Part shown: positions 1 through 64,000 of the stretch, one piece after another | How positions within the stretch are numbered: the stretch's first letter is position 1 | Layout: each line of letters starts with the position of its first letter | DNA from: Gemmatimonadaceae bacterium | Lineage (GTDB): Bacteria > Gemmatimonadota > Gemmatimonadetes > Gemmatimonadales > Gemmatimonadaceae | Reading direction: 5' to 3' | NCBI GenBank assembly: GCA_016742275.1 | Contig: JACVCD010000001.1 | Location: 248,001-312,000, forward strand | DNA length: 64,000 nucleotides | Position numbers and translations under genes: made by a program | Notes under the pieces: model-generated | The model's database searches: none | Told to the model about the DNA's origin: nothing | What the model saw: only the letters and a program-made list of their open reading frames with translations

Positions 1-135
1 AAGAACACGGTGAAGGTGGAAGGTGAAAACGCCACCACCTTGATCAAGCTCCTCGAAGCCCTCGAAGAACTCGACGACGTGCAGAAGGTCGATGCGAACT
101 TCGAGATGGACGAAAGCGCGATGGCCGACGCGTGA
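1..135 (+). CDS. yebC: YebC/PmpR family regulator, C-terminal end only
   Basis: Only the last 44 codons are in the window. They read in frame from base 1 to a TGA at 133-135. The segment with LIKLLEALEELDDVQKVDAN matches the conserved C-terminal end of YebC/TACO1 proteins, which act as DNA-binding regulators or translation factors for difficult peptide stretches. The acidic tail after it is variable in the family. The stop overlaps the GTG start of ruvC (GTGA). A yebC-ruvC-ruvA order is common in bacteria and supports the call. The 5' part lies upstream of the window. Confidence 0.85.
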   Translation, partial: KNTVKVEGENATTLIKLLEALEELDDVQKVDANFEMDESAMADA

Positions 136-707
136 CCCGCGCGGTTGGCCGGCCCTCGCTGGTGCTCGGGATCGATCCGGGCACCGCGGTGACCGGTTAT
201 GGCGTCGTCGCGTTCGATGGACGCGCATCGACGCTGGTGGAGTGCGGTGTCATTCGCACCACGGCACGTGATCCACTGCCGACACGATTGCAGGAGATCC
301 ATGAGGGCGTGCGCGAACTCATGGAGCGTCACCGCCCAGATACGCTCGCCATTGAAGACGTGTTCTACGCGCGCAATGTGCGTACGACAGTGGTGTTGGG
401 TCATGCCCGCGGCGTGATTCTGCTGGCCGCGCAGCAGGCGGCGCTCACCATTCACGAATTCGCGCCGACCGAAATCAAAAAGGCTATCACGGGCCGCGGT
501 GGCGCCACAAAGGAACAGGTACAGTTCATGGTCGCACGATTGCTGCGACTCAAACATGCGCCTGAGCCATCCGACGCCGCTGACGGAGTAGCCGCCGCGT
601 TGTGCGTCTGTCTGCAGGCGTCCCTTCCCCGCATTGCCGCGCCGGCACTCCCGACGCTCAAGGCACTCAAGACTCCCAAGCCACTCACTCCCAGGCGACG
701 CGCATGA
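132..707 (+). CDS. ruvC: Holliday junction endonuclease RuvC
   Basis: Encodes 191 residues. RuvC is the dimeric resolvase that cuts Holliday junctions after RuvAB branch migration. The acidic catalytic residues are visible: D15 in LGIDPG, E75 in AIEDVF, and the D148/D151 pair in PSDAADG. The core of about 165 residues matches the usual length. It is followed by a Pro/Lys/Thr-rich tail (about 170-191) that is not part of the fold. The GTG start at 132 overlaps the yebC stop, and the stop overlaps the ruvA start (ATGA at 704-707), so translation is probably coupled. Confidence 0.95.
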   Translation: MTRAVGRPSLVLGIDPGTAVTGYGVVAFDGRASTLVECGVIRTTARDPLPTRLQEIHEGVRELMERHRPDTLAIEDVFYARNVRTTVVLGHARGVILLAAQQAALTIHEFAPTEIKKAITGRGGATKEQVQFMVARLLRLKHAPEPSDAADGVAAALCVCLQASLPRIAAPALPTLKALKTPKPLTPRRRA

Positions 708-1303
708 TTGCTCAGGTCACCGGCACCCTCGTCCATCGTGAGCTCGAACGCGTCGAGATTCTCACCGCCGGCGGCGTTGCCTACGAGTGTCTGATTCCGC
801 TTGGTGTCTTTGAGGCGCTACCGGGGGAGAACGCGTCGATCACGCTGCATACGCACCTCATCGTGCGCGAAGACGCATGGCACCTGTACGGATTTCTGCA
901 GCCGTATGAGCGCGCCGTTTTTCAGAAGCTTCTCGTCGCCAAGGGCGTGGGTCCCGCGCTCGCACTCGGCATTCTTTCTGCGCTCACGCCAGATCGTGTC
1001 GTGCGCGCGTTGCGCGAGAAGGATGTAACGACGCTGATGCGTGTGCCGCGCGTAGGGCGCAAGAAGGCCGAGCAGATCATTCTCGATCTCGCGGACAAGA
1101 TCGACAGTGTTGGCAGTGGCCCGGCGAATGCGACCGGTGCCGGTGCCTCACCGGTTGGCGATGACGCGGTACGCGCCCTCGTGGCATTGGGCTACAACCA
1201 AACCGAAGCGGATCGCGCAGTGCGCGCCGTGATGGATTCTGGATCGGCGCGCGAGGTCAGTACTGTGGTGCGCGCGGCGCTGGGAATGCTGACGGGGAAA
1301 TAG
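704..1303 (+). CDS. ruvA: Holliday junction branch-migration protein RuvA
   Basis: Encodes 199 residues from the ATG at 704, the start that gives the normal N-terminus MIAQVTGTLV; the frame stays open further upstream, but that lies inside ruvC. RuvA tetramers hold the four-way junction and load RuvB. The N-terminal OB fold (about 1-62) is followed by two helix-hairpin-helix motifs (GVGPALALGIL and VPRVGRKKAEQI). A variable linker (about 137-149) leads to the C-terminal three-helix domain (DAVRALVALGYNQTEA) that contacts RuvB. It is co-transcribed with ruvC, while ruvB lies 4.8 kb downstream beyond an oppositely oriented block. Confidence 0.95.
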   Translation: MIAQVTGTLVHRELERVEILTAGGVAYECLIPLGVFEALPGENASITLHTHLIVREDAWHLYGFLQPYERAVFQKLLVAKGVGPALALGILSALTPDRVVRALREKDVTTLMRVPRVGRKKAEQIILDLADKIDSVGSGPANATGAGASPVGDDAVRALVALGYNQTEADRAVRAVMDSGSAREVSTVVRAALGMLTGK

Positions 1304-1307
1304 AAAA

Positions 1308-1398
1308 ACTCGAGACTCACAACTCTTACTCAAAGCTCAAAGCTGACCGGATGTTCGGTGAGCTCTGAGCTTTGAGTGAAAGTTTGTGAGTTACGAGT
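1308..1398. repeat. Long imperfect inverted repeat between convergent genes
   Basis: Two arms of about 43 bases (about 1308-1350 and 1356-1398) are near-perfect reverse complements. The inner core is ACTCAAAGCTCAAAGCT on the left against AGCTCTGAGCTTTGAGT on the right. The outer part pairs ACTCG..ACTCACAA with TTGTGAGTTACGAGT. It fills the gap between the convergent ruvA and M28 peptidase genes, so it could stop transcription from both sides, although it has no T-run. Its internally repeated short unit recalls the other inverted arrays in this window, but the unit sequence differs. Confidence 0.7.
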
Positions 1399-1411
1399 TC
1401 ATTGGCTCCCG

Positions 1412-3046
1412 TTACCGCCGATAGTTCGTCGATTCACGCTGCGGACGACCGCAATTCGGGATCGTCGTCGGTTGACCATTCGGTCCGTTCGGCAGCGGAT
1501 TCATGAGCGTACGCGAGCTGGCCTGCGCATCCTCACTCGCCAGATACGCGAACATCGCCGTCAGCGTCGCATTGTGCTTGAGGTCATCCTGAATGACCTT
1601 GTCGTACGAATCGCGATTGGTGTGCCACGTGGTATTGCTGTAATCCCACGATAGCGCGCCCAGGCTTGCCGCCGGCGCACCATGGCAGAGGAAGCTCGCA
1701 TGGTCGGAGCCACCGCCCACACCACTCGGGCCACTGAGACGGACGTACTGCGTGAGCTGCGACGGCATCTGCGACATGTACTGCGCGAGACGCGGGCCAT
1801 TCTCCGGCAGGATGCTCGGGCCCGTTCCCACGACACGGCCCGTACCGTTGTCCTGATTGAAGAGGAACTGAAGACCCTTCACGACTTCCGGATGATCTGC
1901 GGCAAAGGCGCCAGAGCCGTTGAGACCCTGTTCTTCACCACTCCAGTGACCCACGAGAATCGTGCGCGACGGATTCGGCAGCACCGTCTTCAGGATGCGC
2001 AGCGCTTCGAGCATGGTGACAGTGCCCGTGCCATTATCGGTCGCGCCGCTGTGGCCTTCCCAGCTGTCGAAGTGCGCGGACAGCACCACGTACTCGTCCG
2101 GCTTCTTCGATCCCTTGATCTCGGCCACCACGTTGAACACCGGCTGTTCGCCGAGGAATTCCGATTCGGCCATCAGCTTGACCTTGGGGCCCTGCTTGTT
2201 CTGCGCGAGACGGAACAGCATGCCGTAGTCTTCGCAGCTCACGTCAAACGTTGGCAGCGCGCTATTGCGCGGCGAACCAAAAATCTTGTCGATGCCTGGA
2301 TAGCTGGACCAGTTCGACTCGAACACAGCAACAGCGCCAGCAGCCTTCACATCAGCGTAGAACGTCGGCACGCGCTGCGTGAGACCCTGATACGTGGCCG
2401 TGATATCACGCTGCGCCGAATCGAGTGCGATGGCCGTAGCCGGCGTGGCGAATTCTGCGACCTGCTGCGGCATGCGGCACGTGATGCGCGGCGCGCTGGC
2501 CAGCACGATCTTGCCCTTCACACTGGGCAACCACGCCTTGAACTCTTCCGGCGTGCGATACGGCTGCAGTGTCACCACGTCACCGTCGACCCACTTGCCG
2601 GCCGTGTTGCCACTCCACGACAACATGGTGGCCTCGAGTGGCTTCACGCGCGGCGCGGTGAGCTGCGCATACGCCACTCCGCGCGACCACGAGTTCCATG
2701 TGCCATAGCGTTCCTTGCGCGACGTCACACCCATCTGCTTGTAGGTGGCCAGCAGCCAGTCCTGACCGCGATTCATGCCCGGCGAGCCGGTGAGACGCGG
2801 ACCCACCGAGTCGAGCAACTGCTGCGACAACCTGGCGGCCTGCGAACGCTGCATACCCTCTTCCCAGATCTTGAGGATCGTGGCGTCAGTGGGCGCGTCC
2901 TTGCGCACGTACTCGGGCAGCGGATCCATGGGCAGACCCTGAGGATTCGGCTGCACACGCGGCGCGCCCCTTCCCGGCTGCGCTGAGAGAGGAGAAGCGA
3001 GGATTGAGAAGGCCGAAGCAGCGGCCAACGCTAGCGACTTCTTCAT
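1412..3046 (-). CDS. Secreted M28 family metallopeptidase
   Basis: Encodes 544 residues from the ATG at 3046. This start is chosen because it begins directly with a signal peptide (MKKSLALAAASAFSILASPL, then SAQP); an upstream in-frame ATG would bury it. The catalytic half shows the M28 zinc site: HFDSWEGHSGATDNG (first His and bridging Asp), GEEQGLNGSGAF (general-base and ligand Glu pair), and a late His in SDHASFLCHGAP. A PA-like insert precedes it (about residues 130-260). M28 enzymes are two-zinc aminopeptidases or carboxypeptidases, and this one should act in the periplasm or outside the cell. The exact substrate cannot be read from the sequence. Confidence 0.9.
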   Translation of the reverse strand: MKKSLALAAASAFSILASPLSAQPGRGAPRVQPNPQGLPMDPLPEYVRKDAPTDATILKIWEEGMQRSQAARLSQQLLDSVGPRLTGSPGMNRGQDWLLATYKQMGVTSRKERYGTWNSWSRGVAYAQLTAPRVKPLEATMLSWSGNTAGKWVDGDVVTLQPYRTPEEFKAWLPSVKGKIVLASAPRITCRMPQQVAEFATPATAIALDSAQRDITATYQGLTQRVPTFYADVKAAGAVAVFESNWSSYPGIDKIFGSPRNSALPTFDVSCEDYGMLFRLAQNKQGPKVKLMAESEFLGEQPVFNVVAEIKGSKKPDEYVVLSAHFDSWEGHSGATDNGTGTVTMLEALRILKTVLPNPSRTILVGHWSGEEQGLNGSGAFAADHPEVVKGLQFLFNQDNGTGRVVGTGPSILPENGPRLAQYMSQMPSQLTQYVRLSGPSGVGGGSDHASFLCHGAPAASLGALSWDYSNTTWHTNRDSYDKVIQDDLKHNATLTAMFAYLASEDAQASSRTLMNPLPNGPNGQPTTIPNCGRPQRESTNYRR

Positions 3047-3175
3047 GAGAGGTGAGACAGAGAGGTGAGAGTAGAGACTGCAGACGTTGAGAGTATCAGA
3101 TGGATATAGACAATGAGAGACGAGCAACGCAGATGTGAGAGGTTGGATCGTGTGGTGAAAGGACAGCGGTTGGGG
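3047..3175. other. Intergenic stretch with a short purine-rich direct repeat
   Basis: This is the region upstream of the M28 peptidase and downstream of the ABC permease. The 11-base sequence GAGAGGTGAGA occurs twice at a 13-base period (3047-3057 and 3060-3070), immediately in front of the peptidase start. Looser GAGAG copies follow to about 3115. On the coding strand this makes a CT-rich leader without a clear Shine-Dalgarno sequence. No promoter could be assigned. Confidence 0.5.
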
Positions 3176-4747
3176 TTACTGCCTGGGTGAGAGGCCGTCC
3201 ACCAAACTCGTGCGATAGGCCTTCCAGGCTGGCACAAATCCGATCAGCATGCCCGCGGCCATCACGATGCCGAGGTACATGTATTCGGTGCTGCCGAGTG
3301 CACGGAGCGCAAGATGGAGACCGAAGCGCTGCTCGACGGGCGCCTGCGCGAGCGCGAGTCCGCCATACACCAGTGCCACACCGATCACGCAGCCCAGGAA
3401 CGCCAGCAGCGTGCTTTCAAGAACGAGCAGCGACAGAATCATGCGCGGACCGGCACCAATCGCACGCAGAATGGCCATCTCACGACGACGGGCTTCGAGC
3501 GACGAGTAGAGCGACACCAGCATGCCGGTGATGCTGATGGCCACGGCGAACATCGCGATCACGCGGAGTCCGACTTCAGCGTTACCGATATTCTGCCACA
3601 GCTCACCCAGCGCTACGCCGGGGATGATCGCAGTAAGTGGCTCCACGAGATCGGTGTTCATCTCGCGCTGCAGCATCAGCGCTTCAAAGCGGTTCTTGGT
3701 GCCTACGAAGAACGCCGTGATCTGATCATCACCGTGATCGTGTTCTTCCTTGGCCGTGTCCGCAGGGGCAGCGGCAACGGTAGCGGCAGGCTTTGGCGCC
3801 ACACGCTTGGGGGCTGCAGGCGATGGCTGCTGCACCGTCGGCGGCGGCTCCGCCCCCGGCATCACGAGCGGCGTTCCTGGCGGCGGTGATGCACCGGGCA
3901 TCACCATGGGAGTTCCCGGTGGCGGCTCAGCGCCGGGCATCGCCATCGGCGTTCCCGCCGGCGGTGTAGTCGGCACCGTTGCCGGATCAATCCGAGGCCG
4001 CGGCGCTCGCCCCTTCGCTTCCGCAGTTTTTGCTTCCGCCGGTTTCGCTTCCGCCTTTGCTGCTTCCGCTGTTTGCTGCTGCACGACTGGCGCCTGCACC
4101 ATCGGCTCTTCCTCGTGCATCGCCTCTATCCCTTCCAGCGTCACATACACACTGCGATCAATCGGCGTGAATGTGCGCTCCAGGATACCAACCACCTTGA
4201 AGGGATGCGCCTCGTGGCTGGACGTGCCGATGTCCTGCAATCCATGCACAACCACCACCGGTGTGCCCACGGCGTACTTGAGTCGCTGCGCGACTTCGTA
4301 GCCAATCACCACATCAGTGTCGCCCGTTGCTGCGCCACCGGCGCTGAACGCCAGTGAGGCATTCTGTCGATAGCGATACCGCTCGAAGAATGCCGGTGTC
4401 GTACCGATCACGCGGAACCCGCGATGACTGTCGCCCAGCGAATACGGCACCACCCACTTCACGGCCGGATGCGCTTCCCAGTGTTCCATGGTGGACAGCT
4501 TCACACTGCCGGCGGGCGAGCCAATACCAAATACGGTGCTGAGCAGAATCTGCAGAGAACCGCCACGCGCACCGACAATGAGATCGACACCACGAATGGT
4601 GCCGGCAAAACTTTCGCGCACGCCGGCACGCACGGTCTCGATGCCCACCAGCAACGTCACACTGAGCGCGATCGACGCCACGGTAAGCCCGGTGGTCAGC
4701 AAACGACTGCGCAGCGAGGCAAGAGCCAATCGCAGAATGAGACTCAT
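3176..4747 (-). CDS. FtsX/MacB-type ABC transporter permease with a long low-complexity insert
   Basis: Encodes 523 residues. One N-terminal membrane segment (about 18-40), a large extracytoplasmic region and three C-terminal membrane segments (IAMFAVAISITGMLVSL, LLVLESTLLAFLGCVIGVAL, YLGIVMAAGMLIGFV) give the FtsX/LolC/MacB permease plan. Such proteins move lipoproteins or act as mechanotransmission pumps. The protein is about 100 residues longer than usual because of an Ala/Glu/Lys- and Pro-rich insert (about 210-330). The insert holds AEAK repeats, three GTPMxMPG-like repeats and a histidine/acid patch (EEHDHGDD). The AEAK part is encoded by a four-unit repeat arm, listed separately. The start overlaps the ATPase stop. 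It forms an operon with DUF3299. Confidence 0.85.
   Translation of the reverse strand: MSLILRLALASLRSRLLTTGLTVASIALSVTLLVGIETVRAGVRESFAGTIRGVDLIVGARGGSLQILLSTVFGIGSPAGSVKLSTMEHWEAHPAVKWVVPYSLGDSHRGFRVIGTTPAFFERYRYRQNASLAFSAGGAATGDTDVVIGYEVAQRLKYAVGTPVVVVHGLQDIGTSSHEAHPFKVVGILERTFTPIDRSVYVTLEGIEAMHEEEPMVQAPVVQQQTAEAAKAEAKPAEAKTAEAKGRAPRPRIDPATVPTTPPAGTPMAMPGAEPPPGTPMVMPGASPPPGTPLVMPGAEPPPTVQQPSPAAPKRVAPKPAATVAAAPADTAKEEHDHGDDQITAFFVGTKNRFEALMLQREMNTDLVEPLTAIIPGVALGELWQNIGNAEVGLRVIAMFAVAISITGMLVSLYSSLEARRREMAILRAIGAGPRMILSLLVLESTLLAFLGCVIGVALVYGGLALAQAPVEQRFGLHLALRALGSTEYMYLGIVMAAGMLIGFVPAWKAYRTSLVDGLSPRQ
4017..4069. repeat. Single four-unit GCTTCCGC arm inside the ABC permease gene
   Basis: Four exact GCTTCCGC units start at 4017, 4032, 4047 and 4062. 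The 15-base spacing keeps the reading frame. On the coding (minus) strand the units read GCGGAAGC and encode AEA at permease residues 227-229, 232-234, 237-239 and 242-244. The unit and the count of four match the intergenic palindrome arms at 48.7, 58.6 and 59.8 kb. Confidence 0.85.
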
Positions 4748-5454
4748 GCCCCCGCCCCCACGTTGGCCGCGGTGTTGATCTCACCCAGCTCCACGATGCG
4801 CGAGAACAGCGGCATCAGCGTGTGATCATGACTCACGAACACCAGCGTAGCCTGCGCTTTCTCGCACGACCGGAACAGCAATTGCAAAAACTGTTCGCGC
4901 CGATCGGTATCGAGTGCACTCGTGGGCTCGTCGGCAATCACCACTTCGGGATGTCCGATCAGCGCGCGCGCTGCGGCCACACGCTGCTGCTGTCCCACGC
5001 TCAACTCACCAATAGGCGTATCGAGGTATCGCGCGATATCGAGTTCGCCGGCAACCTCACGCACCGCCGCGTCGAGCGATTGACTGCCCAGGCGTGCACG
5101 TCGACCAGCATCGAGCCGGATGGGCACCAGAATGTTCTCCCGCACTGACAGATACGGGATGAGATTGAACATCTGAAACACATATCCCAGATGACGGGCG
5201 CGGAACGCATCACGCGCACCACTCGACATGCTGGTGAAATCCTGACCCAACACGCGTACCTGTCCGCGATTGGCTTGCAGTACACCAGCGAGAAGGCCGA
5301 GCAGCGTGGTCTTGCCACTGCCGCTCGGCCCGTGCAGGAACACTGTTTCGCCTCGCGCAATCGAAAGCCGCTCGATCGCCAGGACATCGCGCCCCGCCTT
5401 GTAGGCGAAGCGCACGTCCGAGAGGGCGACGGCGGGCGCCGTCGCCGTGCTCAT
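4744..5454 (-). CDS. ABC transporter ATP-binding protein, LolD/MacB type
   Basis: Encodes 236 residues. It is the cytoplasmic ATPase of the transporter whose permease follows. Visible motifs are Walker A GPSGSGKTT, Q-loop FQMFNL, signature LSVGQQQRVAAARAL, Walker B VVIADEPTSALD and the switch His in VFVSHD. The LSxGQQQR signature and small size are typical of the LolD/MacB/FtsE class that partners FtsX-fold permeases. It overlaps both neighbours by four bases (ATGA), so the three genes are almost certainly co-translated. Confidence 0.93.
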   Translation of the reverse strand: MSTATAPAVALSDVRFAYKAGRDVLAIERLSIARGETVFLHGPSGSGKTTLLGLLAGVLQANRGQVRVLGQDFTSMSSGARDAFRARHLGYVFQMFNLIPYLSVRENILVPIRLDAGRRARLGSQSLDAAVREVAGELDIARYLDTPIGELSVGQQQRVAAARALIGHPEVVIADEPTSALDTDRREQFLQLLFRSCEKAQATLVFVSHDHTLMPLFSRIVELGEINTAANVGAGA

Positions 5455-5990
5455 TTCGCCGAGTAGGGTTCGACCTTGAGTCCTTCGAGTTGATAGCCCA
5501 CGGTGCCGTACGGGCTTTCAACAGAGCTGATCTTGAGACGGCCCGACATCCAGACCGCATCAAACAGATTGAGCTTGATGGCCTTCTTGCCCGTCATCTC
5601 CACCATCACGATCTGATTCGGCGGCGGCGGCGGCGTGTGCACGCAGGCGCCGTAGTACGGCACGAGCAGGAACTCCGCACCTTCTTCCTGGAAGTCATCG
5701 AGCGGTACCACGAAGCCCGGAATACGAACCAGCTTGCCGTCGAGCTTCTTCAGCGTGTCGGTGGCCTTGCCGTTCGAGTAGTCGAGACCGGCCAGCACGC
5801 GCCAGTCGATATTGACGGCTTCTTCGCGCGTATCGCTTCGTGTGTCGCTCGTTGTGGAGGGCGAAGCAACCAGCGCCTTGCGGGGACCAGCAACCGTCAG
5901 CGCCGTCTTGGCGGGCGGAACGAAGGCCGAGCTTACTGCCACCAGGGCGGCAATGCCGGCAAGGGACAGCAGGGAGGAAGTACGACGCAT
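5451..5990 (-). CDS. Secreted DUF3299 protein of the ABC operon
   Basis: Encodes 179 residues from the ATG at 5990, chosen because [23 protein letters not shown] is then a signal peptide. The C-terminal part has the DUF3299 hallmarks GFVVPLDD and [17 protein letters not shown], the latter with a conserved Cys/His pair. The family is exported and its biochemical role is not established. In Pseudomonas aeruginosa the zinc-responsive operon PA4063-PA4066 joins a DUF3299 protein to an ABC ATPase and permease. The same three-part set here suggests a metal-related role, which remains an inference. It is the first gene of the operon. Confidence 0.8.
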
Positions 5991-6138
5991 GATGTCAGTC
6001 TCGTGTGATCGGGCGGGCATTCATGAAAGATACGCAGCCTCGCCGCAAATGCTGGATACCCAGAGGGATCCTGATGGGGTACCCCAATGCCACTATCCCG
6101 TGCCCGGAATGCCGTACCGCTTCGGTATATTTCCGGGC

Positions 6139-7167
6139 ATGAGTCGCGCCGAGATTACCACGCCGGAAGCACTTTCCGAGGAAAGTGTGGTTGAACTGTC
6201 CCTGCGGCCGCAGCGTCTGGCCGAATTCATTGGACAGAAGAAGGTCAAGGAGAGTCTGGCCATTGCCATCGACGCCGCGCGCGCGCGACGCGATGCGCTT
6301 GATCACATCCTCTTCTTCGGACCGCCGGGGCTCGGCAAGACCACGTTGGCCGATCTCATTTCGCGCGAACTCGGGGCCAATCTCACCATCACGTCCGGTC
6401 CGGCCCTCGAAAAGCCGGGTGATCTGGTTGGGCCACTGACCAATCTGCGCGAAGGCGATGTGTTGTTCATTGATGAGATTCATCGTCTGCGTCCGGTCAT
6501 CGAGGAGTTCCTTTATCCGGCGATGGAGGACTTCCGCATCGACATTCGTTTGTCGGACGGCCCCAATGCACAAACCGTCCGCATGAATCTCGAGCGCTTC
6601 ACATTGGTGGGCGCCACCACGCGTCTCGGCATGCTGACTGCCCCGCTGCGAGCCCGCTTTGGTCTGCTGCACCAGTTGGCGTTTTATCCCGTCGAGGAAC
6701 TCGAGGTCATCGTGCGTCGCACCGGTGAAGTGCTTCGTGTGGAAATGGATGCCGCCGGGGCTCACGAAATCGCCAAGCGGTCACGCGGGACACCGCGTGT
6801 GGCCAATCGCCTGCTGCGTCGCGTCCGCGACTATGCTCAGGTCCGAGCCAATGGGCGCATCACGCTCGAGGTGGCCCAGGCCGCGTTGTCCCTGCTGGAT
6901 GTCGATCATTTTGGGCTCGATGACATGGATACCCGCCTGCTCAAGACCATCATTGAAAAGTTCGACGGGGGCCCGGTAGGCCTTGGGACGATCGGCGCTG
7001 CGATTGGTGAGGATCCTGGGACGATCGAGGAGGTATATGAGCCATTCCTCGTGCAACACGGTTTTCTGCAGCGCACCCCGAGAGGTCGCATCGCTACGGC
7101 GCATGCGTACCGGCATCTGGGGTTCGTCCCACCTGCAGGAGCCGCGGAGCAACCCGGTCTTTTCTAG
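6139..7167 (+). CDS. ruvB: Holliday junction branch-migration ATPase RuvB
   Basis: Encodes 342 residues, the normal length, from the ATG at 6139. Upstream in-frame ATGs would add sequence unlike RuvB. Walker A is GPPGLGKTT (61-69), Walker B is LFIDEIH (109-115), and [18 protein letters not shown] holds sensor and arginine-finger residues. The winged-helix C-terminus has [16 protein letters not shown]. RuvB hexamers drive branch migration on the RuvA-bound junction. It is not in the ruvCA operon: an oppositely oriented four-gene block lies between. A TATATT (6126-6131) sits 7 bases before the ATG and could be a -10 box for a leaderless transcript, but no -35 is visible. Confidence 0.95.
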
Positions 7168-7202
7168 TCGGGGGTTGGTCCCTCCCAACCGTTGTTCTTC
7201 GG

Positions 7203-9566
7203 ATGCAATCAATGTCCCTCCCATCGCAATCCGTTCGTCTGTTGCACTCGCCTGTGCCCTTTGTTGTCGGTTGTTTGGCTTCATCGTTTCTGATTGCCTC
7301 GATTGCTTCGGCTCAACCCGTTTTTTCGCGGGTCATGCCAGGTACACCTGCCGCCATTGCTGATTCGCTGGCGGCGCGCGGTGATACAGCCGGCGCGGTG
7401 GCGGTGCTCGAGTCAGATGTGCGGCGAAACAAGCGCGAGGCGGTCAGCTGGCATCGACTTGGCCACCTCTATTGGGAACAAGCCCGCGCAAAACGACGCC
7501 CTGGGTACATCGCGGAGCTGCCCATAATTCGGTTGTTGCAGGCCGCGGACTCCGCACTTCGTCTGGCCACGCAATTTGCGCCGGACAGTGCCCGATACTG
7601 GCTCAACCTCGGCACGTTCAATCTGGAATCGGGCGTCGCTACCATGCGATTTGCCAGCTCTCTGCAAGCGCAGGAGGCGCTTACGAGCGCCACACGCACC
7701 AAGGATGTGGCGATCATGGCGGAGAGCGAGGATCGCCTGGGTCACGGTGCGTGGCGTCGGTTCGAGGCGACGGCCAACCGTGCTTTGATTGATCCGCTCA
7801 ATCGATTGCAATTGGGAGCGGGGGGTGCCCCACCAGTCAGCGACCCCTCCGCAACGCTCATGGCACAACCCATGGGTCCTGCCGGCACCTTCAACCGCAA
7901 TCTCGGGCGCGACTATGTGATGACCGTGATGAAGCATCTCATCAAGCCGCCCACCGGTGCCAGTGATCTTGAATCGGCGCTGGCACACTTTCGTACTGCC
8001 GTACAGCTCAACCCGACATCGCAACGATACGCACGCCATTTCACCATGGCGCTCGCGGCGCGCAAGCAGTGGGAAGAACTCCGCGAGTTCACGACCCAGC
8101 GCGCCAGGGAGTATCCCTTCGATGCCGAGTCCCGCCTTACCTTGGGACTCGCATTGGTGCGCACCGGGCATGACGAGCAGGCGCGTATCGTATTCGATAG
8201 TGCCCTCGCTCTGTTGGATGAGCCTGACCAGGCCCGACTCACCGGTATCTCACGCATTCTGCGTCCAGGGTCGCCAAGACTCCGTGCTCAAGCGGGCGCG
8301 GGGATGGATTCCCTTACTTTCAAGCGATTGTCTCCGGCTCAGCAGGTCACAGTCACACGCGCGTTCTGGGAAACCATCGACCCGTTGGCCAGCACGACAG
8401 AGAACGAAATCCAACTCGAAGTATTGGCTCGCATTGTCTACGCTGATCTTCGCTGGACCGACGAAATACTCGGCTATCGAGGTGCGGACACCGATCGAGG
8501 TCATGTGTTCGTACGATACGGCCCGCCGGATCTCGAAATCACAATGGGCGGCAATATCACGGCCAACTACAGCGGTGGCGAAGCCGGTGTCGCGCTCGTG
8601 TGGTCCTACGATTTCGGCGCGACCTTCTTCTTCGATCTGAGGCCGGGCTTTGCATCGGCCAACATTGCTCTGCACGATCAACCGTACGTGGAGAGCGTAT
8701 TCGAGCAACGTCCTGTCTCCATGCACAACGTTGCGGCGGCTCGCGATGTGGACTCACTGCCAGTTCGTTCCGTGCGCTTTCGCGGCCCACGAGATTCTGC
8801 AGATGTTGTGCTGGTTGCCTCGTACACACCGCGCGCGCTGCTCGGCGCTCTGGAAATTGATCCTGTACCCATGGTCTCGCTGGTACGCGCGACCAGTCCG
8901 CTGACTTCCTCGAGTCCGACGCAGCGCGCCGCTTTCGAATTGGAGTCCTCCACTCTCGACAGCGAGAGAACCCAGCATTGGCGTCAGCGGGTTGCCTCGG
9001 GCATCAGTTTGGTACGCGTCGAGTTGTCACAACCCGACAGTCGTCGCGCATTGCGTGCTACACTCCCCGTGGAGCCGGACTCAGGGCGCGGTTTCGGTAT
9101 GAGCGATCTCCTGCTTACCAAACAGCTCCCCGTTGACGGACCGTCGTCATCCACTCCGCCGTCACGGTGGTCTGATTTGGCTCTCACGCCGGCATCGCAT
9201 CATCTGGCGAGTGGCTCTCCAATCGGACTGGTCTGGGAGGTGTACGATCTGGCACCTGGGACTGGCACGGATCGAGCGGCAGGCAACTACCGTGTCACCG
9301 TACGGGTCTCAGCAGAACGGGACGCCCTTTCGGGCACCGTCGTTCGGCTCCGAGACATGCTTGGCCGGGCGATTGGCAGAACCGCTGCCGCAGACCCGCT
9401 TTCCATCAGTTTCGACCGGACAGCCGTTGTTCAAGCAGTGAGCGTAGACTACGTGTCACTCGACCTAGGCTCCCTTCCCACGGGACGCTACAGCTTGCGT
9501 GTACATATCGAAGACCTGAACACCGGACGCACCACGTCGCGCGAAACCGCACTGGACGTTCGATGA
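7203..9566 (+). CDS. GWxTD-domain secreted protein with TPR-like N-terminus, paralogue 1 of 4
   Basis: Encodes up to 787 residues. ATGs at 7203 and 7212 are both possible; either leads into a signal peptide ending near ASAQP. The N-terminal part (about 45-340) is helical and TPR-like, with [23 protein letters not shown] and APDSARYWLNL. The middle shows the GWxTD-type block: a YADLRWTD segment, then DTDRGHVFVRYGPPDLE, with the Gly-Trp of the name motif already lost. A late motif GFGMSDLLL and an end in TTSRETALDVR recur in the next three genes. GWxTD proteins are common in Gemmatimonadota and Acidobacteriota and have no defined function. It should be exported. Confidence 0.8.
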   Translation: MQSMSLPSQSVRLLHSPVPFVVGCLASSFLIASIASAQPVFSRVMPGTPAAIADSLAARGDTAGAVAVLESDVRRNKREAVSWHRLGHLYWEQARAKRRPGYIAELPIIRLLQAADSALRLATQFAPDSARYWLNLGTFNLESGVATMRFASSLQAQEALTSATRTKDVAIMAESEDRLGHGAWRRFEATANRALIDPLNRLQLGAGGAPPVSDPSATLMAQPMGPAGTFNRNLGRDYVMTVMKHLIKPPTGASDLESALAHFRTAVQLNPTSQRYARHFTMALAARKQWEELREFTTQRAREYPFDAESRLTLGLALVRTGHDEQARIVFDSALALLDEPDQARLTGISRILRPGSPRLRAQAGAGMDSLTFKRLSPAQQVTVTRAFWETIDPLASTTENEIQLEVLARIVYADLRWTDEILGYRGADTDRGHVFVRYGPPDLEITMGGNITANYSGGEAGVALVWSYDFGATFFFDLRPGFASANIALHDQPYVESVFEQRPVSMHNVAAARDVDSLPVRSVRFRGPRDSADVVLVASYTPRALLGALEIDPVPMVSLVRATSPLTSSSPTQRAAFELESSTLDSERTQHWRQRVASGISLVRVELSQPDSRRALRATLPVEPDSGRGFGMSDLLLTKQLPVDGPSSSTPPSRWSDLALTPASHHLASGSPIGLVWEVYDLAPGTGTDRAAGNYRVTVRVSAERDALSGTVVRLRDMLGRAIGRTAAADPLSISFDRTAVVQAVSVDYVSLDLGSLPTGRYSLRVHIEDLNTGRTTSRETALDVR

Positions 9567-9591
9567 GCCGCCCCTCCCTTAGCCTGCCTTC

Positions 9592-11877
9592 ATGACGTTG
9601 CGTCCCGCGCGACACTCGTTCGCGCCACTTCGGCCTGCATCACGCTCGCTCGCGACGTTTCTGCTCGCGCTGTCCGCGCTTGCATTGCCCTTTGACCTAC
9701 GGGCGCAGCGTAATCCAGTTGGCGCGACTCCCGGATCACCGGCCGCCATTGCCGACTCCATGGTCATACGTGGCGACACCACGGGTGCTCTCTCGCTGCT
9801 CAATGCCACGGTCAAGGCCAACTTCAAGGACGCGGCCGCCTGGTATCTATTGGGGCTCATTCACTGGGAACGCATCAAGGAAGTCCGCGGCAACGCCTTC
9901 ATCAAGGACAAGAATCAGATCAAGACGGTGGCGGCGGCAGACAGTTCGTTGCGGATTGCGACTCAGCTGGCTCCAGACAGTGCCCGCTATTGGCTCTCGT
10001 TGAGCAAGTTCAACATCGGGTCAGGTTATTCAACCGTCCTTTTTGCATCGCAGGGTAATGCGAGGGATGCATTCAAGGCAGCGGAAGCCACTGGCGATCA
10101 CCTGCTGCTCGCCGAAGCGGCCGATCTTCAGGGCATGGCCACATGGCGTCGCTACGAAGCCAGCGCGAATCGTGGCCTCACCGAGGATGGACAGCGCATC
10201 CAGTTGGCCATGAACAACAACTGGCCGCGTGACAAGGCCCTCGATTACGTCAAGAGTTTTGTCAAGAAAATCGAGCCGCCTACGGGGCTTTCCGATTTCA
10301 AGGGAGCGCTGGAAAAATTTCAGGTGGCCGTGGACCGTGACTCGAGCAACCAGCGATACAGCCGGCACCTGTTCATGGCCCTTGCGGAGCGCAAGCAGTG
10401 GGAGGAGATGGAAGCCGTTGCCATTCGGCGTTCACGGCAATTCCCGCTGGACTGGCAGTCACGATTGGCACTGGGATTGGCACGGCATCGACAGCAGAAG
10501 TTTGCGGACGCACGCGTTGCATTTGACAGCGCACTCGCCATGATGGACGAAGGGGAGCGCGAATACCTCACGCGCTTCACACGTATTTTGCGGCCTGCGC
10601 CATCGAAGGATCCGCAGCTGGCCGGCGGCGATGCACAATCCTTCAAGGCATTGCCGGAAGGACAGCGTCGTGGCCTGGAGGAAATGTACTGGTACATGAA
10701 TGACCCACTCACACTCACGAACGAAAACGAGTTGCGACTCGAATTTCTGGCGCGCGTGGTGTATGCAGAGTTCCGCTGGACAGACGACGATCGCAGAATG
10801 CGGGGCGCGGAGTCTGACCGGGGTGACATTCATATCCGCTATGGACCGGCTGACTACGAAGTCTCCGTGCAAGGCAACGCCAACTTTCAGGCAGCCACGC
10901 TCACCAGTGGAGCCACCGTCGTCTGGGCGTACAAGATCGGCCTCACATTCTTCTTCCAGTTGCAGCCAGGCTTTGCGAGCACGCGTCTGGCACTCAACGA
11001 TCAGGACAACGTAGAGAAGATGAAGCAGGCCGTGCCCGTTTCATGGGCCAATCTGCCAAGCGCGGCCATGATCGACACCATTCCCATGCGCATCGCGCGA
11101 TTCCGCGCGCGTGGTGACTCGTCGGATGCCGTCATTGCCACCCGCATGCCGGTCGATTCGATGCTGCGTGGCCTCGATGTCGATCGTGCGCCCGTGGACT
11201 TCGACTTCCGCGTATTCGATCAATTCGTTCGTGTGCAGGGCGTGGAATCGGATCAGCAGTCGTTCCGTCCGGATTCCGCAGTCGGTAGGCCGGCCCGTGA
11301 GTGGACACGCCGTCTGGGACCAGGAATCAACGTCGTGCGTATCGAGGCTATGCAGGCTGACTCACGTCGTGCCGCGCGGGCCATGGCACGCCTCATGCCA
11401 ACCGAGGGCAGTGGCTTTGGCATGAGTGACATTCTGTTGGGCAGCAAGCCGTCGCCTCGCAATGCCGCCACCGCGCCCCGCACGTGGCGTGACGTGGAGA
11501 TTACTCCCAGTATCGGCGAGTTCGCACTTGGCAGTTCGCTCGGCCTCCTGTGGGAGGTCTACGAGGCAGGCATGAAGGACGGTAATGCCAAATATCGGGT
11601 AAGCATCACCGTGGAACGAACCGATCGCAGCGGGGTTTCCGGATTCACGCTTCGCGTGCTGGAAGGCTTGGGGCGCACTGTGACACGCACCCAAGCGGGA
11701 CGGGACAAGTTCACCATCACGTTCGATCGCACGTCGGCCGCTGCGGGGACGCTGGTGGAGTACCTCTCGCTTGACCTCGCCAGTTCACCGGCGGGAGGCT
11801 ACACGCTTCGTATTGATGTGCAGGACCTCAACACACAGAAGCGGACCAGTCGAACGACCGAGTTCCGCATTCGATAG
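9592..11877 (+). CDS. GWxTD-domain secreted protein, paralogue 2 of 4
   Basis: Encodes 761 residues. After a basic start and hydrophobic segment (FLLALSALALPFDLRAQ) the mature part begins like paralogue 1, with PGSPAAIADSM and RGDTTGALSLL. TPR-like helices run to about residue 330. The GWxTD-type block reads AESDRGDIHIRYGPADYE, again without Gly-Trp. The GFGMSDILLGSK motif and the end TSRTTEFRIR are shared with its neighbours. It lies only 25 bases after paralogue 1, consistent with one transcript. Tandem duplication is the simplest origin. Function unknown. Confidence 0.8.
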   Translation: MTLRPARHSFAPLRPASRSLATFLLALSALALPFDLRAQRNPVGATPGSPAAIADSMVIRGDTTGALSLLNATVKANFKDAAAWYLLGLIHWERIKEVRGNAFIKDKNQIKTVAAADSSLRIATQLAPDSARYWLSLSKFNIGSGYSTVLFASQGNARDAFKAAEATGDHLLLAEAADLQGMATWRRYEASANRGLTEDGQRIQLAMNNNWPRDKALDYVKSFVKKIEPPTGLSDFKGALEKFQVAVDRDSSNQRYSRHLFMALAERKQWEEMEAVAIRRSRQFPLDWQSRLALGLARHRQQKFADARVAFDSALAMMDEGEREYLTRFTRILRPAPSKDPQLAGGDAQSFKALPEGQRRGLEEMYWYMNDPLTLTNENELRLEFLARVVYAEFRWTDDDRRMRGAESDRGDIHIRYGPADYEVSVQGNANFQAATLTSGATVVWAYKIGLTFFFQLQPGFASTRLALNDQDNVEKMKQAVPVSWANLPSAAMIDTIPMRIARFRARGDSSDAVIATRMPVDSMLRGLDVDRAPVDFDFRVFDQFVRVQGVESDQQSFRPDSAVGRPAREWTRRLGPGINVVRIEAMQADSRRAARAMARLMPTEGSGFGMSDILLGSKPSPRNAATAPRTWRDVEITPSIGEFALGSSLGLLWEVYEAGMKDGNAKYRVSITVERTDRSGVSGFTLRVLEGLGRTVTRTQAGRDKFTITFDRTSAAAGTLVEYLSLDLASSPAGGYTLRIDVQDLNTQKRTSRTTEFRIR

Positions 11878-11903
11878 ATCAGCATTTCGCGCGTCGCTGT
11901 GAA

Positions 11904-11931
11904 CCGGGTCAATGCAATCGCGTTGACCCGG
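11904..11931. other. Perfect hairpin between GWxTD paralogues 2 and 3
   Basis: CCGGGTCAA (11904-11912) and TTGACCCGG (11923-11931) form a perfect 9-base-pair stem with a 10-base loop. No T-run follows, so it is a weak candidate for an intrinsic terminator. It may stabilise or separate the transcripts of the tandem genes. Confidence 0.6.
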
Positions 11932-11971
11932 CGTGTTGGTCCTCCCTCCCATTTGTCGATTGTGGTGCCTG

Positions 11972-14251
11972 ATGAAACATTGGTCGTTCGTCTTGGCGTG
12001 TGTATCGCTGGCAGGTGCATGCGCACTGACCGTCGAGGCGCAATCCACGACACCGTACGGTGTGCCGCATTTCGCAGGCGGCGCCGTCGCAGGCTCGCCA
12101 ACAGCAGTGGCCGCGACGCTACTCGAGAAAGGTGATACCACCGCCGCGATCGAACATCTCACACAGGCAGTCAAAGCATCGTTTCACGATGCGCCCGCGT
12201 GGCACTTGCTGGGATTACTGCAGTGGTCCCGTGTTCAGCATGTACGTAGTAAGTCCTACATTTCTGATGTGCGTCTCATCCGTCGGCTCGACATGGCCGA
12301 CAGTGCACTCCGCATTGCGACGCAATTGGCGCCGGATAGCGCGCGATACTGGCTTTCACTCGCCCGCTTCGCGACACGGGCCCCCTATTCCACGGTGCTG
12401 TTCTCCGCACAGGCCGACTCGCGAAAGGGATACAACGCCGCGAAGAGGAACAATGAGTATGACCTGCTGGCATTGGCCGCTGATATGCGCGGCATGGCGA
12501 TGTGGCGGCGTTATGAGGCCGTAGCCCATCGTGGATTCACCATGGACGGGCAGGCGTTTGACGACCAATCGATACGTAATGTGCGCCGTGATGAAGTGAG
12601 CAGCATCATGGCAAATACGATCATCAAGCCCAAGACATTTGTCGGAATCGCCGACTACACCAGTGCCATCGATCGCTTCACGGAAGCCAGCGAATACGAA
12701 CCAACCAGTCAACGCTACGCACGGCATCTGTTCATGGCCCTGGCTGAGCGTGGACAATGGGCCGAGTTGCTCAGCGTAGCGAATCGTCGGGCGCAGATGT
12801 TTCCACTGGATCATTCATCGCGCATGGCCCGCGGCCTCGCGCTACAGCGTCTCCGTCGCTCCGACGAAGCACGAGCCGCCTTCGATACGGCGTTCATCAC
12901 CATGGATGACGGAGAGCGAGAGCGTCTCACAAGTCTTACTCGCATTCTCAAGTGGCGGGCCACGCAGGACCCCAAGCAGTCGGGCCTGGATTCCGCCGCG
13001 TACTCGCAAATGTCCCCTGCGCAGCAGCAGGCATTCGCGCAGATGTTCTGGTTCATCAATGATGATGTCTCACTGAGTGGCTCGTCCGTTCACCATACCG
13101 AGTTTCTGGCTCGTGTGTCGTACGCTGATATCCGATTCACAGACGAAGACCGGGGAACACGCGGCTCGGAAACGGATCGCGGCGACGTATACATCCGGTA
13201 TGGTCCCCCGGATAGGCAAAATTCGTCGACGAGCCCGACGTATGTGATCGTGAGCTGGACGTACAAGGATCCAAAGGCCTTCTTCTCGTTTCTCCTCTCG
13301 CAGGGATTTGCGAGCGTGCGGTTCAGTCCCGCTTCCCACACGGACTTCGAGTATCTGAGCCAGAGAATGCCGGTCTCATGGGCGAACGTCCGGGAACGAG
13401 CGGCACTCGATACCATCCCCGTGCGCATCACCCGCTTCCGCCGCAATGCAGATTCGTCTGACGTCGTCGTGGCCGCTCACGTGCCCATGGACTCCCTCAT
13501 TGGCACACTCGATGCGGATCGTTTGCCGGTCATGGTCCGAGTCAAGACGATGGATCAAACTGCCCGTATGCGTCTGGTCGACTCTTCGTGGCGCGACGTC
13601 TCGCGAGAAACAACAAAGCGATTTGTTGAGCACCACTGGCGCCTGCGTGTGGACTCCGGCGTAAACCTGCTGCGCGTCGAAGCGTTGCAGTCCGATGTTG
13701 ATCGTGCAGCACGCGCGTTGTCGTGGGTATCCAAGCTTCCCACGAGCGGGTTTGATATGAGCGATCTATTGCTCGGCTCACCTCCAGGTTCATTTGCGGG
13801 AACGGCTGCCGATATCCCCCGCCGATGGCACGACGCCCGTATGACACCCTCCACTGGCATCGTAGACTCTGGCAGTGCGCTCGGCCTGCTATGGGAGGTG
13901 TATGATGCCACCGTGCACGACGGAGCCATGCAGTATGGCGTCAACATCACGCTGCGCCCGATTGCCGGGCCCAGCGCGAAGTTCCCAGTGCCATTCCCTC
14001 CACTGGCGGCAGGTGTTCAACTCGTTCAGGGCATCGGCCGTGCGGTGAAGCGCGCGATCTCGCCCGGCGGTATCACCATGTCGTATGACCGTTCGCAACC
14101 CATCGCATCAACTACAACACCCATTGCTGTCGAGTACCTCTCCATCGCGCTCGGCAGTCTGCCACGTGGGCGGTATTCATTGACCATCGAAGTCGAAGAC
14201 TCCGCGACCAAGCGGAAAACCTCCAGAGTGACAGCACTGCAGATTCGATGA
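11972..14251 (+). CDS. GWxTD-domain secreted protein, paralogue 3 of 4
   Basis: Encodes 759 residues from the ATG at 11972, chosen because MKHWSFVLACVSLAGACALT is then the signal sequence ending near VEAQ; an ATG 39 bases upstream is less likely. TPR-like repeats fill the N-terminal half (KGDTTAAIEHL, APDSARYWLSLARF). The GWxTD-type block reads ETDRGDVYIRYGPPD. GFDMSDLLLGSP and the end TSRVTALQIR match the sibling genes. Its stop overlaps the start of paralogue 4 (ATGA), so the two are probably translated together. Function unknown; exported. Confidence 0.8.
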   Translation: MKHWSFVLACVSLAGACALTVEAQSTTPYGVPHFAGGAVAGSPTAVAATLLEKGDTTAAIEHLTQAVKASFHDAPAWHLLGLLQWSRVQHVRSKSYISDVRLIRRLDMADSALRIATQLAPDSARYWLSLARFATRAPYSTVLFSAQADSRKGYNAAKRNNEYDLLALAADMRGMAMWRRYEAVAHRGFTMDGQAFDDQSIRNVRRDEVSSIMANTIIKPKTFVGIADYTSAIDRFTEASEYEPTSQRYARHLFMALAERGQWAELLSVANRRAQMFPLDHSSRMARGLALQRLRRSDEARAAFDTAFITMDDGERERLTSLTRILKWRATQDPKQSGLDSAAYSQMSPAQQQAFAQMFWFINDDVSLSGSSVHHTEFLARVSYADIRFTDEDRGTRGSETDRGDVYIRYGPPDRQNSSTSPTYVIVSWTYKDPKAFFSFLLSQGFASVRFSPASHTDFEYLSQRMPVSWANVRERAALDTIPVRITRFRRNADSSDVVVAAHVPMDSLIGTLDADRLPVMVRVKTMDQTARMRLVDSSWRDVSRETTKRFVEHHWRLRVDSGVNLLRVEALQSDVDRAARALSWVSKLPTSGFDMSDLLLGSPPGSFAGTAADIPRRWHDARMTPSTGIVDSGSALGLLWEVYDATVHDGAMQYGVNITLRPIAGPSAKFPVPFPPLAAGVQLVQGIGRAVKRAISPGGITMSYDRSQPIASTTTPIAVEYLSIALGSLPRGRYSLTIEVEDSATKRKTSRVTALQIR

Positions 14252-16170
14252 ACTCGTCCAGATGGCTTCCGCTGGTATTCGTGGTGACAACGAGTCTGGT
14301 ACCCGCCGCCACACTGCACGCTCAACTCCCGGCTGATACCATGGGATTGGCGGCATGGTATCGCTACGCCAGCATCGCTGATGGCGTATTGAAACGGGAA
14401 GACGAGCAGGCAACGATACGCAGCGCGTCGCCTCGAGCCTCAGGCTCGCTCTTCGAAAGTGGCGCACTGCGCCTCGTAGAACGCGATGGCCTTGACCGAC
14501 GCGATCAAATGAAGGACGCGCTGGCGCGCAACTATCAGTTTCCCGATCCGCCGCTTGGGATTGTCGATCTGACACTAGCGCTGAACCGCTTTCGTCATGC
14601 CGTGGCCATGACACCCGGCAGCCGGCGCGCGTGGCGACATCTCTTTATGGCGCAGGCCGAGCGAAACGATTGGTTGTCACTTGCTGCGAGTGCACAGCAG
14701 GCTGGCATGGTGCATCCAAATTTTGCTTCGACGCATCTGATGCTGGGGCTCGCACGTACGCGGCAAAATGATTTCACGGGCGCCTCGCGGGCGTTTGCCG
14801 ACGCCCGGCGGACCATGGGCGACAGTGCCTGGCGCAGCTTCACCAGTCTCTCCCAACTACTACAACCGCGCGCGTATTCAGTGCATCAGCGTTTCGGCGA
14901 CTCGGTAACCTTTCATGCCGCAGACCGCGAAACCCAAATGCAAATGGAGCGACGATTCTGGACTTTGGCCGATCCGCGGCCCAGTACACCGGTGAATGAG
15001 GCGGAAGTCGAGTATTACGCACGCCTGGCGTTTGCCGACATCCGCTTTTCTAATGATGGGCCATCAATGCTTGGGCCTAGAAGCATGCGCGGCCGTATTT
15101 ACGTGCGATACGGCCCACCGGATGCGCGATATCGCATGGGGTCGCAGTATATCTGGACCTACGCCGACGGGTCGGTCTTCATGTTTGGTGCGAATGCGAG
15201 CGGAAATGCTCAGGCCAATGAACAACGTGTGGTCGAAGACTCCATCCTCGTCCACACGCCTATGAGCTGGGGCTCCATGCCTTTGGTACGGAACACCGTG
15301 CGACTTCCCGCGCGTGTAGCACGCTTCCGCGCCCCAGGCGATTCCATGGACGTGATCGTTGCCGCGGCGCTGCCAACCGCCGCACTGCTCGCCAACTCAG
15401 ACCTCGGCGGCAAGCTGCCGCTCGATGTCCGTTTCGACGTCACCGATACTACGGGGCGGACATTCGGTGCTGAGACACGCACCGAACAAGTGGACAGTGA
15501 GCGTCCACCGGCCGCCATCAACGCCACATGGCATCGGCGCTTGCCACACGGCAGTCACGCTATTCGCCTGCAGGCTGAACAACCCGATCTCGAACGATCC
15601 TCACGCATCGTGCTTGATGCATTCCGGGATTCCGCATCCGGATTCGGCATGAGCGACATTCTGCTCGGCACTGGTGCGACGCATTCGCAGGGACCTGTGC
15701 CGTCCCGATGGCGCGATGTGAAAGTCGCACCCATCAGCGAGTTCATCGTAGCCAACACACCACTCTCACTCGTCTGGGAGAGCTATGATCTCGTGGCGGG
15801 TCCGGATGGTGTGAAATTCAAAACCACCATCGCTCTCGAACGCACTTTCAAGCATAACGTTGCCGGTATTGCGGCTCGTATCAGAGCGAACCTGCGTGAC
15901 TTGGTCATGCAGGATGGCAGCGGCACCGGCTCGGTAGAAGTCAGTTACGATCAGAGCCGTCCAGTTGCTTCGGGATCTGGGGCAACAGGCGGCGCGGTCA
16001 AGTCAACCGTTGTGGCCGACTATGTCTCGATCAATCTCGAGGGCCAGGTTCCGGGTCCATACAAACTGCGTGTCACTATTACGGACCTTGTCAGTGGGCG
16101 ATCGGTCTCTCGATCCACGCCGTTTACACTCGTTCCCACAGACACCCCGCCGGTAGTCCCCAAGCAGTAA
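14248..16170 (+). CDS. GWxTD-domain secreted protein, shortened paralogue 4 of 4
   Basis: Encodes 640 residues, about 120 fewer than its siblings. The signal peptide (MNSSRWLPLVFVVTTSLVPA) is followed almost directly by the segment that corresponds to about residue 150 of the others, so the first helical repeats are missing. The GWxTD-type block is the most eroded, GPRSMRGRIYVRYGPPD, without the usual T/S-D. GFGMSDILLGTG is kept. The C-terminus carries an extra Pro-rich tail (TPPVVPKQ). Its start overlaps the stop of paralogue 3. It may be a divergent member working with the full-length ones. Confidence 0.78.
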   Translation: MNSSRWLPLVFVVTTSLVPAATLHAQLPADTMGLAAWYRYASIADGVLKREDEQATIRSASPRASGSLFESGALRLVERDGLDRRDQMKDALARNYQFPDPPLGIVDLTLALNRFRHAVAMTPGSRRAWRHLFMAQAERNDWLSLAASAQQAGMVHPNFASTHLMLGLARTRQNDFTGASRAFADARRTMGDSAWRSFTSLSQLLQPRAYSVHQRFGDSVTFHAADRETQMQMERRFWTLADPRPSTPVNEAEVEYYARLAFADIRFSNDGPSMLGPRSMRGRIYVRYGPPDARYRMGSQYIWTYADGSVFMFGANASGNAQANEQRVVEDSILVHTPMSWGSMPLVRNTVRLPARVARFRAPGDSMDVIVAAALPTAALLANSDLGGKLPLDVRFDVTDTTGRTFGAETRTEQVDSERPPAAINATWHRRLPHGSHAIRLQAEQPDLERSSRIVLDAFRDSASGFGMSDILLGTGATHSQGPVPSRWRDVKVAPISEFIVANTPLSLVWESYDLVAGPDGVKFKTTIALERTFKHNVAGIAARIRANLRDLVMQDGSGTGSVEVSYDQSRPVASGSGATGGAVKSTVVADYVSINLEGQVPGPYKLRVTITDLVSGRSVSRSTPFTLVPTDTPPVVPKQ

Positions 16171-16254
16171 GTCCTGTTGGTTTGCAGCTGTACTCAGGCA
16201 GTTCCTGGCGCCCTGTTGCGTCCGCGTCCGGTTTGAGTTGTTTTTCGCGGTCCC

Positions 16255-17358
16255 ATGAGCAGCGCCGAATCCGCCTCCACCGATACGGACTTCAACGCCG
16301 ACACGCCGCACACGGCAGGTTCGCGCACGTCCGACTACGACTATGTGCTCCCTGAGGAGCGCATTGCGCAGCACGCCGTTGAACCACGTGATGCCAGTCG
16401 GCTGCTCGTTGTGGATCGCAAAACGAGAGCGCTCTCGCATCGCACGTTTCGGGATGTGCTCGACCTCATTCCGGCAGGCGACGCACTGGTGCTCAATACC
16501 ACGCGCGTCTTCCGTGCCCGCTTGCTCGGCGTACGCGACAGCGGAAGCCCGGCCGAGATTCTATTGCTGCGTGCGGTAGACGCCGAACACTTCGAGGCGA
16601 TGATCCACCCGGGTGGCAAGCTGCGTCCAGGGCGCTCGGTCACCATTTCGCCCGAGTTACGCGTCGAGATTGTAGACACCACGCCGCGGCGCACGCGCCT
16701 GGTGAAGCTCCACACATCAGGCGACTACGCCAACGATGTACATGGTGCGATTGAACGGTACGGGCATATGCCGCTGCCACCATACATTGAGCGCGCAGAC
16801 AACGAAACGGATGTCAGTCGTTATCAGACCATCTATGCTGATGCGTCGGGCTCCGTCGCGGCTCCAACGGCTGGTCTGCATTTCACTGACTCGCTGCTCG
16901 CCGAGCTGACGGCCAAGGGTGTTGAGCGCGTTGATGTGTTGCTGCACGTGGGGCCCGGGACATTTCGCCCAATCAGCGTGGATGATCCGGCCGAGCACGT
17001 GATGCACGAGGAATGGTGCGAAGTGAGCGCCGATGCCGCTGCACGGCTCAACGCAGTGCGCGCGCGCGGCAACAAGATTTGGGTCGTAGGCACCACCGGT
17101 GCGCGCACCCTCGAAACGGCCACCGACGCCAATGGTGTCGTGCACGCATTCCGTGGCGAGACCAACATTTTTCTCCGACCGCCTGCCACGTTGCGCGGTG
17201 TGGATCATCTCATCACGAATTTCCACCTGCCCAAGTCCACGCTGATCATGCTGGTGGCGGCGTTCGCGGGCTATGACCTCACAATGCGAGCGTATGCGGC
17301 GGCGTTGGAGTCGGAGTATCGATTCTATTCATATGGCGATGCGATGCTCTTGCTGTAA
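16255..17358 (+). CDS. queA: tRNA preQ1(34) S-adenosylmethionine ribosyltransferase-isomerase
   Basis: Encodes 367 residues. QueA transfers and isomerises the ribosyl part of SAM onto preQ1-modified tRNA, giving epoxyqueuosine. Typical family segments are YVLPEERIAQHAVEPRDASRL near the N-terminus, MIHPGGKLRPG, YQTIYA, and VGTTGARTLET. A roughly 27-residue Ser/Thr/Asp-rich N-terminal extension is unusual for the family, and a downstream start cannot be excluded because no in-frame ATG offers a better site. It stands next to tgt, which does the preceding step of the queuosine pathway, but a 400-base palindrome separates them. Confidence 0.93.
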   Translation: MSSAESASTDTDFNADTPHTAGSRTSDYDYVLPEERIAQHAVEPRDASRLLVVDRKTRALSHRTFRDVLDLIPAGDALVLNTTRVFRARLLGVRDSGSPAEILLLRAVDAEHFEAMIHPGGKLRPGRSVTISPELRVEIVDTTPRRTRLVKLHTSGDYANDVHGAIERYGHMPLPPYIERADNETDVSRYQTIYADASGSVAAPTAGLHFTDSLLAELTAKGVERVDVLLHVGPGTFRPISVDDPAEHVMHEEWCEVSADAAARLNAVRARGNKIWVVGTTGARTLETATDANGVVHAFRGETNIFLRPPATLRGVDHLITNFHLPKSTLIMLVAAFAGYDLTMRAYAAALESEYRFYSYGDAMLLL

Positions 17359-17360
17359 CG

Positions 17361-19255
<1,895 letters not shown>

Positions 19256-19276
19256 CCAGAGGCCTGAGAGAACGCA

Positions 19277-19840
19277 GTGGCTCGACTCGATATCCACGTC
19301 CTCGGTTCGCCGATTCTTCGGCAGGAAACCGAACTCGTCACGCAGATCACGCCCGAACTGCGTCGTCTTGTCGACGACATGTTCGAAACGATGGACGCGG
19401 CCAATGGCGTTGGTCTTGCCGCACCGCAGGTCGGTCGCATTGAACGCCTCGCCGTAGTCGATGCAGACGACCAGCGTCTCGTGATCATCAATCCCGAGAT
19501 CGTGAGCAAGGCCGGCGGTCTCGTGCGCGGCGAAGAGGGATGCCTCTCGATCCCCGAGGTGTATGGCGATGTGGATCGCCATGCCCTCGTGACCGTGCGG
19601 GCGCAGGATATCGACGGCAACTGGTTCGAGATCGAAGACGCCGGCGATCTGCTCGGACGCTGCTTGCAGCACGAGATCGATCACTTGCATGGCAAGATCT
19701 TCTTCGATCGACTCAGCCTGCTCAAGAAGCGCCGTGCCGTGCGCGAGTGGGAAGAGGAGAAGACCAAGTACCCTCGCAATGTGCGGGTACTTCCGGTGGG
19801 TGATCTCCCGCCAGAGAAGTCCGCGACCGCCGACACCTGA
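19277..19840 (+). CDS. def: Peptide deformylase
   Basis: Encodes 187 residues from the GTG at 19277. The enzyme removes the N-formyl group from new proteins using a metal ion. All three motifs are intact: GVGLAAPQ (44-51), EGCLS (87-91) and HEIDH (132-136), giving the ligands C89, H132 and H136 and the catalytic E133. The extended C-terminal helix (RRAVREWEEEKTKY) is followed by a short tail. It is followed after 14 bases by fmt, its functional counterpart. Confidence 0.95.
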   Translation: MARLDIHVLGSPILRQETELVTQITPELRRLVDDMFETMDAANGVGLAAPQVGRIERLAVVDADDQRLVIINPEIVSKAGGLVRGEEGCLSIPEVYGDVDRHALVTVRAQDIDGNWFEIEDAGDLLGRCLQHEIDHLHGKIFFDRLSLLKKRRAVREWEEEKTKYPRNVRVLPVGDLPPEKSATADT

Positions 19841-19854
19841 TCAGGGAACGCCCC

Positions 19855-20823
19855 ATGCGCATTCTCTTCTGGGGCACTCCCGACTTCGCCGTCCCGCCCC
19901 TTCGTGCCCTGCTCGGTGAGGGACACGATGTCGTTGGCGTGGTCACACAGCCCGACAAACCGCGTGGTCGTTCGCGCACACAACTCGATCCGTCGCCGGT
20001 CAAGGTTGTGGCACTCGAAGAGGGTCTGCCCGTCCTGCAGCCCCTCAAGCCACGCGGCGATGAATTCCTGGCGGAGATGCGCGCACTCGAAGCCGACATC
20101 TCGGTCGTCGTAGCATATGGGCACATCCTGCCCAAGATCGTCATCGACGAGCCGAGACTTGGTACGCTGAATATTCACGCCTCGTTGCTTCCCGCCTTGC
20201 GCGGTGCCGCACCCATTCAGGCGTCTCTGCTCGAAGGTCACGCCGAAACGGGTGTCACCATCATGCAGATGGTGCCGGCACTCGATGCCGGTGACATGCT
20301 GCATGTGGTGCGTGTGCCGCTCTCACCCGAAACCACGTACGGTGAGTTGCACGATCAACTGGCTGAAGCCGGTGCCCTGGCCATCGTGCAGGCACTCACG
20401 TTGATCGAGGCCGGCGCGTCGCATGCCGTACCGCAGGATGATGCACTCTCGACGTACGCGCCCAAGATCGACCGCACCATGTCCCAGCTCGATTTTTCGT
20501 GGACAGCCGAACAGGTCTCGCGGGTGATTCGTGCTTTCGATCCGCGCCCCGGCGCGTATGCGCTGCATCGTGGACTGCCGCTCAAGTTTTTTGGTGCACG
20601 GGTAGTTGGCACTGGCACCGACGAAGAACTCGATGAACCGCTGCTGGCCAGCCCACCGGGCACGGTGCGTACCATCGACGAGAACGGCATGCTGGTGCGG
20701 TGCCGTGTGGGTGCCGTACGCATTCTCGACGTGCAGCCGAGTGGCAAGCCGCGCATGACGGCAGAAGCGTTGGCGCGCGGCCGTGGTGTGCAAATCGGCG
20801 ATCAATTCGAGCGAGGCAATTGA
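19855..20823 (+). CDS. fmt: Methionyl-tRNA formyltransferase
   Basis: Encodes 322 residues. The enzyme formylates Met-tRNA(fMet) with 10-formyltetrahydrofolate. The formyltransferase core is clear: N106, H108 and D145 stand in NIHASLLPALRGAAPIQ and LDAGDM at the positions of the catalytic triad, and a C-terminal OB-like domain follows (about 210-320). The def-fmt order is the classical pairing. The stop overlaps the rsmB start by one base (TGATG at 20821-20825). Confidence 0.95.
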   Translation: MRILFWGTPDFAVPPLRALLGEGHDVVGVVTQPDKPRGRSRTQLDPSPVKVVALEEGLPVLQPLKPRGDEFLAEMRALEADISVVVAYGHILPKIVIDEPRLGTLNIHASLLPALRGAAPIQASLLEGHAETGVTIMQMVPALDAGDMLHVVRVPLSPETTYGELHDQLAEAGALAIVQALTLIEAGASHAVPQDDALSTYAPKIDRTMSQLDFSWTAEQVSRVIRAFDPRPGAYALHRGLPLKFFGARVVGTGTDEELDEPLLASPPGTVRTIDENGMLVRCRVGAVRILDVQPSGKPRMTAEALARGRGVQIGDQFERGN

Positions 20824-22238
20824 TGGTGGCCACTGCTCGCCCGCCGCGTCGCGGCAATTCATCCACGCCAGCCAATACCGGCGCTGCCGGCGCGAACGCG
20901 TCAGGCGCGAACGCGTCAGGCGCGAACGCCTCAGGCGTGACGGAGTCACGCACTGCCGCGGCGCTCATGTTGACCGATTTGCGCAGCGGCCAGTTGCTGG
21001 ATGCCACGTTTGAGCGGCGTACACAGCCGCTCGACGCGCGTGATCGTCGCTGGGTGCAGGAGTTGGTGTGGGGCACGCTGCGCGGACGCGGCCGCCTCGA
21101 CGCCATTCTGGCGCTGCGTGTGCGTGGTGGGCTCGCCAAGCTCGATGCGGATGTGGCCGACCTGCTCCGTCTTGGCGCGTATCAATTGCTGCACATGGAT
21201 AGTGTGCCGCCATACGCCGCCATTGGACAGACGGTGGAAATCACCAAACGCCGGCACGGCATCGGTGCAAGCAAGCTCGCCAACGCGGTCCTGCGTCGCA
21301 TCGACAGAGAACGCGCGAATATCGAACCGCCTCTACCCGCCGATGCGCTCGAAGCATTGGCACAGCGGCACTCGCATCCACGGTGGGTGGTGCAGCGTTG
21401 GGTGGAACGTTTCGGCGCAACTGACACCGAACGGCTGCTGCACACCAACAACACGCCAGCGCCCATCGTTGTGCGGCCGTACGGTGTGACGAGCACACAG
21501 CTCTCCGCTGCGTTGCGCGACGCCGATGTGTCGTCGGAATCCGTACCGCTGGTGCCCGAATCGTTGCAGCTCACATCCGCTGTTTCATTGGCGGAGCTGG
21601 GCGCGTTTCGCCAGGGATTGTTTTACGTGCAGGATCCGGCGGCCACGCTGGTGGTGCAGTATGCGCACGTCGACACCGACAGCACCGTCGCCGATGTCTG
21701 CGCTGCCCCAGGCAGCAAATCCCTCGAGCTCTCGCGACGCGCGCGGTTTGTCGTAGCTGCCGATCGCAATCTGGCCCGTGTGCGCCGCATGGCCGCGGGG
21801 TTTGCCCGACTCAATGCATCGCGCCTTGGCGTGGTCGTTGCCGACGCGCGTAACTCCGCGCTACCACTCATGGACGCCGTACTCGTCGACGCTCCATGCA
21901 CCGGGACGGGCACATTTCGCCGTCATCCCGATGCCCGCTGGCGTCTTCGCGTAAGCGACTTTGCCGTGATGGGTGCGATGCAAAAACAGATTCTGCGGAG
22001 CGCTGCCGCGCTCGTGAAACCGGGCGGGCTGCTGGTGTACAGTACCTGCTCTCTCGAACTCGAAGAGAACGACGACCAGGTGGACGCGTTCCTCGCGGCC
22101 CATCCGGACTTCACACTTGAACCACCGCCGGCTGGTACGGTATCAGAAACCGTACTGGATCGCGGACTGTTGCGCGTGCTGCCACATGTGCATGGATCCG
22201 ACGGTGCGTTTGCCGCTCGCTTCAGGAGACGTGTGTAG
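20823..22238 (+). CDS. rsmB: 16S rRNA m5C967 methyltransferase RsmB
   Basis: Encodes 471 residues from the ATG at 20823. An N-terminal NusB-like RNA-binding domain (about 40-180) is followed by the SAM-dependent methyltransferase domain. Motif I is VADVCAAPGSKSLE, the general motif IV is VDAPCTGTGTFRRHPDARW and motif VI is YSTCSLELEEND; the two motif Cys residues are the catalytic pair of this class. Residues 1-45 form an extra low-complexity segment with three tandem GANAS copies, encoded by a 15-base repeat. It follows fmt, a very common order. Confidence 0.93.
   Translation: MVATARPPRRGNSSTPANTGAAGANASGANASGANASGVTESRTAAALMLTDLRSGQLLDATFERRTQPLDARDRRWVQELVWGTLRGRGRLDAILALRVRGGLAKLDADVADLLRLGAYQLLHMDSVPPYAAIGQTVEITKRRHGIGASKLANAVLRRIDRERANIEPPLPADALEALAQRHSHPRWVVQRWVERFGATDTERLLHTNNTPAPIVVRPYGVTSTQLSAALRDADVSSESVPLVPESLQLTSAVSLAELGAFRQGLFYVQDPAATLVVQYAHVDTDSTVADVCAAPGSKSLELSRRARFVVAADRNLARVRRMAAGFARLNASRLGVVVADARNSALPLMDAVLVDAPCTGTGTFRRHPDARWRLRVSDFAVMGAMQKQILRSAAALVKPGGLLVYSTCSLELEENDDQVDAFLAAHPDFTLEPPPAGTVSETVLDRGLLRVLPHVHGSDGAFAARFRRRV
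20892..20936 (+). repeat. Three tandem 15-base repeats at the 5' end of rsmB
   Basis: GCGAACGCGTCAGGC occurs at 20892-20906 and 20907-20921 and, with one change, at 20922-20936. Each copy encodes ANASG in frame (GANAS register) in the disordered N-terminal extension of RsmB. The near-identity suggests recent slippage; copy number may vary between strains. Confidence 0.9.
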
Positions 22239-22744
22239 TGGCCACTACCAAGAAGAAGACGTCGCGCACCGTCGCACGCACCTGGCTCATTCGATTGGGA
22301 ATTGCACTCGGTGTTGGCTTGCTCGTTGGTGCCTCCGCCGGCGTGGTCACCGTGAACTCTCTGGAACCCGGTCGCCCGAACAGTGTGGACTCGCTGCAGG
22401 TGATGCTCGACAGCATTGCCGGAGGCCGTCTGCCCAAGCAAGCCAACGCCGACCCTATCGACTCCGCGATCGCCGCCGCTGAGGCCGATGCGCAGCGCGA
22501 AGCGAATGACACCACGCTCATTACAGTGCCATCGCTACTCGACCTTGAGGAAGGGGATGCCCGCAACACCATCTTCGATGCCGGGTTGCAGGTGGGTGAA
22601 GTGCAGTTCCAGTCGAGCCCCAAGCCCGCTGGCATTGTGCTCGCCACCTTTCCCGTGTCCGGCGCGCGTGTCGTGGCCCGCACGGCCATCACGCTCGTGC
22701 TGAGTGATGGTCGTCCGCCGGTCGACACGATGTCAACACGATGA
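22238..22744 (+). CDS. Membrane-anchored single-PASTA-domain protein
   Basis: Encodes 168 residues from the GTG at 22238, which overlaps the rsmB stop. A Lys-rich N-terminus precedes one transmembrane segment (about 17-40). A flexible acidic stretch follows, then one PASTA-type domain (about 95-158: VPSLLDLEEGDARNTIFDAGL, ending AITLVLSDG). PASTA domains bind peptidoglycan or muropeptides in kinases and penicillin-binding proteins, but no such catalytic part is attached. It probably acts at the cell wall; its exact job is unknown. The same gene order (rsmB, PASTA, rpe) suggests a housekeeping setting. Confidence 0.8.
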   Translation: MATTKKKTSRTVARTWLIRLGIALGVGLLVGASAGVVTVNSLEPGRPNSVDSLQVMLDSIAGGRLPKQANADPIDSAIAAAEADAQREANDTTLITVPSLLDLEEGDARNTIFDAGLQVGEVQFQSSPKPAGIVLATFPVSGARVVARTAITLVLSDGRPPVDTMSTR

Positions 22745-22790
22745 GCTCCGCTGCTCTTTCTTCGCTTTCATCGCCTTCACACCGCTGACC

Positions 22791-23456
22791 ATGTCTGTTC
22801 GTATAGCGCCATCCGTCCTCAGTGCCGACTTCCGCAAACTTGGCGACGAACTCGCCATGCTGTCTGCTGGCGGCGCCGACTGGATTCACGTGGATGTGAT
22901 GGACGGTCGTTTCGTGCCCAACCTGTCGTTTGGCGTCAAGGTCATCGAAGCCGTACGCAAGAGCACCGACAAGGTGGTTGATGTGCACCTCATGGTCGTG
23001 GAGCCGGAGAACTACTTCGAGGACTATGTGAAGGCGGGTGCCGATGTGCTCACCATTCACGCCGAAGCGGCGCCGCATCTCGATCGGCAGCTCACGCGCA
23101 TCAAGGAACTGGGAGCCAAGGCCGGCGTGGCTCTCAATCCGGGCACACCACTCAGCGCCATCGAAGAGGTGGTGCACATGCTCGACCTGCTGCTCATCAT
23201 GAGCGTCAATCCGGGCTATGGCGGTCAGAAGTTCATCGAGTATTCCGTCGACAAGATCGAACGCGCGCGTTTCCTTCTCGATCAGGCAGAGAGCAGCGCC
23301 GTGCTTGAAGTGGACGGAGGTATTTCGCGCGATACGATCACGCAGTGTTGGCGCGCAGGCGCCGACACGTTTGTTGCTGGCAACGCCATCTTTGGCGCCG
23401 CCAATCCGCAGGCCGAAATTGCGGTACTGCGCAACCTCTGCTCGGAAAGCGTATGA
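22791..23456 (+). CDS. rpe: Ribulose-phosphate 3-epimerase
   Basis: Encodes 221 residues, the usual length. The enzyme interconverts ribulose 5-phosphate and xylulose 5-phosphate in the pentose phosphate pathway. The TIM barrel shows IAPSVLSADF at the N-terminus, WIHVDVMDGRFVPNLSFG (metal-binding His and catalytic Asp), HLMV, LIMSVNPGYGGQKF and LEVDGGI with the second catalytic Asp. The ATG at 22791 gives the standard start; an earlier in-frame start would add a non-homologous leader. It overlaps the next gene (ATGA). Confidence 0.95.
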   Translation: MSVRIAPSVLSADFRKLGDELAMLSAGGADWIHVDVMDGRFVPNLSFGVKVIEAVRKSTDKVVDVHLMVVEPENYFEDYVKAGADVLTIHAEAAPHLDRQLTRIKELGAKAGVALNPGTPLSAIEEVVHMLDLLLIMSVNPGYGGQKFIEYSVDKIERARFLLDQAESSAVLEVDGGISRDTITQCWRAGADTFVAGNAIFGAANPQAEIAVLRNLCSESV

Positions 23457-24010
23457 CGGTCAAGCAGCAGTGGATGATCGTGCTCGGCATCGTGGCCTTC
23501 CTCGTGGGAGGCGGACTGATTGCGTCACACTTCCTCAAGGATGAACTGACCAACGTTACGGTGGGCGTGGATGCTCCAGGCTTTGCAGCGGGCACGTTGG
23601 ATACGCCAACACGCATGAAGTCGCTCAGCGACTACCGTGGCGAAGTGGTGCTGCTCAACATCTGGGCGACGTGGTGCATTCCGTGCCGCGAGGAAATGCC
23701 GGAGATCCAGCGCCTGCATCAGGAACTCGGCGACAAGGGCCTCAAGATCGTTGCCGTTAGCGTGGACAATGCCGGCGAAGAGCAGAAGATCCGTGACTTC
23801 GTGAAGGACTTTGGCCTCACGTTCCAGGTGCTGCACGATGTCAGCGGCAGCATTCAGGGCATCTATCGCACCACCGGTGTGCCGGAAACGTTCATCATCG
23901 ATCGTGAGGGTGTGGTGCGAAAGCGCCTCATCGGCCACCTCGATCTGACACAGAACTACGACGGCAACAAGCGTCTGCTCGAGCAGTTGCTCGCTCAGCC
24001 CAAGTCGTAA
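23453..24010 (+). CDS. TlpA/ResA-like membrane-anchored thioredoxin
   Basis: Encodes 185 residues. An uncleaved N-terminal membrane anchor (about 7-27) carries a thioredoxin-fold domain facing the periplasm. The redox motif is WCIPC in NIWATWCIPCREEMPE, followed by the VSVDN and cis-Pro (GVPETFIID) segments of the AhpC-TSA/Redoxin subgroup. Relatives such as ResA reduce apocytochrome c or protein thiols; the partner here is not evident. It overlaps rpe and lies 7 bases before tsaD. Confidence 0.88.
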   Translation: MTVKQQWMIVLGIVAFLVGGGLIASHFLKDELTNVTVGVDAPGFAAGTLDTPTRMKSLSDYRGEVVLLNIWATWCIPCREEMPEIQRLHQELGDKGLKIVAVSVDNAGEEQKIRDFVKDFGLTFQVLHDVSGSIQGIYRTTGVPETFIIDREGVVRKRLIGHLDLTQNYDGNKRLLEQLLAQPKS

Positions 24011-24017
24011 CTCGCGC

Positions 24018-25082
24018 ATGGCGACACTGCGCCTGCTGGGCATCGAAACGTCGTGTGATGAAACATCGGCAGCCGTTGTGCATGGCACACCCGACGCCAT
24101 CACGCTCGAATCGCTGGTGATCCTGTCGCAGGATGTGCATCGACTGTTTGGTGGCGTCGTTCCGGAGATCGCGAGTCGTCAGCACCTGACTGGCATTGTT
24201 CCGGCAGTTGATGCGGCGTTGAACGAGGCTGGAGTTTCGATGGCCGACATCGATGCCGTTGCCGTTACCCACGCGCCGGGATTGGTGGGTGCGTTGCTTG
24301 TTGGCACGAGCTACGCCAAGACGCTGGCCTTCACACACGGCAAACCGGTCGTGCCCGTGCATCACATGGAAGGGCATCTCTTTGCCACGTTACTCGAGCA
24401 TCCCAATGCCGCGCCACCATTCACGGCCCTTCTCGTGAGCGGTGGACACACATTGCTGCTCGATGTGCCGGAGTGGGGCACGTATCGCCTGCTTGGCCAG
24501 ACGCGTGATGATGCCGTCGGAGAAGCCTTCGACAAGGTGGCCAAGCTGCTTGGTCTGCCCTATCCCGGTGGACGTCCCATCGAACAATTGGCTGCTACAG
24601 CCGAATCACCGGAGTACGGACATCCGCACCACTTTGCGCGTCCGATGCTGCGCAAACGTGCGGTGGTCACGGATGCCGACTACTACGACTGCTCTTTCAG
24701 CGGTCTCAAGACGGCTGTGCTTTATGCCGTCCGCGAAGCAGAAAAGACCGGCACCCTCGATGCCCAACGCGCCAGTATTGCGCGCGGCTTCCAGGATGCG
24801 GTAATCGACACGCTCACGGAAAAGGTGTACCGCGCCGCCAAGGCCCATCGACGCGGCCGCATCGTGCTGGGTGGTGGTGTGGCGTGCAATGGTGCGTTGC
24901 AAATAGCCCTTCGTGAACGATTTGCATCACGCGGCGGCGATGTTTTTGCCCCTACGCCGCGACTCAGCACGGACAACGCCGCCATGATCGCGGCTGCGGG
25001 GTTATATCGTTTTGGACGCAGTGAGTTTGCGTCTCCGACCCTGACGGCTACTGCGGCTCTGCCAATCCCCGGTCTCTCGTAA
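24018..25082 (+). CDS. tsaD: tRNA N6-adenosine threonylcarbamoyltransferase TsaD
   Basis: Encodes 354 residues. TsaD transfers the threonylcarbamoyl group to A37 of tRNAs reading ANN codons, with TsaB and TsaE. The N-terminal GIETSCDETSAA, the metal-binding HHMEGH (H116 and H120), SGGHT and the nucleotide-binding segment near GGGVACNGAL are all present, as is the late STDNAAMIA. Length and order are normal. lgt begins directly after its stop codon. Confidence 0.96.
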   Translation: MATLRLLGIETSCDETSAAVVHGTPDAITLESLVILSQDVHRLFGGVVPEIASRQHLTGIVPAVDAALNEAGVSMADIDAVAVTHAPGLVGALLVGTSYAKTLAFTHGKPVVPVHHMEGHLFATLLEHPNAAPPFTALLVSGGHTLLLDVPEWGTYRLLGQTRDDAVGEAFDKVAKLLGLPYPGGRPIEQLAATAESPEYGHPHHFARPMLRKRAVVTDADYYDCSFSGLKTAVLYAVREAEKTGTLDAQRASIARGFQDAVIDTLTEKVYRAAKAHRRGRIVLGGGVACNGALQIALRERFASRGGDVFAPTPRLSTDNAAMIAAAGLYRFGRSEFASPTLTATAALPIPGLS

Positions 25083-25913
25083 ATGTCCCCGATCATCCAT
25101 CACCCGACCGTCTTTCACGCTGGCCCGCTCGAGCTTACCGGCTTCGGTCTCGCAGTCCTGGCGGCTTTTGCGATCTCGCAGATCATCTGTCAGCGCGAGT
25201 TGTGGCGCCGCGGACAGAACGTCGAAGCGGATGCCATTCCGGATGTCGTCATGGCGGCGCTGGTCGGCACGCTCATTGGCGCCAAGACGTACTACGTGAT
25301 TCTCACGGGTGATCCGGGGGCGTTTTTCAGCCGCGGCGGATTCGTGTTCTGGGGTGGGTTCATCGGCTCGGTGGCTCTGTGCTGGGCCGTTATCAAGTAC
25401 AAGAAGCTCAACTTCCTCCGCATTGCCGACGTAGCGGGCATTGCCATCGCTGCCGGCTATGCAGTGGGTCGTACCGGATGCTGGGCCGTTGGCGACGACT
25501 ACGGTCGCCCCTTCAGTGGTCTGTTCGCTACGCAGTTCCCCGAGGGTGCGCCACCCAGCACGGTAGGCGTAATGAGCACGGCGTTTGGCGTAGAGTTTCC
25601 AGCAGGCAGCAACCCAGCCGATGTCGTAGCCGTGCACCCCACGCAGCTGTACGAAACGGTGATGGGTTTTGGCATGTTTGCCGTGCTCTGGGCAATGCGT
25701 AAGCATCCGCATCGCGCGGGCTGGCTGTTTGGTTTGTATCTCATCGTGGCCGGTATCGAACGCTTCATCGTCGAATTCTTCCGCGCCAAGGACGACCGCT
25801 TCTTTGGCCCACTCACGGCGGCACAAGTCATTGCCATCGTCCTCGCCACCATCGGTGTGGCCGTGATGATTGGTCGTCGCCAGACCCCTCCAACGGCTGT
25901 GGCAGCGGCGTAA
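25083..25913 (+). CDS. lgt: Prolipoprotein diacylglyceryl transferase
   Basis: Encodes 276 residues of a multispanning inner-membrane enzyme that adds diacylglycerol to the lipobox Cys of prolipoproteins. Family marks are GLAVLAAF in the first helix, YAVGRTGCWAVGDDYGRPF (the Lgt signature region), VHPTQLYE and GIERFIVEFFRAKDD. The start ATG follows the tsaD stop without a gap. The C-terminal end is Ala-rich. It fits with the lipoprotein gene seen at 54.5 kb. Confidence 0.93.
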   Translation: MSPIIHHPTVFHAGPLELTGFGLAVLAAFAISQIICQRELWRRGQNVEADAIPDVVMAALVGTLIGAKTYYVILTGDPGAFFSRGGFVFWGGFIGSVALCWAVIKYKKLNFLRIADVAGIAIAAGYAVGRTGCWAVGDDYGRPFSGLFATQFPEGAPPSTVGVMSTAFGVEFPAGSNPADVVAVHPTQLYETVMGFGMFAVLWAMRKHPHRAGWLFGLYLIVAGIERFIVEFFRAKDDRFFGPLTAAQVIAIVLATIGVAVMIGRRQTPPTAVAAA

Positions 25914-25931
25914 CGCAACAGCCGATTTCAA

Positions 25932-25949
25932 TCGGGGAGCGATCCCCGA
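25932..25949. terminator. Hairpin after lgt
   Basis: TCGGGGA (25932-25938) and TCCCCGA (25943-25949) form a perfect 7-base-pair stem closed by a GCGA tetraloop of the stable GNRA type. No T-run follows. It lies after the long tgt-to-lgt run and before the iron-uptake genes, so it may mark the end of that transcript. Confidence 0.5.
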
Positions 25950-26007
25950 CTGCTCATCTCCCCATTGCATCGGTGGCGCACTCGTGAGTAGTATTCAATG
26001 TCACCTT

Positions 26008-26022
26008 TGAGAAACATTCTCA
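26008..26022. promoter_or_regulatory. Fur-like operator upstream of feoA
   Basis: TGAGAAACATTCTCA is a near-perfect 7-1-7 inverted repeat close to the Fur-family consensus TGATAATnATTATCA. Its 6-3-6 core, TGAGAA and TTCTCA, is exact. It lies 9 bases before the feoA start codon, where bound repressor would block transcription or initiation. Position in front of the only ferrous iron transporter genes in the window supports iron-dependent Fur control. Confidence 0.7.
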
Positions 26023-26031
26023 TCTAGATCC

Positions 26032-26313
26032 GTGATCCAAGTCGCCCTCCCAACACTCGAATCCACTGGCAGCGCTGCCGGCACTTGTGCGCTGAGCAGC
26101 TGCCGCGCCGGTTCGCGCGTCACGGTGGTCGATATCGAATGTTCGGGAGACGAAGCCTGCCGCCTTCGGGCGCTGGGCTTCTGCGAAGGAACGGCGGTCA
26201 ACGTGATTGATGCCCGTGACTCCATGCTCCTCGAAGTGCGCGGCACTCGCCTGGCACTCGGAGCTGCCCTGACCGCGGGCATCACCGTCCAGCCTGTCGC
26301 GGCGCGCGCCTGA
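26032..26313 (+). CDS. feoA: Ferrous iron transport protein FeoA
   Basis: Encodes up to 93 residues from a GTG at 26032. FeoA is a small cytoplasmic SH3-like protein that supports FeoB. The core SSCRAGSRVTVVDIECSGD, RLRALGFCEGTAVNVI and LEVRGTRLALGAALTAGI matches the family. The Ala-rich first 15 residues are less certain, so the true start may lie slightly downstream. A Fur-like box stands just upstream and feoB follows after a hairpin. Confidence 0.88.
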   Translation: MIQVALPTLESTGSAAGTCALSSCRAGSRVTVVDIECSGDEACRLRALGFCEGTAVNVIDARDSMLLEVRGTRLALGAALTAGITVQPVAARA

Positions 26314-26333
26314 GCGCGGCCGCATGACCGATT

Positions 26334-26357
26334 GATGTCGCGCCTGCTCGCGACATC
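26334..26357. other. Perfect hairpin between feoA and feoB
   Basis: GATGTCGCG (26334-26342) and CGCGACATC (26349-26357) form a perfect 9-base-pair stem with a 6-base loop. No T-run follows, so complete termination is unlikely. It may set the ratio of feoA to feoB expression or protect the upstream RNA. Confidence 0.6.
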
Positions 26358-26389
26358 CCGCTGGCCACAAGTACGAGAGTGAGCGCGCT

Positions 26390-28555
<2,166 letters not shown>

Positions 28556-28569
28556 GCGGAGGACTGACC

Positions 28570-28698
28570 ATGGCACTCGATACGCTGGTCGTGGTGTTAC
28601 TCGTGGTCGTGGCTGCGGCTTTCACGGCGCGGCGCGCCTGGAAGGCGCTGGCGCCCGCCAAGAAGACCGGGTGCGGAGACTGCGGCTGCGGGCACTGA
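28570..28698 (+). CDS. FeoB-associated Cys-rich small membrane protein
   Basis: Encodes 42 residues. One transmembrane helix (about 4-20, DTLVVVLLVVVAAAFTA) is followed by a basic stretch and a Cys-rich end, GCGDCGCGH. The form fits the FeoB-associated Cys-rich membrane protein family, found next to feoB in many bacteria and possibly binding iron or iron-sulfur. It begins 14 bases after feoB. The small size makes a precise role uncertain. Confidence 0.8.
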   Translation: MALDTLVVVLLVVVAAAFTARRAWKALAPAKKTGCGDCGCGH

Positions 28699-28699
28699 T

Positions 28700-29449
28700 T
28701 TAGGCCCGCCGCAGCACCGCCACGACTTCACCCCACGCCTCGTCTGCCGCCGCAAACGCGCGGCGCGCCTCCTCAACCCAGCGCCGCCAATCGGCGAGCT
28801 GCGTGTCGGACTCACCACCACGCAGTGCGTCACTGGCGATCGCCATGCGCGTCAGCGCCTCGAACAACGGCGCCGCCTCATCCTCCATCACCGCCTCGAG
28901 CGCGCGTTGCTCGGCGGGTTTTCCTGGAGCCAGTTGGACCGAGAGATCGCCAAGCACCTGCAGCATCTGCTTTGAGAGCGATGCTCCGTCCATCAGTTCC
29001 ACCTGACGCAGCGGATCACTTACTCCCTGCACGGCGCGTCTTGCGGTGAGCAGCGGAGAAAACCATGCATCGTGCGCCTTCGTGATGGGGTCACTGATTC
29101 CCTGCGTCACAACACGCGTCAGACCGAAATCACGAAGACCACGGGTGAGCTCGGGCATGCGACAGGCCTGATCACGCAGCGCCAGTGCGAGTGGACGTAG
29201 CGCATCATCACCCGAGAACTCCAGAACATCGTGGTCGCGCAGGTACAGCGTCAGCGCATTGGGGTGTACCGCCACACCTTCCAATCCATCAAGTGACAGT
29301 CGCCACGCGGCGGCGGCCGGCCACTGAAGAATCAACGCCTCCGCATCCAGCAACACCGAACCGTCTGCGTCCACCTCACGGCCTCGCACGATACCGGTGA
29401 CGTGCACGGATACCGGTGTTGAACCCGTCGTGGTCGGCTCACTGCTCAT
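28700..29449 (-). CDS. Conserved hypothetical protein
   Basis: Encodes 249 residues. No signal peptide or membrane segment is visible. The N-terminal third is beta-rich (VTGIVRGREVDADGSVLLDAE, ALTLYLRDHDVLEFSGDD) and recalls a PH-like or coat domain. The remainder is helical and acidic, with LRQVELMDGASLSKQMLQVL and a Trp-containing C-terminal helix. I do not recognise the family. Its start overlaps the stop of the HAD hydrolase gene by four bases, so the two are co-translated. It ends 1 base from the convergent FeoB-associated gene. Confidence 0.6.
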   Translation of the reverse strand: MSSEPTTTGSTPVSVHVTGIVRGREVDADGSVLLDAEALILQWPAAAAWRLSLDGLEGVAVHPNALTLYLRDHDVLEFSGDDALRPLALALRDQACRMPELTRGLRDFGLTRVVTQGISDPITKAHDAWFSPLLTARRAVQGVSDPLRQVELMDGASLSKQMLQVLGDLSVQLAPGKPAEQRALEAVMEDEAAPLFEALTRMAIASDALRGGESDTQLADWRRWVEEARRAFAAADEAWGEVVAVLRRA

Positions 29450-30135
29450 GCCAGAATTGCCTCGACGACGGCATCGGTGTCATCCAGTGTGGCAAATACG
29501 GCGGCAGGCGCATGTTCCGCCAAGTCATCTATGGAATAGCGCCCCGTTGCAACACCAATAGCTCGCACACCGAGCGAGCGACCGCAATGAATGTCGGCCG
29601 GTGTATCGCCGATGATGACCATCTGCGCTCCATCGATGGGACGACCGAGATGTGCCGTGGCGCGTCGCTGTGCAACTGATGGCAGTTCAGGACGATGTTC
29701 GTGATCGCTGCCGAATGCATTGACCACAAATTGCTCCCAGGCGATGTCTACAGCAGCGAGCTTGCGACGTGCGCCCTGTTCGATATTGCCCGTGAGCAAT
29801 CCAAGCGTGACCTGCTCATGATTGCGAAGGCGTTCGAGCAAGGATGGAATACCGGAAAGGCGCTCAGCCTGCCCCGGCCTACCGTCGAGTTCCTGCGCCA
29901 ATTGCGCGAGATATGCCGCGAACACGTCATCCATGCGAGCATCGATATCCGCGTCAGCAATACCCGCGCCACGCATTTGCTCGCGCGTGATCTGACGGTC
30001 GGTCTTGCCGTCATACCGGTAGTTCGGATCGCCACCCACACCGAACACCGTCTTCAACGCATGCTCCATCGCACGACGACCAGCGCCATCGGTGCGAAGC
30101 AGTGTGCCGTCGATATCGAACAAGACGAGTTTCAT
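29446..30135 (-). CDS. HAD family hydrolase, phosphoglycolate-phosphatase-like
   Basis: Encodes 229 residues from the ATG at 30135, which gives the canonical start MKLVLFDIDGTLLRTDGAG; upstream in-frame ATGs lie in the neighbouring gene. Motif I is DIDGT with both Asp residues. A helical cap follows (about 17-90), motif II is LGLLTGN, and motif IV is VIIGDTPADIHCG. The family hydrolyses small phosphate esters such as phosphoglycolate. It lies between the EamA permease and the hypothetical gene in one minus-strand transcript. Confidence 0.88.
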   Translation of the reverse strand: MKLVLFDIDGTLLRTDGAGRRAMEHALKTVFGVGGDPNYRYDGKTDRQITREQMRGAGIADADIDARMDDVFAAYLAQLAQELDGRPGQAERLSGIPSLLERLRNHEQVTLGLLTGNIEQGARRKLAAVDIAWEQFVVNAFGSDHEHRPELPSVAQRRATAHLGRPIDGAQMVIIGDTPADIHCGRSLGVRAIGVATGRYSIDDLAEHAPAAVFATLDDTDAVVEAILA

Positions 30136-30139
30136 GCGG

Positions 30140-31138
30140 TCAGCGGCTGAGTGAGACACGAGTGGAAGGACGTACACTGACGCTGCGGGAGAGCAGCAGA
30201 CCAGCCATGATGAAGGCGGCTCCGATGAGCTGCCACACAGAAGGCAACTCGTTGAGCAGCAGCGCCGCCACAGCCAACGCAATAATGGGCTGGAGATTTC
30301 CGTACATCGCTGTGCGGGTCGGCCCAAGGACACGCACGCCGCGATAGAACAGGAGGTATGCCACGACCAGCGCGCCGATACCGGCATACACCACGGCACC
30401 CCACGCTTTCCACGTGAGACTTGCCCAGTCGAGCGCGCGCAGATCGGGAATGGCCACCAACCCAATGAGCAGGGCACCACTGGCCATGGTGATAGCCGAT
30501 AGGTGCAGGGGATGCGCGCGCTTGGTGTACGGCTGCAGCAACACACTGAATGCGGCCCAGGTGATGCTGCCAGCGGCAATGAGCGCAGCACCGAGCATGA
30601 CCGTACCACCGCTTTCGAGTGCACTTGTGCTGCCAACTACGCACCCAACACCTACCAGCTGCAGTCCGATCCCGGCCCAGCCAAGAAAAGGCAGGCGTTC
30701 GCGACCTAACAAACGGGAAATGATCGCGATCCACGCGGGACCCGCTGCCACGATCAGTGCCGCAACACCGGCGCGCGTATGCGCCATGCCGAAGATGAAC
30801 AGCAGCTGATAGATGCCGTTTCCCATGAGGCCCAGCGCCAGTAACCGCCACACGTCGCGTTTCTCTGGCCACGGCTGATCACGCACCAAAGCCGCCACGG
30901 CAAACAACACGACGGCTGCGAGCGCCACTCGCGCCCCATTGAAGGCAAGAGGCGTCATGACCGCCAGCCCCGACTTCACGACCGTGTAGTTCACCCCCCA
31001 GATCACCGCCATCAGAATCAATCCGAGGTCGGTGGCGCCGAATCCCGTATGCGTTCCAGGGGCCGGCTCGGATGCCGGAACGGGCACTGCATGTTCGGCG
31101 GTGGTCGCCGTAGCGCGCAGGTCGGGCGAGGTGGACAT
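30140..31138 (-). CDS. EamA/DMT family permease
   Basis: Encodes 332 residues with about ten membrane segments in two EamA repeats. The first begins at LGLILMAVIWGVNYTVVKSGL, the second at GAALIAAGSITWAAFSVLLQPYT. Members export or import metabolites such as amino acids; the substrate cannot be predicted. The first 30 residues are a hydrophilic, Ala/Pro-rich leader. It is the first gene of a minus-strand group with the HAD hydrolase, divergent from the gene at 31192. Confidence 0.87.
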   Translation of the reverse strand: MSTSPDLRATATTAEHAVPVPASEPAPGTHTGFGATDLGLILMAVIWGVNYTVVKSGLAVMTPLAFNGARVALAAVVLFAVAALVRDQPWPEKRDVWRLLALGLMGNGIYQLLFIFGMAHTRAGVAALIVAAGPAWIAIISRLLGRERLPFLGWAGIGLQLVGVGCVVGSTSALESGGTVMLGAALIAAGSITWAAFSVLLQPYTKRAHPLHLSAITMASGALLIGLVAIPDLRALDWASLTWKAWGAVVYAGIGALVVAYLLFYRGVRVLGPTRTAMYGNLQPIIALAVAALLLNELPSVWQLIGAAFIMAGLLLSRSVSVRPSTRVSLSR

Positions 31139-31191
31139 CCCGGAATCTAGACTGGGCCCCGGTCCACCGGGGAGTCGATTAGTTTCCCGCG

Positions 31192-31626
31192 ATGAACGTC
31201 TCCTTCGCGCTCTTCTCCGACGCGGCCAATATCTCCCAGGAAGGCAAGCTCAATATCCTGGGGATCTTCGATGCCGTGCATGTGAATCAGTTTCCGGCAC
31301 TGCATCCGCGTGCGACCTTCGTGCTGCATATGAAGGCCACACCTCGCGACACCGGCACGCATCCCATGCTGCTGCGCTGGGTCAACCCGCGAGGCACGGA
31401 GCTGTGGAATTCGGAAGCCCAGCTCGACATCGGCTCGCCACCGCCGGGACAGCAGGACCTCGACATGCCGATCATTGTGCAGCTTGACCTGCCACTCGAT
31501 ATGCTCGGCGATTACACCATGCGTGTGGCCATTGATGGTCGCGACAGCGCGACCTGTGTGCTGCATGTGCGTGGCACACCACCGGCGCCTGTCGTGCCGG
31601 CAGGTGCAGGGCAGCTGCCAGCCTGA
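31192..31626 (+). CDS. DUF6941-like protein
   Basis: Encodes 144 residues. The opening MNVSFALFSDAANISQEGKL, followed by NILGIFDAV, resembles the DUF6941 family, small beta-rich proteins of unknown function with a conserved F-L-x-D-x-A...GKLN pattern. The rest alternates short strands (RATFVLHMKATPRD, LPLDMLGDYTMRVAIDG). The last 15 residues are Pro/Ala-rich. No signal peptide. It is monocistronic between divergent and convergent neighbours. Confidence 0.65.
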   Translation: MNVSFALFSDAANISQEGKLNILGIFDAVHVNQFPALHPRATFVLHMKATPRDTGTHPMLLRWVNPRGTELWNSEAQLDIGSPPPGQQDLDMPIIVQLDLPLDMLGDYTMRVAIDGRDSATCVLHVRGTPPAPVVPAGAGQLPA

Positions 31627-31666
31627 CTTTGAATTGAACGGCGTGAACTGCGCTAACGAGAGTTCG

Positions 31667-32440
31667 CTAGCGTGGTTGCGCCAGCTGCATGACGCGATGC
31701 ACACCAACGCACTGCTGTTGGAGACGCTTCACGTAGGCATCGGCGTCATCGGCCATGTGCTCGACAGTTACGCCTCCGCGAAGCAGCGCGCTATGCACCA
31801 TGTGCCCATCGCCGGTCGCAATGCCGACGTGGGTGATCCGACGATCATCGCGATCTGAGAAGAACAGCAGATCGCCCGCAGCGTGAAGCGCCGCAGCGTC
31901 ATCGGCCACACGTGAGGTAGCCTCTGCCTGTTGCCATGCATCGCGCGGTAGCAGTATGCCGTGCAGAGCAAATGCACGCTGCACAAGCCCTGAGCAGTCC
32001 ACTCCCCAGGGGGTGATACCAGCCCAGAGATAGCTGCTTCCCTCGAAGCGCATGCGCGCCGTATCGACGATGGCTGTGGCATTCACCGGGAACACCGTCG
32101 TCAGATTGGACGGCGCAATCGCCTCGCCTGATACGACATTCGCGTTTGGCGCTACACGCGCTCCCAGCGGCAGTGTTTGCAATACACCGCGCGCACCGCG
32201 CACCTGACAACCGAGCGATATCGGCCAATCGGCTTCGTCACCCAGTGTATCTGTGAGATACCCGATATGCGTCCACCCTTCGTATCCAGCAGGACCCTGG
32301 ACACGGCGCCAATCACCGCGCTCCTCGAGCACTAGAACTACTTCGCCTGCCAACAGCTGCGACGTGGGTGACGCGGAAACACGGGCGTCGCCGAGCAGTG
32401 GAGCAATGGCGGCGCGTACAGTGAATGAATTGGAGGGCAT
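31667..32440 (-). CDS. NlpC/P60 family cysteine peptidase with SH3-like N-terminus
   Basis: Encodes 257 residues. Two SH3-like segments (about 5-65, VVLVLEERGDWRRVQ and GYEGWTHIGYL, and 70-125) precede the NlpC/P60 domain. The catalytic Cys is in WGVDCSGLVQ and the catalytic His in RITHVGIATG; the third polar residue lies near GHMVHSA. Such enzymes cut the D-Glu-diaminopimelate bond in peptidoglycan stem peptides. There is no clear signal peptide. It follows the hybrid kinase gene after 33 bases. Confidence 0.88.
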   Translation of the reverse strand: MPSNSFTVRAAIAPLLGDARVSASPTSQLLAGEVVLVLEERGDWRRVQGPAGYEGWTHIGYLTDTLGDEADWPISLGCQVRGARGVLQTLPLGARVAPNANVVSGEAIAPSNLTTVFPVNATAIVDTARMRFEGSSYLWAGITPWGVDCSGLVQRAFALHGILLPRDAWQQAEATSRVADDAAALHAAGDLLFFSDRDDRRITHVGIATGDGHMVHSALLRGGVTVEHMADDADAYVKRLQQQCVGVHRVMQLAQPR

Positions 32441-32473
32441 GCAGGAATACTACTGCAAGACCTACTGCGTGAA

Positions 32474-35400
32474 CTACTGCGCGATCAGCTGCGCGACCTT
32501 CCCTTCGAGTTCTGCCAGCGTAAACGGCTTGGCAATCACCGGCCGACCCGTCAAACGAATGAATCGTGAGGCGCTCGCGCTGTGCAGATCACCCGTGACA
32601 AATACCACGCGGGACGCCAGCCTCGGATACGACGTCTGCATCGTATCGTAGACATCCTCGCCACTGATTCCCCGCATGCGGAGATCGAGCAGGATGAGGT
32701 CATAGGTATTGCCGCGCAGCAGTTCGAGAGCAGCGGCTCCGCAATCGGCGGTATCTACCGCATACCCACGTGCCGACAGAAACCGATACACCGCATTGCG
32801 CAGTGTATCCTCGTCCTCGACCACCAGAATGCGACGCGCCGCCGGTACCGGAGCTTCTGCTGGCGCGGATCGATGCTCTGGTGACTCACCTGCACGGTGA
32901 TCCGAAGCGCGGCGGACGCTGTTTGCATCGTCTGACGCCCCACTGTCAGGCGCACCAGGCCATCCGGCCACGACCGGCAGGCGCACGATCATGCTCGTGC
33001 CTTCGCCCAGCGTGGAATTGAGTTCGATGGTACCGCCGTGATCACGAACAATGGTGTGCGCGATGGTGAGCCCAAGCCCGCGGTGGCCACGATGCGCACG
33101 TGTCGTGAACATAGGCTCGAAGACCCGCGTCGTATTGGCCGGCGCAATGCCAGGACCTGTATCGATAATACGAACCGCGATACCGCGGGTATCACGCGCA
33201 GTACGCATCATGAGACGACGCGGACCGGCATGCTCGCCCAGTGCCTGCTCTGCGTTGCCAAGAATATTGGAGAGCACCTGCTGCAACTGCAGCGGGTCAC
33301 CATCCACAGGAGGCAGGTTGGACTCGAAACTGGTGTGTACTTCCACGCCCATCGCGCGCAGCGAAAAGCCGTGATGTTCGAGGGTACGCCGGGCAATGCT
33401 GTTGATGTCCACTGCCGTGCGCTGGCCACCCGTATGCGGTGCCTCACCCGTGGTTTCAAGCAGGTGCCCAACGATCTGCGACGCGCGCCGTGCTTCTTCG
33501 ATGATCTGCTCCAACGCATGCTGATCGTCGCGTCCGAGCGTCGGTGATGACACCTGCAGCTCGGCGACGGCCAGCAGACTCGTAAGCGGATTGTTCAGCT
33601 CGTTGGCCACGCGTCCGAGCGACTCTCCAACGGCTGCCAGACGCGCCTGTTGCAGATGCGTCTCATGCAGAATTTCATCGTTGGTGATATCGCGAACGAT
33701 GCACAACGCGCCGGCGATCACGCCATCTTCGTGCAGCGGCGCGGCCGTGATCATGGTGAGACGCGATCCTTGTTTCGTAATACAACGCATCTGCACCTTG
33801 CGATGCTCACCAGCGAGCGTAGCCACCATTTCCTGCGCTGCCAGATCACGATCCAACGGATCCACCAGCGACAGATAGTCCTGACCAACGATCTGCTCTG
33901 CAGTCAGGCCGGTCTCTGCAATCATGCCGCGATTGACCGAAGTGAACTTGCCCGCCAGGTCGATGGTGAAGATGGCATCGGTGGCATTTTCGATCAGACC
34001 GCGATAGAGCTGCTCTGAACGTTCGCGGGCCACGGCATCGGCGCGCTGCTCCGTGACATCGCGCAAACACGCCACCGATCCCACAATCTCACCCAACTCA
34101 TAGAGTGGGGCCGTAGCTACCTGCACCCGTCGCCGCGTACCGTCGCGGCGCAGCACTTCGCATTCGTAACGAGGGCGTTCGCCGCGCTGTGCCGCTGCCT
34201 CCTGCGCACTGACCACATCCAGCCATTCGTCGGGAACCAGCGCCGCCGATGTCTCACCCACCAGATTCGCACGCTGAAACAGCGCGTGCGCGGCGGGATT
34301 GGCAAAAGCAATTCGACCGCCCGGCTCGGTAATGACAATGGCATCGGATACGGTATCCAGCACCTTGCCATGCTGCTCGGTGAGACGTGACGATTCAGTC
34401 ACGTCGTCGAACGTGATTACACATCCACCCGCTGGATGCGGCGCAGCGAGCATCGTGAACAGACGGCCTGTGGCAAGATCACGCACGGATTCGCGAACCG
34501 GCGCCCCCTCGTGCAACGCGCGTTCGATAAACACATCAAGGGCCTGACCATCAGCTCCTTCACCTGCGCCAACCAGCGCATCGCGAAAGCGAGTCTTGAG
34601 CAACTCCGGTACGGTGCGCCCACACAGCTCAGCCGCTCGTGTATTGCAGCGCGACACATTGAATGATTCGTCGAGTACGACGATGCCACTCGCCGTACTG
34701 TCGAACGCGACTTTCCACTCCTGCGTGGCACGTTCGATTTCCTCGAACAGTCGCGCATTCACAATGGCCACCGACACCTGGTCGGCGAGCCGCTGCAGCA
34801 CCTTGGCGTCTTCCTGATCAAAGGGACGCTCGCGGTTGAGTACGGAGATTCCACCGATCGTGCCGCGTCCCGTAACCAATGGTGCAATCACCGTGCGCTG
34901 AATGCGCGCGAGGTGCTGGACCGAGCGATTGAGCGAAAGCTCAGGCGTGAACTCGTTCACCACAATGAGTTCGTTCGTCGACACCGACCGACCAATCAGA
35001 CTGGCGTTCATCGGCAGGTGCACGCCACTCAACACATCGGCCGCACCTAGTGCAGCGACGATGTGGAGGTAGTCACCCGTACGCAGCGCGATACACGCTC
35101 CTTCCACGCCAAGCAGCGAAACGGAGTGCCGCAGGATGAGCCGCAGGACCTCACCGAGTCGGAGCGATTCGCCAACAGCACGTGCCACGTCAGCCAGGGC
35201 CTCCGTGGTACGCCGTTCACGTTCGCTCTCCGCATAGCGTCGTGCATTGGCCATGGCGGTGGCAGCCTGCGACGCCATGGTTGCCAGGACTTCTTCGTCT
35301 TCAGCCGTGAAGACATCCATCAGCGTGGAGTGCACGGCCAGTACGGCCAGCAGCCGAATACCCACGCGCACCGGCACAGCCACGACCGAACTCGCAGCCC

Positions 35401-36328
35401 CCGATTCACCTACCACGTCGTACAACGACAGATGCGACGGCAGCCCGGCCTTCTCACGCGCACGATCCGCTTCGCGATCGCCAACACGTACAGGCCGTCC
35501 CGTGCGAGCAACCTCGGACACAATGCCGTCACCAAGACGGACCGGCCCACGCGTGCGCTCCACACCGCGCACGATACGAAGGCTCGTGTTCAGGACATCA
35601 CTGTGCAGATCGGGCACGAGAACGGCCACGCCATCGCAGCGTACAGCGCGCTGCACCTGGCGCGCCAACTCGCGCATGATTTCCTGTTCGTCGAGTGAGC
35701 GCGTCAGTGATGCACCGGCATCCTGCAGCAACTGCAGTCGCTCGTGACGCTGGCGTGCGACCGCTTCGAGCGCGTCGTGTCCCACACGCGCCGCCAGATG
35801 GCGCACAATCGCTGCGAGGTCGCGCTGACGAAGATCACCGGGACGAAGACCATCCCGCGGCCCTGCCAGCTTCACAAAACCCAGCACATCGCCATGCGGA
35901 CCACGCATGACGCCAATGATCAAATCCGTGCTCAACCAGCCGATGCCGTCGCCCGGACCAGCCGGGCCTGCACCGAAGAACTCGAGCGCGACCCACGGAT
36001 CGCTACCATCGAGCAGGTAGAGATCGCCGACCCGGAAACGCTCGAGATGCTGCAACCGACGGCGCCATACCGAGCCGGGCAGCGGCTTGAGGGGCAGGAC
36101 GCCAGCGGCCGCGGCCTCAGCTTCTCCCGCCTGCACGATCAGGGTCGCATTCAGCGAATGGTCCCGCAATGAAATCACAACACGATCAAACCCCATGTCC
36201 TGCAGCAATTGCGCTGCAATCTGCACCCGCGCACCGGTGGAACCGGCGCGATCAATTGCCTCCAGCGCGCTGGTCAGCGACGGCGCCGGAGCCGGGGTAG
36301 CAAGCAGGGAATTCGGGGGAGAGAACAT
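32474..36328 (-). CDS. Large GAF/PAS hybrid sensor kinase with receiver; phosphoacceptor His replaced by Asn
   Basis: Encodes 1284 residues without membrane segments. Approximate order: GAF-like (20-175), two GAF domains (205-365, 390-540), three PAS domains (550-650, 665-785, 795-905), DHp, HATPase_c (about 1030-1150) and a C-terminal receiver (1170-1284) with phospho-site D1215 in LILLDLRM. The ATPase shows the N box NILGNAEQAL and G boxes DTGPGI and GLGLTI. The H box reads GRVANELNNPLT: the expected His is N909. The codon is AAC, so canonical autophosphorylation should fail. It may sense and bind rather than phosphorylate, or another residue may serve. It is downstream of tamB beyond a hairpin. 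Confidence 0.88.
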   Translation of the reverse strand: MFSPPNSLLATPAPAPSLTSALEAIDRAGSTGARVQIAAQLLQDMGFDRVVISLRDHSLNATLIVQAGEAEAAAAGVLPLKPLPGSVWRRRLQHLERFRVGDLYLLDGSDPWVALEFFGAGPAGPGDGIGWLSTDLIIGVMRGPHGDVLGFVKLAGPRDGLRPGDLRQRDLAAIVRHLAARVGHDALEAVARQRHERLQLLQDAGASLTRSLDEQEIMRELARQVQRAVRCDGVAVLVPDLHSDVLNTSLRIVRGVERTRGPVRLGDGIVSEVARTGRPVRVGDREADRAREKAGLPSHLSLYDVVGESGAASSVVAVPVRVGIRLLAVLAVHSTLMDVFTAEDEEVLATMASQAATAMANARRYAESERERRTTEALADVARAVGESLRLGEVLRLILRHSVSLLGVEGACIALRTGDYLHIVAALGAADVLSGVHLPMNASLIGRSVSTNELIVVNEFTPELSLNRSVQHLARIQRTVIAPLVTGRGTIGGISVLNRERPFDQEDAKVLQRLADQVSVAIVNARLFEEIERATQEWKVAFDSTASGIVVLDESFNVSRCNTRAAELCGRTVPELLKTRFRDALVGAGEGADGQALDVFIERALHEGAPVRESVRDLATGRLFTMLAAPHPAGGCVITFDDVTESSRLTEQHGKVLDTVSDAIVITEPGGRIAFANPAAHALFQRANLVGETSAALVPDEWLDVVSAQEAAAQRGERPRYECEVLRRDGTRRRVQVATAPLYELGEIVGSVACLRDVTEQRADAVARERSEQLYRGLIENATDAIFTIDLAGKFTSVNRGMIAETGLTAEQIVGQDYLSLVDPLDRDLAAQEMVATLAGEHRKVQMRCITKQGSRLTMITAAPLHEDGVIAGALCIVRDITNDEILHETHLQQARLAAVGESLGRVANELNNPLTSLLAVAELQVSSPTLGRDDQHALEQIIEEARRASQIVGHLLETTGEAPHTGGQRTAVDINSIARRTLEHHGFSLRAMGVEVHTSFESNLPPVDGDPLQLQQVLSNILGNAEQALGEHAGPRRLMMRTARDTRGIAVRIIDTGPGIAPANTTRVFEPMFTTRAHRGHRGLGLTIAHTIVRDHGGTIELNSTLGEGTSMIVRLPVVAGWPGAPDSGASDDANSVRRASDHRAGESPEHRSAPAEAPVPAARRILVVEDEDTLRNAVYRFLSARGYAVDTADCGAAALELLRGNTYDLILLDLRMRGISGEDVYDTMQTSYPRLASRVVFVTGDLHSASASRFIRLTGRPVIAKPFTLAELEGKVAQLIAQ

Positions 36329-36351
36329 GACTTACAAGGACGACCGAACGA

Positions 36352-36393
36352 CCGGCTCGTTTCAGGCGTGATCGGGTCTGAACCGCGAGCCGG
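36352..36393. terminator. Hairpin between tamB and the hybrid kinase gene
   Basis: CCGGCTCG (36352-36359) pairs with CGAGCCGG (36386-36393), and inside it TTCAG (36361-36365) pairs with CTGAA (36378-36382). There is no strong T-run. On the minus strand it lies directly after the tamB stop and before the kinase start, so it could end the Omp85-tamB transcript or limit read-through. Confidence 0.5.
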
Positions 36394-36399
36394 CAGGGC

Positions 36400-39300
36400 T
36401 CAGAAGGTCCAGAATCGGAAGAAGTCGATGCCGATCTGGGGCGGTGTCTGCTGGAAGGTGCGCGAAATGCCAAGACGTCCGCACGCCTGCGCCGATGAGC
36501 CGGGCTCGAGGCCGGCCTGCACACTGAGTCCACCTTCGAACCGGCGCTCCACTTTCACGCCCAGTCCCTCGGCAAATAGCGACAGCGCGTCGCCACTACC
36601 AGTCTGTGGGGCGAGACCGCAAAGCCCCGTGCTGAACGTCAGGTAGGTATTGCGCGCGATCTGACCACCCACGCCCACTCGGGTGGACGCCAGAATGCCA
36701 AGTCCGTTCTGACGCAAATTCGCGGCGTCCAGCGAATTGAGTGACGTTGGCTCAACCTGCACCACATCGAATCGTCCACCAGCCAGGCGACTGGACAGAT
36801 AGGACCCCGCCAGACGCAGCGCCAACGTAGCGCCCTGCTCCGCGTATGTGCTCCCCAGCACCGAGTATGCCGGCTCACCCGTGACGAGGTAGCTCAGCAT
36901 GTCGCTCTCGGGGAGCGGCGGGTTGTCGGCACTCGTGAGTGCCAGCGTGGGGCGTTCGATAGTTCCGCCAATATTCACACGAATGCGCACATCCTGGCGA
37001 TTCGAATTGGCGCGGGTCTCACGAACCGTATGCAACGCCGCGATATCGAGCGACGGTTCGAGATCGGGATCACCAAAGAACCGCACCAGACCACGCTCGA
37101 CTTCAAAGCTTGGCCGCGCCAATCCCAGATTGAGCTGATACGTACCACGTTCCACCGTCAGCGAGTCAGCCAGTGCGAGTCGCGCGGCGCGCGCGTCCCG
37201 TCCAACAGAGCGCGTGAGACGCAGCTGTCCACCCAGCTTGAGATTGGCTTCCGGCGAACGGAGCCATACATCATCTCCAATTCGCAACCGCACATCATCG
37301 AGCTGCAGATTGCGCATCACCATGCTTGGCGCATTCGGCAACAGCGCGTTAACACCAAAGCGTGTGGTGTCGATAAGATCGAGATCTTCCGCTACATCGA
37401 GCGCGCGACGCTGCGCCAGCTGATTGATGTAGATGCGCCCACGATCGAGACGAACGGCGCCGCGAAGTACCGGTGCGTCACTCGTACCTTCAAGCGTAAT
37501 GGGGCGTGTCGTGGTCAACGTCAGCGACGCCGCGCGGGCCTTGTCTACGGCCAGGAAGTTGTTGGCCGCCAGATGCAGATTGAATGACGGCTTGGCGATT
37601 TCGGTGATACCGATGTAACCAGAAAGCCCGAGTGAGTCCGTCGGCGCTCCACTCACCGCACCGAAGCGGCGGATATGAATGGTGTCGCCAAGCAGACCAA
37701 TATCCGCGGTAGCTTTTTCGAGACGGATACCGAGATTCTCGAGCGACAGCGACGCGCTATCCACGCGCATCTGCCCACGCAGACGTGGGCGATCCCAGGT
37801 CCCGGTGAGCGCGACATCCGTTTCGAGCGTGCCGGTCGCCTTGGTGACATCGGGGAACAGCGCTTCCAGCAACCCGAGATCCGCACGCTGGCTGACGATA
37901 CGCCCGGTGAGCGGTTCGTCGATCGTGCGTCGTGCCCGTGACGACAGCGCAAGATCCATCGGCAACGACGCCGTGATCGCCAGTGCCGACTGCCCACCCA
38001 CACGCAGCGAACCATCGAGCGCCACACGGAGAGAATCGTAGTGCGCACGGGCAAACAGTTCGCCAAATCGCACACGACCAGCGACTGCATCCGTGAGACG
38101 AACCGTTCCATCCATGCGCGGTGCTTCGCGGGTGCCGACAACCGAAAAATCCGCCGTCATGGCACCGCGTGTCAGTCCGGACGAACGCAGCAAGCGTCCC
38201 AGATCCCCCAGAGGCACACGATCAGCCGCGAACTGCCCGCGTACGACGCCACTGTCGCCGATCGCACCACGCATCAACACACGGCCCGTGTCGGTATGCT
38301 GCAGCACGAGCGAATCGAGTGCACCGCGCCCACGGCCAAAGAAGCGCAGCGTGGCTGGCGTGGCCAGCGCAAACCCACGCGCCTTGGCTCCACCACTGTC
38401 GACACGCACGCTCACCGTATCGAATCGCACATCAGTGGTATCCCCACTGCGCGTTACACCACCACCGAGTGTCACCCGACTCTCCGTTGGTGTGCGCATG
38501 GCCACGGAGAAGCGTTCGGCCAACCCGCCGCGCAAGGTGGATCGCGCGGTAGCAGCGGAGACGTCCACACCCATCACGAAGGCCGAGTCTGCGGAGGCGA
38601 TGAGTGTTCCATTCGCGCCGCGCAATACATCCCGCACCTGCAGATCGAATCCTGCCCGTAACGACCGCGAACTTGCCAGCACGAGATCCCGCAGATCCGC
38701 CCTTGCATCCAAATCCAGACCACGCGTGTCGAGCGAGTCCACCGAACCGAACAACGTCCCGGCCATCTCGATCGTGCCGCGCAAAGTATCGGTTGGCAGC
38801 ACGAAGGGCGTACGACCGCTGCTGGTGTTGGAGAGCCACGGTCGTATGCCACCGAGCGAATCAACGATCAGGCTGAACTTCAGCGAATCGCGTCGTGTGC
38901 GATCGAGCCCCAACCCGCCGCGCGCGACCATGCGCAATGCAGAGCTCTCCACTTGCAGCGTGTCTACACGCACGTGCCCGGAATCGAACTGCACCGACAT
39001 TGTACCACCGAACAAACGGGCGTCGGCAATACGCGAAAACTGATCGACCGTCGCCGTGAGCGGACCACGAATCGTGCCGATGACGAATTCATCGCTCACA
39101 CTATCCACAGTCGCACGCAGATTCAGCTGACCGGCCATGGTCAGTGAGCTGGTGGGATAACGACTATCTCCGAACAACGACTGCAGATTCACACCGCGTC
39201 CGCGCCAGGCACCGCTGGCTCCCATCACCGGAACCAATGCATCGGCGGCGCCGGTGAAACTCAACTCGCCACCTTCACCAGCCAGTGTGGCCTGCAGATC

Positions 39301-40983
39301 GAATTGATCGGCCATGCCCTTAGCCACGATCCGCCCAACGGCCGATCCACGCAGCGGCATGTCGGGATAGGAGCGCGACAACGTGGTGTACGACAGCGGA
39401 ACCGCCTGCAGGTCGACGTCGAACCACGTGCCTTCGGTGACCAGCTTGTAGCGACCGCTACCAGTAAAGCGTGACGGTTGCCCGGGACCATCGACCAGTT
39501 CGATGTCGGCATCAGCAAACCGTGCATCATACCACAGCGAATCAAGTCGTACGCGTCCGCGCGCAATACCATTCAACTCGGCGAACAGTGGATTGACGAA
39601 GCGGGGCGTGCGGAAATCGAGCTGCTCAATGGTGAGCTCCACGCCCTTGAGAATCGCGTCTGCCGGCGCATAGATGTCCAGCATACCCTTGGCACGCGCA
39701 CGACTGACGGCACCCGGCACATGTTCGTCGGCGAAAGAGAGCTGTGCGTCATCCAGCTGCCATGACGTGAGAAAACCGCCACGTCCTGTCACACGGCCAC
39801 GCAGATCTCCGCGCCAATCGTAGGGGAACGGCTCGCCATTGAACCACTTGAGCAGATCCGTATGCGCGGGCTCGAGCTCGAGATCCACATTGGTGAGACG
39901 CGTAACGAACCCGCCAACACCCCATGTCATGTTGCCACGCAATCGCGACTTGTGCGACCGGGCGTCCATATTGGTGATCTGATAGTCGATGATGCCGAGA
40001 TTGCGCGGGTCATTCTTCATGACCAGATGCGCTCGGCCACCTCCCACGTGCGGCACCGTTGCATCGATCCATGCCAGGTCCGACATCGACACCGTATCAA
40101 GCTGCAATCGGATGTCGTATCGCACCGGCAGATCACCGCCCCACACCACCTTGGCATTGCCATGTGCACGCGAGCCGGGAAGAGAGAAGCGCGCGTCTTT
40201 CACGAACAGCGAGTCACCCAGCTTGTGAAATCCGCCTTCAAGTCCCTGGAACCACAGCGGGGGATACATCCACACCACATCGAGCTTGCGCACGGTGAAG
40301 AACTGTCCGGCACTGTCCGGATCCGCTATACGCGTCCGCCCGAGCGCGACATTGCCACGCACGAAGCGATACACCTGCACGACACGGTTATCCTCCGCGC
40401 GTCGTTCACCATCGAGACGCGTGAGGTTGTACTTGAGCGCGCTGTCGCGCTTGGCTCCCCGCAGCGTATCTGACAACTCCCACGGCAGACGCGCCACGAA
40501 GGTGGCCTCATGCAGTGTGGTGGTGTCGATCACGATGTAGCGACCAAAACGACCCGGCTGGCCCTTGGCCTTCGATGGGCCGCGGCGCAATGCGCGCTTC
40601 CAGTTCCAGTCGTCGTCGCCGTAGTCGATCAGCGTGATCTGCGGCCGCGTCACCTCGAGCGACTTGATCACAATGCGTGCGTCGAACAGGTCACGCGGAT
40701 CGTATGACAGACGAATGGGACCCGTCGTGATGAATGGTCGCCCATCCGCTGTTCGCAGATCGAGGGTATCGATCGCGAGATCGGTGAACAGCGTGCCGCG
40801 CAGACCTGCGACATACAGCTTGCCAGGAATTGCCGCCCGCGCGATTGGCAGCACCGTTCGCAGAATGAGCGAACGACCCATGTCGGTTTGCGTCAGCCCC
40901 ACGACTCCACCAACGGCCGCTACCAGCATCAGCAGCAGCACCGCAGCGGTGCCAAGCACAATCGTGCGGCGACGCGGAGCCAT
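36400..40983 (-). CDS. tamB: TamB/AsmA-like translocation and assembly protein
   Basis: Encodes 1527 residues. An N-terminal signal anchor (about 8-30, IVLGTAAVLLLMLVAAVGGV) is followed by a very long array of beta strands, typical of the beta-taco groove of TamB/YtfN and other AsmA-like lipid-transfer bridges. The C-terminal domain (about 1180-1500) is the conserved TamB (DUF490) part, with NPPLPESDMLSYLVTGEP and LGILASTRVGVGG near the end. It overlaps its Omp85 neighbour by one base. The pair probably forms an inner-to-outer membrane system for outer-membrane protein or phospholipid traffic. Confidence 0.88.
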   Translation of the reverse strand: MAPRRRTIVLGTAAVLLLMLVAAVGGVVGLTQTDMGRSLILRTVLPIARAAIPGKLYVAGLRGTLFTDLAIDTLDLRTADGRPFITTGPIRLSYDPRDLFDARIVIKSLEVTRPQITLIDYGDDDWNWKRALRRGPSKAKGQPGRFGRYIVIDTTTLHEATFVARLPWELSDTLRGAKRDSALKYNLTRLDGERRAEDNRVVQVYRFVRGNVALGRTRIADPDSAGQFFTVRKLDVVWMYPPLWFQGLEGGFHKLGDSLFVKDARFSLPGSRAHGNAKVVWGGDLPVRYDIRLQLDTVSMSDLAWIDATVPHVGGGRAHLVMKNDPRNLGIIDYQITNMDARSHKSRLRGNMTWGVGGFVTRLTNVDLELEPAHTDLLKWFNGEPFPYDWRGDLRGRVTGRGGFLTSWQLDDAQLSFADEHVPGAVSRARAKGMLDIYAPADAILKGVELTIEQLDFRTPRFVNPLFAELNGIARGRVRLDSLWYDARFADADIELVDGPGQPSRFTGSGRYKLVTEGTWFDVDLQAVPLSYTTLSRSYPDMPLRGSAVGRIVAKGMADQFDLQATLAGEGGELSFTGAADALVPVMGASGAWRGRGVNLQSLFGDSRYPTSSLTMAGQLNLRATVDSVSDEFVIGTIRGPLTATVDQFSRIADARLFGGTMSVQFDSGHVRVDTLQVESSALRMVARGGLGLDRTRRDSLKFSLIVDSLGGIRPWLSNTSSGRTPFVLPTDTLRGTIEMAGTLFGSVDSLDTRGLDLDARADLRDLVLASSRSLRAGFDLQVRDVLRGANGTLIASADSAFVMGVDVSAATARSTLRGGLAERFSVAMRTPTESRVTLGGGVTRSGDTTDVRFDTVSVRVDSGGAKARGFALATPATLRFFGRGRGALDSLVLQHTDTGRVLMRGAIGDSGVVRGQFAADRVPLGDLGRLLRSSGLTRGAMTADFSVVGTREAPRMDGTVRLTDAVAGRVRFGELFARAHYDSLRVALDGSLRVGGQSALAITASLPMDLALSSRARRTIDEPLTGRIVSQRADLGLLEALFPDVTKATGTLETDVALTGTWDRPRLRGQMRVDSASLSLENLGIRLEKATADIGLLGDTIHIRRFGAVSGAPTDSLGLSGYIGITEIAKPSFNLHLAANNFLAVDKARAASLTLTTTRPITLEGTSDAPVLRGAVRLDRGRIYINQLAQRRALDVAEDLDLIDTTRFGVNALLPNAPSMVMRNLQLDDVRLRIGDDVWLRSPEANLKLGGQLRLTRSVGRDARAARLALADSLTVERGTYQLNLGLARPSFEVERGLVRFFGDPDLEPSLDIAALHTVRETRANSNRQDVRIRVNIGGTIERPTLALTSADNPPLPESDMLSYLVTGEPAYSVLGSTYAEQGATLALRLAGSYLSSRLAGGRFDVVQVEPTSLNSLDAANLRQNGLGILASTRVGVGGQIARNTYLTFSTGLCGLAPQTGSGDALSLFAEGLGVKVERRFEGGLSVQAGLEPGSSAQACGRLGISRTFQQTPPQIGIDFFRFWTF

Positions 40984-43232
40984 CAGAACGCCTGCCCGAT
41001 CCAGATGCTGGGATTGAGCCGTCCAAGAATGCCCGTACGCCGTGTCGGGCGAAACGTGGATGGACAGCTCCCCGATGCCTGCACCGGCGGTGCATCAAGA
41101 ATCACATTCTCACGAACAACCAGTCTGTTCCCGGGACTTACGCAATAGAGCGGTGCGATCCCCTCCTGCGGACGTGCATTGAAGTACGCGGCGCCAGCCG
41201 GCAGTTCGTATGGGTTGTAACCAAAGTCGATGCGAATGGCACCGAATGGCGAAGCCACGCGCACACCCATGCCCGGTGTGATCTTGACCAATGGGCCGTC
41301 ATTGGTGACCGATGCACCGCGCACCGTCCCGTGACGATTCCAGAGACGACCCGCATCAGCGAATGCCGCCAACTGCAGCAGCTTCGGCAACACAGGACTT
41401 GGCCACTGCGCTTCGAGATTCCCGACAATCAGCGTATTGCCGCCGGTGGGTACTACCCGCTCAGACACCGTGGTGGAATCCACGCGATAGTAGAGCTGAC
41501 CATTCTCGGTGAATTCCGAATAGCCACTCACGATGTACACCGCCGGCCCCAACTCATTCTGCCGGAATCCGCGCACCGTAGTCGGGCCGCCGGCATAGAG
41601 CCGTTCCTGCGGCGGAATGAAGCTGCCTACACCAGCCCCACTACTCTGCCCTTGCACAATACCGGCACGCACATGCGCGGTAATGGTGGCACTTCCCAAC
41701 GTGTGATACCACGACGCGTCACCGGTGGCGCGGTTGAACTGCTGCGTACGATCACTGCCGATCAAAGTGCTCGCGTGCCGCAGCGTTGCCCGCAATGCCG
41801 TTCCAGCCGTAGGACGCAGCGGATCGTTGACGCGTTGACGCGAAATACTGAATTCAAGTGCCGCCAATCGGTTGTTGCGCTGCAGGAAGTTGCGCAACTC
41901 CGCATCACACGCGTTGAACACGGCGCAGAAGAACGCCGGCTCCGCTTCGGTTCGGCCAAGCTCCAGCTGATACGACAGCGTACTGGGCGAACGCAATGAC
42001 GCACGCCGTGCAAACGGATCGGTGACCGACAACACGCCACCAATGGGTGTGCGGCGCAGATACGCGAGATATTCGCTCAACGTAGAGCTGAAGAGCGTCA
42101 ACGACGGCACACGTGCCTGTTCAGCACGCACCGGCTGACGCAGTGTCATGGACGTGTAGTAGTTGAGCGTGCGCGAGTATGGATCGGAACGCGCCTGCCC
42201 CTGACACAGCTCGGGGAAACCATCTACTGGTGCACCAATGCCGATCTTGCTGACGCGCGCCGTGAGTTCGAGGCGCTGCGCATACGGCAAGAAGTCACGA
42301 TCGGTCAGCGAGCCCTGTGTGCGAAAACAATCGAGCGTGGCCCACCCGAATCCGCCACGCACAGCAAACCGATCACCCTCGACCAGCCGTGCGGTGAGAT
42401 TGACGATCGTGTCGCCCGGCGGCTGCACACTGTCCGGCTGAATTTCCACACGCTGAAAGGCGTCGGTCTGATAGAGATTGCGCTGCGCATCGATGATGGC
42501 GCGTGCGCTGTACCAATCACCCGATTCCACGTTGAGCGCGCGCCGGATCATCGCATCCGAAACCTGGCGATCACCATCAGGCGATTCCACCTGCAACGCG
42601 ATGCGCCCGATCCGTGCTCGGGCACCCGGCACCACCGACACTTCCACGTCCGCCGTGCGCGCCCGTGTGTTGGTCGTGTAAGCCAACAGCGCCTCCGCCT
42701 GTGGCCATCCTCGATTGCGGAGACGACGCACCAGCGTATCGCGCCCCGCCTCGAGCGCACTGCGATCGAACACCCCACCGACACGCAGCGGAAAATCACG
42801 CGCCACGTCCGCCAACTCGGGATTCTCACTGGTGCCGCGCAGCACGAACGCACTTACGCGCATCGGCGCGCCCTCAACGATCGAGAACGTGACATCGATC
42901 ACGTTCGGCCGCACGGTGCGAACCAGCGTATCCACCTGCACGTCGGGATACCCACGACGGCGATAGAGCGTGGCGAGTCGCTGTACATCGCGCGCGAACT
43001 CCACCGGATCAAGACAGCGGCGCTCGCCGAGGAGCGGCACACCGGGGAAGGAAGACGGCAGCGTGGCGACCGTAGCCGCCAGCACGCTGGCTGGATACTC
43101 CTGATTGCCAACGAAGCGGAGAGCACGAACCTCCCGATCGCCACGCTCGCAGGAGAGGTCCTGGGCGGCGATCGGACGCACGGCCGCGAGGGCGCCTGTG
43201 GCGAAAGCGAAAAGAGCGAGAGAAGTACGCAC
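40983..43232 (-). CDS. Omp85 family outer-membrane protein (TamA/BamA type)
   Basis: Encodes 749 residues. A signal peptide (MRTSLALFAFATGALAAVRPIAA, then Q) precedes three to four POTRA-like domains (about 30-330; YRRRGYPDVQVDT and LRNRGWPQAEALL are typical POTRA helices). The C-terminal 16-strand barrel follows (about 345-749), with GGPTTVRGFRQNELGP (the VRGF-type motif of Omp85 barrels) and the final strand ending in F, the usual C-terminal aromatic. Coupling to tamB argues for TamA rather than the main BamA, but this is not certain. Confidence 0.87.
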   Translation of the reverse strand: MRTSLALFAFATGALAAVRPIAAQDLSCERGDREVRALRFVGNQEYPASVLAATVATLPSSFPGVPLLGERRCLDPVEFARDVQRLATLYRRRGYPDVQVDTLVRTVRPNVIDVTFSIVEGAPMRVSAFVLRGTSENPELADVARDFPLRVGGVFDRSALEAGRDTLVRRLRNRGWPQAEALLAYTTNTRARTADVEVSVVPGARARIGRIALQVESPDGDRQVSDAMIRRALNVESGDWYSARAIIDAQRNLYQTDAFQRVEIQPDSVQPPGDTIVNLTARLVEGDRFAVRGGFGWATLDCFRTQGSLTDRDFLPYAQRLELTARVSKIGIGAPVDGFPELCQGQARSDPYSRTLNYYTSMTLRQPVRAEQARVPSLTLFSSTLSEYLAYLRRTPIGGVLSVTDPFARRASLRSPSTLSYQLELGRTEAEPAFFCAVFNACDAELRNFLQRNNRLAALEFSISRQRVNDPLRPTAGTALRATLRHASTLIGSDRTQQFNRATGDASWYHTLGSATITAHVRAGIVQGQSSGAGVGSFIPPQERLYAGGPTTVRGFRQNELGPAVYIVSGYSEFTENGQLYYRVDSTTVSERVVPTGGNTLIVGNLEAQWPSPVLPKLLQLAAFADAGRLWNRHGTVRGASVTNDGPLVKITPGMGVRVASPFGAIRIDFGYNPYELPAGAAYFNARPQEGIAPLYCVSPGNRLVVRENVILDAPPVQASGSCPSTFRPTRRTGILGRLNPSIWIGQAF

Positions 43233-43285
43233 GTTCTATAGCTCTCAAAGCTCGTGCGGAGAGATAGGAGAGTCAACAGCAAACA

Positions 43286-43338
43286 GCGGAAGCATCTGAA
43301 GGGCGGATGCGAAGGGGCGGAAGCAATCCATCGGAAGC
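43286..43338. repeat. Left four-unit GCGGAAGC arm flanking the four-helix-bundle gene
   Basis: Four units start at 43286 (GCGGAAGC), 43303 (GCGGATGC), 43317 (GCGGAAGC) and 43331 (TCGGAAGC), with spacing 17, 14 and 14. An AACAGCAAACAGC lead-in precedes them. The inverted partner arm is at 43879-43927, on the far side of the gene at 43419. Confidence 0.85.
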
Positions 43339-43418
43339 GATAGTCGAGTGCGTTGGATTGATGGGGTGTGCGTTGTGCGGGTTACCACGTGACCCAGGCC
43401 CCATGCGACCGTGGCGGC

Positions 43419-43838
43419 ATGAGCGATTGTCGGAATCTCCGGGTCCTTGATGCAACGGAGGACCTTGCTGCGACAGTGCTGAGTACCGTCGCAGCGGTCG
43501 ATGTGTTCAGGGCTCCCGGCATTCGAGGGCAACTGGTGCGCGCGGTTACCGCCATATCAGCCAACATTGCGGAAGCTGCCAACCTCGGCACCGATCCGAA
43601 CTTCAAGCGTCAACTGCGTCTCTCATTGGCCTCAGCCAACGAGGCCGGCAGTCACCTGCGTGTACTGTCGCGTACCGGTGCACTCGGGAAACCGCTCATT
43701 TTCCGCTGTGAAGCCAAACGCATTGTCGTCTGCAAGATGCTCGTCTCGCTCCTCCGGGCCATCGAGGAACGAGAGGCACACCGAGAAGCACAGCAGCGCG
43801 AGAGACTCCGTGGCGGCAGAAATACAAAACGGGAGTGA
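43419..43838 (+). CDS. Four-helix-bundle protein of the 23S rRNA IVP (S23) family
   Basis: Encodes 139 residues from the ATG at 43419, which gives MSDCRNLRVLDATEDLAATV. The diagnostic block QLVRAVTAISANIAEAANLG, then SANEAGSHLRVLSRTG, matches PF05635/TIGR02436 proteins. These were first found inside 23S rRNA intervening sequences in Leptospira and occur as scattered single genes in many genomes; a relative (Avd) binds RNA in diversity-generating retroelements. The molecular role of the free-standing members is unknown. The gene lies between two inverted four-unit GCGGAAGC arms, so it looks like the payload of that element. The C-terminus is a Glu/Arg-rich tail. Confidence 0.88.
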   Translation: MSDCRNLRVLDATEDLAATVLSTVAAVDVFRAPGIRGQLVRAVTAISANIAEAANLGTDPNFKRQLRLSLASANEAGSHLRVLSRTGALGKPLIFRCEAKRIVVCKMLVSLLRAIEEREAHREAQQRERLRGGRNTKRE

Positions 43839-43860
43839 AGGCATCGTGCCCCCACTCCCG
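43830..43860 (+). terminator. Hairpin over the stop codon of the four-helix-bundle gene
   Basis: CGGGAGTG (43830-43837) and CACTCCCG (43853-43860) form a perfect 8-base-pair stem with a 15-base loop. The TGA stop (43836-43838) lies in the 5' strand of the stem. No T-run follows directly. It sits inside the right end of the element, before the GCTTCCGC arm. Confidence 0.55.
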
Positions 43861-43878
43861 CCCAACGCTCGCACCCTC

Positions 43879-43927
43879 GCTTCCGCCCAAAGCTTCCGCG
43901 TTCTCGCTTCCGCCCCCGTGCTTCCGC
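43879..43927. repeat. Right four-unit GCTTCCGC arm flanking the four-helix-bundle gene
   Basis: Four exact GCTTCCGC units start at 43879, 43892, 43906 and 43920 (spacing 13, 14 and 14, identical to the right arm at 48773-48821). A short T-run and CAGTTCTTGTTC follow. Together with the left arm it brackets the four-helix-bundle gene, about 640 bases end to end. Confidence 0.85.
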
Positions 43928-43943
43928 TTTTTACAGTTCTTGT

Positions 43944-44978
43944 TCAGTCGTCCTTCTGCCCAAATACAGCCAGGTTCGACGAGTGCCCCGGGTTCACCTT
44001 CTTCTCCGGGTACACGTGGTGCACCGCCTGATTCACCGCGATCGCCGCCTCCGAGAAGCCGGCCGCGATCAGCTTGAGCTTCCCAGGATAGGTGGTGATG
44101 TCGCCGGCGGCGTACACGCCCGGACGACCGGTCTCCATCTGGGTGTTCACCACGATCTCGTCCTTCTCGATGTTCATGCCCCATTCGAGCAGCGCGCCGA
44201 GGTCGGACACGTAGCCCAGCATCGGCAGGATCACGTCGCAGGGAATGTCCTTCGATGTCTTGGCCTTCACGTCCTTGAGCGTGACACCGGTGATGGTGTC
44301 GGTGCCATGGATGGCCTCGAGCTCATGAAACGTGTGGATGTGCACCGTGGCGCCGTCTTCAGCCGCAGCGGTCTGCACTTCGGTGACCGTGGCCGCGTGC
44401 GCGCGGAAACGATCACTGCGATGCACCAGTGTCACACTCTTGGCCTTGTCGCGAAGCTGCGCCGTCCAATCAAAGGCGGAATCGCCGCCACCGATGATCA
44501 GCACGTCACGCCCCCGGAATTCTTCCGGATTCGACACGAGCGGATACACGCCGCGTCCATACCACGGCTCGGCGCAAGCCTGCGGCAGCTTGCGCGGGCT
44601 GAAGGCACCGATACCGGCGGCGATGATCACCGATCGCGTAGGGAAGCGCTCGGTCTCAGTCACCAGCACAAAGTGGCCGTCTTCTTCCTCGAGGCCGGTC
44701 ACTCGCTGACGCAAATGCGCCGGCACACCCGTTTCCCGATGAAACTGCGCCGCCTGCTCCGTCAGGTTGCGAACCAGATCCTTGGCCAAGACACGCGGGA
44801 ATCCGGCCACGTCGAAAATGAACTTCTCCGGATAGAGCGCCGTGAGTTGTCCGCCGAGTTCGGGGAGCGCGTCCACGATCTGCGCCGATGCGCCGCGCAT
44901 GCCGGCATAGAACAGGGCAAACAGGCCAGTGGGGCCGCCGCCAATAATGGTGAGGTCGGTAATCGGATGGGTGTGCAT
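43944..44978 (-). CDS. Ferredoxin-NADP reductase, thioredoxin-reductase-like type
   Basis: Encodes 344 residues from the ATG at 44978, where the Rossmann segment begins at once (LTIIGGGPTGLFALFYAG); a longer in-frame start would add unrelated residues. The NADP-binding fold has LIIGGGDSAFDWT. The C-terminal FAD segment is GVYAAGDITTYPGKLKLIAAG. There is no CxxC between the domains, which separates it from thioredoxin reductase and fits the YumC-type FNR. It supplies or draws electrons from ferredoxin or flavodoxin. The gene is convergent with the four-helix-bundle element. Confidence 0.9.
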   Translation of the reverse strand: MHTHPITDLTIIGGGPTGLFALFYAGMRGASAQIVDALPELGGQLTALYPEKFIFDVAGFPRVLAKDLVRNLTEQAAQFHRETGVPAHLRQRVTGLEEEDGHFVLVTETERFPTRSVIIAAGIGAFSPRKLPQACAEPWYGRGVYPLVSNPEEFRGRDVLIIGGGDSAFDWTAQLRDKAKSVTLVHRSDRFRAHAATVTEVQTAAAEDGATVHIHTFHELEAIHGTDTITGVTLKDVKAKTSKDIPCDVILPMLGYVSDLGALLEWGMNIEKDEIVVNTQMETGRPGVYAAGDITTYPGKLKLIAAGFSEAAIAVNQAVHHVYPEKKVNPGHSSNLAVFGQKDD

Positions 44979-45079
44979 AGCAACAATTCTAAGGGAGGTG
45001 GGGGCGAGCGGAGAGTGGTATTTGTTCTGGGTCGAGCGCGAACTCACTACCACTCCCGGCCCCAATTAGTCTTCCGAGC

Positions 45080-45625
45080 ATGAAGATTTATACCCGGACT
45101 GGCGACGAAGGCGCGACCGCTCTCTTTGGTGGTGGTCGTGTGGGCAAGGACCATCCGCGCGTCGAAGCCTACGGCGATGTCGACGAACTGAACGCATCAC
45201 TCGGCATGGCGCGCAGCATCGAGATGATGCCGCGCATCGACGAAGTGCTGGTTCCGATTCAGCGCGATCTGTTTGCGATTGGCGCTCTGTTGGCCACGCC
45301 TGATCACGACAAGATGCGTGAACAGCTCTCCAAGGCGCGCGTCGACGAAGCCCGTATCGCGGAGCTGGAACACGCGATCGACGCCTGCGAACAGGAGCTC
45401 GAGCCGCTGCGCAGCTTCATCATCCCGGGTGGAACGCCCAAAGCGGCGGCGCTGCATGTCGCGCGCACCGTATGCCGCCGCGCCGAACGTCGGGTGGTGA
45501 GTCTGTCGGCCAATGTGCCGCTGCCGCACCTCGTGGTCATCTATCTCAATCGTCTGTCCGATCTGCTGTTCATGCTCGCCCGCGTTGCCAACAAGCGCGC
45601 GGGTGCCGGCGAAGTGACCTGGTAG
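45080..45625 (+). CDS. Cob(I)alamin adenosyltransferase, PduO type
   Basis: Encodes 181 residues. The enzyme adenosylates corrinoids using ATP to make coenzyme B12. The N-terminal ATP loop MKIYTRTGDEGATALFGGGRV is characteristic, as are VEAYGDVDELNASLG, the helix with RTVCRRAERRVVSL, and YLNRLSDLLFMLAR. Five-helix-bundle length is normal. It is 3 bases from aroB, an unrelated pathway, so the two may simply share a transcript. Confidence 0.92.
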   Translation: MKIYTRTGDEGATALFGGGRVGKDHPRVEAYGDVDELNASLGMARSIEMMPRIDEVLVPIQRDLFAIGALLATPDHDKMREQLSKARVDEARIAELEHAIDACEQELEPLRSFIIPGGTPKAAALHVARTVCRRAERRVVSLSANVPLPHLVVIYLNRLSDLLFMLARVANKRAGAGEVTW

Positions 45626-45628
45626 ACC

Positions 45629-46756
45629 ATGACCGCCGCTCCACTTCCCGGCCAGTCGTTGACTGGACTGCCGCTCAGCTATCCGGTCTACTGCGCCCCG
45701 GGCGCATTGAACGATCTCGCGGCCATCGTGCAGAACGCGGCCTCGGCGCATCGGTACGCCATCATCAGTGATGACACGGTCGCCGCGCATCACGCCGATC
45801 GCATTCTCGATGCATTGCGCACGATTGCCCCGGCCGAGCGATTGACCTGCCTCACCATTCCAGCTGGTGAACAGGAGAAGACCCGCGCGCAATGGGCGTC
45901 GCTGACCGATCGCCTCATCGCATTTGGGGCGGGACGCGACACTACGGTCATCGCGCTCGGTGGTGGTGTCATTGGCGACCTCGCCGGCTTTGTGGCTGCG
46001 ACGTTCATGCGCGGATTGCCGGTGGTGCAGGTTCCCACGTCGTTGCTCGCCATGGTCGACGCGTCCGTGGGTGGCAAGACAGCGGTGGACACACCCGATG
46101 GCAAGAATCTCGTGGGCGCATTCCATGACCCGTCTGCAGTCGTGATGGACACGGAAGTGCTGTCCACCCTGCCGGCGGATGTCCTGCGCACGGGGCTGGC
46201 CGAGATGTTGAAGCATGGGGTCATTGCCGATGCGGCGTATTTCCAGGCCGTGCTCGATGTGGTACCGCTTCTCAATGACGGCAATCGGCGCGATGTGGCT
46301 CAGGCCTTGGCACCGCTCGTAGCTGGCAGCGTGCGGATCAAGGCTGCGGTTGTTGCGGAAGACGCGCGCGAGGGTGGTAAGCGACAAGTCCTGAATTTTG
46401 GGCACACGATTGCGCACGCGATCGAAAAAGTGCGCAACTATGACATGCTGCATGGTGACGCGGTGGCGCTGGGTATGATCGTAGAAGCCCGACTGGCCGA
46501 ACTGTCGGGGCTGACCACGGAGTCGCTGACGTCGATTGTTCGTGAGGCGGTGCAATCGGCCGGGCTTCCAATCACGATGCCTGCAGGTGTCGATCGCGAT
46601 GCGGTGCTGCGCGAAACGCATGGTGACAAGAAGGCGCGCGGCGGTGCGGCACGTTACGCGCTCCCGGTATCACTTGGCGCCATGGATGAGGCCGGCGGAA
46701 GGTGGGCGCGGCCGATTGATGACGCGCTGGTACTCGAGGCCTTGGGAGAGATCTGA
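45629..46756 (+). CDS. aroB: 3-dehydroquinate synthase
   Basis: Encodes 375 residues. AroB converts DAHP to 3-dehydroquinate in the shikimate pathway with NAD and a divalent metal. The NAD site has VIALGGGVIGDLAGFVAATF, the substrate and metal region PTSLLAMVDASVGGKTAVD, and the metal ligands lie in AEMLKHGVIAD, FGHTIAHAIE and LHGDAVALGM. The start ATG lies 3 bases after the previous gene. The stop TGA (46754-46756) overlaps the GAACTGC end of the downstream inverted array. Confidence 0.95.
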   Translation: MTAAPLPGQSLTGLPLSYPVYCAPGALNDLAAIVQNAASAHRYAIISDDTVAAHHADRILDALRTIAPAERLTCLTIPAGEQEKTRAQWASLTDRLIAFGAGRDTTVIALGGGVIGDLAGFVAATFMRGLPVVQVPTSLLAMVDASVGGKTAVDTPDGKNLVGAFHDPSAVVMDTEVLSTLPADVLRTGLAEMLKHGVIADAAYFQAVLDVVPLLNDGNRRDVAQALAPLVAGSVRIKAAVVAEDAREGGKRQVLNFGHTIAHAIEKVRNYDMLHGDAVALGMIVEARLAELSGLTTESLTSIVREAVQSAGLPITMPAGVDRDAVLRETHGDKKARGGAARYALPVSLGAMDEAGGRWARPIDDALVLEALGEI

Positions 46757-47010
46757 ACTGCCGCAACAGCAACAGCAACAGCAACTGACCAACGCGGATT
46801 TACGCGGACAACAGACGGAAACCACACGGATTGGATCGCGGCATTTGGCAGAGTCTTTGGGATTTCAGGATTTCAGGCTCTGATTTTTTCTTTTTTGCTT
46901 CTTTGAATTCTCCCCGGCTCATCAGCCACAAGGTTCCCCAAAAGTCTCACCATCTCATCCGTGTAGTTTCCGTCGGTTTCCGTGTCATCCGTGTTAATCA
47001 GTTGCAGTTC
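46755..47010. repeat. Inverted array with ACGGAT/ACGGAAAC units and AT-rich centre, aroB-rpoD gap
   Basis: The gap after aroB is about 500 bases. The left arm (about 46755-46836) holds GAACTGC, a CAACAG run, then ACGCGGAT, ACGCGGAC, ACGGAAAC and ACACGGAT. The right arm (about 46950-47010) carries the complement: ATCCGTGTAG, TTTCCGTCGG, TTTCCGTGTC, ATCCGTGTTAAT, CAGTTGCAGTTC. The 110-base centre has T-rich stretches (46882-46905). Such ACGGAT-type repeats occur in several bacterial phyla as unexplained dispersed elements. The rest of the gap (47011-47255) holds the promoter and leader of the sigma gene, and nothing else is visible. Confidence 0.75.
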
Positions 47011-47162
47011 CTGCAGTCTTAGTAGTCGACCCGCCGCAACCCAATTTCAGCGCCCCACTCATCAATCCAGCATTTCAAGATTCTTACGGCTGAGACAACA
47101 CCGCCGAAATGTCACAAAGCTGGCGCCGGACTGTCCCATTTGCGCCTGACCGAAAATTTTCA

Positions 47163-47191
47163 TTGACCGTCCAGAACCCGTGTCGTATAGT
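47163..47191 (+). promoter_or_regulatory. Sigma-70-type promoter of the sigma factor gene
   Basis: TTGACC (47163-47168) and TATAGT (47186-47191) are separated by exactly 17 bases and match the housekeeping consensus at nine of twelve positions. A start site near 47198 would give a leader of about 58 bases before the ATG at 47256. This is the clearest promoter in the window. Confidence 0.8.
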
Positions 47192-47206
47192 GGCGCTCCC
47201 ACCCTC

Positions 47207-47234
47207 CCGGGTCGTCCCATTGACCCGGTTTTCT
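47207..47234 (+). promoter_or_regulatory. Terminator-like hairpin in the leader of the sigma gene
   Basis: CCGGGTC (47207-47213) and GACCCGG (47222-47228) form a perfect 7-base-pair stem with an 8-base loop, followed directly by TTTTCT. It begins about 10 bases after the predicted start site and ends 21 bases before the ATG. The form is that of an intrinsic terminator, so early termination or attenuation is possible. Confidence 0.6.
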
Positions 47235-47255
47235 GGACACGTTCGGCGAGGACGT

Positions 47256-48164
47256 ATGCAGGCAGCAGCTGCGACCAGGACTTCTGAAGCTCGTGCCAAA
47301 GGCTTCTTCCGTTCCGCTCCCTCCACCGCCTTCGACCAGTATCTCCACGATATCCAGAAGTTGCCCCTGATCACCGACGCCGCCGAAGAGCGTCGTCTTG
47401 CCCGTCTGGCGCAGAAGGGTGACGAGTCCGCCGCCGAACGACTCGTGACCGCGAACCTCCGGTTCGTGATCAGCTACGTAAAGAAGTATCAGGGACATGG
47501 CCTCGACCTGTCCGAGCTCGTCGCGATCGGCAACGAAGGCCTGCTCAAGGCGGTCCGGAAGTTCGATCCCGATCAGGGCGTCAAGTTCATTTCGTACGCT
47601 GTGTGGTGGGTGCGTCAGGCCGTGCTCAAGGCCCTCGCCGAACAGACCCGCAGCGTCCGTATCCCGCTCAATCAGAATTCGCAGCTCATCCGTCTCGCCC
47701 GTGGCGAGATGATCCTCTCCCAGGTGCTCAACCGTGAGCCCAGCGATGAGGAAATGGCCAAGCTGCTCGGCGAGCCCATCGAACAGGTGCGCGCCGCCCG
47801 CCAGATCACGAGCACCGAAGTCTCGCTCGATGCCCCCATCGATCGTCAGGATCGTGAAGCGTCCACCCTTGGCGAACGGTTCGCGGGTGAAACGCACGCC
47901 GACATCGAAGACGGCACCGATTTCCGCCTGATGCGCGAGTTCATCGACCGCGTCTTCCGGAAGTACCTCACCCCCCGCGAACGCAAGATCCTGTACCTCT
48001 ATTACGGGCTCGACGAAGGGGCGGAAGCCATGACCCTTGAGCGCATTGGCGCGCTCATGGGCGTGACGCGCGAACGCATCCGTCAGATCCGCGAACGCGC
48101 CTTCGAGAAGCTGAGGGAGTCGCCCGATGGACGTGCTCTGGCGGGTTTTTGGGGCGCTGCTTGA
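47256..48164 (+). CDS. rpoD: RpoD/SigA-type RNA polymerase sigma factor without region 1.1
   Basis: Encodes 302 residues from the ATG at 47256, preceded by GCGAGGA as ribosome binding site. Region 1.2 is FDQYLHDIQKLPLIT, region 2 includes NLRFVISYVKKYQGHGLDLSE and FISYAVWWVRQAV (the -10 reading helix), region 3 has IRLARGEMI, and region 4 ends in LMGVTRERIRQIRERAFEKL (the -35 reading helix). Lack of the acidic region 1.1 and the small size fit the short primary sigma factors of several phyla, or a closely related alternative sigma. The gene has its own strong promoter. Confidence 0.9.
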   Translation: MQAAAATRTSEARAKGFFRSAPSTAFDQYLHDIQKLPLITDAAEERRLARLAQKGDESAAERLVTANLRFVISYVKKYQGHGLDLSELVAIGNEGLLKAVRKFDPDQGVKFISYAVWWVRQAVLKALAEQTRSVRIPLNQNSQLIRLARGEMILSQVLNREPSDEEMAKLLGEPIEQVRAARQITSTEVSLDAPIDRQDREASTLGERFAGETHADIEDGTDFRLMREFIDRVFRKYLTPRERKILYLYYGLDEGAEAMTLERIGALMGVTRERIRQIRERAFEKLRESPDGRALAGFWGAA

Positions 48165-48245
48165 AGTTCAGCTCGCCTGATTAAAGCGAGCTCATCCGTA
48201 AGTCGTTGTGTTGTGTGTAGTTCCGCAAACTCTTACAATTAAGGG

Positions 48246-48279
48246 ACGGCGGTTTCCCGGACGATCGGGCGACCGCCGT
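48246..48279 (+). terminator. Intrinsic terminator after the sigma gene
   Basis: ACGGCGGT (48246-48253) pairs with ACCGCCGT (48272-48279), with a second inner CCCG/CGGG stem. A short TTT follows at 48279-48281. It lies 81 bases after the sigma stop codon and 26 bases before the response regulator start. Confidence 0.65.
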
Positions 48280-48305
48280 TTCATGTCTGGACCGGAGTTG
48301 GTTGA

Positions 48306-48686
48306 GTGCCCCGTGCGTTGATCGTGGACGATGAAGCCGGTATTCGTTTTGCCCTCAAGCGCTGGTTTGAGCGACAGCAATGGACGGTAGACGAAGCCGA
48401 AGACGGAAATGCCGCCCTGGCGCTGCTTCGCAGCAGCACTGACGGGGCGACACCATACGATGTTGTTGTATGTGATCTGCATCTGCCCTACCTGAGCGGC
48501 GAAGCAATCGTCGGGTTGATGCGCAACGAGAACCCTGAACTGGCGCGTCGCATCATTCTCACGACCGGCGACGCGGTCACTGACGCCGAACCGGGGTCGA
48601 TTCTGGCCGAACATGCGTTCGTGCTCCAGAAGCCATTTGATCTGGCGACACTGAAGGAGACAGTCGCGAAGGTCACGGCGGGCTGA
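48306..48686 (+). CDS. Stand-alone response regulator receiver protein
   Basis: Encodes 126 residues, a single receiver domain, from the GTG at 48306. The acidic pair is D8/D9 in LIVDDE, the phospho-acceptor D57 in VVCDLHLP, the Thr of LTTGD and the conserved K109 in LQKPF. No output domain is attached, so it should pass or buffer phosphate as in CheY or Spo0F-type relays. No kinase is adjacent. The hybrid kinase at 32.5-36.3 kb carries a related receiver of its own. Confidence 0.9.
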   Translation: MPRALIVDDEAGIRFALKRWFERQQWTVDEAEDGNAALALLRSSTDGATPYDVVVCDLHLPYLSGEAIVGLMRNENPELARRIILTTGDAVTDAEPGSILAEHAFVLQKPFDLATLKETVAKVTAG

Positions 48687-48701
48687 CAGGAACAGCAAAA
48701 A

Positions 48702-48821
48702 GCGGAAGCCAAACGGCGGAAGCGAGTAGACGGAAGCAATGAGCGGAAGCCAAGGCGCGGATACCGCGTGTGGCTTCCGTTTTTTGCTTCCGCCCCGTCG
48801 CTTCCGCTTCAGTGCTACCGC
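48702..48821. repeat. Two-arm palindrome, four GCGGAAGC units each side, before glcD
   Basis: Left units start at 48702, 48716, 48730 (ACGGAAGC) and 48743. Right units start at 48773 (GCTTCCGT), 48786, 48800 and 48814 (GCTACCGC). For every opposed pair, left start plus right end is the same (97523), so spacers of 6, 6 and 5 bases face each other exactly although their sequences do not pair. The axis has CGCGG-ATA-CCGCG (48756-48768). AACAGC precedes and AGTTCAC follows. As RNA it would be a rod of 8-base-pair helices and symmetric internal loops. It ends 22 bases before the glcD ATG. Confidence 0.9.
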
Positions 48822-48843
48822 AGTTCACAGTTTATCTTCCACT

Positions 48844-50241
48844 ATGCTCGCCGCTCTGTCCGCCATCGTCGGCTCCCGCTGGGTGAAATCCCGCCCTGCG
48901 GCGCTCGCCCCTTACGACAGCGACGGACTGCCCGGTTACCACGCCACGCCATCGCTGGCGGTATTTCCCGGGACTCGCGACGAGCTGATTGCCGTGGTGC
49001 GTGAACTCGCCCGCACTGGCACACCATTCGTCCCGCGCGGCGCGGGCACCGGTTTATCGGGTGGCGCACTGGCCAAGGGTGTGGTGCTCATTGGCCTCAA
49101 TCGCCTCACACGCATCATCGAGGTCGATCCGGTCAATCGCATTGCGCGCGTGGAACCAGGCGTGGTGAATGCGCGGCTGTCGCGCGAAACGGTGAAGTAC
49201 GGCCTGCATTACGCACCCGATCCGAGCAGCCAGAGTGTCTGTACCATCGGCGGCAACGTGGCCGAAAACGCGGGCGGACCGCACTGCCTCAAGTACGGCG
49301 TCACACTCAATCACGTCGTCGAGTGCGAAGTGGTACTGCCCGATGGTTCACTCGTGCAGCTTGGCGGCGCATCGCAGGAGTCCGAGGGCTACGACCTGCT
49401 TGGCGCATTTGTCGGCAGCGAAGGATGTTTCGGCATCGCTACGCAGATCACCGTGCGCCTCGTGCCGCTGCCGGAAAGCGTGCACACCATGCTGGCCGAT
49501 TTCTCGAGTGTCACCGACGCCGCGCGTGCCGTGTCCCGCATCATTGCCAGTGGCATCGTGCCCGCCGCGCTCGAGATGATGGACAACGCCACCATCCGTG
49601 CCGTCGAAGCCAGCATCTATGCGGCCGGCTATCCGGTCGATGCCGCCGCCATTCTGCTCTGCGAAGTGGATGGCCCGGTACAGGGATTGGACGAAGACGT
49701 CGCCATCATTCGCGAAGCCTGTCTATTGCACGGCGCGCGCGAAGTCCGTGTGGCAACGGAAGCGGCCGATCGCATGCGACTCTGGCAAGGACGCAAGAAA
49801 GCCTTTGGTGCCATGGGCCGCATTGCCCCGTCGCTCGTGGTGCAGGACGCCGTCGTGCCGCGCACACGACTGCCCCAGGTGCTGGAGCACATCGATCAGA
49901 TCAGCGCCCGACACGGCGTGCGTGTGTGCAACGTGTTTCATGCGGGTGATGGCAATCTGCATCCCAACATTCCTTACGACGCGAGTGACCGCGAGCAGGA
50001 TGCGCGGGTGCACGCTGCCATGAAGGAGATCATGCAGGCCTGCATCGATGCCGGTGGTACCATCACCGGCGAACACGGGGTGGGACTCGACAAGATCGGC
50101 TACATGGAATCGTTGTTCGATGCGCCAACACTCGATGCCATGTGCCGACTGCGCAGCGTATTCGATCCCGACAAGCGCGCCAATCCCGGCAAGGTGGTGC
50201 CCATGCACAGTTGCCGCGAATGGGCAGGTGTGGTGCGATGA
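48844..50241 (+). CDS. glcD: Glycolate oxidase FAD-binding subunit GlcD
   Basis: Encodes 465 residues from the ATG at 48844; the frame is open further upstream only through the repeat. The N-terminal FAD-binding PCMH domain has TPFVPRGAGTGLSGGA and CTIGGNVAENAGGPHCLKYG. The C-terminal FAD-linked oxidase domain includes VFHAGDGNLHPN, GGTITGEHGVG and the metal and substrate His residues. GlcD oxidises glycolate to glyoxylate together with GlcE and GlcF. All three genes overlap by four bases (ATGA), so the complex is co-translated. Confidence 0.92.
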   Translation: MLAALSAIVGSRWVKSRPAALAPYDSDGLPGYHATPSLAVFPGTRDELIAVVRELARTGTPFVPRGAGTGLSGGALAKGVVLIGLNRLTRIIEVDPVNRIARVEPGVVNARLSRETVKYGLHYAPDPSSQSVCTIGGNVAENAGGPHCLKYGVTLNHVVECEVVLPDGSLVQLGGASQESEGYDLLGAFVGSEGCFGIATQITVRLVPLPESVHTMLADFSSVTDAARAVSRIIASGIVPAALEMMDNATIRAVEASIYAAGYPVDAAAILLCEVDGPVQGLDEDVAIIREACLLHGAREVRVATEAADRMRLWQGRKKAFGAMGRIAPSLVVQDAVVPRTRLPQVLEHIDQISARHGVRVCNVFHAGDGNLHPNIPYDASDREQDARVHAAMKEIMQACIDAGGTITGEHGVGLDKIGYMESLFDAPTLDAMCRLRSVFDPDKRANPGKVVPMHSCREWAGVVR

Positions 50242-51386
50242 GCGAGGTACTCGCCCAGCAGATCCGCGCGCATGTCGAATCGCGCACACCATTTCGCCCG
50301 ACAGGTAGCGGAACCTGGCTGCACGGTGGTGGCCCGTTTGCTGATGCCGCACACCTGGACGTGCGTGCGCATGCGCAGGGCGTGGTGGCGTATGAACCCG
50401 GCGATCTTGTCGCGACGGTCGGCGCTGGCACGACCTGGCAGGAATTATCGGACATCACAGCCGTGCACGGTCAGATGTTCGCCATTGCGCCATACGGTTC
50501 GCCGCATAGTACCATCGGCGCCATGGTGGCCACTGCGGCCAGCGCACCGCTGGCCTACGGTGACCTGCTGATGCGCGATCTGGTACTTGGCCTCACGGCC
50601 ATAACCTGTACCGAAACGGGCGAGCGCATTCGTGCTGGCGGACAGGTGGTCAAGAATGTGGCCGGCTTCGATTTGGTGCGGCTTTTTACGGGCGCATTTG
50701 GCACGCTGGGTGTCATCACCGAAGTCAGTCTGCGTCTGCATGCGCGTCCACCGCACGATGACATCGTGAGAGTGCCTCTCGCGCAGGATCTTGCCAGTGT
50801 ACTGCCACAGATCGTGGCCAATCGCGGTCCGGTTTCCCTGCTCATACACATGGCACCGGGACACACACCCGAGCTGTGGGCGCGCATCAGCGGAAACAAC
50901 TCACGCGTTGATGCATTGCGCACGCATGTCGCGGCGCTGGCCATGGCACTGGATAGCGCGTTGCATACGCACGGCACCGCCGACGCACCGCACGACACGC
51001 CGCTGTTTCACTCACCAGCCGATGCGATCGTGTTGCGTCTCCGTACGCCACGCAGTGATGCCGTGCCCTTCGTGACGGCAGCGCGTGAAGCGTTGCCGCA
51101 CGCCACACTGCAGTATCACGTGGAACGCGGCACGTTGCGCGCCATGATCCCCGCAGAACACACCACGCGCGTGGACAAGGACCTCGGCACGCTCTATCGC
51201 ATTGCCGCACAGTTTGGCGCCATGCATACCATCAGTGTGGCATGGGACCAGGGTCGCACTACGCCGGCACCACGCAGTCCGCTCGAGCGTCAGATCAAGC
51301 AACAGTTCGATCCGCATCACTGCTGCAATCGCTGGCGTTCGGCACCAGACGAGATTCCCGATCATCTCACGAGTTCTGCCGCATGA
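50238..51386 (+). CDS. glcE: Glycolate oxidase FAD-binding subunit GlcE
   Basis: Encodes 382 residues from the ATG at 50238 overlapping the glcD stop. A short PCMH domain is visible: TPFRPTGSGTWLHGGG, VATVGAGTTWQELSD, GSPHSTIGAMVATAAS and GGQVVKNVAGFDLVRLFTGA, the last being the GlcE hallmark. The C-terminal half is shorter than in GlcD and lacks the catalytic His block, as expected for the non-catalytic FAD subunit. It is translationally coupled to glcF. Confidence 0.9.
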   Translation: MSEVLAQQIRAHVESRTPFRPTGSGTWLHGGGPFADAAHLDVRAHAQGVVAYEPGDLVATVGAGTTWQELSDITAVHGQMFAIAPYGSPHSTIGAMVATAASAPLAYGDLLMRDLVLGLTAITCTETGERIRAGGQVVKNVAGFDLVRLFTGAFGTLGVITEVSLRLHARPPHDDIVRVPLAQDLASVLPQIVANRGPVSLLIHMAPGHTPELWARISGNNSRVDALRTHVAALAMALDSALHTHGTADAPHDTPLFHSPADAIVLRLRTPRSDAVPFVTAAREALPHATLQYHVERGTLRAMIPAEHTTRVDKDLGTLYRIAAQFGAMHTISVAWDQGRTTPAPRSPLERQIKQQFDPHHCCNRWRSAPDEIPDHLTSSAA

Positions 51387-52741
51387 GTACTTCTCATGAG
51401 ATGACACGGATGAACGAAGCGCGTTCGTGTGCCCTGCCCGGCACACCATTGGCACAGGCTGCAGCCGGACTCGATGCCTGCGTGCACTGCGGGTTCTGTC
51501 TGCAGGCCTGCCCCACGTACGTGAATCTTGAAGACGAAAACGATTCACCGCGTGGCCGCCTCGTGCTGATGCGTCGTCTACTCGATGGCGACATCGCTCC
51601 CACCGATCCCGATATCGGTCAACACCTCGATCGCTGCCTCGGCTGCCGCGCCTGCGAAACCGCCTGTCCGTCGGGTGTGCCCTACGGGGAACTGATCGAA
51701 GCCACGCGCGCCACACTCGCGCCGATTCGCGGCCTGCCCCTCGTGGCACGTCTCATTCTGCGCGTGTTCCGCGTGCACGTGGTGTTGCACACGGCCCTGT
51801 TCTTCGCGCGCCTTTTCCGCAACACCCGTATTCCCGAACTACTCGCGCGCCACGTGCCGCGTCGCCTGGGCTTCCCGCTCGCGATGCTCGCCAGCACCAG
51901 AGCGCGCAGCATCCCCGTCGCTCCTCTCGTCAATTCGCTTCCGCCCACCTCGCTTCCGCCATCAAAGCTTCCGCCCGTCACGCTTCCGCAGTCTGCTGCT
52001 TCAACCAGTCTGTTGACCGGCTGCGTCATGCACGGTCTCCTTCGCCACGTCAATCACGCAACCGAAGAGACACTGGCCCACAACGGCTTCACCCTCACCG
52101 CCACACCGGGTCAACGTTGCTGTGGCGCGCTGCATGCCCATGCGGGTGACATTGAAGCGGCGCGTGAACTCGCACGCCAGAACATTGCGGCCTTCGAACG
52201 CAGTAACCCCGATACCATCGTGGTCAATGCGGCCGGTTGCGGCGCCATGTTCAAACAGTACGGTCATCTGCTGCAGGACGATCCTGTCTGGGCCGCGCGC
52301 GCTTCCATCATTTCAGCAAAAACACGTGATGTAAGTGAGCTGCTAGCCACTACCGGCCCTGTACCTGGCTTACAGCCTGTGCCCGTGCGTGTCACGCACG
52401 ATCCACCGTGCCATCAGATGCATGCACAGCGTGTGGTGACACAACCGATGAAGGTGCTGCAATCCATTCCGGGCCTTGAGTTGGTTCCGCTCGAGGACGC
52501 CGATCAGTGCTGTGGCAGCGCCGGCATCTACAATCTCGTGGAGCCTGACACATCGGATGCGGTGCTGTCTCCCAAGCTGCGACGCATCGCGGAAACGCAC
52601 GCGCAGGTGCTGGCCACCGGAAACCCAGGGTGCATGATGCAGTTGGGTGCCGGACTCCATCTGACCGGATCCGATACCATCGTCAAGCATCCGGTGGAGT
52701 TGTTGGCCGAGTCCTATCGCGGCGGCACTCGACCAGCGTAG
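51383..52741 (+). CDS. glcF: Glycolate oxidase iron-sulfur subunit GlcF, with in-frame repeat insert
   Basis: Encodes 452 residues from the ATG at 51383. Two [4Fe-4S] motifs lie near the N-terminus: C33, C36, C39, C43 (CVHCGFCLQACP) and C85, C88, C91, C95 (CLGCRACETACP). Two C-terminal CCG domains follow (GQRCCGALHAHAGD and DQCCGSAGIYNL). The subunit carries electrons from the FAD subunits to the respiratory chain. Residues 185-203 (SLPPTSLPPSKLPPVTLPQS region) join the two halves and are encoded by a four-unit GCTTCCGC arm, probably a DNA insert tolerated in a linker. Confidence 0.92.
   Translation: MSTSHEMTRMNEARSCALPGTPLAQAAAGLDACVHCGFCLQACPTYVNLEDENDSPRGRLVLMRRLLDGDIAPTDPDIGQHLDRCLGCRACETACPSGVPYGELIEATRATLAPIRGLPLVARLILRVFRVHVVLHTALFFARLFRNTRIPELLARHVPRRLGFPLAMLASTRARSIPVAPLVNSLPPTSLPPSKLPPVTLPQSAASTSLLTGCVMHGLLRHVNHATEETLAHNGFTLTATPGQRCCGALHAHAGDIEAARELARQNIAAFERSNPDTIVVNAAGCGAMFKQYGHLLQDDPVWAARASIISAKTRDVSELLATTGPVPGLQPVPVRVTHDPPCHQMHAQRVVTQPMKVLQSIPGLELVPLEDADQCCGSAGIYNLVEPDTSDAVLSPKLRRIAETHAQVLATGNPGCMMQLGAGLHLTGSDTIVKHPVELLAESYRGGTRPA
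51937..51989. repeat. Single four-unit GCTTCCGC arm inside glcF
   Basis: Four exact GCTTCCGC units start at 51937, 51952, 51967 and 51982, at 15-base spacing, so each is read in the same frame as S/x-L-P-P/Q. AGTCTGCTGC follows, like the AGTTC end of other arms. The 7-base spacers differ from each other. It lies in the linker between the ferredoxin-like and CCG parts of GlcF. Confidence 0.9.
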
Positions 52742-53326
52742 TTGAACGTGCCAGCCACCATCATCGCCTTCGACGGCGCGTTGTTCGATACACTGCCGGC
52801 ACGACGCGCCGCATTGCAGGATGCACTACAGGCGGAAGGAGCGCGGGTCGAAGACAGCGCCCTCGACCTCCTGCTGCCGGGGCGTACATTCGGAGAAGTC
52901 GTGAGCGCACTTGATGCGTTTACTCATGATCCGACAAGCGCCGATCTCGTACTGCTGCGGGTACAGCGACTCTACGCCGCGATTGTCGCGCACGGAGTCC
53001 GTCTCATGCCGGACGGCATGAACGTGCTTCGCGATGCACAACGCGCAGGACACCGTATCATTCTGAGGGCGGACAGTGATCGCCGTCATGTGGAAGCACT
53101 GCTGACACTTTCCGGGCTTGAGACCGGCGTCAATGTGGTGCGCTGTGCCGATGATCCGCCGCGAGGGCCTGCGCCGTCACTGACACGAAGCTGGGAAGTG
53201 ATTCATGAACGCCTCACCAGATTCGCAATTCCGGTAGTCGAGCGGTTCGCCTATGAAGCAACGGAGCGCACCCTTGCCGCTGCTGGGGAAGTCGTCCTAT
53301 CGGGGACCGTAGCCACTCCGCACTAG
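52742..53326 (+). CDS. HAD-like protein lacking the nucleophilic Asp
   Basis: Encodes 194 residues from a TTG at 52742 (a GTG at 52748 is also possible). The overall plan is that of a small HAD phosphatase of the phosphoglycolate type: motif I, helical cap (about 20-95), motif II near IILRADSDRR, and a C-terminal core. Motif I reads IIAFDGALFDTL: where FDLDGTL is usual, the nucleophile Asp is Ala9 while the second Asp (D11) remains. Phosphatase activity by the HAD mechanism is therefore unlikely. Its place directly after glcDEF suggests a derived phosphoglycolate phosphatase, now perhaps a binding or regulatory protein. Confidence 0.7.
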   Translation: MNVPATIIAFDGALFDTLPARRAALQDALQAEGARVEDSALDLLLPGRTFGEVVSALDAFTHDPTSADLVLLRVQRLYAAIVAHGVRLMPDGMNVLRDAQRAGHRIILRADSDRRHVEALLTLSGLETGVNVVRCADDPPRGPAPSLTRSWEVIHERLTRFAIPVVERFAYEATERTLAAAGEVVLSGTVATPH

Positions 53327-53373
53327 ATTCAAATCAGGTTCTTCGCTGCTGTCCTGCTCCATCGAGTCACGTC

Positions 53374-54444
53374 ATGTCCGACACGCCCGAACTGTTGTTT
53401 CCGCCGCCGCTCACTGCGGACGATGCAGAATCGTATCTCGATCTTCGCCGCCGCGCGGTGTGGTTCGAAGCGCAGAATCACTGGAGCCTTATCACGGGCC
53501 CGAGTGCCGCTGACGCGCTCAATGGTCTCGTCACCAACGACGTGGCCGCGCTTGAAGTGGGGCGCGGTCAGCATGCCATCGCATTGACCGCCAAGGGCAA
53601 GGTGGTGTGCGATATGTACATCGCACGTCTCGATGATCAGTCGTTCCTGTGTACGGTCATTCGTGACAGTGCGGCGGCATGGCTGGCTATGGCGCGCAAG
53701 TACATCAATCCTCGGCTCGCCAAGGTGGTCGACGATCATGAGTCGTGGGCGACCTGGATGGTGTTTGGTGCGCAGGCCGCAGAAGCCATTGCAAGCCTGG
53801 GCGGACCCTCGGAAGAAGCCGATTCACCCGATGCATTGGCTGCGCGCATAACACGACTCGAGCAATGGCCGGTCTGGGGACATGCCCCATGGGTGATCGG
53901 TTCTGCCACGGTGCGCCTCATCCGGGCCCCCGTCATGGGCGCGCTGCCGGGTTTCGTGATTCTTGCGCGCGCCGAAGACCGCTCGTTCATCCAGTCGCAA
54001 CTCGCGGCCTCGCCATATCGTCGCGGCAGCCGGTCGGTCTGGAACGTGGCGCGCATCGAAGGAGGCCGTCCGGCATTTGGCGTGGATATGGACGACAACA
54101 CCATCCCGCAGGAAGCCAACCTCGACGTGCTGGGCGCCATCTCCTTCACCAAGGGCTGCTATACGGGCCAAGAGACGGTGGCGCGGGTGCACTTCCGTGG
54201 GCATGTGAACCGCCATCTGCGGGGTCTTCGCGCCACCGAGCCTCTGCCGCAACACGCCCGGGTCCTGGATGAAGCGGGCAAGGATGTGGGGGACGTGCGC
54301 AGTACGGTCATTTCGCCTCGCCTGGGCCCCATCGCCATGGCCATGATCCGCCGAGAGGTCGTCCCCGGTTCGCCCGTTCGCGTCCAGCTCGGGAGCCGGG
54401 AGATTGTCGCGGAAACGGTGGCTCTCCCCTTCGAGGGGAACTAG
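53374..54444 (+). CDS. ygfZ: Folate-binding Fe-S cluster repair protein YgfZ/GcvT-like
   Basis: Encodes 356 residues. The GcvT fold binds tetrahydrofolate, and YgfZ helps to build or repair certain Fe-S proteins. The signature KGCYTGQE is at residues 260-267 (C262 is the conserved redox Cys), followed by TVARVHFRGHVNRHLRGL. The N-terminal half has VTNDVAALEVGRGQHAIAL as in GcvT relatives. The presence of this gene after an Fe-S containing oxidase operon is suggestive but may be chance. A strong hairpin follows the stop. Confidence 0.9.
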   Translation: MSDTPELLFPPPLTADDAESYLDLRRRAVWFEAQNHWSLITGPSAADALNGLVTNDVAALEVGRGQHAIALTAKGKVVCDMYIARLDDQSFLCTVIRDSAAAWLAMARKYINPRLAKVVDDHESWATWMVFGAQAAEAIASLGGPSEEADSPDALAARITRLEQWPVWGHAPWVIGSATVRLIRAPVMGALPGFVILARAEDRSFIQSQLAASPYRRGSRSVWNVARIEGGRPAFGVDMDDNTIPQEANLDVLGAISFTKGCYTGQETVARVHFRGHVNRHLRGLRATEPLPQHARVLDEAGKDVGDVRSTVISPRLGPIAMAMIRREVVPGSPVRVQLGSREIVAETVALPFEGN

Positions 54445-54466
54445 GGCGCTCGTTGGAGTAAATACA

Positions 54467-54499
54467 AAGCGGGCGGGAGACCAGGTCTCCCGCCCGCTT
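54467..54499. terminator. Bidirectional intrinsic terminator
   Basis: AAGCGGGCGGGAGACC (54467-54482) and GGTCTCCCGCCCGCTT (54484-54499) form a perfect 16-base-pair inverted repeat, with a loop formed by the few central bases. TTCATC follows on the plus side and TTTGTATTTA on the minus side. It lies between the convergent ygfZ and the small lipoprotein gene and should stop both. Confidence 0.9.
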
Positions 54500-54529
54500 C
54501 ATCAGTCAGCCAGGCTGACTACAAGCTTC

Positions 54530-54709
54530 TTAGTGCTTGGTCGTGTCGGCGGCCGAATCCGGCTTGGCCGTCGTGTCGACAGCGGCCGAATCCGCAACCG
54601 GCGCCGCAGCGGCCGGGGCGGCCAGAGCGGTGTCAGCGGCCGGGGCCTCTTCCTTGGCGGAGCAGGCGGCGAGCACGAGTGCAGCAGCGACGAGGGCGAT
54701 GCGCTTCAT
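54530..54709 (-). CDS. Small Ala/Asp-rich lipoprotein
   Basis: Encodes 59 residues from the ATG at 54709, preceded by GGAG. The signal peptide MKRIALVAAALVLAAC ends in the lipobox LAAC, so the Cys becomes lipid-modified. The mature part consists only of Ala, Asp, Thr, Pro, Lys and Glu (for example AADTALAAPAAAAPVADSA) and has no fold. Similar short lipoproteins are common in the phylum; their role is unknown. A strong terminator follows. Confidence 0.75.
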   Translation of the reverse strand: MKRIALVAAALVLAACSAKEEAPAADTALAAPAAAAPVADSAAVDTTAKPDSAADTTKH

Positions 54710-54957
54710 GGAGAACTCCAACGGTGCGGTGTAAGCTCCGTGCGTCCTGAAAAGCGCACGGCCCCCTCGGCGGATTTGCCGACGGGGATCTTGCACATCC
54801 AAAGTACCGGTAGAGAACACTGTGTCAAGTGAGACTTCGTGTTAAGAATCACGGCAGAGCCAGCCGTGCAAAGTCTTGCCACACAAGCATTTTCCGACTG
54901 TCACACGGTGACGGGTCCTCGCCGGACCTGCGCCAACCACCTCTTCCATCCAGGCTC

Positions 54958-56403
54958 GTGTCCAGACTTCCTGACACCCTCGGCGCGCTCAAGCGTTCCG
55001 GCTACGCCACTAACCGCCCCGCATCTGTCAAAGATGAGATTCGGCGAAACCTGATTGCCCGCATTCAGGATGGTGGACCGCTTTTCCGCGGAGTGCTTGG
55101 ATATGAAGACAGCGTGATGCCCCAAATTGTTAATGCGCTGTTGGCGCGGCACAATTTCATCCTGCTCGGACTGAGGGGTCAGGCCAAGTCACGTATCCTG
55201 CGTGCACTTGTCTCACTACTCGATGAAGTCATGCCCATCGTCGCCGGCAGTGAAGTAAACGACGATCCATTTCGTCCTATCAGCAAGTACGCGCGCAATC
55301 TGCTGCAGGAGCATGGGGACGACACGCCCATTGCCTGGGTGTCGCGTGATCAACGCTTCGTGGAGAAACTCGCCACACCGGATGTGACTGTTGCCGACAT
55401 CATTGGTGATGTGGATCCCATCAAGGCGGCACGTGGCGGGCATCTGCTGAGCGATGAGCTCACGATTCACTATGGCATGTTGCCGCGCGCGAATCGTGGT
55501 GTGTTTGCACTCAACGAATTGCCCGATCTCGCCGGCAAGGTGCAGGTGGGACTGTTCAATATCATGCAGGAAGGTGATGTGCAGATCAAAGGCTATCCGG
55601 TGCGGCTCGCATTGGATGTGCTGCTCTGCTTCACCGCCAACCCTGAAGACTACACGGCGCGTGGCAAGATCATCACGCCACTCAAGGATCGCATTGGCAG
55701 CGAAATTATCACGCACTACCCCGAACAGGTGGAGCTGGGTGTGCAGATCACACAGCAGGAGGCGTGGACCAATCGCGGCGACAGCGTCGACATTCGTGTA
55801 CCGGATTTGATTGCCGAAGTCGTAGAGCGTGTGGCCTTCGAAGCCCGGGATGACAAGCGCATCGACAAGCGCAGTGGTGTGTCGCAGCGAATGCCCATCA
55901 CGGCCATGGAGAACGTGGTATCGAACGCCGAGGCACGCGCACTGAGACAGGGCGATCGCGAAGCGGTTCCACGCATTGCCGATGTGTATGCGGCGCTGCC
56001 GGCCATCACGGGCAAGATCGAACTCGAGTACGAAGGTGAGCTCGTTGGCGGTGCAGCCATTGCCCGCGAACTCATTCGCCGTGCTTGTCATGCCACACTT
56101 GAAGCACGCACCGGCCACATCGACACCGATGGCATCGTGATGTGGTTCGATCAGGGCAGCGCGTTGCAGGTGGGCGACGACATTTCCATGAGTCTCGTGC
56201 GCCAGGGCTTTGATGTCGTCCCGGGACTGGTGGATATCGTGACCCATCTCGGTCTCGCACCCCAGGACGATGACGCGCTGGTCGTGGTGGCGTGCGAACT
56301 GGTACTTGAAGCCCTCGTAGCGCGCCGCAAGATCTCGCGCTCGGAAGCGGGCACGTATGGCCGCGCCGAGCGGGAAACGCGAAGGAAGCGGGACGATTAT
56401 TAA
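54958..56403 (+). CDS. MoxR/ChlI-like AAA+ ATPase
   Basis: Encodes 481 residues if the GTG at 54958 is the start (MSRLPDTLGALKRSGY); the frame is open upstream to 54829, but that part is not homologous in style. The AAA+ core has Walker A GLRGQAKS (71-78), a Walker B-like GVFALNELPDL and sensor segment LCFTANPEDYTARGKIITPL, DRIGSEI. This is the magnesium-chelatase-I/MoxR class of ATPases, which work with VWA-domain partners. A VWA protein of the right type is at 61281, 5 kb away. The substrate complex is not known. Confidence 0.85.
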   Translation: MSRLPDTLGALKRSGYATNRPASVKDEIRRNLIARIQDGGPLFRGVLGYEDSVMPQIVNALLARHNFILLGLRGQAKSRILRALVSLLDEVMPIVAGSEVNDDPFRPISKYARNLLQEHGDDTPIAWVSRDQRFVEKLATPDVTVADIIGDVDPIKAARGGHLLSDELTIHYGMLPRANRGVFALNELPDLAGKVQVGLFNIMQEGDVQIKGYPVRLALDVLLCFTANPEDYTARGKIITPLKDRIGSEIITHYPEQVELGVQITQQEAWTNRGDSVDIRVPDLIAEVVERVAFEARDDKRIDKRSGVSQRMPITAMENVVSNAEARALRQGDREAVPRIADVYAALPAITGKIELEYEGELVGGAAIARELIRRACHATLEARTGHIDTDGIVMWFDQGSALQVGDDISMSLVRQGFDVVPGLVDIVTHLGLAPQDDDALVVVACELVLEALVARRKISRSEAGTYGRAERETRRKRDDY

Positions 56404-56446
56404 CGAGACATATCTTGTTAATCTGCCATATAGGAAATTTTCTTAG

Positions 56447-56477
56447 CCTTCGGGATTCCTCATCCCCCTCCCGAAGG
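56447..56477 (+). promoter_or_regulatory. Hairpin covering the ribosome binding site of the TonB receptor gene
   Basis: CCTTCGGGA (56447-56455) and TCCCGAAGG (56469-56477) form a perfect 9-base-pair stem ending one base before the ATG at 56479. The likely Shine-Dalgarno GAAGG is the end of the 3' strand, so it would be hidden when folded. This could limit translation or be opened by a factor. Confidence 0.6.
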
Positions 56478-56478
56478 C

Positions 56479-58563
56479 ATGAAAAAACTCTCCGCCCTCA
56501 CATCGTTCCTGTTGCCCGCTGTTCTCCCTGTCACGCTGGAAGCCCAGCAGCGCGACACCTCTGCACGCAACATTGAACCCGTGTCGGTGCGCGGTTCCCG
56601 TGCACCATCAGTGACCGGAGGCGCCACGAGCGTGGTGATCCGTCCTGATTCACTGCCAGTTCCACTGCTGGCCGCTCCGCAACTGGCTGACGTACTGCGT
56701 CAGACAGCCTTCGTTCTGGTTCGCCAGAACTCGCGCGGTGAAATGGAGATCGGTGTGCGTGGCAGCGACTCGCGTCAGGCCGCCGTGCTGCTGGACGGTC
56801 TCCCGCTCACCATTGGTTGGGATTCCCGCACCGATCCGTCGCTGCTTCCCACAACCGGTATCGAAACGATCACCGTCGTGCGCGGTCTGTCGAGTGTACT
56901 CGGCGGCGCCAACACGTTGGGCGGCATCATCCGCATGGACCTCAATGCCCCCGTTTCGCGCAACACGCCCCAGACGGCGTCACTGCGCGTCGGCACCGGC
57001 ATCGATCAGTACAGCGGACGCGTGATCTCGGCCAACGGTGTCGCACCGTTCAGTGTGGGCAACGGTACACTGCGCATTCGTGGTGGCATCACGTCGCGCG
57101 CACGTGACGGTTTCGCGCTCTCGGGCGGTGACGCGGGCGATGGCTTCACCGGCGGCGCTGCTGATCCGGGTGATGCCGGCAACTCCAAGCTTCGCACCAA
57201 CACTGACCAGAAGCAGCTCGATGGTTTTGCTGCCCTGCGCTGGGATCACAACTCCGGCGCGTACATCGGTGTCACGGCCACCGGATACGACACCGAACGT
57301 GGTGTCGCACCGGAACAGCACATCACGGCGCCGCGCTATTGGCGCTATCCGTCGCAGACCCGTACGCTCGGCATGGTCAATGCCGGTACCGGTGTGCGAA
57401 AGACACCGCTCGGTTTTGGTTCGCTGTCGGCGAGTGCGGGCACATCGAAGCAGGAACTCGAAATCGAGACGTACGCCAACCGGCAGTACGCCACGGTGTC
57501 GGCGCGTGAACTTGGCTCCGAACGCAGCAACATTGCGCGCATTGAAGGATCGCACTCGTTGCCGCTCAACATGCAGTTGCGTGTTGCCGCCACGAGCAGC
57601 GATGTGCAGTACGATGAAACACTGGCCGCCGAAAATCCGGCGTCGGTGGCCACACGGTATCAGCAGAAGCTCACGAGCTTTGGTGCGGAACTCGATTTGC
57701 CGTTGTTCTCGCGCTTCCTGCTGAGTGGTGGTGTGGTGCAGGATGAAGCCAAGACGCCGAAGACCGGCGGCCGCACGTCGCTCGGCACGCTCACGCAGAC
57801 CGGCTGGCGCGTGGGTTCGACGTTCAAGGTGAACGACGGTGTGCGTCTTCATGCTTCAGTGAGCGAGCGTGCGCGTTTTGCTGCGCTGCGCGAGCTCTAC
57901 AGCGGCGCACTCAATCGCTTTGATCCCAATCCCAATCTGCTCCCGGAAACGTTGCTCGGCTTTGAAGCCGGCGTGACGCTCGACGGCGGTGTGTTCGCAG
58001 AAAAGGGACTGCAGATGCAGCTGGTCGGCTTTGCCCATCGTCTCGATGACGCCGTCGTGCGTATCACGCTGCCGAACCGTCTCTTCCGTCGCATCAACCG
58101 CGACGAGATCAAGAGCCAGGGCGCCGAAGCATTGGTGTCGTGGACACCGTCAGGCCTGCGCGGCACAACGTTCACGGGCGATGCCACGCTGCAGCGCATC
58201 CGTGTGTACGATCAGACGATCACGAGCGGCAGCAATGAACGCTTCCCCGAGCACAACCCGGAGCGTCGCGCATCACTGGCCGTGATCTCGCCCGCCTTCG
58301 CCGGCATCCGCGCCAGCGCCATGGCGCGTCACATCGGCACGCAGTACTGCCAGCATCCCGACCTCGGCCGTCAGGTCGAACTCAAGTCGCAGACCATCGG
58401 TGACGCCGCCCTGCAGCGTGGCTTCAGCGTGCGCCGCGGCGGACTACTGCAGCGCCTCACCGCGCTGGTCGCGATGGACAACGTGGGCAACGTGACGGCG
58501 TACGATCAGTGCGGACTGCCTCAGGCGGGAAGGACACTGCGGTTTGGGCTGACGCTGCAGTAA
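56479..58563 (+). CDS. TonB-dependent outer-membrane receptor
   Basis: Encodes 694 residues. A signal peptide (MKKLSALTSFLLPAVLPVTLEA) precedes a plug domain (about 35-150), with APQLADVLRQTAFVLVRQNS, GVRGSDSRQAAVLLDGLPL and VVRGLSSVLGGANTLGGII, the typical plug motifs. The rest is the 22-strand barrel, ending in LRFGLTLQ. Receptors of this fold import iron chelates, cobalamin or other large molecules; the ligand is not evident. The upstream leader has a hairpin over the ribosome binding site. The stop TAA is followed by a palindromic repeat. Confidence 0.9.
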   Translation: MKKLSALTSFLLPAVLPVTLEAQQRDTSARNIEPVSVRGSRAPSVTGGATSVVIRPDSLPVPLLAAPQLADVLRQTAFVLVRQNSRGEMEIGVRGSDSRQAAVLLDGLPLTIGWDSRTDPSLLPTTGIETITVVRGLSSVLGGANTLGGIIRMDLNAPVSRNTPQTASLRVGTGIDQYSGRVISANGVAPFSVGNGTLRIRGGITSRARDGFALSGGDAGDGFTGGAADPGDAGNSKLRTNTDQKQLDGFAALRWDHNSGAYIGVTATGYDTERGVAPEQHITAPRYWRYPSQTRTLGMVNAGTGVRKTPLGFGSLSASAGTSKQELEIETYANRQYATVSARELGSERSNIARIEGSHSLPLNMQLRVAATSSDVQYDETLAAENPASVATRYQQKLTSFGAELDLPLFSRFLLSGGVVQDEAKTPKTGGRTSLGTLTQTGWRVGSTFKVNDGVRLHASVSERARFAALRELYSGALNRFDPNPNLLPETLLGFEAGVTLDGGVFAEKGLQMQLVGFAHRLDDAVVRITLPNRLFRRINRDEIKSQGAEALVSWTPSGLRGTTFTGDATLQRIRVYDQTITSGSNERFPEHNPERRASLAVISPAFAGIRASAMARHIGTQYCQHPDLGRQVELKSQTIGDAALQRGFSVRRGGLLQRLTALVAMDNVGNVTAYDQCGLPQAGRTLRFGLTLQ

Positions 58564-58577
58564 GGCAACAGCAAACT

Positions 58578-58691
58578 GCGGAAGCGTAACAGCGGAAGCG
58601 AAAGGCGGAAGCCAAACCCGGAAGCGAAGGCCCGGGACTTGGCTTCCGCTTTTTTGCATCCGTTACTTCGCGTCCGCTGGTTCGCTACCGC
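58578..58691. repeat. Two-arm palindrome between the TonB receptor and rfbB
   Basis: Left units start at 58578, 58592, 58605 and 58618 (CCGGAAGC), spacing 14, 13 and 13. Right units start at 58642 (GCTTCCGC), 58656 (GCATCCGT), 58670 (GCGTCCGC) and 58684 (GCTACCGC), spacing 14 each. CCCGGG lies at the axis. AACAGCAAACT precedes the left arm, and CGTTCGCTGTTC follows the right. The last unit overlaps the stop codon of rfbB (58685-58687). Confidence 0.9.
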
Positions 58692-59725
58692 CGTTCGCTG
58701 TTCAAATACCAACGTACCGTGTCGCTTACACCTAACTCAAAGGTTGTCGTCGCCTGCATTCCCATCTCTGTCTGCAGGCGATTTCCGTTCAACGCGTATC
58801 GCCGGTCGTGTCCCAATCGATCAGTCACATGCAACACCAGTGATATGCAAGCCACTCCCCTGGCCGCTGGGCAATTCGGATAGCGCTCGGCCAACGTGAG
58901 GTCGGCGGCAAACGCCGCATCGATTGCTGCGCATAGCGTGTGGACCACCTCGAGATTGCTGCACTCGTAGTTGCCGGCGAGGTTGTACGACCCGTGGGCT
59001 GATGGGGAGTTCAGCAAGCCGGTCAGCATACGCGCATGATCGGTCACATGCAGCCACTCACGTCGCTGCAGACCATCACCGTATACGGGCAGCGACTCAC
59101 CAGCCAGCGCGCGAGTGATCATGAGCGGCATGAGCTTCTCTGCATGCTGCCATGGGCCGTAGTTGTTGGCGCAATGCGTCATCACATACGGCAATCCGAA
59201 TGTGTATCCCCAGCTCCGCACCAGATGATCGGCGGCTGCTTTGCTCGCCGCATAGGGAGAGCTGGGCCGATATGGTGCGGACTCAGTCACCGGTGCGGCG
59301 TTGGCATCGAGCGGTCCGAACACCTCATCGGTGCTCACATGGTGAAATCGCACACCATCCCGCCATACACCATTCCGCTGCCATGCCGCACGTGCCGCAT
59401 CGAGCAGCACCTGCGTCCCCACCACATTTGTGCGCACAAACGCCGCCGGCCCGGCAATGCTGCGATCTACATGCGATTCGGCCGCGAGATGCAGCACTCG
59501 TGTGATGTCGTGGTCGGCGAATACACGATTGACCGCGTCTAGGTCAGCCACATCGCCGTGTATCAGCGTCACCTGCCCCGATTGCTCGAGTGACGACAGC
59601 CCCTCGCGACGCGAGGCGTACGTAAGTGCATCGAGCACCACCACGCGTTCACTCGCGTGGCGCGCACACCAGTGATGCAGGAAGTTGAGGCCGACAAAGC
59701 CGGCACCACCGGAGATCAGGAGCAT
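58685..59725 (-). CDS. rfbB: dTDP-glucose 4,6-dehydratase
   Basis: Encodes 346 residues. RfbB makes dTDP-4-keto-6-deoxyglucose, the first committed step to rhamnose and other deoxysugars of surface glycans. The NAD Rossmann motif is GGAGFVGLNFLHHW, the active-site Tyr and Lys are in YAASKAAADHLV, and HVSTDEVFG holds the catalytic acidic pair. Other rml genes are not in the window. The last codons and stop (SERR, TAG) are encoded within a palindromic repeat unit, so the repeat may have redefined the C-terminus. A second repeat stands just upstream. Confidence 0.9.
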   Translation of the reverse strand: MLLISGGAGFVGLNFLHHWCARHASERVVVLDALTYASRREGLSSLEQSGQVTLIHGDVADLDAVNRVFADHDITRVLHLAAESHVDRSIAGPAAFVRTNVVGTQVLLDAARAAWQRNGVWRDGVRFHHVSTDEVFGPLDANAAPVTESAPYRPSSPYAASKAAADHLVRSWGYTFGLPYVMTHCANNYGPWQHAEKLMPLMITRALAGESLPVYGDGLQRREWLHVTDHARMLTGLLNSPSAHGSYNLAGNYECSNLEVVHTLCAAIDAAFAADLTLAERYPNCPAARGVACISLVLHVTDRLGHDRRYALNGNRLQTEMGMQATTTFELGVSDTVRWYLNSERR

Positions 59726-59743
59726 GGGAAAGACTCAAGGCTT

Positions 59744-59883
59744 GTGAACTGCAAACTGCGGAAGCGCAGGGGCGGAAGCGATAGACGGAAGCCAAGAGCG
59801 GAAGCCAACTCGCGGTCCCGCGAATGGCTTCCGAGCGTTTGCTTCCGCCACCTCGCTTCCGCTTCTCCGCTTCCGCAGTTCAC
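59744..59883. repeat. Two-arm palindrome between rfbB and the MFS gene
   Basis: Left units start at 59758, 59772, 59785 (ACGGAAGC) and 59798 (spacing 14, 13 and 13, as at 58.6 kb). Right units start at 59827 (GCTTCCGA), 59841, 59855 and 59869 (spacing 14 each). The ends are exact complements: GTGAACTGC (59744-59752) and GCAGTTCAC (59875-59883). The axis has CGCGG-TC-CCGCG (59811-59822). This is the most complete copy and defines the probable element borders. Confidence 0.92.
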
Positions 59884-59885
59884 CC

Positions 59886-61241
59886 TCAGATCTCCCGCCA
59901 AAACCGTCCTCGTCTCCATGCCACCGCCGACGCTCCTGCCAGCACCACCGCACTCGCCCCAATCGCATGCGATGCCGTAATCGCCCGCGCCAGCGCACCA
60001 AGTGCAAATGCCCCCACAGCCTGCGACAACCCCACAAACACCAGCGAATAGAACGCCATCAATCGACCGCGGAATCGCTCTTCGACCAACAGCTGCAGCA
60101 CGCCGTTACTAAGCGCATTGAACATGATCATGGCCCCTCCCGTGAGCAGCAGCAGCACATAGGCAAGCCACAACACCTGCGTGTACGCAAACGCCAGCAG
60201 CAGCACAGGAAACATCAATGCCGCTCCAATCAGTACTGGCCCCTTGTGTGCACGATGCGACACGGGCCCAGCCACCAACAGAGCGCCAATGAGTCCACCA
60301 ATGCCCAACATCGCCAACAGCGCCCCGTAGCCCTCTGCGCCAAGCCCCAGCTGATCGCGCGCTACCACCGGCATGATGGAGATGAACGGCCCGCCGAGCA
60401 CCGCACCAATGGTGACGAGTATCAACAACTCGCGCACGGAACCCGGTTGCATGAGATGCCGCAGCCCCTCGACCGCACCATCGGTAGTCTGCCGCAATAT
60501 CGTCCGCAGCCCACGCCCGCCCCCTTCGCTTCCGCTAGTTGGCATCCGCAACTTCGCTTCCGCCCCCTCGCTTCCGCTGTTCACTGTTCCTTCAAGCCTG
60601 ATTCGCGACAACCCAAACAGCACCCACCCAAACGACACCGCATTCAACCCAAAACACCACGCGATCCCCAACTTCCCGATCACTATGCCGCCCACTGCCG
60701 GCCCCAGCACACGCGCCAGATTGAATCCACTTGAGTTGATGGCAATGGCGGGCTGCAGGTCATTGCGTCCCACCAACTGAATGATGAGACTCTGCCGTGC
60801 CGGAATCTCCACCGCACTCAGGCATCCCTGCACAAGAGACAGGACCACCAGGAACGCGATCGACACGTGTCCAGTCACAGTCACCGCGAATAGCACAGCC
60901 GCCTGCAGGAGAAACAGCGCCTGCGTGATGCGCACGATACAGAGCTTGTTGCCGAGGTCTACTAGCGCGCCCGCATGCATGCTGAAGAGCACGATGGGGA
61001 CAGCGCCCATGCTGGCCACGAGACCAACGATGAACGCCGAGTTGGAGAGCTCGAGTGAGAGCCAGCCAACGGCCATCGTCTGCATCCACGTCCCGATGAG
61101 CGACAGCGTTTGCCCGGTCCAGAACACCCGGAAGTTCCGGTGCTCGCGCAGCACTCGGAACGGATTGCGGGAGCCGGCCTGCTCCCCTGCCGCTTGTTCC
61201 TCGGCGGGATCGCTTTCGCTGCTTCGCGCGTACAAACTCAT
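59886..61241 (-). CDS. MFS transporter of the enterobactin-exporter-like family, with repeat insert
   Basis: Encodes 451 residues from the ATG at 61241; a longer start at 61292 is possible. Twelve membrane segments are expected. The N-terminal FRVFWTGQTLSLIGTWMQT and the A-box-like QGCLSAVEIPARQSLI are typical of the MFS_3 group (EntS-like exporters). The loop between halves (about 219-240) contains an insert encoding SGSE, AEA, LRMP and SGSE units, derived from a four-unit GCGGAAGC arm. The substrate is unknown. It lies upstream of rfbB in the same direction, with a palindrome between. Confidence 0.88.
   Translation of the reverse strand: MSLYARSSESDPAEEQAAGEQAGSRNPFRVLREHRNFRVFWTGQTLSLIGTWMQTMAVGWLSLELSNSAFIVGLVASMGAVPIVLFSMHAGALVDLGNKLCIVRITQALFLLQAAVLFAVTVTGHVSIAFLVVLSLVQGCLSAVEIPARQSLIIQLVGRNDLQPAIAINSSGFNLARVLGPAVGGIVIGKLGIAWCFGLNAVSFGWVLFGLSRIRLEGTVNSGSEGAEAKLRMPTSGSEGGGRGLRTILRQTTDGAVEGLRHLMQPGSVRELLILVTIGAVLGGPFISIMPVVARDQLGLGAEGYGALLAMLGIGGLIGALLVAGPVSHRAHKGPVLIGAALMFPVLLLAFAYTQVLWLAYVLLLLTGGAMIMFNALSNGVLQLLVEERFRGRLMAFYSLVFVGLSQAVGAFALGALARAITASHAIGASAVVLAGASAVAWRRGRFWREI
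60528..60577. repeat. Single four-unit GCTTCCGC arm inside the MFS gene
   Basis: Units start at 60528 (GCTTCCGC), 60542 (GCATCCGC), 60556 and 60570, at the standard 14-base spacing. TGTTCAC follows, as at the ends of the intergenic elements. Because 14 is not a multiple of three, successive units are read in different frames on the coding strand: SGS, AEA, RMP, SGS. The total still keeps the gene open. It lies in the central cytoplasmic loop. Confidence 0.9.
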
Positions 61242-61280
61242 GGGGTGAAGGTTAACGGGGCGCGGTCGACCGGAGAGCGC

Positions 61281-62555
61281 ATGCGGTTTCACACGTATAC
61301 CAAGTTCAACCCGCAGCTATCGGATGCGGTGGACCTGCAGGCGCTGCTCGACCAGCTGGCCGACTTCCTGCTGCAGTCGGGCTTTGCCGGCGGCGGTAGT
61401 GGCAACTACTGGGGCGAACCCGGTGATGAGCCCGATCGGTCACTCGATGCCCTGAAGGAAGCCATTCTGCAGGCGCTTATTGAGAGCGGACAGATCACGC
61501 CGGAGATGCTGCAGGCCCTGCGGGGCGAGGGCGATGAGGTGAGCGAGGAGAAACTCGCGCAGCTGCTCGATGGCCTGGTGCAGCGTCTCATGCAGGACGG
61601 GTTTCTCAGCATGAATGGCGACGGAGATCCTGATGCCAATCGTCCGGTCACCGGCAAAGGGTCAATCTCTCAGGCGGCCGCCCGTGATGTGCAGTTCTCG
61701 CTTACGTCCAAGGGTACGGATTTCCTGGGCTTCAAGACGCTGCGTCATCTGCTTGGCAGCTTCGGCAAGAGCAGCATCGGCAGTCACGACACACCGCAGT
61801 TGGCGACAGGTGTGGAGAGTGATGCGTGGAGCAAGCCGTACGAGTTTGGCGATACGCTGAATCTTGATGTGCCGGCTACACTGGCCAACGCGTTGGGTCG
61901 CACGGGATCGCTCGATGTGCCGATCGATCTCGACTACACCGATCTCATGGTGCGACAGAGTGAGTTTCGGTCGAGCTGCGCCACGGTGCTGATGCTCGAC
62001 TGTTCGCACAGCATGATTCTGTATGGCGAAGATCGGTTCACGCCCGCCAAGAAAGTCGCACTGGCCCTGACCCATCTCATTCGCACGCAGTTTCCTGGCG
62101 ACACCATTCGTGTGGTGCTCTTCCACGACAGCGCGGAGGAGATCCCCATGGCCACGCTGGCCGGGTCACAGGTGGGACCGTATCACACCAATACAGCTGA
62201 AGGACTCAAGCTCGCTCGTCGCCTGCTGCTCGCGCAGAAGAAGGACATGCGCCAGATCATCATGATCACGGATGGCAAGCCGAGCGCGCTGACCATGCCC
62301 GACGGGCAGATCTACAAGAACTCCATGGGTCTCGACGGCTACGTGATTGCCGAAACACTGCGTGAGGTGGCCGCCTGCCGGAAGAGTGGCATCATGATCA
62401 ACACCTTCATGCTGGCCCGCGACCGGGCGCTCGTGGAGTTCGTGAAGCGCGTAAGTGAGATCAGCCGCGGCAAGGCGTACTTCACCAATACCATGAGCCT
62501 CGGGCAGTTCGTGCTCATGGATTTTCTCAAGCGAAAGACGAAGCGGGTGAGCTGA
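61281..62555 (+). CDS. VWA-domain protein, probable partner of the AAA ATPase
   Basis: Encodes 424 residues from the ATG at 61281, chosen because homologous-looking sequence begins with [20 protein letters not shown]; the frame is open further upstream inside the divergent gene. The N-terminal half is helical and acidic. The von Willebrand A domain (about 230-424) has an intact MIDAS: D240, S242 and S244 in MLDCSHSM, and later ITDGKPSAL. This type usually works with MoxR/ChlI-like ATPases in metal insertion or complex assembly. The MFS gene starts 39 bases away on the other strand. Confidence 0.85.
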
Positions 62556-62695
62556 CGACTTGCACCCTCCCTTGCTTGCCCTTTGGAGCATGAGTGCACA
62601 TTCTAGACGCGATGGTCGATGAAAAGCAATTCGTATTGCAGGTGTTGATCTCTCCGGAATAGAACCCGGCCGACCGATTCCCCTTGAGGTTTGCC
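62556..62695. other. Intergenic boundary before a compositionally different gene
   Basis: Between the VWA gene and the last gene, composition shifts from GC-rich to more AT-rich from about 62590. GCAAT-TCGT-ATTGC (about 62624-62637) is a small inverted repeat that may belong to the promoter of the following gene. No terminator, tRNA end or direct repeat marking an insertion site could be made out. A promoter is not clear. Confidence 0.4.
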
Positions 62696-64000
62696 ATGGA
62701 CGCAGCCCATTCCCGCACGCCGATCGAGGGCGATTCGGTAAAGCATTTCTTCCAAACCATCCATCTGGCCCGCGTACGCGGCGCTACGCTTGACTGCGAA
62801 GGCTACGAAATTTGCGCGCCCTTGTTACGCGAATATCTCGTTGGTGCTCGCGAGTTGTCGGATGAGCTACAGAAGTGGTCGGGCCATCTGCAATACTCAC
62901 TTCCAATCCGATTGAGTGGCCTATGGATCGAAGGGGATCTCGACCTCAGAGGGTGCCTAGACGTCCCGGCGTTTTCACTTGAATGCTGCATTATTAACGG
63001 GAGTCTACGGCTCGAGGCGGCGAAACTCAAATCCGTTTGGCTAGATGGTAGCATCGTTCATGCAGTCAGGGGAACCCGATGTGATGTCGACGGCACCCTA
63101 TATTTTCGCGGAGTCGTCAGGGATGTCGGAAGCAGGATAGTCAGAGACCTGCAAGAGAGGAAAGACGACGAAGGTCCTTTCACTGCGCTGAATGGCATTG
63201 ACCTTTCAGGAGCTTGGATTCGAGGATCTGTCTCGCTGCGAGGTGCCATCCTACACGATGGATCTGCGGCATCGTGGAGTACTTCACCTAAAACCGAAGA
63301 ACTGCTTCAGAAGTACCAAACATTGAAGTCTGCGAACAAGATCGGCCCCAGTGCTCTGCGACTTGTGGAGACAGAAATCAAGGGTCGACTGATTATGAGC
63401 GGCGGCAATGAGCACAGGCGCGGCACCGTCGATGAGAGGCCACGTGAATTGCGCTTACTCTACAAGGAGGTATCCAGCACCGCAGCAATAGCGGCGCCGG
63501 AGGAACGGACTGCGCCATATAAGGAGCACCCTTCTATGTTTCTACCTTCGACCAAACCTGCAGAGTTGATTGGTTCTGTCGAGCTACGAGCAATGCAAAC
63601 GACCGAACTACTTGATGTACCGACGAACTATCTTCACATCACGAAGCAGAGCTCTAGCTGGCACCTTTCACTGGAGAGCATGGTATACTCTCGCCTGGCG
63701 CCGGAATCCTTGGCGGACATTGAATTCAGGTTCAATCATTGGCTCCCCAAGCCAGACCTGAAGCTGCCCCCATTTTGCGGAGGGAAAAGCAAGGATGTTC
63801 CGTCGCCTCGAACGAAGCCGTTTTCTCCACAGCCATACGCACAACTCGCACGTGTTCTCAGAGAACAAGGATTCGAAGCCGAAGCACGTCGAGTACAGGT
63901 TTTGCGAGGGAAGTACGAACACCGCACTCGAATTACAAGACGAAACTTGGCAGTTTCGGCGAAGACGAATCTTCGGGGTATGCGAGGAAGTCCACGGCGC
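62696..64000 (+). CDS. Large pentapeptide-like protein of the 'membrane-associated oxidoreductase' type, cut by the window end
   Basis: An open frame runs from the ATG at 62696 to the end of the window without a stop (at least 435 codons). The N-terminal half has bactofilin- or pentapeptide-like beta turns: LSGLWIEGDLDLRGCL, INGSLRLEAAKLK and IDLSGAWIRGSVSLRGAIL. Further on, YAQLARVLREQGFEAEARRV, followed by a basic stretch, resembles the C-terminal helix pair of proteins annotated as membrane-associated oxidoreductases, so membrane segments may follow beyond the window. Codons such as ATT, AGG, CTA and TTT are frequent, unlike the rest of the window, which suggests recent transfer. Function unknown. 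Confidence 0.6.
   Translation, partial: MDAAHSRTPIEGDSVKHFFQTIHLARVRGATLDCEGYEICAPLLREYLVGARELSDELQKWSGHLQYSLPIRLSGLWIEGDLDLRGCLDVPAFSLECCIINGSLRLEAAKLKSVWLDGSIVHAVRGTRCDVDGTLYFRGVVRDVGSRIVRDLQERKDDEGPFTALNGIDLSGAWIRGSVSLRGAILHDGSAASWSTSPKTEELLQKYQTLKSANKIGPSALRLVETEIKGRLIMSGGNEHRRGTVDERPRELRLLYKEVSSTAAIAAPEERTAPYKEHPSMFLPSTKPAELIGSVELRAMQTTELLDVPTNYLHITKQSSSWHLSLESMVYSRLAPESLADIEFRFNHWLPKPDLKLPPFCGGKSKDVPSPRTKPFSPQPYAQLARVLREQGFEAEARRVQVLRGKYEHRTRITRRNLAVSAKTNLRGMRGSPRR

What the first reader, a model, noticed from the sequence alone, without database searches (positions are those of the whole stretch)
43286..43927. A four-helix-bundle (23S IVP) gene bracketed by inverted four-unit repeat arms: a candidate autonomous element
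Seen: the gene at 43419-43838 stands between a left arm of four GCGGAAGC-type units (43286-43338) and a right arm of four GCTTCCGC units (43879-43927). Spacing (17/14/14 and 13/14/14) matches or nearly matches the gene-free palindromes at 48.7, 58.6 and 59.8 kb. Known: PF05635 proteins were first found within hairpin-forming intervening sequences of 23S rRNA, and related Avd proteins bind RNA; the role of free-standing copies is unexplained. Inference: the full-length form is arm-gene-arm, and the empty palindromes are non-autonomous derivatives that the protein helps to spread, process or protect.
Basis: partly seen in the sequence, partly recalled or inferred. Interest (0 to 1): 0.93.

Follow-up and report, generated by a model that had tools for sequence, protein, structure and literature searches.

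The report
Small helix-bundle gene between repeat arms
A small bacterial gene of unknown function lies between two mirror-image arrays of short DNA repeats, and the same layout with a different repeat at nearly every copy turned up in at least four bacterial phyla, which suggests an overlooked class of element and a possible origin for the unexplained seven-base repeats of cyanobacteria.

Summary
The PF05635 (23S-IVP/S23) gene at 43419-43838 lies between four GCGGAAGC-type units (43286-43338) and four inverted ones (43879-43927). In 14 relatives the flanking genes are contiguous, so the whole arm-gene-arm block was inserted. Across 92 Gemmatimonadota PF05635 genes, inverted arms are strongly enriched (alignment score of 30 or more in 48/92, against 8/342 control genes). 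Geometry is fixed: left arm about 82 bp before the start codon, right arm at the stop codon. The repeat unit (often 7, 14 or 16-17 bp) differs from copy to copy, yet the two arms of one copy match: the best partner of a left arm is its own right arm in 44/73 copies (controls 0-2/73) and 14/19 validation copies. Cyanobacterial plasmids and Bacteroidota show the same. Three of six PF05635 genes in this genome have cognate gene-less palindromes; in two families arm order is homologous, so these look like internal-deletion derivatives. The genome lacks a Y1 transposase and has one weak reverse-transcriptase hit: neither RAYT/REP nor a diversity-generating retroelement. Best model: a RAYT/REP-like DNA element whose protein binds its own arms; the protein's role is inferred. 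Against it, G157 has GCGGAAGC arrays without a matching gene.

The parts
43286..43338 (+). left arm: four GCGGAAGC-type units (43286, 43303, 43317, 43331), spacing 17/14/14
43339..43418 (+). 80-bp spacer between left arm and start codon; matches the family-wide median of 82 bp; promoter region in the family
43419..43838 (+). PF05635 / TIGR02436 four-helix-bundle gene, 139 aa; keeps Q38, R41, N49, E52, S72, E75
43879..43927 (-). right arm: four GCTTCCGC units (43879, 43892, 43906, 43920), spacing 13/14/14
43275..43285 (+). outer end AACAGCAAACA, shared with gene-less copies (weak)
43928..43943 (-). outer end TTTTTACAGTTCTTGT, abutting the stop codon of the oxidoreductase gene (weak)
48702..48821 (.). 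gene-less palindrome of the same family
58578..58691 (.). gene-less palindrome of the same family
59758..59876 (.). gene-less palindrome of the same family
60528..60577 (-). single arm (four units)
4017..4069 (-). single array, four units at 15-bp period
51937..51989 (-). single array, four units at 15-bp period
40983..43232 (-). flanking BamA-like outer-membrane protein gene; directly follows the 43944-45065 gene in relatives that lack the element
43944..45065 (-). flanking FAD oxidoreductase (thioredoxin-reductase-like) gene

Best explanation
The block 43275-43943 is one copy of a widespread compact DNA element: left inverted array, a promoter spacer of about 80 bp, one PF05635 gene, right inverted array at or near the stop codon. 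It was inserted as a unit between two co-directional, contiguous genes. The arms are terminal inverted repeats made of short tandem units, and their unit sequence turns over quickly but in step on both sides. I infer that the four-helix-bundle protein (a relative crystallised as a pentamer) binds its own arm units, and that arms with or without the gene are dispersed through DNA hairpin or cruciform intermediates with host enzymes. This works like the RAYT/REP system: a single-copy protein gene flanked by inverted repeats, plus many gene-less palindromes. Shown here: the unit, its geometry, the matching of the two arms, the insertion, the lineage-specific amplification, and gene-less derivatives with homologous arms. 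Inferred: binding, the role of the protein in dispersal, and the DNA intermediate.
For: Enrichment: inverted 7-mer at least twice on both sides in 38/74 PF05635 genes vs 23/342 control ORFs, p=6e-18; alignment score >=30 in 48/92 vs 8/342, p=5e-22. Cognate arms: own right arm is the best partner of the left arm in 44/73, controls 0-2/73, validation set 14/19, cyanobacterial plasmids 12/16, Bacteroidota 12/19. Geometry: left arm 82 bp (IQR 70-92) before the start codon, right arm +4 bp (IQR -10 to 25) from the stop codon; window copy 80 and 40 bp. Insertion: in 14 relatives the oxidoreductase-to-BamA gap is -3 to 83 bp on the same strand, here about 710 bp. Compensatory change at one locus: YchF-IVP-HppA orthologues have TGTGAGATGTAAGA, GTGAGTTGTGAGTC and GACTTGAGACGTGA arms in different species, matched within each copy. 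Gene-less derivatives: GGCGTAAAG family, left-arm end 87-93% identical and co-linear; ACTGCRGTT family, 81% over 196 bp with the gene at the centre. Lineage-specific amplification: GCGGAAGC-N6-GCGGAAGC exact, 27 in this genome, 6, 1 and 1 in three congeners, 0 in 26. DNA level: leaderless-type promoters (TANNNT at -13 to -9 in 19/75 vs 1.7 expected; Shine-Dalgarno-like in 2/75) and no G.U bias (79 vs 65, p=0.28).
Against: No binding, cleavage or movement was tested, and the protein has no recognised nuclease or transposase domain. G157 carries six GCGGAAGC pairs but none of its seven PF05635 genes has such arms. A crude array density is the same in PF05635-free and PF05635-bearing genomes (4.5 vs 4.9 per 100 kb), although the one clear palindromic array inspected in a PF05635-free genome is a different, REP-type repeat. 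Gene-bearing copies are not recently duplicated. About half of the copies have no convincing arms. Arms of the same family also bracket a lipoprotein-like ORF. No target-site duplication was established.
Confidence: 0.45

Rival explanations
1. RNA-level element, like the 23S rRNA intervening sequence: the two arms pair in a read-through transcript, RNase III cuts the hairpin and releases the insert, so insertion into operons is tolerated. The protein binds or protects the RNA.
For: 23S IVS of Coxiella has a 28-bp terminal stem, tandem heptamers (GACAGAT) and an S23 gene in the loop, and is cut by RNase III (PMC4990558). In cyanobacterial plasmids the gene often sits co-directionally between genes of one operon with arms close to the start and stop codons. 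The window block folds well.
Against: In Gemmatimonadota promoters look leaderless, so the left arm is outside the gene's own mRNA; arm mismatches show no sense-strand G.U excess; in the window the gene is antisense to the flanking genes.
Confidence: 0.25
2. Autoregulatory operator arrays without mobility: the protein binds repeat units on both sides to control its own and the neighbouring promoters; gene-less arrays are operators recruited elsewhere.
For: Tandem units look like iterons, the left arm lies next to promoters, and at the YchF locus arms persist at a conserved site.
Against: The right arm lies at the gene's 3' end and matches the left one; gene-less copies are whole palindromes with conserved arm order; filled versus empty sites show insertion of the whole block.
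Confidence: 0.15
3. Two independent palindromes happen to flank the gene, or the spot is a hot spot for palindromes.
For: In G152 and G154 the orthologous gene has a complete palindrome on each side; the region after the oxidoreductase stop codon holds different palindromes in several relatives; the strongest control ORF is flanked by two gene-less palindromes.
Against: Enrichment, fixed spacing to start and stop codons, and cognate-arm tests in three phyla.
Confidence: 0.04
4. Member of a known mobilising system (RAYT/REP by a Y1 transposase, or a diversity-generating retroelement with Avd and reverse transcriptase).
For: The fold matches Avd (4dwl, 8ub7, TM about 0.67); inverted repeats flank the gene as in RAYT.
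Against: No Y1 transposase (PF01797) in this genome or G152; one weak reverse-transcriptase hit with an internal stop here and none in G152; Avd equivalog model not met.
Confidence: 0.05

Closest known systems
23S rRNA intervening sequence (IVS) with S23/IVP ORF (Coxiella, Leptospira)
   Same: Same protein family, gene in the loop between complementary ends; Coxiella IVS has tandem heptamers (PMC4990558).
   Different: Here outside rRNA, in intergenic or operon sites, with copy-specific repeat units and gene-less families; in Gemmatimonadota the gene appears to have its own promoter.
RAYT/REP (REP-associated tyrosine transposases; PMC2817692)
   Same: Protein gene flanked by inverted repeats, single-copy gene, many cognate gene-less palindromes.
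   Different: Unrelated four-helix-bundle protein, arms are tandem arrays, no Y1 transposase in the genome.
Avd of diversity-generating retroelements
   Same: Same fold by structure comparison.
   Different: Almost no reverse transcriptase in the genome; Avd equivalog cut-off not met. Template and variable repeats were not searched for.
Heptameric tandem repeats of cyanobacteria (STRR), Xanthomonas GGGAATC (PMC4692102) and Beggiatoaceae TAACTGA (PMC4679880)
   Same: Arms of cyanobacterial PF05635 genes are such heptamer arrays; in Xanthomonas the GGGAATC arrays often occur as convergent inverted pairs.
   Different: Those papers, as far as searched, do not connect the repeats with PF05635 genes; the Xanthomonas and Beggiatoaceae link was not tested here.
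MITEs
   Same: Gene-less derivatives keep the terminal inverted repeats of a gene-bearing copy.
   Different: No transposase identified, no target duplication established.

Membership tests
PF05635 / TIGR02436 protein family | Score above curated cut-off | tested here: met
   49.8 vs 33.8 bits; 55.8 vs 24 bits; fold matches 2gsc and 2rld
23S rRNA IVS | Inserted in a 23S rRNA gene | tested here: not met
   Window copy lies between a BamA-like and an oxidoreductase gene
23S rRNA IVS | Gene between complementary ends | tested here: met
23S rRNA IVS | RNase III excision | not testable with these tools
   needs RNA work
RAYT/REP | Y1 (HUH) transposase gene | tested here: not met
   No PF01797 match in this genome
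RAYT/REP | Protein gene flanked by inverted repeats that recur without the gene | tested here: met
   Three families in this genome
DGR / Avd | Reverse transcriptase with Avd equivalog | tested here: not met
   Avd model 22 vs 80 bits for L057 and absent for the window protein; RT only one weak hit
MITE with autonomous parent | Shared terminal inverted repeats between gene-bearing and gene-less copies | tested here: met
   (GGCGTAAAG and ACTGCRGTT families); for GCGGAAGC only units and short ends are shared
MITE with autonomous parent | Target-site duplication | tested here: inconclusive
   No close relative with an alignable empty site; only gene-to-gene spacing compared
Cyanobacterial heptamer repeats (STRR) | Tandem heptamers in intergenic regions | tested here: met
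   Arms of plasmid-borne cyanobacterial PF05635 genes; the window's own arms are spaced at about 14 bp, not contiguous heptamers

The most novel reading that the evidence does not exclude
Free-standing PF05635 genes are the protein component of a previously unrecognised, cross-phylum class of mobile DNA element. The four-helix-bundle protein recognises its own rapidly diverging arm units and drives dispersal without any known transposase or reverse transcriptase, and these elements are a source of the unexplained heptameric repeats of cyanobacteria and other bacteria, with 23S rRNA intervening sequences as the special case that landed in rRNA.
Probability: 0.33. Interest if true: 0.95.

Novelty: new variant of a known kind. 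Interest (0 to 1): 0.86.

Why it matters
It gives the free-standing S23/IVP genes, structurally solved about twenty years ago but still of unknown function, a testable nucleic-acid partner: their own arms. It links them to heptameric repeats described in cyanobacteria, Xanthomonas and Beggiatoaceae without a known origin or function. If the protein drives dispersal, it would be a transposition-like system with no known nuclease domain. Fast, matched turnover of both arms around orthologous genes also offers a natural series for studying how a protein and its repeat co-evolve.

Tried and rejected
GCGGAAGC as the mark of all PF05635 genes: rejected, since the other five copies lack it. Genome-wide array density as a test of dependence on PF05635: no difference (4.5 vs 4.9 per 100 kb); small and crude, since coding repeats and REP-type repeats are counted. 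Prediction that G157, which has GCGGAAGC arrays, carries a gene with such arms: not met. RNA pairing through G.U asymmetry: no signal. RAYT and DGR: rejected in this genome. Defence-system models: no match. Rfam: no match in 42-62 kb. Literature: nine searches of an open-access library found no paper linking PF05635 genes to flanking repeat arrays outside rRNA; subscription papers and preprints were not covered.

Full report
What is there. The gene at 43419-43838 encodes a 139-residue PF05635 protein. GCGGAAGC is far above chance in the window: 39 against 4.6 expected. In the whole genome, GCGGAAGC-N6-GCGGAAGC with up to one mismatch gives 60 matches against 1 for the reversed control.

It is a single inserted block. 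In 14 relatives the flanking oxidoreductase and BamA-like genes follow each other on one strand with a gap of -3 to 83 bp, whereas here the gap is about 710 bp and holds arm-gene-arm in the opposite orientation (the closest empty site, L121, is shown). Congeners G152, G154 and G159 carry the orthologous gene beside the BamA-like gene, but with different repeats. G157 carries a PF05635 gene with a similar start about 2 kb from its BamA-like gene, with 14-bp GCGGGAAGACTTACT-type arms.

The arms are a general property of PF05635 genes. The genome has six copies. The window copy has GCGGAAGC arms, one has GGCGTAAAG arms, one ACTGCRGTT arms and one a long inverted repeat with TGAGAGG; one lacks arms and one lies at a contig end. 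PF05635 is found in 81 of 150 Gemmatimonadota genomes. With 74 copies and 342 control ORFs from the same neighbourhoods, an inverted 7-mer present at least twice on each side occurs in 38 vs 23 (p=6e-18), and at least three times in 16 vs 2. By local alignment of the upstream to the reverse-complemented downstream region, 48 of 92 copies reach 30, against 8 of 342 controls (p=5e-22). Clear examples are (GTATCAG)6 to (CTGATAC)7 in L057, (TTGAGAG)4 to (CTCTCAA)4 in L046 and (GAGTGCA)5 to (TGCACTC)6 in L068.

The two arms belong together. When every left arm is compared with every right arm, the best partner is its own right arm in 44 of 73 copies; in control ORFs this is 0 to 2 of 73. A validation set fetched afterwards gives 14 of 19. 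At the conserved YchF-IVP-HppA locus, species have different units (TGTGAGATGTAAGA, GTGAGTTGTGAGTC, GACTTGAGACGTGA) but the arms of each copy match. Hence the unit sequence turns over while the match between arms is kept or restored.

Anatomy. The inner edge of the left arm lies 82 bp (IQR 70-92) before the start codon, the right arm starts 4 bp (IQR -10 to 25) from the stop codon, and the aligned arm is about 39 bp long. The window copy has 80 and 40 bp. Read inward, the arms are purine-rich (mean 0.62; 47 of 57 above one half). In Gemmatimonadota a -10-like TANNNT is enriched right before the start codon and a GATG/GGTGA motif near -38, with almost no Shine-Dalgarno sequences, as in leaderless mRNAs; the left arm would then be upstream of the transcript. 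Mismatches between arms show no excess of sense-strand G.U pairs (79 vs 65, p=0.28). Both points favour a DNA-level role in this phylum, but neither is proof.

Gene-less relatives. For the GGCGTAAAG family, the outer part of the gene-bearing left arm is 87-93% identical and co-linear with gene-less palindromes on the same contig, and elements often end in TGAACTGC/GCAGTTCA; pattern counts are 38 vs 10 for the reversed control. For the ACTGCRGTT family, a gene-less copy aligns with the gene-bearing left arm at 81% over 196 bp and with parts of the right arm, with the gene at the centre (counts 54 vs 28). For the GCGGAAGC family, typical gene-less copies have about four units in each arm in 115-126 bp, plus single arms. 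The exact pair occurs 27 times here, 6, 1 and 1 times in three congeners, and never in 26 others. Gene-bearing copies within a genome are at most 43-65% identical in protein, so the gene is effectively single-copy while gene-less forms are amplified.

Other phyla. On cyanobacterial plasmids, 16 PF05635 genes (mostly annotated S23 ribosomal protein or four helix bundle protein) were read: own-arm best in 12 of 16, with heptamer arms such as AGGGAAC/GTTCCCT, GGGAGTA/TACTCCC and TCAGAAG. Some sit between cas6 and cas4 or between cas10 and a Cmr3-family gene. One (L315) has direct rather than inverted arrays. In Bacteroidota, own-arm best is 12 of 19. An Abditibacteriaceae genome has ATTGCGG/CCGCAAT arms. 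From the literature, the Coxiella 23S IVS has a 28-bp terminal stem and tandem GACAGAT heptamers (PMC4990558); Xanthomonas GGGAATC heptamers often form convergent pairs and their function is unexplained (PMC4692102); Beggiatoaceae have TAACTGA arrays, and a repeat-binding protein as the mobile part was raised there as a possibility (PMC4679880).

Mechanism. The model has four confident helices (pLDDT 93) and matches the S23 structures 2gsc and 2rld, and more distantly Avd. Q38, R41 and E75 are invariant and L7, S45, N49, E52 and S72 nearly so in 31 sequences; the window copy has Ala at 45. This genome has no Y1 transposase and one weak reverse-transcriptase match, and G152 has neither, so RAYT and DGR routes are unlikely. 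The best-supported picture is RAYT/REP-like in layout (compare PMC2817692) with an unrelated protein. That the protein binds its arms and drives dispersal is inference.

Limits. About half of the copies lack convincing arms. In G157, GCGGAAGC arrays exist without a matching gene. A crude density comparison of genomes with and without PF05635 shows no difference. A lipoprotein-like ORF is also bracketed by ACTGCRGTT half-palindromes. No target-site duplication or strain-level movement was shown. Literature coverage is limited to open-access papers.

Verdict. Observation confirmed; interpretation partly supported and considerably extended. The arm-gene-arm unit I hold at about 0.95, the RAYT/REP-like mechanism with the protein as agent at about 0.45.

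Noticed in passing
L074, L091, L104, L053, L073, L077, L082, L094 and own L001: A PF05635 gene conserved next to YchF and, in most, the proton-pumping pyrophosphatase gene across genera, with arms in some species and none in others.
   Followed up: partly
window 4017-4069 and 51937-51989: Single GCTTCCGC arrays with strict 15-bp period, without an opposite arm, unlike the 13-14-bp spaced palindromes.
   Followed up: no
own contig C7:173050-173780 (L223): ACTGCRGTT half-palindromes bracket a small lipoprotein-like ORF instead of a PF05635 gene.
   Followed up: partly
L139, L142, L149, L150, L154 just after the oxidoreductase stop codon: Different palindromic arrays occupy the same gene end in different relatives, often starting with the stop codon TGA.
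   Followed up: partly
L271 6810-7020 (G021, no PF05635): REP-type GTCATTCCCGC repeats, a different kind of palindrome, in a genome without PF05635.
   Followed up: no
L315, L319, L320 (cyanobacterial plasmids): PF05635 genes inserted between cas6 and cas4 or between cas10 and a Cmr3-family gene; L315 has direct AAAAGCY heptamer arrays on both sides.
   Followed up: partly
Bacteroidota genomes G209:C6:181421-184952 and G221:C11:492107-498082: Clusters of several PF05635 genes about 1.5 kb apart.
   Followed up: no
own contig C29:218560-219120, 223440-223880, 57400-57840: Long direct tandem arrays (CCTTCTT x16, TTGGCCG x9, GATCGTG x8) without inverted partners.
   Followed up: no
L137 11160-12160: A PF05635 gene whose two 16-bp arrays are each homogeneous but differ slightly from one another (GCGCTAAG vs GCGCGAAG), suggesting homogenisation within arms.
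   Followed up: no

What the first reader, a model, noticed from the sequence alone, without database searches (positions are those of the whole stretch)
51937..51989. The same repeat arm forms the linker of GlcF
Four exact GCTTCCGC units at 15-base steps encode LPP/LPQ repeats between the ferredoxin-like and CCG halves of GlcF. Here the unit is read in a different frame and orientation from the permease copy. Together with the permease and MFS cases, one nucleotide unit gives unrelated peptides (AEA, LPP, SGSE), which argues that DNA sequence, not peptide, is what is conserved. This resembles Rickettsia palindromic elements found within genes.
Basis: partly seen in the sequence, partly recalled or inferred. 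Interest (0 to 1): 0.75.

Follow-up and report, generated by a model that had tools for sequence, protein, structure and literature searches.

The report
Repeat arrays paired with a gene
A short DNA repeat in the middle of a metabolic gene is one of dozens of scattered copies whose sequence matches, species by species, the repeats beside one small gene of an unexplained protein family, suggesting that this gene and the scattered repeats form one system.

Summary
In detail: four exact GCTTCCGC units at 15-base steps encode LPP/LPQ in the GlcF linker. The block is one arm of a repeat family dispersed through this Gemmatimonadota genome (39 units in the window, 4.6 expected). Elsewhere arms lie as inverted pairs forming strong hairpins, mostly just after stop codons (14-base steps), or singly inside protein linkers (15-base steps, four reading frames). 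Units stay conserved while spacers drift, so DNA, not peptide, is conserved.

The new point is the likely partner. Two inverted arms (43286-43338, 43879-43927) flank a gene of the 23S rRNA-intervening-sequence/Avd four-helix-bundle family (PF05635). In the genus 52 of 68 such genes have clear inverted flanks, against 2 of 92 short control genes. Units read from such flanks predicted dispersed families in two further genomes (36 and 55 pairs; 0 to 3 elsewhere). GlcF linkers of several species carry their own species' unit.

It works like a REPIN-RAYT pair, but RAYT-type transposase is absent, and reverse transcriptase is absent from most element-bearing genomes. The association is strong; that the protein recognises and propagates the units is inferred.

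The parts
51937..51989 (+). The finding: four-unit arm (15-base steps) in frame in the glcF linker, encoding LPP/LPQ repeats; tail to about 52003
51410..52741 (+). glcF, host gene of the arm
43286..43338 (-). Left arm of the gene-bearing element; tail at about 43272-43285
43419..43838 (+). PF05635 (23S_rRNA_IVP / TIGR02436 four helix bundle) gene, 139 aa, likely start ATG 43419; the proposed partner gene
   Evidence: Pfam E 6e-13, TIGR02436 above its cut-off, fold
43879..43927 (+). Right arm of the gene-bearing element; tail to about 43940
48702..48821 (.). Double-arm element without ORF (arms 48702-48750 minus, 48773-48821 plus), 16 bp after a stop codon and before glcD
58578..58703 (.). Double-arm element between convergent genes; right arm degenerate
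59758..59876 (.). Double-arm element; folds as a long hairpin, z -7.5
60528..60577 (+). Arm inside the MFS gene 59886-61292 (minus), 14-base steps, in frame
4017..4069 (+). Arm inside the permease gene 3176-4747 (minus), 15-base steps, encodes AEAK repeats

Best explanation
The GlcF block is a single-arm copy of a dispersed repeat family whose partner is the PF05635 (S23p/Avd-like) four-helix-bundle gene at 43419-43838, which sits between two inverted arms of the same units. Shown: the association, the matching of unit and gene in several species, the maintenance of units while spacers drift, the preference for sites just after stop codons and in protein linkers, and the 15-base form inside genes. 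Inferred: the protein, probably a ring-shaped pentamer like its solved relatives, recognises the unit array in DNA or in a single strand and allows arms or hairpins to be copied to new sites. Copies without the ORF would be non-autonomous derivatives. Inside genes only copies that keep the frame and give flexible linker peptides (LPP, ASA, AEA, GSE) survive.
For: Arms flank the gene in the same orientation as in ORF-less pairs. 52/68 PF05635 genes have at least five inverted 10-mers across their flanks against 2/92 short genes and 41/685 random windows. The G021 orthologue is flanked by the very unit found in G021's GlcF linker and RND-pump loop. Units read from the flanks of a G029 and a G020 gene found 36 and 55 dispersed pairs in their own genome and 0-3 in others. 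G012: the unit beside a PF05635 gene recurs in its GlcF linker. Species-wide unit change: fourth unit GCTTCCGC 28 to GCTATCGC 0 in G000, 3 to 38 in G001 plus G022, p 3e-16. Coding steps of 15 in 40/44 against 11/83.
Against: No binding or transposition was shown; PF05635 has no known catalytic activity. No target-site duplication at three presence/absence sites. Spacers are not shared between copies and many positions are shared by species at 78% identity, which speaks against frequent movement. The larger G021 family (GCTTCCGCMGTACAG) differs by a one-base shift from its gene's arms. G003 has the repeats but no matching PF05635 flanks were found (59% complete). G012 arms are direct, not inverted. 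24% of PF05635 genes lack clear inverted flanks.
Confidence: 0.58

Rival explanations
1. Host-serving site arrays: the PF05635 protein, or another factor, binds the arrays for a cell function such as mRNA 3'-end handling or chromosome organisation. Arrays evolve in place by mutation and unit slippage, and units change together with the factor in each lineage; there is little or no mobility.
For: Units conserved while spacers drift; shared positions across species; strong 3'-end hairpins; tandem gain of identical units, e.g. L040.
Against: Single arms in linkers of unrelated genes cannot form the hairpin; presence/absence differences between species; GlcF linker units in G003 and G000 lie in opposite orientation, suggesting independent arrival.
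Confidence: 0.25
2. The PF05635 gene is only a passenger: arms are ends of an element moved by an unidentified enzyme encoded elsewhere, and the gene happens to lie inside one copy.
For: No enzymatic activity is known for PF05635; arms alone are dispersed.
Against: The association recurs for many PF05635 genes with different units and predicts each genome's own unit.
Confidence: 0.1
3. REP/RAYT or reverse-transcriptase (DGR or retron type) system.
For: Inverted pairs forming hairpins, species-specific units and a linked gene resemble REPIN-RAYT (PMC3116915); the protein fold resembles Avd of DGRs.
Against: Y1_Tnp is absent from the seven element-bearing genomes G000, G001, G022, G021, G003, G020 and G029, while five control genomes ring; reverse transcriptase is absent from G001, G022, G020, G029 and G003; arms are not small palindromes.
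Confidence: 0.02
4. Low-complexity linker peptide grown by slippage and kept for the protein, with no DNA element.
For: The linker is hypervariable and some congeners have simple repeats there, e.g. L097 (TCTGCG)n.
Against: The same DNA unit occurs in four reading frames and in intergenic hairpins; rare codons; spacers differ.
Confidence: 0.02

Closest known systems
REPIN-RAYT systems (Bertels and Rainey 2011, PMC3116915)
   Same: Species-specific repeats as inverted pairs forming hairpins, mostly between genes; a low-copy gene with the same repeats at its flanks; orthologous gene and repeat change together.
   Different: No Y1 transposase; arms are arrays of four 8-base cores with free spacers, not small palindromes; single arms occur in frame within genes; partner is a four-helix-bundle protein.
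23S rRNA intervening sequences with S23p ORF (e.g. Coxiella, PMC4990558)
   Different: Not in rRNA genes (one search finds no RNA family in the window); tandem-unit arms; dispersed ORF-less copies.
Diversity-generating retroelements (Avd; PMC10053308)
   Same: Avd has the same fold (TM on target 0.85).
   Different: No reverse transcriptase in most element-bearing genomes; no template/variable repeat pair looked for or seen.
Rickettsia palindromic elements
   Same: In-frame repeat copies within unrelated genes, in variable peptide contexts (own knowledge).
   Different: Coding copies here are single non-palindromic arms with 15-base steps; a cognate gene exists.

Membership tests
REPIN-RAYT | RAYT (Y1 tyrosine transposase) gene in the genome | tested here: not met
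   PF01797 absent from all seven element-bearing genomes; control genomes ring
REPIN-RAYT | Two inverted repeats forming a hairpin | tested here: met
   Two intergenic double-arm elements fold with z -8.4 and -7.5
REPIN-RAYT | Dispersed repeats match repeats flanking the partner gene | tested here: met
   with a PF05635 gene in place of the RAYT
23S rRNA intervening sequence | Located inside an rRNA gene | tested here: not met
   No RNA family at gathering threshold in the window
PF05635 / S23p protein family (for the gene) | Profile match above curated cut-off and four-helix-bundle fold | tested here: met
   49.3 bits, cut-off 33.8; TIGR02436 55.8, cut-off 24; 2GSC TM on target 0.93
PF05635 / S23p protein family (for the gene) | Pentameric ring | not tested
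   Only a monomer was predicted
Diversity-generating retroelement | Reverse transcriptase next to Avd | tested here: not met
   RVT_1 absent from G001, G022, G020, G029, G003
Rickettsia palindromic element | Palindromic element inserted in frame in coding sequence | tested here: not met
   Coding copies in G000 are in frame but single, non-palindromic arms; the MFS loop of G001/G022 does hold a double-arm copy in frame

The most novel reading that the evidence does not exclude
PF05635 (IVP/S23p/Avd-like) proteins are the partners of a broad class of propagating repeat arrays: each gene co-evolves with its own unit, which spreads as hairpins after stop codons and as in-frame linker segments inside proteins, without transposase or reverse transcriptase.
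Probability: 0.45. Interest if true: 0.92.

Novelty: categorically new. Interest (0 to 1): 0.82.

Why it matters
S23p-family proteins are described as having no known function (PMC4990558). A cognate repeat family gives them a testable one: recognising, and propagating or using, a sequence-specific array. It also shows a route by which non-coding repeats enter proteins as linkers, with DNA-level constraint inside coding sequence. The pairing rule is predictive: it found dispersed families in two genomes from the flanks of one gene each. Novelty is judged from nine searches of an open-access library, which lacks most subscription papers and preprints.

Tried and rejected
RAYT and reverse-transcriptase hypotheses: tested, rejected for most element-bearing genomes. 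Recent copying or gene conversion as the cause of unit uniformity: disfavoured, since spacers are not shared. Target-site duplication: looked for at three presence/absence sites, none seen. Rfam: nothing in the window. G003: no matching PF05635 flanks. Other PF05635 paralogues of G000 and G001: no clear excess of their flank 8-mers in the fetched pieces for C31 and L271. Literature searches on Gemmatimonas repeats and on four-helix-bundle/S23p proteins with inverted repeats gave nothing relevant. A first codon test missed the window's genes through a file-name clash and was rerun.

Full report
Observation. The four GCTTCCGC units at 51937-51989 are exact, at 15-base steps, in frame in glcF, and encode LPPTS LPPSK LPPVT LPQ. 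The unit is eight-fold over-represented in the window (39 against 4.6 in shuffles). Genome-wide, exact pairs 3-9 bases apart number 66, against 2 for the reversed pattern.

Anatomy of the family. Copies are mostly arms of four units followed by a tail near AGTTTGCTGTTC. Outside genes the arms are mostly inverted pairs, left arm on the minus and right arm on the plus strand, tails outward, around a short GC-rich loop; many tails lie 8-24 bp after a stop codon. Two such pairs fold far better than shuffles (z -8.4 and -7.5); the single glcF arm does not. Inside genes arms are single, mostly with steps of 15, in linkers or loops of unrelated proteins (permease, GlcF, RND pump, CheA-like kinase, 2-oxoacid dehydrogenase E2, FliO/P; apart from GlcF and the permease these names are by eye from the sequences), read as AEA, ASA, LPP or GSE. 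Steps are 15 in 40 of 44 coding intervals and in 11 of 83 non-coding ones (p 2e-18). Gene calls are from a simple codon-usage finder of my own.

DNA rather than peptide. In orthologous arms of the relatives G001 and G022 the best-kept unit bases are 95-97% identical, spacers 76%, flanks 73-78%. In coding arms of G000 unit codons are rarer than genome usage (z -5.8). In G000 44 of 46 spacers at step 15 and 35 of 43 at step 14 are distinct, so uniform units do not reflect recent copying of whole arms. Bases used to call units inflate their own conservation; the comparison across species is less affected.

Other species. GlcF linkers of congeners are hypervariable. G021 carries TCTTCCCGCAGTACG units, G012 CAGCTCGCGCCGTC-like units, G003 the GCGGAAGC form in reverse, G001 and G022 degenerate units ending in GCTATCGC; most others have no such array. 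The RND-pump loop holds arms in G000, G001 and G022, and G021's own unit; the FliO/P linker is read in different frames in G000 and G021. The MFS loop holds one arm in G000, a double-arm element in frame in G001 and G022, and none in G021 or G029. Many intergenic arms are at orthologous places in G000, G001 and G022 at about 78% identity, each with its species' unit: the fourth unit is GCTTCCGC 28 to GCTATCGC 0 in G000 and 3 to 38 in G001 plus G022 (p 3e-16). Three intergenic elements of G001 are absent from G000, without a visible target-site duplication.

The partner gene. The ORF at 43368-43838 (likely start 43419) is PF05635, 23S_rRNA_IVP (E 6e-13), and lies between inverted arms 43286-43338 and 43879-43927. 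Its predicted structure is a confident four-helix bundle (pLDDT 95), closest to 2GSC (TM on target 0.93), with Avd 4DWL at 0.85. Of 68 PF05635 genes of the genus with enough flank, 52 share at least five inverted 10-mers across 500-bp flanks, against 41 of 685 random windows and 2 of 92 short genes (p below 1e-24). The repeats differ from gene to gene. In other genera of the phylum 19 of 28 pass.

Matching of gene and unit. In the PF05635 tree the window gene groups with G001, G022, G021 and then G020. The G021 orthologue is flanked by inverted GTCTTCCCGCAGTAA units, the unit of G021's GlcF linker and RND loop. In G001 and G022 the gene lies between double-arm elements of their own type. As a test, units were read from the flanks of a G029 and a G020 gene before searching: CTTAGCGC gave 36 pairs in G029 and none in G000 or G020; AGCTCCCG gave 55 pairs in G020, 2 in G000, 3 in G021 and none in G029. 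All copies of these two families examined were called non-coding, and several were inverted pairs. In G012 a PF05635 gene is flanked by AGCTCGCGCC units, in direct orientation, and the GlcF linker carries (C)AGCTCGCGCCGTC units.

What it most likely does. The pattern is that of a repeat population with a linked gene, like REPINs with their RAYT (PMC3116915), but the defining transposase is absent, and reverse transcriptase is absent from most element-bearing genomes. The simplest reading is that the PF05635 protein recognises the unit and supports its spread; S23p of Xanthomonas is a ring-shaped pentamer of four-helix bundles (PMC4990558), and PF05635 resembles Avd (PMC10053308). Recognition and propagation are inferred. 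A host-function reading, with arrays evolving in place under binding selection, explains conserved positions and free spacers well and remains the main rival.

Limits. G000 pieces were chosen because they hold exact pairs, and PF05635 loci partly because they score best. Assemblies may collapse arrays. The larger G021 family differs by a one-base shift from its gene's arms; G003 has no match found; most PF05635 paralogues were not tested for dispersed copies.

Noticed in passing
L330:1993-3639 (G004:C58): A PF05635 ORF runs in frame through its repeat flank (PETRNPEPETRNPK) into a downstream GTPase-like gene (YchF-like by eye); fusion or assembly error.
   Followed up: no
L219:14270-14296 and about 18782 (G001): The end of the inserted element supplies the stop codon of the neighbouring gene (TAG within GCGATAGC; TAA at the other site).
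   Followed up: partly
L331, L322 (G004:C31, G015:C4): PF05635 genes with very long inverted flanks (hundreds of bases, several nested unit types).
   Followed up: no
window 43000-61000; L218-L220 (G001:C6): Copies are densest in the neighbourhood of the PF05635 gene in G000 and G001; G020 does not show this.
   Followed up: partly
L040:8646-8737 (G000:C7): Seven-unit arm in which four successive spacers are identical (AGTCTC), a sign of recent tandem gain of units.
   Followed up: no
L369, L376 (other genera of the family and order): PF05635 genes flanked by inverted runs of 7-8-base tandem repeats (CCTGATA; ACGGCGGA).
   Followed up: partly
G020:C1:995518-995826, L285: A PF05635 ORF interrupted by one TGA in a single-contig genome.
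   Followed up: no

Follow-up and report, generated by a model that had tools for sequence, protein, structure and literature searches.

The four-unit repeat arm inside an MFS exporter gene is a half-hairpin at an already shared site and not a fresh insertion. It belongs to a repeat family that is dispersed in the 4.57-Mb genome (G000) containing the window, i.e. the whole stretch of 64,000 nucleotides analyzed here, and the same sites are largely occupied by other repeats in the two nearest relatives, G001 and G022, and in G021. The simplest interpretation is that these sites were inherited, whereas the repeats in them were replaced throughout the genome between the lineages of G000 and G001. 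This is a pattern of concerted evolution, for which neither a Y1 transposase nor a consistent reverse transcriptase was found. The partner of the hairpin family would be a vertically inherited gene for an S23 (PF05635) four-helix-bundle protein, which is located between the same arms (Table 1).

Table 1. Repeat copies, their sites and the associated genes in the window.
Feature	Position	Strand	Remarks
Coding arm, four units, steps of 15 nt	4017..4069	+	AEA frame, minus-strand ORF
Palindrome of the second S23 family	17363..17752	.	its S23 gene at G000:C29:114893 (L148)
Left arm beside S23 gene, site A-left	43286..43338	-	
S23/four-helix-bundle gene, putative resident partner of the family	43420..43838	+	PF05635, TIGR02436
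Right arm beside S23 gene, site A-right	43879..43927	+	
Palindrome, site B	48690..48834	.	between response-regulator and FAD-linked oxidase genes; three different families across four genomes
Four-unit arm, steps of 15 nt, site C	51937..51989	+	in frame in GlcF-like Fe-S protein gene 51242-52741
Palindrome, site D1	58566..58705	.	between convergent TonB-receptor and dTDP-glucose-dehydratase genes; arms 58578-58625 and 58642-58691
Palindrome 3' of MFS stop, site D2	59744..59883	.	arms 59758-59805 (-) and 59827-59876 (+), four units each
MFS exporter gene with the arm inside	59886..61292	-	ORF, Pfam
Four-unit arm (GCTTCCGC/GCATCCGC, 14-nt steps), site E	60528..60577	+	in frame, MFS central loop
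Outer border TGTTCACTGTTC	60578..60589	+	common to intergenic copies

The units of the MFS arm begin at 60528 (GCTTCCGC), 60542 (GCATCCGC), 60556 and 60570 (both GCTTCCGC), which bears out the 14-base steps described in the first-pass annotation, and the array is detected by TRF with a score of 59. In the minus-strand ORF, which matches the Pfam families MFS_3 (1.3e-55) and MFS_1 (1.7e-31), the arm is translated as VN[SGSEGAEAKLRMPTSGSE]GGG. Each unit is indeed read in a new frame (SGS, AEA, RMP, SGS), as had been stated, and the reading frame of the gene remains intact across the three steps. The intergenic type of border had also been recognized correctly, since TGTTCACTGTTC directly follows the arm, and the palindrome previously placed just past the end of the same gene is real (RNA fold z = -10) and lies directly 3' of the stop codon. 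Folded alone, the MFS arm gives no fold (RNA fold z = -0.25).

The same annotation regarded the arm as closest to a raw, unmodified insertion, a reading which stood in part. Among 20 same-genus orthologues (five weak MFS matches were left out, and L065 is a fragment without the loop), 18 have no arm and the loop is clearly shorter in 16 of these 18; a repeat-free orthologue with the same loop sequence was not seen. Hence, the view that a repeat arm has been added to the central loop was upheld. The notion of a fresh insertion was not, because the two remaining orthologues, those of G001 and G022, hold in the same loop and in frame a complete hairpin of a different family, the one associated with their own S23 genes. 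Therefore, the site was occupied already in the common ancestor, or it represents a repeated target. In the comparison of orthologue loops neither a target duplication nor an exact insert border was definable at the MFS arm, because the repeat-free loops fail to align at the base level. Neither the position of the S23 gene between two arms of the family nor the lineage-specific exchange of copies at shared sites had been noticed in the first-pass annotation.

The family to which the arm belongs is abundant. The exact pattern GCTTCCGC-N4-9-GCTTCCGC occurs 66 times in the window genome compared to two occurrences of the reversed control pattern, no other 8-mer of the window is as frequent as GCGGAAGC (39 copies), and a query with the MFS arm found 29 places in G000. 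Moreover, 14 of the 66 pairs are situated within 20 kb of the S23 gene, where 0.58 are expected. A set of 43 arms was collected from the window and 20 further stretches of the same genome. Exactly four units are present in 36 of them, and only 56 of 1392 unit bases (4%) deviate from the consensus, whereas spacers of equal length have 33-42% of their bases in common, corresponding to 58-67% pairwise difference. Intergenic arms are usually arranged as outward-pointing pairs about a small GC-rich tip, which results in a long hairpin with internal loops, and many of these palindromes abut stop codons or separate convergent genes. A search of the region 43200-61000 against Rfam gave no match. In a seven-unit array at L096:2146-2237, four identical spacers in a row (AGTCTC) point to a recent local duplication of units, and a near-perfect 15-nt tandem repeat, GGCGCGAACGCGTCA, is found at 20889-20937 (97% matches).

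The comparison of genomes is based on the block 32474-62555, which is colinear (inverted) with G001:C6 and, to the contig limit, with G022:C30, and mostly colinear with G021:C19. The S23 gene has an identical locus in these four genomes, and the sites that are occupied in G000 are largely occupied in the other three, each with the repeat of its own lineage. The S23 gene of G001 and G022 is flanked on either side by a complete hairpin that belongs to another word family; the same hairpin type recurs in these genomes at site B, at site D 3' of the MFS stop and, in frame, in the MFS loop (site E), while related words are found in frame in GlcF (site C). Different families occupy the same site in three lineages at B, in three at C, where they lie in frame at the same place of GlcF in the four genomes, and in two at D and E. 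In G021, sites B and C contain the arm word of the G021 S23 gene, CCCGCAGTACGTCTT, three and four times, respectively, despite the fact that the abundant dispersed GCTTCCGC family of this genome (37 pairs) resembles but does not equal its S23 arms (GCGGGAAGACTTACT). The MFS loop of G021 is short, and no palindrome was found in its gap between MFS and the next gene. No such repeat was found at sites B, C, D2 and E of G020, a genome with three S23 genes, none of them in this block.

These relations are also reflected in repeat similarity, for which the element boundaries were set by hand; the separate comparison of site C in G001 and G022 was made by eye. Copies within one genome reach 0.43-0.45, compared to a background of 0.095. 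Between G000 and G001, copies at the same site (0.207) are as unlike as copies at different sites (0.227), whereas same-site copies of G001 and G022 show a similarity of 0.671. Since copies are alike within a genome and same-site copies are unlike between G000 and G001, the sites appear to be inherited and their contents replaced. The sites of the S23 family in the syntenic block match one to one between G000 and G001, except for D1 and D2, to which a single palindrome corresponds. In G000, a dTDP-glucose 4,6-dehydratase gene (58685-59725) is located between D1 and D2, and homologues of it adjoin the MFS gene in G020 and G021. In the MFS-TonB interval of G001 and G022, there is a single palindrome and no dehydratase gene, and a probable loss of this gene by deletion between two palindromes is proposed for them. 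An empty site was considered in the comparison of G001 with G022 and rejected, because the insert in G022 is a patchwork of other hairpins without a clean border. Another element rich in hairpins, with words of the CCACGGATTCCGCGGACAACA type, is present in G001 and G022 (L254:5672-5960, L252:10876-11123).

It might alternatively be assumed that mobile elements repeatedly and independently hit hot spots such as gene 3' ends and hydrophilic loops, in which case the sharing of sites would be convergent. The frequent position of palindromes at stop codons agrees with this assumption, as does a fourth, 15-nt family (GAACTACGCGAGGGG), since in G017 and G008 its hairpins begin 3 nt past the point where the MFS match ends, or overlap this point; this occurrence in another clade favours hot spots, and fixed hot spots that are hit again and again would yield part of the same picture. 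However, the two in-frame sites are common to several lineages at the same protein position (the MFS loop and, in three lineages, GlcF), the sites of the G000/G001 block match one to one with the exception mentioned, and the copies of G001 and G022 were inherited site by site. We therefore regard independent insertion as unlikely, albeit with a real chance of being correct. Several GAACTACGCGAGGGG-type hairpins are located 3' of the MFS gene in G008, G017 and G005 (L115:1212-4674, L109:7251-8514, L108:6567-8054). An S23 gene of the GAACTACGCGAGGGG-type family was not found, and words of the GAACTACG family were not found at 29 S23 loci (L153-L181).

The S23 ORF of the window matches PF05635 (6.7e-13, 49.2 bits at a cut-off of 33.8) and the TIGR02436 four helix bundle protein (6.9e-15, 55.2 bits, cut-off 24). 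Its predicted model consists of four helices (pLDDT 95.6) and has its best PDB match in 2gsc (XCC0516, a pentameric protein), but it also matches BT_0352 (2rld) and, more weakly, the DGR protein Avd (8ub7_E, TMt 0.81; 4dwl_D, TMt 0.85). The gene is situated between an Omp85-type gene and a pyridine-nucleotide oxidoreductase gene (43944-45065) that adjoins the right S23 arm. The latter gene is also a neighbour of a cobalamin adenosyltransferase gene, in G020 as well, and was not found in the compared stretches of G001, G022 and G021. The window genome contains six S23 genes. Inverted repeats enclose four of them, with a different family at each. Each of the three S23 arm families that were searched is dispersed in G000, with many copies on the contig of their own S23 gene; the family of L148 was found at 16 places including the palindrome at 17363, and that of L150 at 22 places, nine of them on the same contig as its S23 gene.

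The association of S23 genes with inverted repeats is not restricted to this genome. PF05635 is present in 28 of 30 genomes of the genus, and the best bridging inverted repeat scores at least 40 at 35 of 45 S23 loci from eight genomes (L149 was dropped as it lies at a contig end, whereas L188 and L191 were counted as above 40, no ORF being needed) versus 14 of 733 control intervals; with a score of at least 80, 26 S23 loci compare to 9 control intervals. The control windows overlap, and the 14 positives stem from only five loci (L106, L108, L109, L115, L120); in the four inspected, the arms are hairpins of repeat families. In a sample from Bacteroidota, Acidobacteriota, Chloroflexota and other Gemmatimonadota, from which six of 30 loci with cut flanks were left out, 13 of 24 S23 loci are bridged versus 2 of 738 control intervals, and 8 of 18 when only loci outside Gemmatimonadota are counted. 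The arms of this sample often consist of short tandem words, e.g. AGTGAAC. The bridging counts were confirmed by a recheck guarding against N stretches, and most of the genomes compared are MAGs. No bridging repeat above the threshold was found at 10 of the 45 S23 genes of the genus, and the score stayed below 40 at 11 of the 24 loci elsewhere. Five of the ten arm-less genes (L147, L185, L190, L202, L206), from five genomes, have a similar FRKL/HRKL N-terminus and possibly represent a domesticated form. Across genomes, arm similarity tracks S23 identity (Spearman 0.447 for 463 pairs among 33 elements, a value reached in none of 2000 permutations); L188, L191 and L221, for which a wrong ORF was picked, and elements scoring below 40 were left out here. 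In random stretches of S23-poor and S23-rich genomes, the hairpin counts are small: none in about 57 kb of G018, one in about 99 kb of G007 (without the all-N contigs L309, L317 and L321), four in 200 kb of G015 and three in 200 kb of G044.

Ordinary RecA-type gene conversion among dispersed repeats might also homogenize such families, with S23 being a passenger in one of the copies. The clustering of the copies is in line with this possibility, and so is the fact that neither a Y1 transposase nor a consistent reverse transcriptase was found. It leaves unexplained, however, why S23 genes lie between inverted repeats in several phyla and why the arm sequence tracks the S23 lineage, and it does not predict the combination of conserved words with variable spacers. 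Gene conversion without contribution of S23 is, hence, also an unlikely explanation in our opinion, though one to be taken seriously.

Coding and noncoding arms differ in their architecture. All steps measure 15 nt in 14 of 15 coding arms, but in none of the 28 noncoding ones (Fisher p 1.9e-10; arms were assigned by hand from codon scores, and 12 of 13 coding arms remain all-15 without the weak calls L105 and L100:2287), while 22 of 28 noncoding but only 2 of 15 coding arms are paired into hairpins (p 6e-5). The MFS arm is unpaired like most coding arms, yet it is the only one of the 15 with the intergenic step of 14 nt. The hairpins might alternatively act as terminators or mRNA-stability elements that are bound by S23, so that the sites co-evolve with the S23 specificity by selection. 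Their position directly past stop codons and between convergent genes, the strong folding of the three intergenic hairpins tested (z -8.4 to -10) and the conservation of words but not of spacers are compatible with such a regulatory function, whereas the sole coding arm folded alone gives no stable structure, and the altered unit numbers and steps of many sites could hardly arise via independent substitutions, making this function a rather doubtful explanation of the pattern. Finally, it is scarcely credible that the coding arms are low-complexity linkers (AEA, SGS, LPP) resulting from protein-level selection or chance, because, despite their location in Ala/Pro/Ser-rich loops, the same 8-mer is translated in several frames and on both strands and its pairs outnumber the control by 66 to 2, which in essence refutes this reading.

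We consider it rather probable that S23-assisted overwriting of hairpins explains the data as a whole, with the MFS arm as a half-copy. The S23 protein may bind single-stranded hairpin RNA or DNA at the repeated words and may help new hairpin versions to overwrite existing hairpins, either by homing or by gene conversion with host enzymes. Overwriting would occur most often near the S23 gene, and at coding sites mainly those versions would persist that keep the frame and are unable to form a long hairpin. The MFS arm could then be a half-copy that has retained the intergenic step while its net length preserves the frame. Such a role of S23 is suggested by the position of its gene, its co-divergence with the arms and the likeness to Avd, and S23-assisted overwriting is the process that we regard as most likely. 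The arm-less S23 copies, the imperfect match between family and arms in G021 and the GAACTACGCGAGGGG hairpins that a different clade has at the 3' end of its MFS gene speak against overwriting. More tentatively, S23 genes in general might belong to a so far unrecognised class of hairpin repeats that extends across phyla. Such repeats would need neither transposase nor reverse transcriptase but would spread by homing into existing copies and overwriting them, and their populations would change jointly at fixed sites, also at coding ones; the rRNA intervening sequences, as well as some of the known heptamer repeats, could then be regarded as special cases of this class. A DGR-type adenine mutagenesis, suggested by the A-free units and the variable spacer positions 1, 4 and 6 in G021, was rejected as general mechanism, because the words of G001 vary at other positions and G001 has no match to a reverse transcriptase.

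S23 proteins have known structures, but we know of no role for them, and the link to lineage-specific hairpin repeats would offer a testable function. It would also suggest how rRNA intervening sequences, and perhaps further dispersed repeats made of short words, have originated. Moreover, repeats within protein genes shift in step with repeats elsewhere in the genome, and how homogeneity is maintained without a transposase becomes a question that is open to direct experiment.

Among the known systems, REPIN/RAYT has a similar organization in that dispersed hairpin repeats constitute a population within the genome and are accompanied by a partner gene that is inherited vertically (PMC8049555). 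The window family shares both features. However, the protein of its partner gene is a four-helix bundle for which no catalytic site is known, and its sequences are replaced in concert at fixed sites. REPs appear to differ from the window-family arms, which are built of four 8-nt words in steps of 13-15 nt. Membership in REPIN/RAYT was rejected, because no match to the Y1/RAYT transposase (PF01797) was found in the four genomes G000, G001, G022 and G021, while it was found in 5 of 14 control genomes. RVT_1 is absent from six of eight genomes including G001, with one weak match in G000 and one in G021, and no DGR template/variable repeat pair was recognised. Hence, the family is accounted for neither by transposition of the RAYT type nor by retrohoming as in DGRs. 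PF05635 is said to resemble Avd (PMC10053308), and the window S23 protein is Avd-like at the level of structure, as judged from the match of its predicted model to this DGR accessory protein.

In 23S rRNA intervening sequences (IVS), the S23 gene is enclosed by terminal inverted repeats; the terminal stem of the Coxiella IVS measures 28 bp, and its S23 ORF is adjoined by tandem heptamers (GACAGAT) (PMC4990558). The window S23 gene likewise lies between inverted repeats. Unlike in the 23S rRNA IVS, this gene and its three same-locus orthologues are found among protein genes and not in rRNA, and the family has dispersed copies without a gene. Regarding MITEs, inverted repeats are present in the window family, no target-site duplication is definable, and the search for a parent transposase covered the Y1 type. 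Rickettsia palindromic elements (RPE) are palindromic repeats that are kept in frame within protein genes, like the window family; to our knowledge, neither a partner gene nor concerted replacement at shared sites is known for them. In the open-licence literature searched, with partial coverage, no link of S23 genes to dispersed repeats beyond IVS was found, nor was a prior description of the same-site, lineage-specific repeat pattern. Tandem arrays of short words are also known from intergenic and genic regions of Xanthomonas (heptamer GGGAATC) and Geobacter metallireducens (heptamer GGGACCG). These repeats were compared by description, and unlike for the window family, no link to S23 is mentioned in the passages searched. 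Xanthomonas campestris contains 70 inverted pairs, and for 90% of its repeats the ORFs on both sides are the same in two species (PMC4692102, PMC2700814).
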